Below, piece by piece: positions 1 to 48,820 of a DNA stretch of 48,820 bases. Position 1 is the first letter of the stretch; every line of letters begins with the position of its first letter. This DNA comes from Saitoella complicata NRRL Y-17804 (lineage: Eukaryota > Ascomycota > Saitoellomycetes > Saitoellales > Saitoellaceae): assembly GCF_001661265.1 (NCBI RefSeq), contig NW_017566993.1:689826-738645 (forward strand), in the 5' to 3' direction. Under the pieces are notes generated by a model, which had not been told where the DNA came from, did not search any database, and was given only the letters and a program-made list of their open reading frames with translations. The translations under genes and the position numbers were made by a program.

Positions 1-746
1 TGAAGGGACTGTACGGCAAGCAACTTGTGGTAAGCAACAGGGTCTCCCTCGATGTTGACAGAAACATCCTGAAGGGCCCTCGTAGTTGCTGTATTCCTAG
101 CCCTTGCGAATGGAATGTTGCGGGGCCTTGACTTCTGCTGGGAGGACCTAGTGGGAGTTTCGAGGTCTTCGGTACGGGAGAGAGACTGGATTTGCGGTAC
201 GAAGCGCGTATCGATTTGAATGAAAGCTGTCCACTCGATCTTAGGTACCATGCGCTCAGCGTTGACGGCCTCAATGAATGCTTCCCAGTTGAGGGGGTAC
301 CGTAGTCGACACCATGGTGCATCCTTGGAACGACCGCGTACAACTTTTTATTGAATGTAGGGAGTAAGGGAGTGAATGTTGATGCCCTCTTTGACCACAG
401 GGTCCTGACGCAACTCCTCGAGGGCGAAATCGAGCAATAGTGGTTGAACAAAGTCCCATTCTTTCAGGGGGTCGACCATGAAGGGTCCTTGGGCATACCT
501 AAATTTCGGCTCCCTAGTAACAATTACCTGAACCATGAAATCATTGTATAGACTCACAGGTTCAGGAGCTGGGTCTTCGATTTCGAGATCAATGACTGTT
601 TTGGTACGTTTAACCCTGGCGGGTGGTTTTGACGGAGGGCTTGAACGCAAATCATCCTCGAGCCTAGGCGGGGGTTTGGGGGTGCGGCTTGAAGCCCTGA
701 GCTGAACTGATTGTTTGGCTGCTCCTCTCAGCTTCCTAGGAGGCAT
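1..746 (-). pseudogene. Interrupted gene of unknown family, cut by the window edge
   Basis: An ATG at 744-746 opens a 132-codon frame with a basic, Pro/Ser/Arg-rich N-terminus (begins MPPRKLRGAAKQ) followed by a more ordered part (LYNDFMVQVIVTREPKF, then DPLKEWDFVQPLLLDFALEE). It ends at a TAA at 348-350. The same frame then stays open for about 115 codons to base 1 and still looks like protein (RLRYPLNWEAFIEAV, then KIEWTAFIQIDTRFVPQ). That suggests one gene interrupted by a single nonsense codon, or an intron too atypical for me to place. The 3' end lies outside the window. I recognise no domain. It could belong to a mobile element or be a host gene that decayed near the chromosome end. The coding look of both halves is observed; the link between them is inferred. 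Confidence 0.45.
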
Positions 747-1902
747 ATTGATGGAGATATGACGCGTTTTGTTGGAGTGTCGATGTCAGACGCGCAGGGG
801 TGATTTTAGGCCCTGCGACAGGCATTTTGCAACCAGCAGTACTGCTGTGTGCAAACTTCTTGACGTAACTTTCCCATGTGCGCGCGAATCATAAACTCCA
901 TATGACAAAAACCCCTAAAACAACATAGATAAAGGCCTCGGAGGTCGAGTAACGGTTCAAACTGAGCATACCTATCCTTAGCAATCACGTCGTGCCACCG
1001 GTTTTGGGCCACAAGGCCTCCCTCAGTCGCTTCATGCTGAAAAGGTGATTTCAGGTTTAAGAAAGAAACAGACCCTGGAAGCCACTAGGGATGCAGCTCC
1101 GGATTCCATGAGATAGAGGGAGCTTAGATGAACAAGTTCTACGTGTGGTTTCTTTGATTCTAACAGTTTTTGAGGTTTGTGGGTTCAGAGAGTGTTTTCG
1201 TTGCTTTCATGCATGTTCATGCAACATCATGCACCTATTCCAAAACCTTTCTTAATGTCACAACTCTATGAGAGACGGTACTACACGCGTTTTGAGGACA
1301 TCTATCGATTCCTAAGAGTCTGATCTATTAATGTCTCCCTTGAAATCGCCCTTCCAAGCCTTGTCTACGAAGATGGGGGGGTTCATGAAACTATCCCCGC
1401 GCAGATAGGCGGTAAAATGCGCCGCGTCAAGAATTTTGCACACAGCAGTAGGCTAAATCCTCCATGGTCAAGTAAAATCATGTGTGTGCCGGCTGCGCTT
1501 GAACGTCTGCCAGTCTGAAGGACTTGCTGTCGAGAAAGGGTACGGCAAGCACGCAATCGGTAAATGATCTGACTACTCATGCTTGCCATCTACCCTTCTT
1601 TGCTCTGTCTTCGTCGAGTCGTCCGTCGCTTCGGGCATACAGTACCAAATTCATGGGCGGCTCATCGGATTAAAGTAGTTCCGTGCTACCCAGCGGAAGG
1701 CATCCGGTAGTCGCACACGCCAAACAAATTTAGCAGCTTCATACAAACGCCCATCTGCTCTAAGAAAAAATGGCAAGCACGCAATTGTTTTCTAGAATGG
1801 GGAGTCATCTCGAAGAGCATGTCGATGTCGCAATTGACCTGGTCAACGACATATACATACCGCGTGCTGGACGTTGACGCTCGTGGATAAAAACATACAA
1901 TC
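747..1902. other. Intergenic, no gene recognised
   Basis: About 1.15 kb with only short frames that lack coding character. A 13-base string, GGCAAGCACGCAA, occurs twice (around 1543 and 1770). A run of overlapping CATGCA-like words lies near 1207-1235. An AT-rich stretch just before 1903 (GGATAAAAACATACAATC) is a plausible core promoter for the permease. Confidence 0.4.
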
Positions 1903-3550
1903 ATGTCGGACGTGAGCTCGCGATCGAGTGACAAGCACGGGAAAGCACCTGGAGTCGTTGCGGTTCAGGATGATTCTGCGCCTTCGTACGATCAAGAGAG
2001 CAATGTAGATATCCCCCATACGAGCGAGTCGCGCAAACAGATTGGTCTCATCAGTGCGATCTTCCTGTATGTCCCTGCCCTCTTCTCTGATCTGTTTCGT
2101 CTTCTAACTCTTGTGTAGCATCTTCAACCGCATGATCGGTACCGGAATCTTCTCCACCCCAAGTACCATCCTCTCCCAGAGTGGCAGTGTCGGCCTCGCA
2201 CTCTTCATCTGGTTCGGCGGAATGCTGATCGGAATGGCCGGTATGGCAGTATATGTCGAGTTCGGAAGTAAAATCCCTGTCAACGGCGGGGAGAAGAACT
2301 ACCTGGAGTTCGTGTACCGGAAGCCTCGGTTCCTCGTAACGGGACTTTATACCGGATATGTCATGCTCCTCGGCTGGGCAGGATCGAATAGTGTCGTGTT
2401 TGGAGAGTATATCCTCAACGCCGCAAACGTCGAGGTCAATCGCTGGAATCAGCGTGGTATCGGATTGGCTTGTGTCACCTCCGCATTCCTCATCCACGGT
2501 CTTGCTCTGAAATGGGGACTGCGTCTCCAAAACGTGTTGGGCGTAATCAAGCTCATCATCCTCCTCATTATTATCGTCGCAGGTTTCGCCGCGCTGGGGG
2601 GCCATCTCAAAGTCGACAAGCCCGACAACTTCTCCAATGCATTCGAAGGCACGACTGGGTCAGCTTACGGTGTCGTCAACGCACTCTACAACGTAATCTG
2701 GTCCTACATCGGATACTCTAACGCAAACTACTCCATGTCCGAGATGAAGAACCCCATCCGCACCCTCAAGATCGCGGCGCCCACAGCGATCATCATCGTC
2801 GGAATTCTCTACATGCTCGCAAACATCGCATACTTCGCCGCTGTCCCCAAAGCCGAAATAATGTCCTCCGGCCGCATTCTTGCCGCCTCATTCTTCCGCA
2901 ACGTCTTCGGTCCCCGCGCAGAGCGTGCCCTGTCAGTCTTCGTCGCCCTCTCCGCCTACGGAAACGTCCTGTCGGTGATCTTCTCCCAAGGCCGTCTCGT
3001 TCAAGAACTCGGCCGCGAGGGAATCCTCCCCTTCTCCTCCCTCTGGGCGAGCAACAAACCCTGCAACGCACCCTTGATGGGTCTCTTCGAACACTGGATC
3101 GTCTCGGTAATTATCATGCTCGCTCCACCCCCAGGAGACGCCTACAACCTCATCCTAAACGTCATCTCCTACCCCCTCTCCATCGTCAACGTCTTCGTCT
3201 CCATCGCCCTCATCTGGCTCTACACCCACCGCGCCGCCTACAACTGGTACCCATCCCTCTCCGCAACCCTCCCCGTCGCAATCTTCTTCCTCCTCTCGAA
3301 CCTATATCTCGTTATTGCGCCTTTCGTACCGCCCGAGACTGCGGCTCAGAATGTGTATAAGAGCTTACCGTATTGGTTGCATTGTGTGATTGGATGGGGA
3401 GTTATTGCAGCTGGAGGGGTTTATTGGTTGGTTTGGGCGGTGATTATGCCGTGGTGGGGTGGGTATAGGTTGGAGAAGGAGGTTGTTGAGGCGCGTGATG
3501 GGTGGACGAGGAAGAGGTTTGTTAAGGTTCAGGTTGCTAAGGGGGAGTAG
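1903..3550 (+). CDS. MUP1-type high-affinity methionine/amino-acid permease (APC superfamily, LAT family)
   Basis: Plasma-membrane amino-acid importer. Two exons, 1903-2066 and 2119-3550, give 531 residues. The 52-bp intron 2067-2118 (GTATGT...TGTAG) falls inside a Leu codon and restores the family signature IFNRMIGTGIFSTPS in the first membrane helix. The N-terminal 50 residues are polar and cytosolic, followed by about 12 hydrophobic segments. Other hallmarks are the FGGMLIGMAGMAVYVEFG helix 2, GYVMLLGWAGSNSVVFGEY, and LYNVIWSYIGYSNANY in the middle. In MUP1 and MUP3 relatives this family imports methionine and cysteine; the substrate here is inferred from that similarity. It is separated from the siderophore pair by several housekeeping genes, so no pathway link is implied. 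The 3' end is GC-poorer than the body. Confidence 0.93.
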
Positions 3551-3924
3551 ATTTATGGTTCTCTGGGGTTTATGTAGGTTTGGAGTTGTACGTTAATGCG
3601 CATAATATAGTTCAATAATGTATCATTCAAGCATTCTTCAGACATCGTAGTAGGTTCTCAGTCCAGGCCATCATTGGTCAGTCCACGGCCCGGTTGCAAT
3701 TGAGGATGTCCTCGTCGTGCTCACCAACTCATGCTATAGGTATAAGTATGATAGTGCTCCATTTCTCCCTCGAAAATGCCAAGCTTCCTCTCAGATCTTG
3801 ACACGACCACCGTGAGCCCGTACCGGATTAGGCTTTCTCTTCTTTACCAACTACTCACTTCTTAGCGAGTATACTTACAACCAGCTTTCCAGCTATCAAC
3901 AACCTCAAAACAACTACTACAACA
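3551..3924. other. Intergenic 3' flank and leader
   Basis: Holds the permease 3' UTR (AT-rich, AATGTATCATTC near 3617-3628) and a pyrimidine-rich leader before the small gene at 3925 (CTTTCTCTTCTTTACC, then CAACAACCTCAAAAC). Nothing else is recognised. Confidence 0.4.
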
Positions 3925-4199
3925 ATGTCCAGCATGATCGACACCAGTGAGCTCGCGGTTTGTTCTTCTGAACTTCTCACCTTTGCCTATGCTAACCTTC
4001 TTCGACAGGAACTCGCTTCGTTAAGGCGAAGCAGACTATCACTGCTGCTCTTGAAGACGTGAAAGAGGCCCTCCTTCTGCTTGAATTGAAGGAGGCTGGG
4101 ATTTCTTTCCCAGTTTGTGATACTATTCACTTGGTTAACCCGCTTACTGTCTGTTACCATGTGTGTCATGAGCTCACTACTGGCCAGCTTTGGTACTAG
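3925..4199 (+). CDS. Small uncharacterised spliced gene (70 residues as modelled)
   Basis: ATG at 3925 follows a pyrimidine- and A-rich leader. A textbook intron runs 3947-4008 (62 bp, GTGAGC donor, GCTAAC branch site, CGACAG acceptor). Splicing joins MSSMIDT to RTRFVKAKQTITAALEDV, then a Leu/Glu-rich helix (KEALLLLELKEAGISFP) and a stop at 4197-4199. The intron is the strongest evidence for a gene, because the unspliced sequence has no long frame here. The 3' half is uncertain. A second intron from about 4111 to 4199 would instead continue into FSKKKSGDSALRKFKRS, a coding-like stretch just downstream. No homologue is recognised; a short cytosolic helical protein is all that can be said. Confidence 0.4.
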
Positions 4200-4677
4200 T
4201 TCAGCAAAAAGAAGTCCGGTGATTCCGCATTGCGTAAGTTCAAGCGTAGCGTCCCGTCAGTTTTTGGATTCAATGAAGGTCAAGGCAGAAGCTGAGACGA
4301 GGAAGGAGAAGGGTGCGCTTCTTAAAGCGGTCCTGAAAGCGGCGGACAAGAGAGTCGATCACCGCGCTCGCGAAGAAAGTTACAGGTAAAGCTGGGCAGC
4401 AGAACGTCAATTCTACAGGTAAAGCTGGGAAATTGGTGACTCCCCCTTCCTTCGGACTCTTGCCTCCTCGCACTACTAACCTCCCCATCTCCCTACCCTA
4501 TACCCCCCCAACGAGTTCCCACTCCCTGCCTGTTATTTATTTGGGCTCGTTGGATCCCAAGAGAACGGTGTCCCGACACCGCAATTGAGGGAGACTGGCT
4601 TGAAGGCCACCTCTAAGCGCAGAAAAGTTACTGCGCCGGCCACTCCGGTTACCGCTGAAAAGCCCCGGTGGAGATAA
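4200..4677 (+). other. Coding-like debris downstream of the small gene
   Basis: Three stretches look coding but lie in different frames: KKKSGDSALRKFKRSVPSVF (about 4207-4270), KAEAETRKEKGALLKAVLKA (4279-4340) and a basic tail LRETGLKATSKRRKVTAP ending at TAA 4675-4677. They may be further exons of the gene at 3925 or the decayed remainder of a longer version. A 15-base string ACAGGTAAAGCTGGG is repeated at about 4382 and 4416. Confidence 0.3.
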
Positions 4678-5155
4678 GATGGTAAATCTCCCTACAAAAT
4701 GGTGGGTAGTGCGTGAATAAAGGAGGTGAGGAACGGGGTCTGACGACGGTCATACGATCCGTCGCTCATCCTGTGTTGCTGGCCCGGTGCTTTATGGTAC
4801 CGTGCTTGTGGTTCAGGATGTGAATTGTCATTGTAGAGTGCACCCAATTCGTAAACAGTAGCTGTATGTTTTTTCTTCTCAAAGCAACGCATTAACCCTT
4901 TGAGCCATCGTAAACCCTCTTTCTATTTCCAAATACGTCTTCCGAATCCGGAAGATAACCACCCTCACATGGTTCGCACAACCTATCCACATAATTCGGA
5001 TTGATAAAAGCGGTTCAGGATGTGAATTACTATCGTGAGAGTGCAGCCGTCGTGGTAAACAATGATGTATTCATGCCCTTCCTCAATATCGCTCAGCCCT
5101 ATCGTAACATTCCCTCAACTCCTCCCGCGCACCCAACAATCCGCAACGTTACTAC
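4678..5155. other. Intergenic, nothing recognised
   Basis: About 480 bp between the small gene and the oxidoreductase stop codon. The phrase GGTTCAGGATGTGAATT occurs twice (about 4811 and 5013), each followed by a related GAGTGCA string, so a roughly 60-bp imperfect direct repeat is present. No gene or RNA signature is seen. Confidence 0.4.
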
Positions 5156-6175
5156 TTATGGGTTGATAACCACCTTCTTTCCACTAACACCCTTCTTCAA
5201 CGTATCCATAGCCTTCTGCGTACCCTCCAACCCACCCTCAACAACCAATGGCGCCGGTGCAGGCTTAACCTGTCCATCCGCCAACGCACCGGGCAAATAC
5301 TCATTAAACAACCACTTGCCCAACTCGGCTTCCTGCGTTGCCAACAACCCCGCAAAGACTCCAGAGGCCTGGATACCTTCGGGGAGGTTTTCGGGCGGGG
5401 GAAGGGTGGTGGCGACTTTACCGGTCTTGATGACTTCGGCGCTTTTCTCGACCGAGCCGCCTTCGGAGATAGCGTCGAATGCGCCGACCCACTCGCCGCC
5501 AGAGACGGAATCTTGGATCTTGGAAACGACCTCGGGGTCTTTGTAGTCAAACACCTTCGCAGCACCAAGGGAGATCACCAAATCATGGTTGTGTGCGGAG
5601 GCGGTAGAGATGACGGTGTAGCCTGAGCGAGCCGCGAGCTGAACGGCGGAGGCACCAACGGATGAGGATCCACCCCAGATCAAGAGGTTGTGCTTGGCGC
5701 GGGGAGCTTCGGGAGTTCCGGAGGGACGGACAAGGCTCAGGTGTTTGTCGGAGAAGAGACCGTGGGCGGCGGTTGCGAGGCCGAGGGGCAGAACAGCGCC
5801 TTCGTCGAAACTCACGTTCTCGGGGAGCTTGGTAACCAAGAACGAAGGAGCGAGGGTATACTTCTGGAATCCGGCGTACTCGGGCTTTCCACCAAGTCCA
5901 AGAGACGCGGCGTATGCGAGGACACGATCACCCTTCTTGAACTCAGTCACACCCTCTCCAACCTCCTCGATGGTACCAGCAACGTCCGTACCGAGGATAT
6001 TGGGGTATGTGTTAATGAAATACCCCGAATCTTGGATTTTCCAGTCGACGGGGTTAATTGCCGCGGCGGCATTCTTGACGACGACTTCACCCTTGCCGGG
6101 AGTGTAGACGGGGGCTGAGTCAACAACGACGGGGTTTGCTTTTGATTCTTTGATCCAGGCTGCTTGGTTGGACAT
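5156..6175 (-). CDS. Medium-chain dehydrogenase/reductase (GroES-like zinc-type oxidoreductase, CipB/ToxD-like)
   Basis: NAD(P)H-dependent oxidoreductase of the MDR superfamily, probably a quinone or enoyl reductase, cytosolic. I start it at the ATG at 6173-6175 (MSNQAAWIKES), giving 339 residues, the usual length. A further 42 codons upstream are open but do not look like this family. The GroES-like half shows INPVDWKIQDSGYF and NILGTDVAGTIEEVGEGV; the Rossmann half shows LIWGGSSSVGASAVQLA, a GGSSSVG variant of the nucleotide-binding loop, then DYKDPEVVSKI and FDAISEGGS. Cysteines of a structural zinc site are not evident, so it is probably a zinc-free member despite the usual database name. 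Substrate unknown. No sign of a link to the siderophore genes. Confidence 0.9.
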   Translation of the reverse strand: MSNQAAWIKESKANPVVVDSAPVYTPGKGEVVVKNAAAAINPVDWKIQDSGYFINTYPNILGTDVAGTIEEVGEGVTEFKKGDRVLAYAASLGLGGKPEYAGFQKYTLAPSFLVTKLPENVSFDEGAVLPLGLATAAHGLFSDKHLSLVRPSGTPEAPRAKHNLLIWGGSSSVGASAVQLAARSGYTVISTASAHNHDLVISLGAAKVFDYKDPEVVSKIQDSVSGGEWVGAFDAISEGGSVEKSAEVIKTGKVATTLPPPENLPEGIQASGVFAGLLATQEAELGKWLFNEYLPGALADGQVKPAPAPLVVEGGLEGTQKAMDTLKKGVSGKKVVINP

Positions 6176-6784
6176 TTTCGATTGGACTGATCTGTGATCT
6201 GCTGGTTGTGAGGATTTGATGGACTGCAGGTTTTGGAGGTTGTTCTTATACGCGGGGGATCTGATCACGTCACTCGGACTTTTCGCAGCGCTTCGGTGCA
6301 TCTGTGCTTAATAAGCCCTCGGGAATGGCAAAAGGGAAATGGCGAATATGGCGAAAGAATGGTCAATTGTATTGATCATTTGATCCGGAACGGGAGGCGG
6401 ATCCAATGTAGAGGAAGGTCCGATACGAACAGATGCCTGCTGCTTGTCATTGCTACATGAGAACCTCATACCGTAGCCACGAACCATTGACCAGTGATCC
6501 CATCGTACCAGATCCTGCTGACAGTGAACACTTTGCAGAGCACCACGAAGATGAAGATGAACAATTTGTAGAACAAACAGGCCAATCAATTGCAATCGAA
6601 AGACTAATAAGATTAAAAGGCGACAAGGTCGCAGACCAGCCGCTAGCCTATTTATAAATAGAATGCTAACCAAAACGGTCGGGTATCAACGGTAAACTAA
6701 TGCCCGAACACAGTTTAAAAACTCCGGTATCCCCCTCTATCATATTATATACAATCCGTCATCACTCCTTTTCAGCGACATTGC
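6176..6784. other. Intergenic, divergent/tail region
   Basis: Holds the oxidoreductase promoter on one side and the 3' flank of the WSC protein on the other. AT-rich near 6600-6760, which fits a 3' UTR. Short frames here on both strands show no recognisable protein. Confidence 0.4.
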
Positions 6785-8806
6785 TTACGTGCAAGCAACG
6801 TTGGCGAGGTACCCAGCAGACTGAGAAATCAAGCCAGAGCCGCCATTGGCAAGGTTGGTGTAAGGAACGATAGAAGAGTAGAGCGCACAGACCGCAACAC
6901 CACTGTTGATGTAGATGTTGAAGAAGTTGCATCCAGAGGTGGAGGAACAGTGAGCCGCACAATCAGATGTGGAGTACCCAGACGAGGGGTAGTAAATACC
7001 CATGTAGTTGTTGTTGATGGAAGAGACAGAGGCGCTCATTCCGTAGAAAGTCTCCTGCCATCCAGAAACGGGGGAGGGGATAGCGGCGGCGGTGACGGCA
7101 GCGACGGTGGAAGCGACAGCGGAGGTAGCAGAAGCAACGGTGTCAGAGACGATAGCAGCCAAGTTGGCGGTGGTACCCTTGGTGTAGAGGGAGAGACGAT
7201 TACCGGCACCACAGTAGGTGGAGGAGTCACCGTTACACGTCATGGAACAGTCAGAGAGTGAGGTAGAGACGGAACCGAGAGACAAAGCGTTTCCGGCCCA
7301 GCACTCACCACCGTACTCCATACCGGCCATAGTCCATCCAGCAGCGGCAGCAGCGTCCAAACATCCTTGGATGGTCTGCTGGGCAGTGCTAAGAGACATG
7401 AAGTTCAACAAAGCACGGGCGTTGGTAGCCTCAGTGTAACAACCCTTGGAAGACCAAGTTCCGTACGCGGACAAGTGAGTAGGACCAGCGGGGGTAGCGA
7501 CAGCAGCGACGGAGGAAGAGGTGGAGGTAGTGAGAGTGACACTGTTCAAGGCGTAACCGTAAGAGTCGACAATGGCAGTAACGTCACCAGATCCGTAGTT
7601 GGTAGCAGTATTGCCGTAGTTGACCTGGCTGTACAAGGAACAAATGTACTGGGAAGTACCATCGCTCATCTGCTGGGTGTACATGTTGAAGAACTGACAT
7701 CCGGAGACGGAAGTACAGAAGGCTGCGCAGAGGTCAGAGTTGGCAGAGACGAGAGGCTCGTAGGTCATGTAGCCGGAACCCTGAACAGCACCAGTCTTGG
7801 CAGAGAAGACAACCTGGTATCCAATGGGGGTGTTGAAGCTAGTGGAGGCGGTGGAGGTGGCAGCGGCAGCGACGGAGGAGGAGGTGGTGGTGGTCTGCGC
7901 AACAGGGGCGACAGTGGTGGAGGAGGAGGTAGATGTAAGGTAGACGACACCAGTGTTCACAATACCACCGCCGATGTTAGCGACAGGGGTAGTCGCGGAG
8001 GAAGTGGTGGTGGTTGAGGATGTAGTGGTGGTTGAGGATGTGGTGGTAGAGGATGTAGTGGTGGTTGAGGATGTAGTGGTGGTCGACGAAGTAGTGGTGG
8101 TAGGAGCGACGGTAGTGGTGGTCGACGAAGTAGTGGTGGTAGGAGCAGTAGTGGTGGTAGAGGATGTAGTGGTGGTCTTGAGGGTGGTAGTGGTAGGCTT
8201 AACGGTAGTACCGAAAGCGAACGCAGCAGTCCATCCAGAGGGGTTCAATCCACCAGCAAAGTTACCATTGATGTTGGAGTCCTCAAAGGTGATGGTGTGG
8301 GTACCAGCGGAGAAGGGACCGAAGATTCCGTTGGACCAGCCAAGGGAAACACAGGTAGCGGGGTCAGTACCACAGTTGGAGGTCAAGTCGGTCTGGTAGT
8401 CCAAAGAGGTGTAACCCTGGTAGACACCGTCGACGTAAAAAGTGTACATGTTACCCTTGGTACCGATGTCTGTGATCTGAACCCAAGTGTTGTCGGTGAA
8501 GGCGACAGAGGTGGCATAGGTAGAGTAACCAGTTTGAGTAGAGGTAGTCTTGCGGTTGGAGACGAAGGTGGAGTAGGCGGGGGCACCGGTGCAGGTAGAC
8601 CACGCAGCGTAGGAGGTCACCGTGCCGGTGGGGGCAGTGGTGGTGGTAGTGGTAGTGGTGGTGGTAGTGGTGGTAGTGGTGGTATCGTCGCTACCAAACC
8701 ACCAAGGCTCGGCCTCAGCGACAGGAGCCGGAGCCGGAGCGGCACTGGCCAAGAGGGAAGCAGCCAACAAGAGGGCGGCGTTAGTCAAGAGCTTGATGGA
8801 AGGCAT
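6785..8806 (-). CDS. Secreted Thr/Ser-rich wall protein with WSC and PAN/Apple-like domains
   Basis: Likely a cell-wall or adhesin-type glycoprotein of about 673 residues from ATG 8804-8806 (MPSIKLLTNAALLLAASLLA); an ATG three codons upstream is possible. A signal peptide ends near AAPAPA. Then come a run of about 16 Thr, a roughly 140-residue Cys-poor beta-rich domain (CTGAPAYSTFVSNRKT to GGLNPSGWTAAFAFG), and a Thr/Ser linker with TTTTSS repeats (O-mannosylation likely). After that: a PAN/Apple-like module (CAAFCTSVSGCQFFNMY), a WSC domain (GCYTEATNARALL; GGECWAGNALSLGS; DCSMTCNGDSSTYCGAG) and a second PAN-like module (CAAHCSSTSGCNFFNIY). The two PAN-like modules match closely, suggesting internal duplication. 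No GPI tail is visible, so it is secreted or bound through its carbohydrate-binding domains. WSC domains bind glycans in other fungal proteins; the ligand here is inferred. Confidence 0.85.
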   Translation of the reverse strand: MPSIKLLTNAALLLAASLLASAAPAPAPVAEAEPWWFGSDDTTTTTTTTTTTTTTTTAPTGTVTSYAAWSTCTGAPAYSTFVSNRKTTSTQTGYSTYATSVAFTDNTWVQITDIGTKGNMYTFYVDGVYQGYTSLDYQTDLTSNCGTDPATCVSLGWSNGIFGPFSAGTHTITFEDSNINGNFAGGLNPSGWTAAFAFGTTVKPTTTTLKTTTTSSTTTTAPTTTTSSTTTTVAPTTTTSSTTTTSSTTTTSSTTTSSTTTTSSTTTTSSATTPVANIGGGIVNTGVVYLTSTSSSTTVAPVAQTTTTSSSVAAAATSTASTSFNTPIGYQVVFSAKTGAVQGSGYMTYEPLVSANSDLCAAFCTSVSGCQFFNMYTQQMSDGTSQYICSLYSQVNYGNTATNYGSGDVTAIVDSYGYALNSVTLTTSTSSSVAAVATPAGPTHLSAYGTWSSKGCYTEATNARALLNFMSLSTAQQTIQGCLDAAAAAGWTMAGMEYGGECWAGNALSLGSVSTSLSDCSMTCNGDSSTYCGAGNRLSLYTKGTTANLAAIVSDTVASATSAVASTVAAVTAAAIPSPVSGWQETFYGMSASVSSINNNYMGIYYPSSGYSTSDCAAHCSSTSGCNFFNIYINSGVAVCALYSSIVPYTNLANGGSGLISQSAGYLANVACT
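8000..8190 (-). repeat. Coding microsatellite: Thr/Ser linker
   Basis: Tandem GTAGTGGTGGT(T/C)GA(G/C)GA-type units (plus-strand reading) encode the TTTTSS repeats of the wall protein. Such tracts commonly change in length by slippage. Confidence 0.75.
8637..8684 (-). repeat. Coding microsatellite: poly-threonine
   Basis: A GGT/AGT trinucleotide run on the plus strand, read ACC/ACT on the minus strand, encodes about 16 consecutive Thr just after the signal peptide of the wall protein. Confidence 0.8.
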
Positions 8807-8846
8807 TGTCGTCAAAGAAGGACACCGAGTCGATAACTAACAGCGG

Positions 8847-8893
8847 ATGGATGGGGGGAGGGGGGAGGGGGGAGGGGGGGAGGGGTTCTTATA
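8847..8893 (-). promoter_or_regulatory. TATA-like box plus G-run tract upstream of the wall protein
   Basis: Read on the gene's strand, TATAAG (8893-8888) lies about 85 bases before the ATG. Between them the plus strand has five runs of G separated by single A (8851-8885), so the transcript leader would be C-rich and the template G-rich, with quadruplex potential. The TATA call rests on sequence and spacing only. Confidence 0.45.
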
Positions 8894-9056
8894 GACCGTG
8901 GAGGGGGCAGGCCTTTGTGACGACGGATGCGGTGTCCCGGAAAAGAACTTTCACACATGGCGTTCTGAGTCGTTCGAGAATGTCTCGCGCGCACAGACCA
9001 GGGAGCCGAGTGTCGTGGGCTTGTCTCGCAGGCGGTCTGGGCCACACGTGCTCTTA

Positions 9057-9271
9057 GGTCTGTGCACTGCGTCGGGGCTTCTGGTTGGTCAATCCAAAAG
9101 CCGCCGACGTCTGACACGGGTGGACCCGCTCCATGTGATTGGCCGCGCGCAGCACGGTACTGCTGGACGTCAAGCAGCGTTGACACGGCACAGCAGCGGA
9201 CAGAGACGCCCGGACGCCTGCTTCTTCCATTAGCAGGGTCTGTGCACTGCGTCGAAGCTTCTGGTTGGTCA
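9057..9271. repeat. Direct repeat of 35 bp, 180 bp apart, in the wall-protein upstream region
   Basis: The copies at 9057-9091 and 9237-9271 share TCTGTGCACTGCGTCG, a two-base difference, then GCTTCTGGTTGGTCA. A second pair, CGCTCCATGYGATTG, follows at about 9127 and 9358. So a block of roughly 100-130 bp is duplicated, probably as upstream regulatory sequence. The rest of 8894-9708 holds nothing I recognise. Confidence 0.7.
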
Positions 9272-9708
9272 GTGCGCGCGCTTCCGAAAGCCACCGATCA
9301 GGAACAAAGCAACCTCAGTCACGTCTTTAAGGGAATGGGTGGAGGTGGTTCTTAGTCCGCTCCATGCGATTGAGCACTTCCTCATCGTGCCCCTTCCTTT
9401 TCCTCTAGCACGCACGTACCAGCCAATTGTCAACATCTCGCTTAATATTTCGGAATATCTATCAGCCAGCTTGTCTTGGAGAGATGTCTCATTCTGTCTC
9501 AGCAAATCCCCTTCAACGCAAGGGATCAGTAGAAATAATACGTTTCGCCAATGCCCGGATGCTGTTGTTGGTAGCGCAATTGGCTTTGTGCTGGCGCTGG
9601 CGAAGCGGGTAGGCGCATTGAAACCTGCCAGGGCGGGGCTAGAACCAGTCCCCGTGGTCTGCCGCCGAAGGCATAATTAGACGATCCTGAAGAGTGAGGT
9701 ATCAAATT

Positions 9709-9781
9709 GGGGATGTAGCTCATCTGGTAGAGCGCTCGCTTAGCATGCGAGAGGTACTGGGTTCGACTCCCAGCCTCTCCA
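9709..9781 (+). tRNA. tRNA-Ala (anticodon AGC)
   Basis: A 73-base cloverleaf without intron. Acceptor 5' strand GGGGATG pairs with CCTCTCC, with one T:C mismatch and one G:T. The D-arm is TAGCTCATCTGGTAGAGC. The anticodon stem-loop is CTCGC-TTAGCAT-GCGAG with AGC at 9742-9744. The T-arm is CTGGG-TTCGACT-CCCAG, and A is the discriminator base. A/B-box sequences TAGCTCATCTGG and GGTTCGACTCC match pol III promoters. The acceptor mismatch is slightly unusual. Confidence 0.96.
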
Positions 9782-9904
9782 CAAATTTCTTTTTCACGTT
9801 TTACACCCTAAGTCCCACAATGAATCAACGGCATGCGCCAAGACGTTGAAGACACTAGACGGGACAGACGTTGATTGTGAATGCTATGCTAAACCACATC
9901 TTGA

Positions 9905-11353
<1,449 letters not shown>

Positions 11354-12969
11354 ATGACAGTCGCAATGGAGAAGGATAAACATCATGATTCAGAGTCAGA
11401 GTCAACGACAACAATCCCGGTAGATGGGGGTCCACCTCTTGAAACTGGCGCAGATCGCGACCTTGAGCCGGCGCATCCCGAGAACGAGAAGAAGCTTCGT
11501 GTGGAGGATGATGTTACCCTCGTCGAGTTCAAGGATGGCGACCCGCTGAATCCTTTGAACATGTCTCCAGCACGAAAATGGTTGATCACAATTATTGTCT
11601 CAAACGCATCCCTATGCGTGACCTGTAACTCCTCAATCTACGTACGTCCTATTCCTCCCTTCACTCTTTTTCCTCTTCTATCAGCTAACAATGGCGACAG
11701 ACATCAACATACACCGGAATCCAAGATTCTCTCCACATATCCCACATTGTCGCAATCATCGGCCTAACCCTCTTCATCGCTGGCCTAGGAACCGGTCCCC
11801 TCTTCCTCGCCCCCCTCTCAGAATTCTTCGGCCGCCGCCCAATCTACCTAATCTCCTACACCCTCTTCTGCCTCCTCAACATCCCTCTCGCCCTCTCCCC
11901 AACCGTCTGGCTTTTCCACCCCGTTCGATTCATCCACGGTATGACCGGATCGGCGTTTTTGTCCGTAGCGGGAGGTACGGTGAGTGATATGTTTGCGAAG
12001 AAAGATCTTGGAGGACCAATGGCGGTGTATACTGCCAGTCCGTTTCTGGGACCTGTTGTGGGTCCGATATTGGGTGGATTTATTGTCGCGGGCGCGGGAT
12101 GGAGGTGGGTGTTTTGGGTGAGTTTGATATGGAGTTTCGTCGTGCTTATTGCGATTGCGCTCGGTGTCCCCGAGACTTATGCGCCCAAGCTTCTCGTCAA
12201 GGTCGCTGCTCGGGAACGTCAAGAAACAGGCAATCCCAACTTGCGGGCGCCAATGGAAGTCTCCCAGAAATCCATCCTGAAGACGATCGGGGTTTCGGTC
12301 CTCCGTCCCTTCCAACTTCTCATTTACGAACCCATCATCCTCGCACTCAACATCTACACCGCTTTCCTCCTCGGCATCCTCTACCTCTTCTTCCAAGCCT
12401 TCCCACTCGTTTTCCACGTTTCTCATGGGTTTCCGTCATCGTGTACTGGGTTGGCATTCTTGGGAATTGGGATTGGGATGGTTGGAGCTACGTTGTCACA
12501 GCCGTATTGGAATGGGCTTTATGCTAGAAGGGCGCAGGAGTTGGCGGAGAAGGGGGAGGCGATGGTGCCAGAGGAACGGTTGAGAGGTGCCATGGTTGGT
12601 GGAGTGCTGGTTCCCGTTGGGATGTTGTGGTTCGCTTTCACCTCTTACAAAAGCATCCACTGGATCGTGCCCATCATCGCCGGTATACCCTTCGGTGCTG
12701 GTGTACTCTTGGTTTACATCCCAGTCTTCTCCTTCTTGGTCGATTCGTACCGGGTTTACGCGGCGAGTGCACTCGCGAGTAATTCGTTTGTGAGGAGTAG
12801 TTTCGCGGCGGGGTTCCCGCTTTTCTCGAGTGCGATGTATGCGAGGTTGGGGAATGTCTGGGCGAGTGCGGTTCTTGGGTTTATTTGTCTGGCGATGATG
12901 CCGATACCGTTCTTTTTCTTCTACAAGGGACAAACATTGAGAAAGTGGAGTCGGTATGCTTATTCTTGA
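11354..12969 (+). CDS. MFS transporter, DHA1 drug/polyamine:H+ antiporter type
   Basis: Membrane exporter of 518 residues in two exons, 11354-11641 and 11701-12969. The 59-bp intron 11642-11700 (GTACGT...GACAG, phase 0) joins NSSIY to TSTYTGIQDSLHIS. A charged cytosolic N-terminus (about 85 residues) ends in the family phrase DGDPLNPLNMSPARKW. Twelve membrane segments follow. Motif A is GPLFLAPLSEFFGRRPIY, and the antiporter motif C region reads FLGPVVGPILGGFI. Relatives move drugs, polyamines or secondary metabolites. It is the nearest transporter to sidA, about 1.5 kb away across a 5S gene and a gene-free stretch, but it is not of the 14-helix siderophore-importer (SIT) type. A role in siderophore export is possible but only a guess. 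Confidence 0.92.
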
Positions 12970-13105
12970 GTGTTGACGAGAAAGCAGAGGCAACAGAAGG
13001 AAGGAATTGGCATTTGATACCGAAGCATTTCTGCATACCTATATTAATAATTTCAACAAAAATATGAATACAATTGCATTCGGATCAAAAGGAATGGCAG
13101 TATAA

Positions 13106-13222
13106 GATACAGCACCCGAGTATTCCCAGCTGGTCTCCCACGCTAGTACTGACTGGGCCCTATGATGCTTAACTTAGGAGATCGGACGGGATCCTGTGCT
13201 TTCATCATGGTATGGCCGTATC
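13106..13222 (-). rRNA. 5S ribosomal RNA gene
   Basis: On the minus strand: GATACGGCCATACC at the 5' end, GAAAGCACAGGATCCCGTCC, GATCTCCTAAGTTAAGC (A-box/loop region), CAGTACTAGCGTGGGAGACC, and GGGTGCTGTATC at the 3' end. The ends GATAC and GTATC pair as helix I. The length of 117 bases fits. A T-run follows about 16 bases after the end. This is a dispersed single 5S gene, as in many fungi; AAGTTAAGCA and the internal promoter look intact. Confidence 0.95.
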
Positions 13223-14418
13223 TGATAGTCCTTTTTTTGGAATAAACTCATCTCAAATGCAGCGGAATCGAGCTGTGATGTATCTTCGATTGCCCACGAA
13301 GGCGGAGGCTGGATCGTAGTCGAGTTTGCGCAGAGCAACGCAATCCGCAGAAGATGTGATAGGAATACCGCCTCCTCCTGAATGTTAACTTGTGGTTTTT
13401 GTCCTTACTGAGGCATTTTCACATAACCATGGTGATCGTGTGCGAAAACACGTTGTTCCACAAAGGGAATGTCCTGCCACCTGTTATTATCTGACACAAA
13501 AAAGAGAGAAGGGTGATGTGACGATATTCCCTGTTGCAAGCGACGTGTCGGGAACGCGCGACAGGTTTTGGCACAGAAGAACGCTTGCCACACACACCGT
13601 ACTCGTGATCGTTCATATCGTTGCAATCTGGTTATGAGCACCGATGGTCATTGAAAAGCGGCCTTACGTGGGTTGAATGTTTGATCGAATGTCTCCATCG
13701 GTCGTAACTGTTGGGCTCCATCCTCCACTTGCAAAGTATTGAACGTTCCCACGCATCCTGAATGGTGCCGGCATTTGCAAACGTTCCCATTTGATGGCGA
13801 AGACGAGCAATGTGAGGGACAAGGGCGTGTACGATATGGATAGCATGGCGGAGGTAGTGAGAGAGAAGGCTCTGTACCAACAGAAGATATTTTTACACTT
13901 TGCACCGGTTCCTCCGTGAAGTCAGCTCGCAGATCTAAACTCGGTAATTTCTGTGAGTATTATCAGATATGCCCATGGCCGCCATAGACATCTGCAGCTG
14001 CGGATATCGATGTCTCGAAAAAACCGTACCTTCATGGATCCAGCTGTACGAACCGCCATCACTCATTCGAGCAACATCTCCATGGTTCGGGGTAATCCTC
14101 GATATCCGTCACACTCCCTCTAGATCTTCGAACCCGCACGCCTGTATGTCGATCTCGGAATGAACAGAAAGACAAAGTTGGGCAAGTCACAAGCATGGCC
14201 ATACAGTTACAAGGAACAGACAGAACTTCAGCCAAAATGATCCCCTTAATCGAGTACCTGATATATACTTCAAAAAAATCACAAACCCAACAACGATAAC
14301 GTTACCCCGCATCCCTCCCCCACAAAAATGGAAAATGAGTAAAACAACTCCCGAGTCCCATGAGACCAGCTCTCTATGTACCACCATAAACATCCCAGAA
14401 GTTCAACCCCATTTTGAT
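13223..14418. other. Gene-poor stretch with possible minus-strand coding remnants
   Basis: About 1.2 kb between the 5S gene and the sidA stop. On the minus strand, 13253-13380 reads GGGGIPITSSADCVALRKLD and on to RRYITARFRCI with a stop at 13253-13255, preceded by an intron-like acceptor (GTTAACATTCAG). Further upstream on that strand, 13640-13830 reads QMGTFANAGTIQDAWERSIL and KWRMEPNSYDRWRHSIKHST. These may be leftover exons of one decayed or unusually spliced gene. I cannot name a family. The rest is featureless. Confidence 0.3.
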
Positions 14419-15894
14419 TCAAGCGTTAAGAACACTCTCAACAACCTCCCACCCCCTAACCCCCAACACACTCAACAAAGAATCACTCAACCCATGCGTC
14501 CTCTCACACGTCCCCTGCAACCAAATCCTCGGTCCTTCCTTCCCATCTACCAGCTGCACACGATAATCACGAGAAATAACGATATCTTCCTCCTCGCTTA
14601 CCTCACCATCCGCGGACCCGGATCGGGTTGCGGCGGTACGGAGGAGGTGGGAGAGGGGCGCGAGGAGGGTGCGGTAGAGTGCGCGGTGGTATCCCGTACC
14701 CAAGAAAATGGCATCATACGTTTCTTGATACTCCTCCCCCGTCGCCGCATTCCTCATCTGTAGCGTAAATGACTCGTCCTCATTCGGTTTCACTGCCAGA
14801 ATTTCTCTGCGAGTCAAGATCTGCGCACGGGGACGAGTGCGTGAAGTGTCTGGGTGTAAGTTGTCCTGGATATACAAGTCCTCATACAACTCCTCCAATA
14901 ACTCATTCCTCACAACACCATAATTCGTCGCACGAAGGTCTTGACGGACGCCGTCTCTCTCCGTCTCAGACATATCAAAGAACACATCCGTGGATTCTGG
15001 GTTGAAGACTTCGTTGACGAAGGGGCTGTCGTCTGAGGGTTTCAAAGCGCGTGCACGGATGACGAGGTCGATTTCGGAGGAGGAGGGGAGGATGTGGGTG
15101 AGGTGCCTGAAGATCTCGGCGGATGATTGACCTCCGCCCAGGACGGCCACGCGGCGAAGGGTGGGGAGGGGGAGGGATGGGAGTGAGGTGAGGAAGGAGG
15201 AGGAGTGGATTAGGCGTGGATGCGGGGTGTATTTTGCGAACAATGTCGGGAACCTCGCTTGGCCTCCCGTACTGAGGATGAGATTGCGGGTGAGGTAGGT
15301 CTCGGTCTCGTTGTTCAGCACGTTCCTCGCCGTGACGCGCACGACCCTTCCACCCTCCAACTCCGTCGTCTCAACACCCACGACCTCGCGTGAGTACCTA
15401 ACAACCTCCCCAAACCTCCCCGCCGCCCAACGGAGGTAATCCTCATACTCCTCGCGTCTCGGATAAAAAGTCCCGAGATTGATGTAGTTCACAAGTCGTC
15501 CCTTACTCTTCAAGTAACACAGGAAAGAGAAAGAAGAGGTGGGATCGCGGAGGGTACACATATCCTTCAGGAACGAGATTTGCATACGGGAACCTGGGAT
15601 CAACATCCCCGGGTGCCAACGGAACTGTGCTTGTTTCTCCAGGAATAAGACCGAGGAGGCTGGAGCGGTTTCGGAGGAGGGAGAAGGGGGGGTAGAGGTT
15701 GCGTAACCGCTGTCTGCGAGGGAGCCGCGGTGGCCGGGGAAGCCTTTGGTGTAGGAGGAGAAGATGTGGGATGTTGCGGGGTGGTCATGGAGGGCTACGG
15801 CGATCGCCAAACCGGCTGGGCCGAAACCTGCGCAGAGGATGTCGTGGATGGTGCCGTTCATGGTTGTGCTGCCAATGTCCATGTCAGTCCTCAT
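14419..15894 (-). CDS. sidA: L-ornithine N5-monooxygenase (siderophore pathway first enzyme)
   Basis: FAD- and NADPH-dependent hydroxylase that converts L-ornithine to N5-hydroxyornithine, the committed step of hydroxamate siderophore synthesis; homologous to Aspergillus SidA and Ustilago Sid1. Single exon, 491 residues, normal length. FAD site DILCAGFGPAGLAIAVALHD near residue 20. Substrate/FAD region KQAQFRWHPGMLIPGSRMQ, SFLKDMCTLRDPTSSFSFL and LVNYINLGTFYPRREEYEDY. NADPH site RRVAVLGGGQSSAEIFRHL near residue 250. The C-terminal ATGY-type motif reads DAIFLGTGYHRAL. The most upstream ATG (MRTDMDIGSTTMNG) is used; later Mets at residues 5 and 12 are possible. It is transcribed divergently from the NRPS through a 0.93-kb promoter with three iron-GATA sites, which strongly suggests shared regulation. 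Confidence 0.96.
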   Translation of the reverse strand: MRTDMDIGSTTMNGTIHDILCAGFGPAGLAIAVALHDHPATSHIFSSYTKGFPGHRGSLADSGYATSTPPSPSSETAPASSVLFLEKQAQFRWHPGMLIPGSRMQISFLKDMCTLRDPTSSFSFLCYLKSKGRLVNYINLGTFYPRREEYEDYLRWAAGRFGEVVRYSREVVGVETTELEGGRVVRVTARNVLNNETETYLTRNLILSTGGQARFPTLFAKYTPHPRLIHSSSFLTSLPSLPLPTLRRVAVLGGGQSSAEIFRHLTHILPSSSEIDLVIRARALKPSDDSPFVNEVFNPESTDVFFDMSETERDGVRQDLRATNYGVVRNELLEELYEDLYIQDNLHPDTSRTRPRAQILTRREILAVKPNEDESFTLQMRNAATGEEYQETYDAIFLGTGYHRALYRTLLAPLSHLLRTAATRSGSADGEVSEEEDIVISRDYRVQLVDGKEGPRIWLQGTCERTHGLSDSLLSVLGVRGWEVVESVLNA

Positions 15895-15904
15895 TCATTA
15901 CCCC

Positions 15905-15971
15905 GGGTGTATGCTTCGTCTCCGGGGATGTATGCTACTCTTGCTCACCTCTGCTACTGGATGTATGCTAC
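15905..15971 (-). promoter_or_regulatory. Three copies of an AGCATACAYYC motif in the sidA leader
   Basis: Read on the sidA strand, AGCATACATCC occurs at 15969-15959 and again, followed by CCG, at 15934-15924, and a variant AGCATACACCC at 15915-15905. The last lies 11 bases before the ATG. All point in the same direction. The same word recurs upstream of two other minus-strand genes (see findings). Function unknown; a transcription-factor site or a UTR element are both possible. Confidence 0.55.
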
Positions 15972-16101
15972 CCTTGCAACTGGAAAAAGTCGAGGACGGG
16001 CACGGTGTCCTTAATACAAACGCTCCCTCGCCGATGCGCCGTATAAGGTAAGTCGATGATCAGTGTGGCTCGCCCGCTAACCACCAGGTGGGATTAGCGC
16101 C

Positions 16102-16110
16102 ATCTGATAA
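16102..16110 (+). promoter_or_regulatory. Iron-GATA repressor site ATCTGATAA (1 of 3)
   Basis: Exact match to ATCWGATAA, the extended GATA element bound by fungal iron regulators (SreA, SRE, Urbs1, Fep1 family). It lies 208 bases upstream of the sidA ATG. Binding is inferred from the known consensus. Confidence 0.75.
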
Positions 16111-16449
16111 TTGTGATGGTCGGATCAGCGGAGTGGGCAGATGCGGCGATGATCTGCAGCTGCCTAGAGAGAGCAGCTGATCTGAGGACATGCTTCGGAC
16201 GATAACCAGAGAGCCCGAGCATTGGCTAATTCCTCGCTCTTCCGTGCGTACGATGTACGTATACGAGCTCGAGGAACCGAGATCGATACCGTGAATTCGA
16301 AGCTGCAAAACGCGAGATCGTGTTCAACGCATGAATGAATGCGCAATCGTGCGTCTGAATCATGACCAATTGCAAGCTTTTCCGTCTCCTCGCTCCCCCA
16401 CCATCACAGCACCGAGTCCATCAAGGTCATCTCTCCCTCCATTAGCTCG

Positions 16450-16458
16450 ATCAGATAA
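16450..16458 (+). promoter_or_regulatory. Iron-GATA repressor site ATCAGATAA (2 of 3)
   Basis: Exact ATCWGATAA match (W = A) near the middle of the shared promoter, between sidA (minus) and the NRPS (plus). Confidence 0.75.
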
Positions 16459-16694
16459 TTTACCCTTGCGCTAAAATGCATCCACACCTCACACCCAATG
16501 CACCCGAGTCGTTCATGCCAACACCAGCTAACGTTGTTAACGGCGCGGAATTGCTAGGAGCCGCGGTGGGGTGGACCGAGACTGCTCATCTCACCCAGCA
16601 AAGGGGCGGACGGGTGAGGCGCAGCGGTTGTGTGTGAGAGATATCTGATCTTGATCGACGATCTAGTTACCAGAGTAGGCTAGTGGCTGTCAAA

Positions 16695-16703
16695 TTATCA
16701 GAT
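16695..16703 (-). promoter_or_regulatory. Iron-GATA repressor site ATCTGATAA (3 of 3)
   Basis: Exact match on the minus strand (TTATCAGAT on plus), 124 bases before the NRPS ATG. A near match, ATCAGATAT, is on the minus strand around 16641-16649. Confidence 0.75.
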
Positions 16704-16762
16704 CCAACGACACTTGACTAAGCCCAAGAGTGGGAAGGCAAAGACTGGGAAGGCATCAGGCT

Positions 16763-16768
16763 TATAAG
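16763..16768 (+). promoter_or_regulatory. TATA-like box of the NRPS gene
   Basis: TATAAG lies about 60 bases upstream of the NRPS ATG, with a GATA site 60 bases further up. Supported by sequence and spacing only. Confidence 0.4.
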
Positions 16769-16826
16769 GGTCACCGCCCTCAGCTGGCAAGGCGACGAGC
16801 AAAGGGCAACGCATTCATTCTCTGCA

Positions 16827-19800
16827 ATGCTCTACACAACAATCCTACCCACCCTCACCACTTCCACCACCATCAATGCCTCCAACACCGTCTCTCCCAC
16901 CCGTCTTCCTTCCGGAACATCTCAGGCGTCCGTTTTGAATGCCATCACCTCTTTTATGAGGGGTGTATGCGATTTAGACGCGGACGAGGATGTCGTGTTT
17001 GCGGTCGAGGACGACGAGGGTGAGATGAAGGTTTGTGTTGGTGGGGTAGTTGGAGAGGGTGAGGTCGATGGGGAGGGGTTACTTGTTTCTTTCTCCCGCG
17101 TTCATGGACGAAGTGATGTCCCGCATTTAGTCATTCATGGTGGGGAGATGAGGATGTATAATCATCTCTCCGCCGACTACATCCTCGAATCCATTGTCAA
17201 GCTCATCAAGGGAGAGACCATGAGGGAGGCGATATTGAATTCTGAGCCGGAGGTGTTGGATAATGACCAAGGGCTTCACCACATGTTCCTTGACTCTGCA
17301 CGCGCGTTTCCGGCTCGTGTCGCGATTCGGTATCTCGACTCTCTCGGTTCGGACCAAGAGACCTGGACGTACGCCGAACTCGCCGCACTCTCCTCTCGTG
17401 TCGCGAATCGTCTTCCACTCTCCACTTTTGCGGGAACGACTGGAGTCGTGGCGGTGTATCTACCGCATCCGCATCATCCGCTCTTTTATGCCTCTATCTT
17501 GGGTGTACAGCGTCGTGGGCACGCTTACTGTCCCATCATCCCCGGCGTGACGCCCCTGGAGCGCGTCAAGTTCTTGTTAGGCGACATGTCCGCCACCGCA
17601 GTCCTCACCACCTCCACCCTCAAACCCGAGATCGAATCAATCTTCGCGGGCCAAGTCTTCGTTGTCGACGACCTTCTCTCCACGAAGGATGTGGTTGAGG
17701 AGGTCGTGGAGGGTGAGGGGGAGAAAGTCGCGAAGGGGCAGACTGGGTATATTTTGTATACGTCTGGATCGACTGGGATGCCGAAGGGAGTACAGTTGTC
17801 GCACCGAAACGCTGTTAATGCGATTCGTGCTCATTATCCTTACTTCCGTTCCTCCTCCTCGTCCACCCCGCAGCGGTTTTTGCAGTTTGCGAGTGTCACG
17901 TTTGATGTTTCTATTTTGGAGATTTATTTACCGCTCAGTCTGGGGTGGGAACTTTGTACTGCGCCTTCAGACGTCCTGCACTCGGATCTGGCGGGGACGA
18001 TCGCGGGGTTGGGGATCGAGCATATGGAGTTGACGCCGACTGTTGCGTCACTTGTTAGTGCGGGGGAGTGTCCCTCCATCAAGAGTTTGATGACGATTGG
18101 GGAGATGTTGACCCCCCGTGTCGTCGATAACTGGTGTCCTCCCTCGAAGGATGGGGAGGAGAAGAGGGTAGTGTTGCACAACGCGTACGGACCAACCGAG
18201 ACCGCGATTCATTGTTCCTGCTCGTGGGATTTCGGAGTAGGGAGACGCTGTGCTGATATCGGTATTCCACTCTCCACATGTGCCATGATGGTCATGGATT
18301 TCCGCACGCCTACACTTCTACCCGTTGGGTATGTAGGCGAACTAGTCGTTGGTGGACCTCAGGTCTCCGAACTTGGGTACCTAAATCGGGAGTCATTGAA
18401 CAAAGAGGTGTTTTTCGAGTGGAACGGTATGCCTGTTTACCGTACCGGTGATAAAGGCCGGATATTGCCTGGGGGGCGGATGGAGTGTTTGGGACGTGTG
18501 GGTGGGGGACAAGTCAAGGTCCGGGGTGGACAGCGTGTTGAATTGGGCGAGGTCTCGTTTGCGGTTCAACGCTCGTTGACGCATGCCATGGCGGAGGTTA
18601 TCTCGTTTGTGGCGGGTGAGGGGGAGCTCGTCACGTTCGTTGTTGGGAAACAACAGACGCAGAGTGAGGAAGATGTGAGGAGGGGTGCGGGGAGGTGGGT
18701 GCCGGGGTATATGGTACCGGGTGTTGTGCGGTGGGTTGAAGCTGTGCCTAAGACTGCCTCTGGGAAGACTGATATGAAGGCTGTGAAGGCGATGTATGCG
18801 GGTATGCCTCGTTCGGGCCCCTCCGATGCTGAGCACGAGCGAGATGATGACAGCGAGTGGACACCGAGGGAGGAGATGGTTAGGGATGCGATTGTGGAGG
18901 TTGCCGCGGGAGTTGAGGTAAGTCAGGTAAGGAAGGGGAGTGAGCTGAGGGTCCTTGGTGTCGATTCGATTGGAGTTATTAAGCTTATTGCTGCGTTAAG
19001 GAAAAAGGGGGTTGAGGGGTTAGCTGTGTCGGATGTTGTCCGTGCCGGAACCGTTGCAGATATTGCTGCGCTTATCAAAGACGAGGGTAAAGCGGAACAT
19101 GTTGAGAATGTTGATGCGCAGAGGTGGGTGGGGTTGACGGGGTTGGTTGAGGGTGCGGAGAGTGTTGTGCCTGCTACCCCGATTCAGGAGGCGATGATTG
19201 CCGAGACGATCAAGGATGCTGAAGGCAGGAGGTATTACAACTGGGTCTTGCTTGAGATTGCTGAGGGCGTCGAGGCTTCGATTGTTGAGCAGGCTTGGAA
19301 GAGCTTGGTTGAGGCGAATGAGGCGCTCAGGACTGGGTTTGTCGTGAGCCCTGAGGATGTAAAGGAGTCGGAGTTCTTGCAGGTTGTGTACCCTGCTTCG
19401 CATCCGGTTGACTTTTCTGTTGAGGATGGCGAGGTCGAGGAAGTTGTCAACAAGCACAAGGAGGTTACGTTGACGATTGAGTCGATGCATCAGCCACCGC
19501 TTTCTGCGAAGTTGGTCAATGGGAAGTGGTTGTCTGTCATGATTTACCACGGCTTGTTTGATGGATGGGCGATGGAGTCGATTGTGCGTGATCTTGCGGC
19601 GTACATCTCTGACCCCACCGCCATCATCTCTCGTCCTCAGTTTAGGAAGGTGACGGAGTATGCCAAGCGCGAACGTGATTCAACACCCGCTCGCACCTAC
19701 TGGACTGAACTCCTTAAGGACGTGCAACCTGTTCAGATGCCGAACCTTACCGGCCGTAGGTTCGTCCCGAGGAAGATTGCGCACGAGAAGTTGTCGCTCA

Positions 19801-22800
19801 AGAGTTCCGTCGAGGATATTGAGGCGTTCGCACGGAGTCGGGGTATCACGCCACAGGTTTTGTTACAGACTGCTTGGGCGTGGTTGTTGGGGATGTATAC
19901 TGAGAGTAAGGATGTCGTGTTCGGCACCGTCGTGTCTGGACGCACCATCCCCGTCGCGGGCGTCGAGGATGTCATTGGTGTTTGTATCAACACGCTTCCT
20001 ACTCGCGTGGGTCTCGAGGCTACAAAGACGATTGCCGAAGTCTTCCGTTTGTTGCAGAAGGACGGTACGGATGTTCTTGAGCATGTTGATCTTCCCTTGC
20101 GGGCTGTGAAGGCTTTGGCTGGGGTGGAGGCTGCTGAGACGTTGTTTGATACCATCCTTGTTTACCAGAAGACGCTGCATACTGGTGATGAGCAAAGCGC
20201 CGTTGTCAAGCAGGTCGATGGCGAGGACAGGCTCGAGTACACTGTTCTTGTCGAGGCTGAGGCTACTGGCAATGAACTCGAGTTGAGGGTGACGTATGAG
20301 CAGGCCAAGCTGCCTGCTGAACAGTGCAAGATCATGCTCGCTCAGCTTGATTCCCTCGTTGATGGGATGATGAGGATGGAGCCCACGTCTACGCTGGATG
20401 AGTTGGTTTCAATGTTGGGTCAGGAGCTGGTGTCTGTGGTCCCCGCTGAACCTGTCTTCGAGTCTATGAAGGATGAGCCGAAAACCATGCACGAGATGTT
20501 TGAGCTCACTGCGAAGAACTTCCCCGAGAAGGTCGCGATTGAGGTCGCTACGGACTTTGTCGATGGAACCCCGAAGTCGTCTGCGTTGACGTATGAGCAA
20601 CTCAATGCCCGTGCGAATCAGGTTGCGAACTACTTGGTTAGTGAAGGTTCTCGCGTGGAAGAGATTGTTGCTATCAACATGGATCGAAGCATCCACATGT
20701 ACGTTGCTATCCTAGCTGTTCTCAAGGCTGGAGGCGCCTACATGCCCATCATTCCTCAAGCACCAAAGGACAGAGTTGAGCACATGGTCTCTGCCACCGA
20801 ATGTCGTTTCTGTCTTACCACATCATCCGACGACAAAGCCGTAGCCTCGCACCTGCCAGCGTCAGTGAAGATTATCGAAGTGGACGTTATGGATCTCTCT
20901 GCTCAAAGCCAAGGGAATATGACGCGAGGCGTGGATCCCTCGGCTCTGGCCTACGTGTTCTTCACGTCGGGTACCACAGGCACTCCCAAGGGTGTATGCG
21001 TGGAGCATGGCAATGTTGTTTACAACCTTGCTGCGCTCACACGCATATACCCATACGGACCCGAATCGAGGTTCCTACAGTTTTCTACTTTCCATTTCGA
21101 TGTTTCCGTTTTCGAGATCTTCTTTGCTTGGAAGACCGGCATGGTCCTTTGTACGGCCCGCCAAGATCTCCTGCTCCGCGATCTCGAAGCAGCCTTCCGC
21201 GCGTTACGCGCTACGCATTCCAACCTCACTCCGACCGCAGCAGGTCTCTTGCGCAGAGATAATGTTCCATCTCTCGAAGTCCTCATCTGCGTCGGAGAAG
21301 AGATCACCGACAAAATCGTGAGTGAGTGGCATGGTCGACGTCTTTTCAACGGGTACGGTCCCACCGAGGCGACGAATATTTGTCACCTCTATGACCAGGT
21401 CCCGGCAGACGCGTCTGGCGGCAACATCGGGCGTGTCGTCCCGATGACTTCCGCGTATATCTTGTCTAACGACTTGAAGCCAGTCCCCCGCGGTGCTGTC
21501 GGTGAACTCTGCGTTGGTGGTCCACAGGTGACTCGCGGTTACCTCAAGATGCCCGAGTTGACCGCGCAGAAGTTCTTCGAGCTCGAAGGTGCAGGACGTG
21601 TTTACAAAACCGGAGACTTCGCTCGCCTTCTTCCTGACGGGTCCTTCTACTTCCTCGGCCGACGTGATGGTCAGGTAAAGATCCGTGGTTTCCGTATCGA
21701 ACTCGGTGAAATCAGTGCGTCATTGTCCAAGTCAAAGAAGGTTAACGAGGCGATCACCATCGTCGTTGGATCAACCAAGCAATCGAAACTTGTTTCCTTC
21801 GTTGTGCCGACCGCGTCCATGTCGCAGAAGTGTGCAGTTGTCTCGGCTTCGACTGGATACGATGTCCCGTCTTTCGTCAAGGAGCTCTTTGATGCCGCAC
21901 AACAGGCTCTGCCGTTTTACATGGTTCCCTCTGCTGTCGTCCTCGTTAGCCACCTGCCGCTTGGTAGCACCAACAAGGTTGACAAGGCACAGCTTCTGAA
22001 GGTCTATTCCGAGCTCGACAGCTCCGCTCGTGACATCTTCACCGCTGGCTCTGCCGCCGAAGACAATGACGGTGGCGATTGGTCTGATGTCGAGATCTCT
22101 TTGCGAGATGCTCTTGCGAATGTTTCTGGAGTTGACGTTGTTGACATCGGCCGATCAACATCCATTTACAAGCTCGGGTTGGATTCCATTTCTGCCATCA
22201 GGTTATCTCAGCACTTGAGAAAAGTCGGCTTCCATCAGCTTGATGTCTCGCAAATCATGCGTAACCCCACGATCCGTCAGCTTGCTGGAGTTGTTTCAAG
22301 GACTGTGAGGACCGAGTCTTCTGGTACAGACCGCTTCACTCGCGGTGAAGAAGTGATGCGAGCTTTTGCCGACAGACATATGGACCAAATCCTCCAGTCG
22401 TTGGAACTATCCCAGGCAGAGATCGAGGACATCCTGATATGTACCCCATTGCAAGAAGGTATGCTGGGAGACTCTTCACGCTTCCAGGGCTCGTACTACA
22501 ACCACGCAGTCTATGAGGTCACCGCAGACGTGGACCTGAAGCGCCTTGAGGCAGCCTGGCGGGTGGTCGTGGAAAGGCATCCGATGATGCGCACATGCTT
22601 CTGTATCACTGAAGACCCGCATTATCCGTTCGCTCAAGTGGTTCTCAAAAAGCACCAACTGCCATGGTCTGTAACTGAAATATCTGGGGATAACCTTCTT
22701 ACTGCCGTCGATGAACACATTGCTTGCATTGGTGCTGCCCTTGACGTTCGTCGCCCGCCGTACCACTTTGGTGTTCTTCGAGCTAGCGACAAAACGGTCA

Positions 22801-25800
22801 TTGTTCACTCAGTTCACCACGCAATCTATGACGGATGGGCGAACGGACTCGTCGACGATGACGTCAAACAGTTGTATGCTGGCGGTAACTTGCGGGAGAG
22901 ACCGGCTTTTAGGCGAGTTCTGGAGTATATTGCGTCCACAGACGAGACCGAATCTATCCGGTTCTGGAAGCAAAACCTCGAGGGATATGAGCCCACCGGT
23001 TTTCCCGACCTTTCTGGTCAATCCAGATTGGCGAAGGGCAGCGATGAAAGTGTTATTCTCTCAAAATCTTCTTCGCTTTCACGTGGCGAGCTTGAAGCCG
23101 GATGCCAAGCACTTTCAACTACCTTGCTTGCCGTGGTCCAATCTGCATGGACACGCATTCTAACTTCTTATCTAGATTCCACGGATGTTGTCTTTGGCAA
23201 TGTCGTGAGCGGCAGAACGCTTCCCATCGACGATGTTCAAGAGATTGCCGGCCCTTGCTTCAACACTATCCCTGTTCGTGCCACATTGTCCAACACCACT
23301 ACTAACCGTGAACTTGTGCAGCTCCTCCAGAACATCAATGCCGAATCGCTTCCCCACCAGCACACCTCTCTTCGCAAGATCATCAAATCCTGGGATGAAT
23401 CTAGCGGGAAAAAGCTCTTTGACACTCTGATCATCTTCCAAAATGCCACCGATCCCCAACGTGACTCTGTGAACTTGTGGAAACTTATTGATGATAGGGC
23501 GCAGATGGATGTGAGTGTTCTAGGTTCTAGCATAGCGAGTGAGCGGCAGATGCTTATTCTCTGGTTGAGTAGTTTATCGCTGCAATTGAATTTATGCCTT
23601 CAAACGAATCCCTTGAAATCCAATTGTCCACCTGGAAGAGTTACATGCCGCAAGAACAGGCCAATGTTCTCCTCGAGCAACTCGATTGTGCCATGATGGA
23701 CGTTCTCAAGCATCCTGATTCGCAGGCCGCAGATTTTTCCGCTGCTCTGCCCGACAAGTTGCTGTCGATCTCGAACTCCGATGCTGCTGTAATCCCCGTG
23801 AAGGAAAGCACTTTCCTGCACACAAACCTCGAACGTTATGCTCGAGAAGTGCCGGATCGCGTTGCATTGGAGTTCTGGGATGGCAAAGAGTTGCGCGAGT
23901 GGACCTACGCTCAGCTTAACGCGGAAGCCAACAAGGTTGCGAACTGTTTGCTCGAGCTCGGAGTGGAGCGCGACGAGGCCGTGCCATTGTGCATGGAGAA
24001 GTCGCCTCAGCTCTACATCTGCATTCTAGGTATTCTCAAGGCAGGTGCTGCATTCACGCCGTTGGACACATCCGCGCCGATAGATCGGAAAGTGTTTATG
24101 ATCACGGAGCTGGAAGCGCGGTTCTCGATCACAATGTCGGACAAGGAATCTAGCTTGTTGAGGACCAACCTACCGAACCTTAACGTCATCCAATTGCCGC
24201 ATGCGGCTATCACTCAGCAGAGCACCGAGAACCCCTCAGTGCCAGACTTGAAACCATCAAACCTTGCGTACATCCTCTATACCTCAGGTAGTACTGGAAG
24301 ACCCAAGGCAGTCGCCGTTGAGATCCGCAATGCTGTCCAAGCGGTCCTTGCATCGAGGAACTTCTTTTGGTGGAACCACACTTCCAAGTTCTTGCAGTTT
24401 GCGGCCCCTACCTTCGATATGTCCATCTACGACTGCATGATCTCTTGGAATTTCGGCATTCGGTTGTGTTCTGCGACACGCAAGTTGCTCTTGAGTGATT
24501 TGCACGGAGTCATTCAGCGCATGAATGTTACCCACTTGGATCTTACTCCTACAATCGCATCCAGCCTTATCCGCTCTGAGGTGCCGACGGTGGAGATGCT
24601 CTTCTGTATTGGAGAAGCGCTGCCTCAGGATCTCGTCGAGCAGTGGTCTCCGATTTGTATCAACGCCTACGGACCAACCGAGTGTGCCATGGCTTGTACG
24701 CATCAGATCAGCATGCCCCACATGAAGTCCAACAACATTGGAAAGCCATTCGAGAGTACCAGTCTCTACATCCTCACGAAGGATGCGCAGCATATCGTAC
24801 CCGTCCATGGAGTTGGCGAACTCTGCATTGGCGGCTTTCAGGTTGCTCGCGGCTATCACGCGAACCCAGTGATGACTGAGGATCGTTTCATCACCAGGAA
24901 AGGCGTGGAAGGCAGGCTGTATCGTACTGGAGATCTTGTTAGAGTTCTTGCGAACGGCGAATTCGAATTCTTAGGTCGTGCGGATGACCAGGTCAAGATT
25001 CGGTACGTTGATACATAACTTCTTCTACTGCTGAATATAGCTAACTCTTAGGTAGTGGTCTCCGAGTGGAGCTCGGCGAAATCAACGCCGTCGCAAGGGA
25101 TGCCGATTCGTCTATTGTGGATGCTATCACATTGGTTTTGAAGCATCCCAAGATGTTGCAGGATCAGCTTGTGACTTTCCTCGCCTTGCAACCGCGAGAC
25201 GACACTATTCATGATTGTGCAGTTGTTACGGATATCGCGTTGCGCCTTCAGCTGACTGAAAAGTGCCTGACTGAAGCAAAGCGGAGATTGCCTGCCTATA
25301 TGATTCCTGGTATTGTCCTGCTTGTGGACAGAATACCTCTCAGCGCTGCCGGTAAGGTCAATCGCCGTCTTCTCACATCTGTTTTCACGGACATGGAGAT
25401 GGCAGACTTCCAGACCGAAACCAAAGACGAAGACGAAGTCTGGGGAAGACTCGACGTTGTCATTCGAGAGGCGCTGGCGCAAATCGCTTTGGTACCTCTT
25501 CAAGATGTTCGTAAGTCTTCAACTATCTTCCAACTCGGACTCGACAGTATCAGTGCCGTGCAAGTAGCTGCCAGACTATCGAGGCAGCTCCATCGTGAAG
25601 TCAGTGTTTTGGATGTTCTTCAGAACACCTCTATCCGTGAGCTCAGTGCTTTCTTACAGAACGCCTCTGCCTCCTCAGAGGCCACCGTCGATGACACCGA
25701 AGGCTTCAATGCCGGCATCTCAGCTTTCCGCGGCCAAGTGGAGAGCGACCTGGATGCCATTCCTCGGGGACTGCAAGCCATTCTACCCTGCACGCCTTTG

Positions 25801-28800
25801 CAAGAAGGCATGTTGGCACAATTCATCCGCTCTAACGGAAAAGAATACTTCAATTCAGTCCTTTTCGAGCTTGAAGCTAATATCGATATCGGCCGCCTGC
25901 GTTCAGCTTGGAATTCTTGCTTCGAAAATTTCGATATTTTACGCACCGGTTTCTGTGCCATCAACGGAACCAGACATTCGTACGCCCAACTTGTCTATGA
26001 AAGAGCAGCTTTGGAGCTCCCATGGAGCAAACACGATACGGATGAATTGAACCGCCTTGATGCGTTCGTAGAACAGAGGAGGTCAGACTTGGCCCAGAAG
26101 GCCATTGACGCACTTGAAGTTCCGCCCATCAACTTGGACCTTATCAGCGGTTCAGATAAGTCTACGTATCTCCTGTTTTCGGCTCACCACGCCCTGTTCG
26201 ATGCCTGGTCTCTGGGATTGTTATTGGAAACGGTTTACGCACATTATCACGGATTTGCTACACCGGAACGTTCCAAATCGGCATCCGTTCTCCGGAGCAT
26301 TCTGTCTGGAGAGTACGATGAAGCTTGGTCCGCTACGGCAAAGACCTTCTGGAAATCCAAGCTGGAAGGGATTTCTCCCAGTATCTTCCCCAACCTTACC
26401 AGCAAGCGTCTTACTACCACCGGATCCTTTAGATGCATCAAAACTTCCAAAGTGTCGTTTGCGAAAATGGAAGCTGCGTGCAAATCGCTCAATGTGCAGG
26501 TGCAAACACTTGGTCAAGCAGCTTGGGCCAAGCTTCTATCGGCTTACTCTGGCGAGACCCATGTTATCTTTGGTCAAGTACTCAGCGGAAGAGCTATGAT
26601 CAAAGGCGGCGAAAACGCCGTCTTTCCTTGTCTCACCACAGTGCCTTGCGCATTCGGTCTAAACGGAAGCAATAAGGATTTCGTCCAATTAGTACAACAG
26701 TACAACTCGGACTCATTGCGATACCAACACACATCGCTCACGGCCATCAGTCAATGGCTCGGCTTCACTGAGGGTGAAACACTTTTCGACACAATCTTCT
26801 TGTATCAGAAAGCCCCCGCAGGGAGTGTCAATGTAGGGGAAAATGAATTGTGGAGAGAACGCGAGCACATGTCTTCTGTCGACGTAAGTAAGGGCGCAAT
26901 AGCTTGAAGTATTCGCTAACATGTCCTGTAGTATGCCGTTTCGCTTGAGATGGAGCCCATGGTGGACGGATCTGTTAGTCTTGTCGTTCATGCTAAAGAC
27001 AGCTTGATGTCTGCCCAGCAAGGAGAACTCCTTCTTGAACAATTTGACGCTCTTCTTGAGGGCATAATTGACCATCCAGAGGCACAGGCGGATGAGATGA
27101 CAGTGGCGGACGATAACTTGTTGTCTATCTCACCTCCTCAGCATGAGATCCTTGACGCGCCGGTTCAATACCTTCATCACTTTGTGGAGATGCATGCAAA
27201 GTCGATGCCAGGAAAAGTCGCCTTTGAATTTGCTACTGGGATCAATGGATCCGAACCCATCAGCCTGAAATGGACGTACGCAGAGCTCAATGAGGAAGGA
27301 AACCGCATTGCGCATTATCTGCGCTCTACCGGCGTCAAACCGAACACCACTGTTCCAGTTTGCTTCGACAAAAGCCCGATCGCCTTTTTCTCCATTCTCG
27401 GTGTACTCAAAGCGGGCTGCTCCTTCCTTGCTTTGGATCCTGGAGCTCCTATGGACCGCAGGGCGTTCATTGTCAAGGACATCTCCGCAATTGCTGTCCT
27501 GACCATCGAGCGTTATGCTGATGCATTCCGGTCAAACACCGAGAATGTGAACATCATCGCGGTGGACGTCAATACCAAAATTTCTCTTCAACCTAGCGAT
27601 AACCTCGATATCCCTGAGCTTGCGCCAGAGTCTCTAGCGTACATTCTGTATACGTCCGGAAGTACTGGTACGCCCAAGGGTTGTGAGATTTCTCATGACA
27701 ACGCCGTACAAGCCATGCAAGCGTTCTCTATACAGTTTGCAGGGCACTGGGATTCGGAGTCTAAATTCCTGTGCTTCGCATCACTACACTTCGACGTCAG
27801 TATCTTGGAGCAATATTGGACCTGGAGTGTCGGTATTGCCATGGTGGCAGCGGATCGAGATCTTCTGTTCCAAGATCTGCCTCTTGCGTTGCGTGCGTTG
27901 CGCATTACGCATCTTGATTTGACTCCCAGTCTTGCCGTAACTTTGCAGCCGGCGGATGTGCCGTTACTTCGGGTGTTTATTACTGGCGGTGAACTCCTTC
28001 GCCGTGAGGTCTTGGACTCGTGGGGCAAAACAGGAAAGATCTTCAATGCTTACGGCCCAACAGAAGTCACCATTGGCTGCACGATGCTGTGTTCTGTTCC
28101 CGAAGATGCTCGCCCTTCAAACATCGGCAAGCAGTTCGTCAACTGCGGATCCTTTGTCGTGAAGGCTGGCAAGGGCTTCACACCTGTCTTGCGGGGTGCT
28201 GTTGGTGAACTTTGCATGTCCGGAAAACTTGTTGGCAGAGGATATGTCAAGAGACCCGAACTCACTGCGGAGCGCTTCCTCGAGGTTCCTGAGCACAACG
28301 TGAGGGTCTACAGGACGGGTGATCTTGTTCGACTGCTTGACGACGGATCATTTGATTTCATTGGCCGAGCAGACGAGCAAGTGAAGTTGCGCGGTCAGCG
28401 CCTCGAGCTGGGTGAGATCAATGCTACACTCAAGCAGGCAGGGAATGAAGCCGCTGTTGTTGATGCAGCGACGTTGGTTCTGAGGCACCCAAGCCAACAG
28501 AAGGATCAGCTTGTCTCCTTCATCGTCCCCGCCTCCACAGCGACAGCCGTTGCCGCCTCACCGGAATTGATCGAGCGCTTCGACCTGGCTCCACTACTGC
28601 GTCAAGCGTGCAAGCGTCGACTCCCCCGGTATATGATCCCAACGCATATTCTTCCGGTCTCTAAATTACCCCTTTCCCGAACCAATAAGATTGATGGCAA
28701 ATTCCTTGCTGCGCTGTTCCACCAGTGCTCGTTGGATCTCCTCCAGCAATATTCAGGAGCGACGAATGAAGATCGTGTCAAGGCATGGACGGAAACCGGA

Positions 28801-31800
28801 CGTCGCATCCAGCAATTACTCGCGCGCATCACCAAAGTTCCTTTGGATGCAATTCACCCGTCGACTTCTATCTTTGAACTTGGGTTGGACTCAATCTCAG
28901 CAGTCAATTTTGCGAAGACGCTGAAAAAGGAAGACATTGGCACCGTGAGTGTTTCTCAGATTATGCAGAATCCATGCATCATGGACATGGCCGATCTCTT
29001 AGAAACACCATCCCATGATGACAGCGTCGATATCTTGTCTACGGCGAAGGCGTCAATCCAGTCGTTTTCGATGCGTTTCAGACCGGTCGTACTGCAGCAA
29101 CTTAAGTGCCGCGATGCAGACGTTGAGAGCATCTACCCGTGCACACCGTTGCAAGAAGGTATCATCGCCGAAGCTCGTCAATCGGACAATGGACTTTACT
29201 TCAATCATTTCATTCTTCGCTTGGAAGGTCTGGTGGACACGAACAAGTTGCACAAAGCCCTCGAGGTGTTAATACAATCCAATGCCATGCTACGTACATG
29301 CTTCTGCGACACGGAGGAAGGATTCGCCCAAGTTTGTCTCAGGTGGCAGAACTCAAACGTTAAGCTGTGGAAAGAGGTCATATTGAAGGATGAGAGCGTG
29401 AACGAAGTCGCGGAAGGACTTGCTAAGCAGTTCGCTCGCGACAATAAGTCTCTTGAACGTCCTGCCTTTGGTATTTACCTCGTAGGCAAGGATGGTCAGA
29501 AGTGCCTATGCCTTGTGCTCTTTCATGCTTTGTATGACGGTTGGAGTTTACCGTTGTTACTTGACGACCTGCAGCGTCTCTACCATGGCATCCAACTCCC
29601 TCAGCGCCCGCCTTTTGAGGGCGTGGTCCCACACATCTTGGCAGCAGACGAAGCCAAGGCCAAGGACCACTGGAGAAAGGCATTGAATGGCATGAGATGC
29701 ATGTCGTTCCCTGTTCAACACTCCGACTCTAGCGATACAGACGCCGGTCGGTCTGACTTCGCTGTTGAAGTGATCTCGGACTGTTCAGTTCAAGATGTTG
29801 AAATTGCTGCAAAATCAAAACTTTCCAGCACCCCTCAAGCCTTACTACAGGCCGCTTGTTCTCTGCTTCTTACAGGATATCTAGGCAAAGACGTCAGCTA
29901 TGGCGTTGTGGTGTCTGGTCGCAATATCATGGTCGAGGGCATTGAGAATGTCGTCGGACCAGTTTTCAACACCATTCCGTTTGCCATGCACATTTCGGAG
30001 GACGCGTCAGCGAAAGAAATTGTTAAATACGTTCAGACGGCATCTGCTGCTGCAAGCCCTTTCCACCACACACCACTAAGATTGATTCGAAAGTGGCTCG
30101 GAGTGCCTCGTGAATTTCCTCTTTTTGACTTCCTCTTTGTGTATCAAAAGACTCCGAAGAACGAAGAGGACAATGGTGCGCAGCTTTGGGATATCATCGA
30201 AACCGATGCAGCCCAAGATTTCTCGGCATCTCTCGAGATCGAACAGACAGCCCAAGGCACGTTCGTTCTACGCTTGGCCGGAAAGGGCTCTGTCCTGAGC
30301 CCGGATATCGGCCGTACCATGTTGCAGACCTATGATGCCATCCTGTCGGCAATCATCTCTGCTCCGAATTCTGTGCCTGCCACATCCTTTGCCGAATTGA
30401 AAGAAGAACATCCAATCTTCAGTCCTCGCTTGCAAGATATCAAAACAACGAGCGACAAGAAGAGCACTTCCGCATTGAATCAGTCTGAGGAAGCTCAGAG
30501 TATTCGTCATTGTATCGCCGAAGCCGCAGGCCTCGACGTTAAACAAGTGGATGACACAACCTCGATTTTCCACCTTGGCTTGGATAGTATCGAAGCTATC
30601 AGATTGTCTGCAAAACTGAGATTGCAAAACATCTTGCTGTCAGTCAGTGAGCTCATGAAGTACTCCACTGTTCAAGATATGCTACGTCTCCTTAACGAGA
30701 AGCAGACCACTGAACTAGGAAGCCCAAAGAGTCAAGGTCTATCGAAGTCTGCATTCGATGCTTTGTGCAACAAGCTGCGCCAACAACTTGCAAAGGAGGG
30801 CGTTCTGCCAGCGGATGTCAGAGACGTGTACCCTTGCACACCTCTGCAAGAGGGTATGATCGCCGAGTCGTCCGGACGGACAACATACCTCAACCACGCT
30901 GTTCTTGAATTGGATGACGGAGTTGATGCAGAGAAGCTCAAACAGGCGTGGAAGAATGTCCTTATCAAGGAGGCTATCTTCAGCACTAGTTTCCGTCCGA
31001 TGAATGTAGACGGGGTCTCATATGCTCAAGTCGTACACGAAACTGCGAATACCTGGAGCGAGCACACTGTGCAGAGCCTGGCTGATCTGCCGGAATATTG
31101 CAACAAGCACTTGGAACGCACCAGAGAAGTCCTCAATCCTCTCGAGCGTCCTCCGGTGTCTGTCGCGCTTTTGAACGCGCCGGACAAGCAGTGGATCGTC
31201 CTTTGTCTTCACCATGCGCTCTATGACGGATGGAGTTTGTCATTGCTCTTTGAAACAGTTTTGCGCCAGTATCATGAAGCCGATGAGGGAAGCAACGGGC
31301 CCTCGTTCAAGGATGTCGTTAATCAGATTGTTTCAGCGGACCAAAGCAAAGCCGAGCAATACTGGTCTCGTGTGTTGGATGACTGTACTATTGTGAGCTT
31401 CCCCGACCTTTCGAGATCGACAGCGGCGGAAAACCCCGTCGGTTCACACTGGTGCGAGGTGAACTCAGCCATGACCGCCTCCAACGTGGAGGAGGCATGC
31501 AAATACCATGGGATCACTTTGCAGACCATTGGCCAAGCAGCCTGGGCCGTCATTCTTTCCCTTTACACTGGCGAGAGCGACGTTTTATTTGGAGCGGTTC
31601 TTTCTGGCCGAAACGTCATGGAAGGTGCTGAGGGGGTTATGGGCCCTACGATGAACACTGTACCTGTCCGTGTGGATGTACGAGACTGTTCTAACCTTGA
31701 GCTCTTGCGAAAGGTTCATGATTCAAGTGTTGCAACGTTTGACTATCAGCATACGCCTCTAAGGGACGTGCAACGTCTTGCACGAACCAATGGACGTCGT

Positions 31801-34800
31801 CTTTTCGACACTATTTTCTTGTACCAGAAATCGGCATCTCAAGGGTATACCACGCACACCCAACCCTTGTGGACATCGGTGGACGAGGAGTCGTCAACGG
31901 AGTATTCGGTCGCCGTTGAAATGGAAACCAAGGAAGGTTGTATCATTTGGCGGGCTACCAGTAAGAATGCTCTGATGACTCCAGATCAAACCCGTTTGAT
32001 GTTGCTTCAGCTGGACGCAGTTGTCAAGAACCTTGTCAACAAAAACGCTTGCAACGCTGCGGTTATTGGTCGTGGTGAGAGTACGATCTTGGCAATCGAC
32101 AACGCATCCCCCGCGCCTCTCGCAACCGGCGGAATCTCTCTTTTGCATGAGTTTTTCGAGAAGAATGCTGCGCAAAAACCCGAGCATCCTGCTTTAGAAT
32201 TCTACACCTGGCTCGGTCACGAAGTGCATACAACTGCTTTCACGTACGAGAAGCTCAATGCACTTGCAAACCAAGTTGCCCGCCTTCTTGTCAACAAGGG
32301 TGTACAGCCAGGAGATGTGGTCCCCATTTCTATCCATAAGGACCCATTCTTGTACATAGGGATGCTTGGTATTCTGAAGGCTGGAGGGGCTTTGCTTTTC
32401 GTGGACCCCGATATGCCTCAAGATAGGAAATCTCACATGGTTTCTGAAGTCGGGGCAAAGGTATTGTTAGTCACTAGCGAGACTGCAAATCAAGCCTTGT
32501 CTACCGTTGAGTTGATTGAGCTGGACACACAGCAAGAACAGGTGTCTCAGCTCGATACGTCGAACTTGAACCTAGCTATCGAGGCGCAGAGAATTGCGTA
32601 TATGATTTACACTTCCGGCACTACCGGGACGCCTAAAGGTGTTACAATCACTCACACCAATGCAGTGCAGGCCATTCTTGCTTTCCACGAGCTGATTCCG
32701 TCGAAGTCAGATTCTCGATTCTTGCAATTCGCCAGTGCTGCTTTCGATGTCATCCACTTTGAATGCCACTACAGCTGGTCGCTTGGGATTACTTTGTGCT
32801 CAGCATCAAAGAATGACATTCTCAGTGATCTTGAGCGTGCTCTCAACACTATGAGGATCACTCACGTTGATCTGACTCCATCTGTCTCGGCTTTGGTGAA
32901 AAGAGAAAACGTACCAACAGTCGAGGTACTCGTCAGCGGAGGTGAAGCGCTTACACAGAAGGTTTTGGAGGAGTGGACTGACGGTGGTTGTCTGTACAAC
33001 GCATACGGGCCTTCCGAGGTTAGTTACTTTTCAAAACGATGATCTTATCTTGCTAATATCTCGTATAGGTAACTATTGGCTGCACCATGCTAACTCAAGT
33101 CCCAAGGGACGCGAAGCCCATGAACATTGGTAAAGTTTGGCCAAACACATCTGCGTATGTCCTTTCCAGCCACCTTGAAGTATTGCCTCGCGGTGCGATC
33201 GGTGAACTCTGCGTTGGTAGTGTCCAAGTGGTAAGTGTTTTAATTCTCGTCCCTTCTACACGATGTTTGATATTGACCTTTCTTAGGCACCCGGCTATTT
33301 CAAACGTCCAGACCTCACCAAGGAGAGGTTCATCAACCTCTTTGGCGAGCGCCTTTACCGTACCGGTGACCAAGTCCGCATGCTTGCCGACGGTTCCATC
33401 GAGTTCTGCGGCAGGAATGATGATCAGGTCAAGTTGAACGGTATCCGCATTGAACTCGGCGAGATCGCGACGGTCATGGCCAAGTCACACGAAGATATCA
33501 ACGACGTGGTTTGCCTGGTACTCAGACATCGCAAGAGCACGCGTGACCAACTCGTTGCCTTTGTCTCTTGCACGTCGCAAGCAGTATCCCCTGATGAAGC
33601 CGAAGTCCTTGACATCAAGACGTCGGCCGTGAGCGACGTTGTGGAGACGGCGTTAAAGGCGGCTCGACGGAAATTACCTACCTGGATGATTCCTAGCCAT
33701 GTTGTTGCTCTTAGCAAGTTCCCTCGCGGTAGGACGAACAAGACTGATCGCAAGGCCCTTGCCGAGATCTTCTCCTCTATGGATTTGTCTGCAATTGATG
33801 AGGAGAACGTGGTCGAGGATTGGCAGAGCCAGGAGCTCATCCTCAGGGATGTCCTCGCTGAGATCTCCACGATTCCTGTAGCGTCCATTCGTCGCACTTC
33901 GACTATCTTCACGCTGGGTTTGGACTCTATCAGTGCCATTCGCATCTCCGGTTTACTTCGTCAGCGATCCATCAACTTGACTGTTGCCGAGATTCTGCAG
34001 AATCCTAGCATCGAGCGTATCTCCGAGCACCTTGCTAGTCGCCGAGCCGAGCAACCGGCCGGTGAAGCCACTGACTTGATAACCCGCCTCACTGCCAAGC
34101 TGGGCAATGACTACATTAACCTCTTGAGCGCCAAGATTGGATTGTCCAAGGATAACGTCGAGAATGTTGCACCATGCACGCCTTCTCAGACCTACACTCT
34201 GTCCGCCTGGCAAAACTCCAACCAGAAACTCTTCATGCCATCTTTCCCTTACATCACTAAGGAGAAGTTGGACGGAGCGCGCTTGCGCAAGGCTTTCGAG
34301 GATCTTGTTAAGAGGCACGATGTTTTGAGGACCGTCTTTGCCAGCACGAGCGACGCTGATTTCCCTCTGCTTCATTTCGTGCTTGAGTCCTATCTACCCG
34401 AGTTCGTGGAAGAGGAGGTTGGTGATGTCGAGGATGTTGCTGGTGCTGTGTACGACCTCGTCGTGAAGGAGTCCGCTGTCGCTGCCGATTTGAGGACGCC
34501 TCCGATCAGGATGCGCTGCGTTCAGTTCAATGACAAGACGGCTATCATCTTGACGATTCACCACGCGTTATATGATGGTTGGAGTTTGCCGGCGCTTGTT
34601 AAGGAGCTCGCTGACCTCTACTCCGGTTCCGTTGTCGCTGCACCTTCGGTTGACTTTGCGAAGTTCACCAAATCCGTCTATGCCGTATCCGAGACTTCAC
34701 TGGAGAAGTACTGGTCGAAAGCCTTGTCCGCCTACAAGCCTACCCACGCCCCGGTCTTACACGCCAGCACCTCCGCCTCCCGCACCAGCGTCTACAAGCC

Positions 34801-35467
34801 CCGTGCAATCCTCAACGCCAAGGCACTCCAAGACGCATACCGTCAGAAGGGCCTAACCCTCCAATCAGTCTTCCTCGCCGCCTTCGGCCGCATCCTCGCT
34901 CAACGCACTCAAAGTAATACTGCAACCTTCGGTATGTACGTCTCCGGGCGTACCCCCGAATTCGCATCTTTGATGGGACCTACTGTCAACATCATCCCTC
35001 TCTGTGTTCAGAAGAATGAGGATCTGGTGAAGAGTGCAGAGGAGGTCCAGATGGAGTTGGCGCGTGGATCAGAGAAACAGCAAGTTAGTCTTGCGCAGAT
35101 TGCGAAGTGGATTGGCAGGGAGGGCGAGGCATTGGTTAATGCTTACGTCAACTACCTTCGTTTCGACGACGATATCTCTACTTCTTCTGATGAGAATTTG
35201 TTCAGTGAGGTGGAGATCGGCAATAGAATGTCTTCCGTTATGCGCGACATCGAGACGAACGCCAAGGCGAAGGGCGAGGTCCGTACGTTGATTGATAGCA
35301 ACCCTGTCAAGTCTACGGTCAAGGTCGACTTGGACGTGGAGATTGCGGTTCGTGGAGATGGTGTCGATGTCGGTATCTTTTGTGGTGGGGAGGTTATGAA
35401 TGAGGAGGAAGTCAATATCATGCTCGGTGAGCTTTGTGGTGAGGTTGAGAAGGCTTTGAAGAAGTAG
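16827..35467 (+). CDS. Ferrichrome-type siderophore nonribosomal peptide synthetase, A-T-C-A-T-C-A-T-C-A-T-C-T-C-A-T-C
   Basis: Single multimodular NRPS of 6,123 residues. Six exons: 16827-23510, 23573-25002, 25056-26883, 26932-33018, 33069-33230, 33287-35467. The five introns (62, 53, 48, 50, 56 bp) each restore a conserved motif, and the spliced length divides by three. Approximate residues: A1 150-650, T1 Ser 714, C1 774-1200, A2 1218-1720, T2 1780, C2 1869-2290, A3 2309-2810, T3 2863, C3 2947-3380, A4 3395-3900, T4 3961, C4 4048-4480, T5 4524, C5 4613-5030, A5 5052-5550, T6 5602, C6 5690-6123. All six T domains have LGxDS and all five A domains keep the A10 Lys. C motifs: YHGLFDGW, HHAIYDGW, HHALFDAW, FHALYDGW, HHALYDGW, HHALYDGW. 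No thioesterase; the terminal C domain would cyclise and release, as in ferrichrome synthetases. Six carrier sites predict a hexapeptide hydroxamate. Residues 30-130 look like the tail of a lost C domain. The exact product is inferred. Confidence 0.96.
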
Positions 35468-35658
35468 AACATAGAAGTGAAGAAGCGGTACATGGGGACG
35501 TACGTCCGTCAAAAAAGTTTAGTTTAGTTTAGATATCATTTTGAAATTTAGTATTTGCTCTTGTCTTTATCACACATAGCATTGGGATTAACACAAGTAC
35601 AACATCATCAATGAAGTGAAGCTTCTATTCGTAACCTCTATGTTATACGGCAACATCC

Positions 35659-36951
35659 CTACAATCCAACCAGAACCCCGACAACAACCCCCACAACCCC
35701 CAAAGACATCGTCCCAGCCAATCCCAATTCTCTCCCACTCCTCCCTCTCCCACCAACCTCCCCCCAACTCGTACTCGTCGAACTTCCGTTCCTAGTCCCA
35801 ACCAACGTACTCATCGTCTGCTTATCGTCCAATTAGTATCACTATTACTAAGAGCGAAAGATACTCCCGAGCACACTCTCGACAGCCCCCAAAACTTGAC
35901 TCACCGTAACAACAGCCGCCGCAACACTACTAATCGTACTCTCTCCCGCCTCTGTCGCGATCTGGTTCCACCAACTCAGGGCGCCAGAGGCTGTGTTTTC
36001 GCTTTGTGCCTCTCCACCGAGGAGACCGTTGGTAGGAGCGGTGTAGTTGACGCCGTTGAGCTCTGCGACCCAGGAGAATACTGAACCGTTTGTCGGGATG
36101 GAGTAGTAGTCGAGCAAGACGAAGTTTGGAGGGCGAGAGTAAAGCGCATAACATCCCTCGTAGTTCGCCTGCAACGAAGCGTACCCGTTTGTTGTATCGA
36201 GTGCCGCTGTATCGGGAATCAACACCGAAGAGATAATCTCCGTATCCAAATAATGATTAACCAGATAAAGCTTCCCGTCACTTGTCCCGCCACTCGGGCG
36301 ATCAAGGTCACACGGGAAAGTGGCATCCGTCGAATCATATGCCGTCTCAAACACGAAGTCCCACTCGGGCAGGATGTAGTCAACGATCGAAGCATCCGCG
36401 TTTGAGTCCATGAAGGTGATGACGCGAGTATTGTTCCCGATGAGGGAGGAGAGTGTAGGGAGGTCGGAAAGGGTTGTTAGGGAGGTGGGAGGGGAGTAGG
36501 TGTATGCGGAGAGGTTTGTTGATTCGTAGACTGTTGCGTAGAGGGAGGGGGAGAGGTTGTCGGAGTTGACCCAGAGGATTGTGATCACTTCGTCTGGGTT
36601 TGCTTCGAGCCAGGCAACGACTTCGGTGAGGTACTCCTCAATCGTACCACCATCGAGGAGATCACAACTTGTATGACAAAGACTGATCCCGACACCATCA
36701 CTACCCGTCTCATTGTTCTGATGGGCCTGGTTCTGAAGAAGACGGATTCCGTCGTTGAGTTGCGTGGTAACGTTTACCAACTGATTCGAAGCGACAGAGT
36801 TGGGTACTGCAGCGTATGAGTTGTGAGCACCAAGGTATGTGATATTGGAGTACGAGCGAGAGCAGAGGGATGCATGGCCATTGCAGAGCTGCTGAGCCGT
36901 AACCACTGAGGCAAGAGCAAGCGCAGCAATCGTCTGGACGAATGAATGCAT
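35659..36951 (-). CDS. Secreted, probably GPI-anchored PLC-like phosphodiesterase
   Basis: TIM-barrel PLC-like phosphodiesterase family protein. The signal peptide is MHSFVQTIAALALASVVTAQ. The domain shows CNGHASLCSRSYSNITYLGA followed by HNSYA (the first PLCX-type His), LNDGIRLLQNQAH, LCHTSCDLLDGGTIEEYL, PDEVITILWVNSDN and RVITFMDSNAD. The first exon read alone would stop at 35848. A canonical GTGAGT donor at 35904, a TACTAAT branch site and a CAG acceptor define an 87-bp phase-0 intron (35818-35904). Exon two, 35659-35817, adds a Ser/Thr/Gly stretch and a hydrophobic end (SLGVVGVVVGVLVGL), a typical GPI-attachment tail. Total 401 residues. Its substrate is unknown; wall or membrane glycolipids are a guess. 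It lies tail-to-tail with the NRPS but shows no iron-GATA site. Confidence 0.85.
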
Positions 36952-36959
36952 GTTTGTAA

Positions 36960-37073
36960 GGAATGTATGCTGCTTGTATGTTCCTAGTTATAACAGAAGT
37001 GAGAGAAAGACAGATCAATATACGTTTGCGTCACCAGAACCAGCAGGTAACGCCTTCAAGGGGAATGTATGCT
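36960..37073 (-). promoter_or_regulatory. Two copies of the AGCATACATTCC motif upstream of the PLC-like gene
   Basis: On the gene's strand, AGCATACATTCC occurs at 36971-36960 (nine bases before the ATG) and AGCATACATTCCC at 37073-37061. Same orientation relative to the gene as the triplet in front of sidA. Confidence 0.5.
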
Positions 37074-39013
37074 CGATGAATGCTCGTTAACGGACCGCAA
37101 CCGTCTTGTGTAGATGAGGGGAGAGAAGAGAACATTTGTAGGTCGGCGATTTTATTGCGGTGTTCTTGGCGGGATTACGAGCCGCGTGTCTTGGCTGTGG
37201 AGGCGGAGCGCGGCAGCGACGGCAAGGGTCGGTGCTATTTATAGAACAGGGTTGGAATGAGTGTGATTCCTTTTTACTTATTATGTCAAGCTTCGAGCAT
37301 GTAAATGACCTTCATTGAGATGGACTAGGATGTGGATGGCAAAGTTCACAGGAGGGTCGTTCGAAAGTCGCGAGGCGCTCGGAGGATCGAAGGTGTCATC
37401 CTTCGCTTAGCTTTGCCCAAGGACATTCCGGCGTTCAAAAGTGCATGCTCCAGAATACAGAAAGTCCTACACAACCTCGAGGATGACTCCTTCAGAAGAG
37501 ATGTGCAGGCAACTGGACCGGATCAGTACGCGTCCAGCTCAGAGATCGAGGAAGCCAAATCAGCCCCCGGCAGGCGAAGGGCGTAACACCATCGGATGCA
37601 ATATAGTCAAAGACGGAGAACAAAAAGAAACAACGTGCATGACGGAGCAGCCGTCTGTGAGTTCGTGCCTCTTCCAGAAATCTGTTTGATCAGCCATAGG
37701 CGTGGCAAGGACCTGGACCAGGTGCCAGACGTTCTCGGCATCCTTCCCTCCCCATTTCGCGACATGCTTAAGCAGTTCTGTTCAACAACCCCCTCCTCAC
37801 AATCTCCAGTATCGTAAACCCAACAATCCTGCATCTGCAGCAGTTGGAACATGTATCGGAACAACTCACGCCAAAAGCGGGCGAACGGCAAAACAACCCA
37901 TTAACCTGCAGCGGTAGCAAAAAACGCCAGGAACGCTCTGTGACAGAGGATAAACAACGACGACGACCTCGAGAAGTTGTGGTGAAGATGGAGAAGAGGG
38001 TGGCCTTAGGGAAAGTCGTGTCTTTGCCTAGCGAGCCTCCTTGTTCGATGTCTTTACCTATAGTCTTCGAGAGTAGTTGATGAGCGTGTACAGTTGTCGT
38101 TGGGGCGTACGTCGTAACGATCACCAGCTGAAGTCGACTCGGGTAGCAGATCTTCTTTAGAGTTGCATGTGCAAAACAGATCCCATCTGAGTTGAGCAAG
38201 TACCGAAGAGATGACTCGTGTTGGCGATGCCCGACATCGCGCAGTCGCCGCGAACTCTCGACGACTCCAGCTCAACACGGTTGTATCCGCTGCCAAACAT
38301 CATGACTAGTGGTCTTTTTCAGGCTTCCAGGAAATCTGGGTATCTTGGCCTGACCTAGAAGTGCTGGCTTCCACGTCCTGAACTGTTCGCATCAGCTGCA
38401 GATCATCCGCAGATCGCCTCACTCCTCCTCTGAACAGGCACTATGTCCAAATGATCTGAATGCTTCGCATTCTTCTTCGCGTATCGTCGTGCTCTGGGTG
38501 TTGGCTGCAGCTGGGCCACATGTCACGGCCGCGGTTCGATCATACGAGGAGGCCCGAGCGTCGTTATACACCCAAGCCTTTGAGATACCCGGACCTTCCT
38601 CTCGCGCGCTGCCTTCACCGGTACGATCATCATGTTAGATGCCACCAATGCTGATCTACAATTGTTTACAAGGTCTGCGCAACTTCCAGTCGTCTCCTTC
38701 GTCGATCAGCCTACCCAATCTGTACCGCAGACGGAAGGGCAGCGTCGGCGGCGGCCGCAACCGGGAAGCATTTGAGGTTCCGTAATCTCGTTTCTTGTCA
38801 GGCAAATTTGATCCCAGACCTAGATTTTTCTGCCGCGTGTTTGCGTACGGGTGTTGGTCAGCTGCTGAGCGTGCTCCGTTTTGAAATGCTTTAAACGGCC
38901 CAGCGCTCCGCCCATATACAGACAGCATCCCGTCAGCGTAACCCTAACCGACGTTATCAGAAACAAAGTTCCAATTTTTCAAGGTTTTCTTCGAGAACCA
39001 AACGAAACGGAGG
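37074..39013. other. Gene-poor subtelomeric stretch
   Basis: About 1.9 kb. A CTATAAATAG box on the minus strand (37235-37244) could be a distal promoter of the PLC-like gene. Several frames of 60-140 codons overlap in conflicting frames and resemble no family. A short telomere-like string, TAACCCTAACC, is at about 38939-38949. The missing 5' part of the gene at 39014 might lie here in degraded form, but I cannot trace it. Confidence 0.4.
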
Positions 39014-40135
39014 ATGGCCGAAAGTATCATTTTAATCCAAAGGCACATCTCTGGATCTATCCCGGCGCACAACACAACCCCGAAGGATTCGCAAGCGTCA
39101 TCGCCTGCGACTTCAGCAGGTCTTCAGCAATACTCGTCGGCAAACAACAATGCCAGGCCAGTCTCGAACACTCCCGCACAGTCTAGGCCTTCGTCTAGAT
39201 CCACGCCGAGGACTCCAGGAACAACGCAGCCAGGGTCTACCAATAACATCCCAACCCTCCTTTGGGACAGGCTGGAGGCATTCCGTGGGGACCCGACGTT
39301 TCGACGGGGCGAACATCAGCGTGGTGCTTCTGCTCCTACTGCTGGTACAGCAGCCTCTGCTTCCGCTCAAGGGTTCGGGCCCGGTAGCCGTTCTAGGACT
39401 GGTGCCGGTCGTGGTGCTGCTCCTCCCGCTGGTGTCGCAGCCGCTCCTGAACCATCACTTGGCCAGTCTGCTGCTGCTACGGCTGAGCTGCACAGCGGAA
39501 GTACCACGCCCACGCCTGTGAATCCTCCATTGAACCGCAGGCCACGCGGTAATGCAGTGAAAGCCAACCACAAAGCGATACCCGCCCTAAGGAAAGTCCT
39601 ACCTTTCAACGGGCGAATCCAGAATGTTGGTTTGCCGGAGGCCACTTTTGAGAAGTTGATTTTACGCGACGAGACGTTTCTGCGAATGCTCGACAGAACT
39701 ACGATGGATGATAAAAGGTCGCAGATCTTGCAAGAGTTTTTGAGAGTTCGATATTCTCAAAGCAGGACGGCCGAGCTGAGTGTCCAAAGGGACCGTGACA
39801 TGATTGCCTATCACGAGAACCTTTTGGCGGCCAGAGTGGACGGTCTTCCTATCATCTTCGACGGATTGGGGCTTGAATCTATGGACTGGCAGACCGAGCC
39901 ATTGGATACGGAGGAGGGGGAACGAGTTAGAGGCGAGAAAGGTGTTGAGTCGGATGGACGGCGACGCCATGCTGCGCCTGATGATCCCACCGACAGACCT
40001 GATCAGCCCGTCAACGACGAGCAGATGGTACTATATGAGGGGGGTCGGACCGAGACGGATTTGGAAGGAGGAGCTGGCACAGGTACGCCTGGGTTGACTT
40101 CACCTCCTACGAATATCGGCGAGCCACGCTCATAG
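39014..40135 (+). CDS. Uncharacterised subtelomeric family protein, copy 1
   Basis: An uninterrupted frame of 373 residues. The N-terminal 180 residues are low-complexity (Ser, Pro, Thr, Gly, Ala). Then comes a more ordered helical segment: NHKAIPALRKVLPFNGRIQ, EKLILRDETFLRMLDRTTMD, LQEFLRVRYSQSRTAEL, ENLLAARVDGLPIIFDGLGL and ESMDWQTEPL. A charged acidic/basic tail closes it. The ordered segment matches a decayed gene on the opposite strand at 41.0-42.7 kb (ALRKIMPYSGRIQ; YLKAAREGFLLP; EDMQWEG), so this is a real family. The partner has about 330 codons upstream of this part, including a W...LL region. That suggests copy 1 may be 5'-truncated, or that its true start is in an upstream exon. 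No known domain is recognised; a nucleic-acid-binding or mobile-element role is speculation. Confidence 0.6.
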   Translation: MAESIILIQRHISGSIPAHNTTPKDSQASSPATSAGLQQYSSANNNARPVSNTPAQSRPSSRSTPRTPGTTQPGSTNNIPTLLWDRLEAFRGDPTFRRGEHQRGASAPTAGTAASASAQGFGPGSRSRTGAGRGAAPPAGVAAAPEPSLGQSAAATAELHSGSTTPTPVNPPLNRRPRGNAVKANHKAIPALRKVLPFNGRIQNVGLPEATFEKLILRDETFLRMLDRTTMDDKRSQILQEFLRVRYSQSRTAELSVQRDRDMIAYHENLLAARVDGLPIIFDGLGLESMDWQTEPLDTEEGERVRGEKGVESDGRRRHAAPDDPTDRPDQPVNDEQMVLYEGGRTETDLEGGAGTGTPGLTSPPTNIGEPRS

Positions 40136-41034
40136 GTCGCGGGGGATACGTTCATCCTATATCTTCTGTCCAATCGAAGTGGCAAGAAATCCGTCTGTAT
40201 GTGATCTGGCTATTGAATATATAATTAATTGATTATTTTTACGTCGATTTTGTTCATGTATTGAGGATCTTTGATCCGTTCGGTATCTGTCTGGTCTGTC
40301 TTTTGTGTGTCGCCGCTGGCAGTACTAATCTACCTACTAATGATCACATCGCTGTATTGATGATCATGACTGCTGACGAAAGTGTCCATATTCATTGAAC
40401 TTGAAGAATTGGTCATCCTATGCCGTTCTCTCAGCATCAAAAACGGAATCGAAGCAGGGACCGGGAGCGTCCTAAGCAGGACTTGACCGGTCTACCTGAA
40501 ACTTGACCGGTTTAGGGTGACTTTGGTATTGTCCGAGTAACTTTGGATGGAGCTGAAGGAATGTTCTTCTTAGTACGTCGGAGGTATCCCTTTGGGTTGG
40601 AGGCCTATCCGGGTGGTTACATGAATTCCGAATTACAAGCCCTCAACGCCCTCACGCTCCACGCACGCCGCGCACACGGGTAATACGACATCGCTTGAGC
40701 ACAGTGAAACAGAGCTCGTAGGGATTCCAACTAAAACAACAAAAAAGCTATATTTGATATTGAAGAACGTAAGCTAAGAATAGCAATTTCACATCTCGTA
40801 CGCCCTAATGAGAACATCCTCAACATTCATGCAACGATCCCTGCATGATATCGTACACTCCCGTCTGTTTTTGACATTTGACAACGTACTCGAAGGTTAA
40901 CAGCTCCAAAAAAACTCGAACCCCACCAACCATTTTTTTCCGATTGCGGGATTTTCGCTGGTAATCATATATCTCAACATGAAACAAACACTCCATTCCA
41001 CCACGCACGCTTTGCCTTATTACGCATGCTGCGA
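40136..41034. other. Intergenic between two convergent family members
   Basis: AT-rich 3' flank of copy 1 (ATATATAATTAATTGATT near 40217), then an imperfect repeat of CTTGACCGGTYTA (about 40480-40515). Nothing coding is recognised. Confidence 0.4.
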
Positions 41035-42697
41035 TTAGGACCTGTCGTCCGACGCGGGGGGCGTGTTTTGACGTCCGCGAGCGGGAACGTCTTGAGCGGG
41101 AACGTCTTGAGCGGCAACGGTGACGCGATTCAAGCGGGCGACCAACTGGGTCCCAATCATGTCCTCATCTTCCCTGTCCTGCCCTTCCCACTGCATATCT
41201 TCAACATCCGATGTCGCGACCGGCAGCAAGAAGCCCTCCCTGGCGGCCTTCAGGTAATTGTTTGCTCTTTGACCTCGTTGCCCGCAACCTCCTCGAAAAA
41301 CCTCAGGGCTTGCTGCATGGTCTTCTGGTGCTCGTGCACGACCTTAGACAACTCAAGCAAGAGCTTAGGAGTAATGGACTTTTGAATCCTTCCACTGTAC
41401 GGCATGATTTTTCGCAAGGCAACGGACTTGCGAGTATTGTTGCTGGTGTCTGGGCGAAGGCTACGTCCAGTGCGGGGAGAAGGGCGAGCGCGTGGGTCAA
41501 TGTTCTCATGTGGAATGACATCATCGGCGACGACCCTTGAAGCGTTGTGGTCGATGGGCAGGACAGTGTCGATATCATGTGCAAATGCAGAATAAATTCC
41601 AGGACTAGCCGGACCATCCCCCTAGACCGCATCCGGATCGACCGTGGGCGTGGTGGTGAAGATGGGTGGTACTTGGGGGCCAGCGTCACCACAGGAAGAT
41701 CTAGCAACCGGTCTGTCTTCACCTCCGCGAGTCGTTTTCGCCGGTGCGCCGCTTTCCGGGTCTTCCTTGGGCGAAGGCTCGGGTAACATCGCGTTGCGCC
41801 TCAAGGGTGATGAGACCCGGGGGGTTGAAGCTGGGCTAGGAGTGACAATGGAGGCTCGAATTAGGGCAGCAACAAGTGCTGTCATTCGGCTCGAACCAGG
41901 ATCGATAGGAGTAAATGGACAGGAAGGAGGATCCTGGAAGTTTTGGTGGTTCCAGTATCCCTCCCGTTCCATCTCACTTCGCAACGCATGTAGCCTGATA
42001 TATACAGCTCTCGTCTGACCTTTAGGGAAAAGGTATTTGAAGTACTCCGCCTGTGCCTCCGGAGGGATACGCTTCAGAAGATCCTGGAATCTCGTGATAA
42101 TCGTTTCCACGGATAGCGCCTTGGGCAGAGATGCATACAATTCGCGTGCATTCATGTTATCGACGACAACGCTCCAGGCCTTGTATTGTTCGGTATTAAT
42201 CTTGCACCGCGTCATATTGAGAACCGCCAGACCGAACTTAGCAACTATGTTGCCAACGAAACGAAGAAATTGCAGGGTTTGGGTGTCGTTCCAGTCGTCT
42301 TTGCCTTCATGCATCTGGTACACATACCGACTGACTCGACAAAGGAGCAACTTGACCTCGGCGACATCCCCCCCAAATTTCGAATAGCTGGCCGTTCCCC
42401 CAGTCCTCACTTCTTCCTGAAGGAAACAGTCGACGAGCTTGTCGCGCCGGTGGATCACTCCTTTCTCCGACGGCAGCTTCACGATCGTGCCATTTGCAAT
42501 CCCTGCTTGTATGCAGCCTCGCACTTCACGACGAAACGTTTATGGCATTCGCCCCTTTTGAACGTCGTAGCAGAGGGGAAGTCCCTGATCAAGTCGTCGA
42601 TGGTGTCGAGGAGTAAACGCTCGTAGACGCCGTCCCACGGAAATTGTGTCTGGGGCGGTGTCGTTTGTATCTCGTTGTCGGTCGCGGTCTTAGACAC
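41035..42697 (-). pseudogene. Uncharacterised subtelomeric family protein, copy 2, interrupted
   Basis: Begins at ATG 42695-42697 with MSKTATDNEIQTTPPQTQFP, then WDGVYERLLLDTIDDLIRDF, faintly like a Myb/SANT-type DNA-binding helix pattern. The frame changes near 42480-42530, where a very short intron (about 36 bp) is possible. The main part, 41625-42520, reads HRRDKLVDCFLQEEV, WNDTQTLQFLRFVGNIVAKF, VETIITRFQDLLKRIPPEAQ and a Ser/Pro-rich tail. It stops at 41622-41624, but the same frame stays open beyond, with KSVALRKIMPYSGRIQ homologous to copy 1. The last part (AAREGFLLP; EDMQWEG) is in another frame. About three interruptions in all, so it is probably a decayed gene. A 15-bp tandem repeat (GCGGGAACGTCTTGA) lies near its 3' end at 41080-41118. 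Confidence 0.55.
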
Positions 42698-42847
42698 ACC
42701 AAGTTAGTTGATGTCGGGGAAGTTCACCATGGAATGGAATTCCGAGTGTACGTACCTTGCTGTTGCTCACGCCGCTTAAGCCAGGCGCTGTGGACATGGT
42801 TGAAGAAAGAGGATACCTGGCCGGTTGTCTTTCTCACGATATTTCTA

Positions 42848-43047
42848 TTACGGTCTTGTTGTTACGGTCTTGTTGTTACGGTCTTTCGTTACGGTCTTTC
42901 GTTACGGTCTTTCGTTACGGTCTTGTTGTTACGGTCTTTCGTTACGGTCTTTCGTTACGGTCTTTCGTTACGGTCTTTCGTTACGGTCTTGTTGTTACGG
43001 TCTTTCGTTACGGTCTTTCGTTACGGTCTTGTTGTTACGGTCTTTCA
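42848..43047. repeat. Minisatellite with two alternating unit lengths (13 and 14 bp)
   Basis: Fifteen head-to-tail units of TTACGGTCTTTCG (S, 13 bp) or TTACGGTCTTGTTG (L, 14 bp). The order from left to right is L L S S S L S S S S L S S L S. The core TTACGGTCTT is invariant. It lies just outside the 5' end of copy 2 of the unknown family. It is not CRISPR: there are no unique spacers. Confidence 0.95.
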
Positions 43048-44215
43048 CCACGGTAGTTTTATGAAAGCACGCAAAAGCGGGGCAGGCTTAGTGAGCAGCT
43101 GACCCGCCCGGAGCCACGTATGCCTGCAAGGCCTGAAGGGCGAAAGTTTACTCAATTAAACCTGAATTAACCAATTCACGGCATCGGGATCTTAATTGAC
43201 GGCGCAGCGGTTCGTAAGCACCGGGGTGGCAATAGCGCTAGCAGTGCAAGCGTGCGAATCTCATCTGAAGCACAATAAAGCGGCCATATAAACAGGAGAC
43301 ACCAGAAATGAGATGGAGAGAATATCCTGGGTTGAAGGGGAGCGTGACAGTGTTGATGTTGACGACGGCGAGGGTGGAGTTGAGCGTAGGATTGGTGGGG
43401 AGGTTGAGGCACAGGAAGGGTTTCAAAGGTCACGGCGACAGCGAGAGGCTTCGTGGAGTTAGAGGACTGCCTTCAGCGCAAATGAAAGCCAGGTTCGAGA
43501 AAGAGAACGTCAGAGATCAAATGGTGGACGATTGATCGGTGCTGAAAACGCCGCTGTTGAATGCCTCGTCACATATGACGATAATTTGAGAGCGTGGCTC
43601 AGCGGGGGAACGCAGAAATCGAAATAAACAGCAAGTTATCTGACCCATGTTTACCCCCTGTAAGCTTCCATACAAGATCGCCCTTCTAAGGGTCGCAGCT
43701 GTTCACTAGGCCTGATATCTGTCCGGACATTCATCGTCGACGTCAGCGGATCATCATCCCTCAACGTCCCCCGACGAAAGAGGTCAACTTATGCGATGAG
43801 ACAATCGAGCGCAACTTGCACAGTGAACACTTGTTATTCCTTCCGTTTCGCACTGACAGATTCTGTCTTCGTTCGTCCCTTGAGCCATATTCGTGAGATC
43901 AACCTTCATGACTCGTAACATCTCCAGGTCAATGGGCACTCTCAGCGACAATTTGTCCACCCGTAAATCGTGATCAATACTATTAGTACTGCACCGGAGC
44001 TGATGTGGTCTACTACAATCTGGAGTCATAAACGATCTACATTCGGGTAGATCCGTCGTTGTTTGTCCATGCTTAAAGCACATTCGAGCGAAAACGATCT
44101 GTATCTTCAATTCACCTGCAAATGCACTCCCTCCAAAGCATACCCAAGTATCTCCAACCCATATCCCTGTATCCAACGAAGGCGAATCATCAAAAATCGT
44201 CAAGAAGTACGTCAA
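43048..44215. other. Intergenic, nothing recognised
   Basis: About 1.2 kb. Short frames on both strands (for example 43308-43535 plus and 43176-43433 minus) overlap and lack homology I can see. No RNA gene signature. Confidence 0.4.
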
Positions 44216-44791
44216 TCAATACGGGGTATAACCATCGTAACCATACCCGCGACTACTAGCGCGATACCAATGCCCATGGTCATGGTATCCACGAACAGGA
44301 CCAGCGTAATAAGACTCGAGCTCACGACTCCTACCACGGTAACCGTGTGGAACCTCGTTGTATCCGCTGCCCGCGTAGCTGTCGTGGCGGTTGTCAACGC
44401 TGGTGCTCATACCACGGTACCAAGAGCTCTCACGGACACTGCTCGGGTACTCGGTGGGCTGGCGACTGTAATGACGGAGGCTGTGTGAGTACTCCGAGGG
44501 CTGACGGGTGTAGGCACGGTCATCGTGACGGTACGTAGACGCCGATCCCCTGCGCTCAAAGTCACCGTACTTATCCATGAACGACTTTTTTGCATGTTCG
44601 TACTCGTGAAGACGGACTTCTTCATCCGTAATTGCTTTTTCCTCTCCCTCCACCGCCTGATATTCATCCCCCTGCTCCTCCTGCTCCTCCTCCTCCTCCT
44701 CCTTCATCTCCCTCATCGCCCTTCTCTCAGCTCTGGATCCCTTCCACTCCAACTGCTTCCTCAAATACCTTTGAATAACCTTTTGGCGCAT
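44216..44791 (-). CDS. Uncharacterised charged, Tyr/Arg/Ser-rich protein
   Basis: 191 residues from ATG 44789-44791. The N-terminus is basic and helical (MRQKVIQRYLRKQLEWKG), then a Glu-rich run (about 15 residues), then EVRLHEYEHAKKSFMDKYGD, and a C-terminal half rich in Tyr, Ser, Arg, His and Gly with RxPSEYSHSLRHYSRQP-like near-repeats and a GYGYDGYTPY end. It is probably largely disordered apart from the first 70 residues. No family is recognised. The frame is open a further 12 codons upstream of the chosen ATG, and an overlapping short frame (44761-44889) starts the same region differently, so the 5' end may involve an intron. Confidence 0.5.
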   Translation of the reverse strand: MRQKVIQRYLRKQLEWKGSRAERRAMREMKEEEEEEQEEQGDEYQAVEGEEKAITDEEVRLHEYEHAKKSFMDKYGDFERRGSASTYRHDDRAYTRQPSEYSHSLRHYSRQPTEYPSSVRESSWYRGMSTSVDNRHDSYAGSGYNEVPHGYRGRSRELESYYAGPVRGYHDHGHWYRASSRGYGYDGYTPY

Positions 44792-44889
44792 GATGGAGGT
44801 TTTCCAACGGTGCCGTCGCCGTGGTACTTAATGATCTGAGGGTCTTTGACTTTGGCTTGACAACCGTGTTTAATATCGGACGGATCCAT
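44761..44889 (-). CDS. Short frame overlapping the 5' end of the 44216-44791 gene
   Basis: A 42-codon frame from ATG 44887-44889 reads MDPSDIKHGCQAKVKDPQII, KYHGDGTVGKPPSCAKR and LFKGI, with natural-looking composition. It overlaps the first ten codons of the longer gene in another frame. It may be the true first exon of that gene (with an intron I cannot place), an upstream frame, or a chance frame. Confidence 0.3.
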   Translation of the reverse strand: MDPSDIKHGCQAKVKDPQIIKYHGDGTVGKPPSCAKRLFKGI

Positions 44890-46886
44890 GAGAGCCAGCT
44901 GCCGAATTGACTGACTGGTTAAAAGTCGATGAGGGCTGTCGCGGACAAATCGTTCTCACCCCCCAGTGGCGGTGCGCCAAAACCATGACACAGATAAAGG
45001 GAAACGATGTTTGATGAGTTATTGTACAAGACTTGGAAGTTAATGACGCGTATTAAAGACAATTATCATATCCCAAAACATAAAACCCAATGAAGTGACG
45101 ATGGGCTACCGATGTCGTCTTACTCAGATTGCCAATCCGTGCCCAACACCTTACTTTGCGGCTCCTCATCCTCGTCGCTATACCACTCCACCAACCTGAT
45201 CTCCTTCTCCGCAGGTCTCGAGACACGACTCACACTTAAAACCAGCACTGAATCAACCAAGAATGTCGAGCAGGACCCACATTCGTCAGGTGTGGTCTTC
45301 TTACGAAATTGTCACCACTTGATTACGAACGGACGGAAGCTAACTCTGTTAACAAACGAAGGGTTATTTCGCGCCATTTGTTGACGTATGTGGATGTCGA
45401 AATGTGCGATACAGAGATAGAAGGTCGCACCGTTCTACTTCTGGTCCTGGATGGTGTGCCGTCTTTCATGAGGGTGCAGTTTGCTCAATAGTGTCACAAA
45501 TGGTGTGGACGGGTGCTTTCATGATGGGAAGCTGTTGTTCAAACCCCGAATGATGGGCGTTGTGCGACAGACACATGTGAATTGTCATTTTCTTTCGACT
45601 TAAGATACGGTACTAACAGCTTCAACACATCACGAGCCAAGGCTGTGCTCGAGAAGAGGAACATTCTAATCTCTTTCAACCATTCGAACTCCCTCGTTGA
45701 TTACGGGCAACACCGACAGGCTTTGAGAATCTTCAATCATTTCATGGTTGCTGTAGGACGAGTGCGCACCCACCCGCTGAGCGATGTCAAGACCCCGACC
45801 ACACCAAAGGCCAGACGCCGAGACCTTAGTGCTCTTTGCTTCCGCCTGCGGGAGTTGAAAGGGATGAAGGTGGAATCACGCAACTGGGGTTTTCGTAGGT
45901 CGAAGATCCGCATAAAACGGAAACCGAGGAACATTGCAGTGATCCACGAAGGCTGAGGATTGTTGACATTACCTTGGGTACTGAGATGTTGATGATAGAT
46001 CCACAATATCGTCAACTCCATCGAAAACTGCGTCGTCGTCGCGTCTGAGCCCACTCAGACGATCACAGCCTCAACCTCCAAGCGTCAACCATTGCAGTGA
46101 ACTGAGTTCATTGGAAATCAAGGACACAAGGAGCAAGCTCTTGGGCCGGCGAGCAGAGCGCGGTTCATACCCTATTCGGACGACGAAGCGATCAAGTTAT
46201 GCAACTTACGTACGACGTAGTGAATGGTCGTTTCCACGGGTCAGCGAAGACCAAGACCCGTTGTCGAGCCTAGAAACAGCAGATGCGGGTGCGTTGAAGG
46301 ATGCAGTCGTGTCAAGAAGCACGGGGAGCTTCAAGCAGGCAATCGATGGAGACGACTTGGTCAACTGAGATCGCTTGACTGTTGCCCGTCCAGATCGCCA
46401 CTGCGCCACCTACTCCCGTCTCCTCGTCGACCTCCGTCGGTGAACCCGCGAGGAACACACTGTGATGAGGTATTGCGTTCGCGCCTGACTAAACTGATCT
46501 CGTAGCTTTCCGATCGTAGCGAGGATCGTTTTGGTTCTGTTGTCGTATCGAGGGGCAATTTCGCTGGCGAGCCGATATGCTGTCCCCACCCCCGCGGCCG
46601 CGCCCCTTGACATCGTCGCGACGTCGACGCAGACATTGCTCGGCACCGGCGAAGGTTATGGGCGTGAGTTGGTATTTCCAAGGAAGCATGTTCAAACATC
46701 AATTGCGATATAACGTCCACTGCTGCTGCTGCTGCTATTCCTTCCTAGCTACTACCATTGCCATGACTATATTCCATCAACGACCGAAAGAAGAGAACGA
46801 GCGGCGCGGCCACCGTCCCAAACAGTAGGCAAATGCAAAATGCACCCCATAATCCTAATCCATGCAAAATGACAATCACAACCCAC
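44890..46886. other. Gene-poor subtelomeric stretch
   Basis: About 2 kb with no recognised gene. A 124-codon frame at 45582-45956 (plus; KIRIKRKPRNIAVIHEG near its end) overlaps a 105-codon minus frame, and neither resembles a family. A (TGC)5-6 run is at 46720-46737. A GC-rich pocket with GCGGCCGCG is near 46593. Confidence 0.4.
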
Positions 46887-48284
46887 TCAGCTCCCAACAA
46901 TCCCACACCCACTAACAACAACCTCCTTCCCCCCCACCCTCTCCCTCTCCCCCTCCGCATCCATGGCCTCAACCCCCGCCTTGATCCCAACCCACCTTTC
47001 CCCATCCCTCGCGATTTCCTCTTCAGACACGGGCTCATACACAACCTCGCTCCGATAATATTCCCCCTCGATCCAATCGAGTCTCCAAAGCCGATACCAC
47101 CCATTTTTGCGGAGTCGTTCGCGGGCGCGGAGTTCGTATTTCCGCAGCGTGGGTAGGAATAGGAGAAATGAAGCAGTCGAATATAGTGCGCCACCAATCA
47201 AATCCAACCGCCAGTGATGACGGAGATACATCGTCGCCCACCACTGCCACAACACGAATGCGCCCAATGCGTAGCGTCCACGGCGTGGCGAGTACCGTGC
47301 GATAAAGAAGAAATTTATGACCGCGAATCCGGAGTGGAGGGATGGGAATGCCCCGAAGACGAGCGGAGAGGCTTTGAAAGCGTGGGTGTAGATATGTGTT
47401 CCGAGGACTGCGTCGACGCGTTTCAGGCCGGCTGCTGAGCCTGGCATGCTGTAATTCGCCGGTATGGGTGGTGTGCCGTAGCCGTATTCGTCTGTCTGGT
47501 ACCATGGTGCAGCGTTTGGAAACAGTAGATGGGTAGCCACGCCACAAATGTTTTGCATCCCAAAGGACCAGCCGTAGGTTCCTGTGACGCCGGGTGGAGC
47601 GAATAACCAGAGCCAGAATGCGGTGAGGAAGGGTGAGACGAAGTGGATTACGCCGTAGGAGATCCATGCCAATACATCCTTCCATTCCGTGAGGGATTGT
47701 GCGAGATGGTGTAAGATATCGAGGATGAGTGGGATGAGGGAGGCGAGGAGTGCGTAACGTGTCCGGAGTGCGGCGGAAGCGAGAAGCGTCAATAGAGCTG
47801 ATTGGGAGAGTAGGCCGAGGGGGGTCTCGTAGAGGACGTGTTCCCAGCGCGGGAGGAGGTCGACGTTGATGAAGGGCCGGATGTCGGAGGGGATGAGGCG
47901 GGCTTGTTTGAAGGTTGTCATCCAGATGATGACGGGGATGAGGTTGATGAAGATTAGTATTGCGAGTTGGGTGGGTGATTTTTCGTTGAGGAGGGTGTGG
48001 AGGATGTGTCGGGCGAATCGGGCGAGGTAGGTGTACCATCGTACGGAGGAAGAGTCGCGTCGGCGTGTTTGGTGGGCGTGGAGGGGAGAGAGGGTGGAGG
48101 CGGAGGTGGAGGAGAGGGCGGGGGAGGAGGTGGTTGAGCGGTCGACGGTTAGCATTGTCGAAGGAGCATCGCGATCGTCTGACGGTAACGAGTGGTATGT
48201 CATCTCCTTCGCCTTCCTCAATGACCGTCCTTCTCTCGAGCGCGGTGGGTTGTTCTCGGGGATGTATGCTGCCAACGCTGCCAA
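46887..48284 (-). CDS. AUR1: Inositol phosphorylceramide synthase, AUR1-like (PAP2 superfamily)
   Basis: Golgi membrane enzyme that transfers phosphoinositol from phosphatidylinositol to ceramide; the target of aureobasidin A in other fungi. Up to 465 residues in one exon. After a polar N-terminus of about 80 residues there are 6-8 membrane segments. The two PAP2 catalytic boxes are intact: FGAFPSLHSGFAVINFFF (about residue 315) and MYLRHHWRLDLIGGALYS (about 355), with the Ser-Leu-His, second His and Asp of the family triad. ANYSMPGSAAGLKRVD and LLFPNAAPWY are also typical of the family. A Met at residue 28 (ATG 48201-48203) may be the real start, since the AGCATACATCCCC leader motif otherwise falls inside the coding region. 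AUR1 is essential in yeast, so its position about 0.4 kb from the telomere array is notable; it could be a second copy. Confidence 0.9.
   Translation of the reverse strand: MAALAAYIPENNPPRSREGRSLRKAKEMTYHSLPSDDRDAPSTMLTVDRSTTSSPALSSTSASTLSPLHAHQTRRRDSSSVRWYTYLARFARHILHTLLNEKSPTQLAILIFINLIPVIIWMTTFKQARLIPSDIRPFINVDLLPRWEHVLYETPLGLLSQSALLTLLASAALRTRYALLASLIPLILDILHHLAQSLTEWKDVLAWISYGVIHFVSPFLTAFWLWLFAPPGVTGTYGWSFGMQNICGVATHLLFPNAAPWYQTDEYGYGTPPIPANYSMPGSAAGLKRVDAVLGTHIYTHAFKASPLVFGAFPSLHSGFAVINFFFIARYSPRRGRYALGAFVLWQWWATMYLRHHWRLDLIGGALYSTASFLLFLPTLRKYELRARERLRKNGWYRLWRLDWIEGEYYRSEVVYEPVSEEEIARDGERWVGIKAGVEAMDAEGERERVGGKEVVVSGCGIVGS
48258..48270 (-). promoter_or_regulatory. AGCATACATCCCC motif at the 5' end of the AUR1-like gene
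   Basis: Same word and orientation as the copies before sidA and the PLC-like gene. It is within the first codons if translation starts at 48284, or in the leader (about 55 bases before) if it starts at 48203. Confidence 0.4.
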
Positions 48285-48701
48285 CGCTGCAAATAACGTT
48301 CGCCCAAGCCGGCCGGGGCTTAGGCTCGGAGGTTTCGCGCCTTGGAGTATGTGGCGAAGGGGGAGCGTGCAGGTGGCGCGGCAATGGGACGTCGGGCCTT
48401 ACCGAGAACCGAGCGCGCGCGTTTGACAGGCGAAACCCTAACCCTAATACGCGAAACCTCTTGCAACAATCACACTTTACAAATGCTCCTGCTAGTACTA
48501 TTGCTAGTACATCGACGGGTGATGACATCGAGCGGCCGGTTCGGGCGCCGCGAACCAGTTTGTGGAGACGATGGGCGGGTTCTGTAATGCGGTCGAGACG
48601 AGACGAGATACTGCGAGTACTTCGGGACGAGATCTGACGAGTTCGACGAGGTGTGACGAGATGACCAAAGTACTTATTCGAATAGAGAGATGAATTTATT
48701 C
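48285..48701. other. Subtelomere proper, with a short inverted telomere-like tract
   Basis: Contains CCCTAACCCTAA at 48436-48447, two telomere units facing opposite to the terminal array. Also degenerate GACGAG-type words (48597-48655), where GACGAGATG or similar recurs five to six times. No gene. Confidence 0.7.
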
Positions 48702-48820
48702 AGGGTTAGGGTTAGGGTTAGGGTTAGGGTTAGGGTTAGGGTTAGGGTTAGGGTTAGGGTTAGGGTTAGGGTTAGGGTTAGGGTTAGGGTTAGGGTTAGG
48801 GTTAGGGTTAGGGTTAGGGT
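48702..48820 (+). repeat. Telomere, (TTAGGG)n
   Basis: 119 bases of uninterrupted TTAGGG units (about 20 copies), G-rich strand toward the right end, running to the last base. This marks the chromosome end. The array begins abruptly after GAATTTATTC. Confidence 0.98.

Follow-up and report, generated by a model that had tools for sequence, protein, structure and literature searches.

A ferrichrome-family siderophore synthetase of Saitoella complicata with an intact A domain in its last module

The locus analyzed here raises the question of whether a siderophore NRPS with an A domain in its sixth and last module has kept that domain from a six-module ancestor or has regained it. The six described types of ferrichrome synthetase usually end in a repeat of carrier (T) and condensation (C) domains, and Sid2 in one TC (PMC2644324). 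The six-module-ancestor model (Schwecke/Bushley) has both lineages losing their A domains in modules 5 and 6, except for one in Sid2 that is attributed to module 5, and derives modules 5-6 from 3-4 (PMC2644324). With the two late A domains regarded as missing from both lineages, the case for such an ancestor depends on domain trees together with the fact that the product is a hexapeptide (PMC2644324). A preceding sequence-only reading of the locus had pointed to both the usual A-less TC ends and the model of A-domain loss, in agreement with that paper, and had left the last A domain as either near-ancestral or regained.

The window (the whole stretch of DNA that was analyzed, 48,820 nucleotides) comes from Saitoella complicata NRRL Y-17804 (GCF_001661265.1, NW_017566993.1, 689,826-738,645 forward), and all coordinates below are window positions. 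The gene was delimited as follows:

16827..35467, + strand, ferrichrome-family NRPS gene, 6 exons, 6123 aa
16827-23510, 23573-25002, 25056-26883, 26932-33018, 33069-33230, 33287-35467, + strand, NRPS exons

After joining the open frames across introns, the reading frame runs from the ATG at 16827 to the stop at 35467 as a single 6123-aa protein. All five introns are short and of the GT-AG type (62, 53, 48, 50, and 56 nt); the intron at 23511-23572 was picked by eye among the enumerated alternatives for the first junction, considering its donor and the restored end of C2. Exon 4 (26932-33018) opens at the end of C3, spans A4-T4-C4-T5-C5 without a break, and reaches into A6, so that A6 lies in the same frame as C5, and two separate genes, the outcome that the sequence-only reading had named as fatal to its proposal, were ruled out at the frame level.

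Motif search recovered the A-domain motifs A3, A5, A7, and A10 in five copies each, the A8 motif in four regular copies and an irregular one (in A1), and the T motif LGxDS and the C motif HxxxD(G/A)W in six copies each, bearing out the claimed five A, six T, and six C domains in the order ATC-ATC-ATC-ATC-TC-ATC within this one frame. Pocket residues were compared at 17 positions with the reference domains of Table 2 in PMC2644324, whose authors caution against residue codes. The domains are listed with approximate limits (AHO, N5-acyl-N5-hydroxyornithine):

17262..18821, + strand, A1, pocket nearest Sib1 AMP1 (Gly, 13/17); under the TIGR01733 cut-off, irregular A8
18849..20411, + strand, T1-C1
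20472..22031, + strand, A2, pocket nearest ChNPS2 AMP2 (Ser), a weak match (10/17, five others at 9)
22080..23728, + strand, T2-C2, intron 23511-23572 within C2
23786..25416, + strand, A3, pocket nearest ChNPS2 AMP3 (Gly, 10/17); intron 25003-25055
25435..27099, + strand, T3-C3, intron 26884-26931
27157..28734, + strand, A4, pocket nearest FgNPS2 AMP3 (AHO, 16/17); groups with SidN A3 (3ITE)
28783..30384, + strand, T4-C4
30478..32064, + strand, T5-C5, sole module without an A domain
32125..33775, + strand, A6, intact last-module A domain; AHO-type pocket, 13/17 with FgNPS2 AMP3; introns 33019-33068 and 33231-33286
33818..35464, + strand, T6-C6, terminal condensation domain, presumed cyclising

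The NRPS has six carrier sites only. The stretch between C4 and T5 is free of an A domain: the distance from the C4 end anchor to the first T5 helix is 62 aa, and the C-to-A spacing at the four C-A junctions is 48-52 aa. Whether this linker bears the scar of an excision was also considered, but it is too short for proof. C6 extends to the C-terminus and leaves no room for a thioesterase. TIGR01733 scored A2 at 398.2 bits, A6 at 373.6, A4 at 366.6, A3 at 361.9, and A1 at 273.7, only the last falling short of the cut-off of 317.4. A six-frame search of the whole genome, which is small (14.1 Mb), with PF00668 (introns unspliced, 9 candidates scored) gave six C-domain matches at E <= 0.001, all within this gene. 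The genome has no other multimodular NRPS with C domains.

The protein has the build that we summarized from the types in PMC2644324 for ferrichrome synthetases, i.e., multimodular A-T-C with A first and C last, while the usual C-terminal A-less TC unit or repeat is replaced by a single internal TC with an ATC last, and the Type V order (four ATC, then TC-TC) by four ATC, TC, and ATC. It also carries the two features by which we read the NPS2 lineage from Table 2 of the same paper, namely six C domains and a T at pocket position 280 of the AHO domain. It is best classed as a ferrichrome-family siderophore synthetase, the family named in the sequence-only reading, and its pocket residues place it nearest to the NPS2 lineage.

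NPS2 of Cochliobolus heterostrophus (Type V, ATC-ATC-ATC-ATC-TC-TC) likewise has four N-terminal ATC modules and six C domains, and its pockets AMP2 and AMP3 match A2 and A3 best, AMP1 sharing 12/17 positions with A1 and AMP4 15/17 with A4, but its module 6 has no A domain (PMC2644324). Sib1 of Schizosaccharomyces pombe (Type III), whose AMP1 is nearest to the A1 pocket (13/17), has six C domains too, and differs in an internal TC after the first ATC, a degenerate second A domain, and last modules without A (PMC2644324). A second AHO A domain is also kept in U. maydis Sid2 (Type I), assigned to the module whose A domain the others lost (PMC2644324); Sid2, however, lacks one of the N-terminal modules and has a single TC at its end, whereas in S. 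complicata the extra AHO domain belongs to the sixth module. The AS2488059 pathway's Sid1, compared by description only, has six A domains with dedicated ones for the AHO residues, but is reported as of different evolutionary origin (PMC10192304). Among the solved structures listed, the third A domain of SidN (Epichloe; PDB 3ITE) is the best single-domain match of A4 (298.9 bits, 36.5% identity); according to PMC3642064 it activates the large hydroxamate amino acid AMHO, and the partial sidN clone described there ends in ATC-TC-TC, unlike the ATC-TC-ATC of S. complicata. No module-6 A domain is among the architectures described in PMC2644324 and PMC10192304, and no description of this architecture or of Saitoella/Taphrinomycotina siderophores was found among the open-licence papers listed.

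An AHO-type pocket late in the protein was found in both A4 and A6. The best non-AHO reference reaches 10/17 with A6, against 13/17 for FgNPS2 AMP3, and AHO domains likewise top the ranking for the control domain, SidN A3. A6 shares 12/17 pocket positions with A4 and 7/17 with A2. Its motifs A3, A5, A7, and A10 are intact and its frame is unbroken, while its A8 motif has N in place of the R found in the other four A domains.

Over its whole length, A6 is 42.8% identical to A2, 42.3% to A4, 40.5% to A3, and 33.4% to A1, i.e., closer to A2 than to A4 by just half a percent, and the remaining six A-domain pairs range from 34.2 to 41.1%; the greatest similarity of A6, T6, and C6 alike is to module 2. 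This divergence indicates that A6 is no recent copy. Recent gene conversion with another A domain was rejected, as no 60-residue window stands out against other pairs. The sequence-only reading had proposed to place A6 either with an ancestral sixth-module lineage or as sister to A4, the latter signifying a recent duplication. There is, however, no reference A6 lineage to join, because both lineages are supposed, in the published scenario, to have shed their fifth- and sixth-module A domains, and a position sister to A4 would not alone mean a recent origin, because the model derives modules 5-6 from 3-4. The informative question is whether A6 falls inside or outside A4 plus its orthologue SidN A3, and in the best trees, with and without outgroups, it is placed outside.

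SidN A3 was the only fungal reference A domain in these trees. Among the PDB matches listed, 3ITE was the one fungal siderophore A domain, scans of viral_contigs for other fungal synthetases yielded a single locus (L001, 24% identity, E 9e-28), and no NPS2 sequences were found in PDB, viral_contigs, or the best 80 of 481 relatives in genome_contigs. Outgroups were taken from these best 80, all titled as bacterial records. All 105 topologies of A1, A2, A3, A4, A6, and SidN_A3 were scored exhaustively, the best being (A1,A3) against ((A2,A6),(A4,SidN_A3)), and the split of A1/A3 from A2/A4/A6/SidN-A3 was in the best tree of all eight exhaustive runs. In another tree, A2+A6 had a support of 89/79 and A4+SidN A3 of 97.1/95. 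Joining A4 and A6 without SidN_A3 was 22.8 lnL worse in the first full-length run (AU p 0.001 for the best such tree, largest p among 15 trees 0.042) and 15-24 lnL worse in five further ones (largest p 0.035-0.070), so that it was AU-rejected at 5% in 4/6 full-length runs, with largest p of 0.061 and 0.070 in the other two; in two half-length runs the largest p was 0.257 and 0.071. With 10 bacterial outgroups, A4+A6 was only 9.5 lnL worse and not rejected (AU p 0.178), nor was any other placement tested, and with 24 outgroups A6 paired weakly with A3 (84.1/64). When A4+A6 was forced with outgroups, the branches were 0.72 and 0.63 substitutions per site and the joining branch almost zero; therefore, such a copy would still be old.

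The odd/even pattern of A domains in the best trees appears to be that published for the hexamodular ancestor. This prediction (1,3,5 vs 2,4,6) was best for the A domains and for concatenated A+T+C modules (M1,M3,M5 against M2,M4,M6), although in the full concatenation an M4+M5 alternative costs just 0.6 lnL; it was not best for T+C alone (M2+M6 with M4+M5 best, odd/even 2.2 lnL worse, p 0.54), and outgroup trees were unresolved. Module 6 pairs with module 2, not with module 4 as in the published duplication order, M4+M6 being 6.1 lnL worse (p 0.36). The C-domain trees conflict, with C3+C5 (78.7/85) and C6 apart from C1-C5 when 10 bacterial outgroups were included, and C2+C6 (69.5/69) and C4+C5 (38.8/53) when they were not; the case for the origin of A6 is not built on them.

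We favor, with a probability of about two in three, a near-complete hexamodular ferrichrome-family synthetase closest to the NPS2 lineage, in which an old six-module gene kept the A domain of its last module and lost that of module 5. For modules 1-3 the predicted substrates are Gly, Ser (a weak call), and Gly; A4 would charge T4 with AHO and also, in the cross-module manner for which SidC sets a precedent, T5, A6 would load it on the T6 of its own module, and the terminal C6 would cyclise a ferricrocin/ferrichrome-type hexapeptide. We lean slightly towards the further view that A6 is the module-6 domain of the hexamodular ancestor, lost in the known lineages, and that the odd/even ancestry is direct sequence evidence for tandem module-pair duplication; the NRPS would in that case also be a largely collinear ferricrocin synthetase with just one cross-module loading step. 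The S. complicata NRPS may then be a surviving near-ancestral form of the family, and an old, intact A6 would supply the missing domain of the ancestor model and make the duplication order testable.

Of the two origins first proposed, the near-ancestral one gains from A6 being old and falling among the even-numbered modules in the best trees, and the regain retains a smaller share. Long before S. complicata arose, an A-less TC-TC ancestor could have recombined with a module-2-like domain or module and so recaptured an A domain; the affinity of A6, T6, and C6 to module 2, M2+M6 as the best pairing, and the lack of an A6 among the architectures described all suit this, but we consider it unlikely, as an affinity common to T6 and C6 fits whole-module descent better than the insertion of a lone A domain, the pocket is nearer to A4 than to A2, and the depth of A6 equals that of the other module duplications. 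That A4 was duplicated into the last module within this lineage, which the similar AHO-type pockets and the AU tests above 0.05 (with outgroups, and in two full-length runs without) would allow, is highly improbable given the low A4/A6 identity, the likelihood deficit on full six-domain alignments, the pairing of A4 with SidN A3, and the long branches even when forced. A6 might instead be an inactive, decaying relic, with A4 loading all three AHO carriers; in SidC, cross-module AHO loading of two downstream carriers by its A3 was shown, Sib1 is described as having a degenerate A domain (PMC2644324), and the R to N change in A8 points the same way. This seems rather improbable for a domain that exceeds the curated TIGR01733 cut-off, outscores A4 and A3, and has its other motifs and frame intact. 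A dedicated A6 beside cross-loading by A4 offers a natural comparison for A-domain loss and reuse in fungal NRPSs.

The preferred reading extends to the product, and the surroundings of the gene speak for it:

14419..15894, - strand, L-ornithine N5-monooxygenase (SidA/Sib2-like), upstream of the NRPS, divergent
16102..16110, + strand, iron-GATA-type site ATCTGATAA, shared promoter
16450..16458, + strand, iron-GATA-type site ATCAGATAA, shared promoter
16695..16703, - strand, iron-GATA-type site ATCTGATAA, shared promoter

If the product were instead not a ferrichrome but a related cyclic hexapeptide of different residue composition, of the kind made by Sid1 (AS2488059), this would agree with the weak pocket matches of A2 and A3, the published caution on residue codes, and the six A domains of Sid1 (PMC10192304). 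We regard it as improbable, since each of A1-A4 finds its best match in the equivalent module of a synthetase of the NPS2 lineage (Sib1, ChNPS2, or FgNPS2), and GATA-type sites are common to the ornithine hydroxylase and acetyltransferase genes. An ornithine monooxygenase gene presumably adjoins S. pombe Sib1 as well. In S. complicata, three iron-GATA-type sites lie between the NRPS and monooxygenase genes, and two such sites lie upstream of the genome's only PF13523 acetyltransferase match.

The domain order proposed by the sequence-only reading, ATC-ATC-ATC-ATC-TC-ATC, was borne out by motif search, which recovered five adenylation (A), six carrier (T) and six condensation (C) domains, numbered here by module (M1–M6), in a single 6123-aa protein after the reading frames were joined over five GT-AG introns of 48–62 nt. 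Introns fall within A3 and A6, and the protein alignment runs unbroken across both.

16827-35467, + strand, NRPS gene, ferrichrome-family siderophore synthetase
26932-33018, + strand, exon 4 of the NRPS gene: a single frame from the end of C3 through A4, T4, C4, T5 and C5 and over most of A6

Since exon 4 runs from the end of C3 into A6 in one frame, an origin of A6 from a neighbouring gene is ruled out. The NRPS gene is a new architectural variant within a known family. A six-frame search of the genome with introns unspliced (14,122,262 bases, 34 contigs) gave six PF00668 condensation-domain matches, all of them in this gene. Saitoella complicata is placed in the same subphylum as S. pombe. 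It is an early-diverging ascomycete yeast with a genome of 14.1 Mb (PMC4447899).

The TIGR01733 scores (cut-off 317.4) were 398.2 for A2, 373.6 for A6, 366.6 for A4, 361.9 for A3 and 273.7 for A1, and the adenylation motifs designated A3, A5, A7 and A10 are retained in all five A domains. The A8 motif has N in place of R in A6 and is irregular in A1; given this irregularity and the lowest score, the weakest A domain on these sequence measures is A1, not A6. Module 1, which houses A1, also shows a strong G-over-C skew on the coding strand (0.287 at 18001-20000, where the protein is V/E/G-rich), with the remaining 2-kb blocks across the gene within about 0.08 of zero.

A6 is 42.8% identical to A2, 42.3% to A4, 40.5% to A3 and 33.4% to A1, and the remaining six pairs of A domains span 34.2–41.1%; by these values the distance of A6 to the other A domains is about the same as the distances among those domains. 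The only outside reference for the A domains was SidN_A3, the third A domain of SidN from Epichloe (PDB 3ITE), with identities of 36.5% to A4, 33.7% to A6, 33.1% to A1, 32.4% to A2 and 30.4% to A3. In the tree without outgroups, A4 grouped with SidN_A3 (97.1/95) and A2 with A6 (89/79), while A1 and A3 were split off at 79/69. The best of all 105 topologies was likewise (A1,A3)|((A2,A6),(A4,SidN_A3)), and joining A4 with A6 to the exclusion of SidN_A3 was 22.8 lnL worse (its best tree has an AU p of 0.001, and p reaches at most 0.042 among its 15 trees). Seven further runs, five full-length and two on half alignments, varied models, columns or alignment halves, and the A1,A3 split was best in 8/8 runs including the 105-topology one. 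The A4+A6 pairing was 15.3–24.4 lnL worse in the five full-length runs (largest AU p 0.045, 0.061, 0.070, 0.049 and 0.035) and 9.5 and 10.7 lnL worse in the halves (0.257 and 0.071); in the C-terminal half, A6 was sister to A4+SidN_A3, not to A2.

Concatenated A+T+C domains gave M1,M3,M5|M2,M4,M6 as the best tree, with M2 and M6 paired, M4+M5 costing 0.6 lnL and M4+M6 6.1 lnL (p 0.36). T+C alone favoured M2+M6 with M4+M5, the odd/even split (modules 1, 3, 5 vs 2, 4, 6) lying 2.2 lnL behind (p 0.54). With 24 bacterial outgroups A6 was weakly paired with A3 (84.1/64). With 10, all six compared trees fell inside the AU set, A4+A6 included (9.5 lnL, p 0.178), the marginally best one keeping A2, A4, A6 and SidN_A3 together; when A4+A6 was forced, the joining branch was almost zero and both tips were long (0.72, 0.63). 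Judged from these trees, A6 is old, whichever domain is its sister, and probably belongs to the even class, its exact sister being ambiguous between trees.

In the scheme of Bushley et al. (PMC2644324), a hexamodular ancestor arose by duplication of module 1, then of modules 1-2, then of 3-4, with likeness predicted among modules 1, 3, 5 and among 2, 4, 6; modules 5 and 6 lost their A domains in both lineages, save for one A domain of Sid2 that is assigned to the penultimate module. The gene described here differs in having an A domain in module 6, and M2 pairs with M6 where the scheme predicts 4+6, a pairing with which the trees are still compatible. Jenner et al. use Types I–VI following Bushley et al. 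and ascribe a different origin to Sid1 of AS2488059, with its six A domains (PMC10192304). Among the described Types I–VI, the text and legends seen of both papers (PMC2644324, PMC10192304) contain none with an A domain in module 6, and further synthetases described in two other papers end in A-less modules (PMC6737921, PMC6563098). The sequence-only reading had the gene either close to the ancestral state or having regained an A domain; the preferred interpretation of A6 is retention from the ancestor, and regain is a possible alternative in the form of an ancient recapture.

The pocket residues of each A domain were matched against Table 2 of PMC2644324, which lists 22 fungal domains. A1 was closest to Sib1 AMP1 (Gly, 13/17), A2 to ChNPS2 AMP2 (Ser, 10/17, five other domains at 9) and A3 to ChNPS2 AMP3 (Gly, 10/17). 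Both A4 (16/17) and A6 (13/17, top non-AHO domain 10) were closest to FgNPS2 AMP3, an N5-acyl-N5-hydroxyornithine (AHO) domain, and the SidN A3 pocket, used as control, likewise ranked AHO domains first (10/17). The predicted order Gly-Ser-Gly-AHO-AHO-AHO would give ferricrocin, a product that we infer, because residue codes fail in the ferrichrome synthetase family by the warning of the table's authors (PMC2644324). In SidC, an AHO A domain is able to load the carriers of downstream A-less modules (PMC10192304), which would account for the loading of T5 here by the upstream AHO A domain.

14419-15894, divergent from the NRPS gene, L-ornithine N5-monooxygenase, 491 aa (PF13434, E 9.1e-103)

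Among matches of this kind in the genome, the monooxygenase stands far above all others (323.4 bits vs 40 at the next locus). The pattern ATCWGATAA, the iron-GATA consensus from SreA/Fep1 work, has four sites in the window vs 0.58 expected (0/100 shuffles reached four), three of them within the 932-bp promoter common to the monooxygenase and NRPS genes. Genome-wide there are 180 sites vs 32 for the reversed control pattern, and at the density of the 180 sites the shared promoter should carry 0.012 (Poisson about 3e-7). The sole PF13523 acetyltransferase match of the genome, presumably of the kind acylating hydroxyornithine, has two sites 163–192 bp upstream of its first ATG. Four further multi-site clusters, among the 100 of 180 sites listed, were checked, with nine frames scanned next to them. 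Five of these frames encode an ABC transporter, a ferric reductase, an FTR1 iron permease together with a multicopper oxidase, and an MFS transporter; the remaining four comprise a DNA polymerase alpha subunit, a carnosine N-methyltransferase and two frames that matched no family. The sites and the neighbouring genes support an iron-regulated siderophore pathway. The clusters, including the acetyltransferase locus (L083-L087), mark a candidate iron regulon. Beyond the monooxygenase gene lies an MFS-family transporter frame (11689-12969, +; MFS_1, 145.5 bits), and the fourth ATCTGATAA site (13960-13968) lies between the two.

48702-48820, perfect array of 19.8 (AGGGTT)n copies, closing both the window and contig C2 (738,645 bases)

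This array is a telomere repeat, which places the siderophore locus about 13 kb from a chromosome end. The frame adjoining the NRPS gene (35848-36987, −) resembles by eye secreted PLC-like phosphodiesterases, of which we take its LGAHNSYA motif to be a mark; a Pfam scan of it gave nothing above cut-off. Nearer the telomere, frames 38948-40135 (+) and 41250-41621 (−) have in common a motif around ALRK(V/I)(L/M)P(F/Y)(N/S)GRIQ (11/23 identical), and a Pfam scan of 39014-40135 gave no match. A tandem array at 42848-43046, with about 15 copies of the 13-base unit TTACGGTCTTTCG and higher-order 40/53-base periods, is possibly a subtelomeric satellite, and a PAP2-family frame (46890-48398, −) lies near the telomere array.
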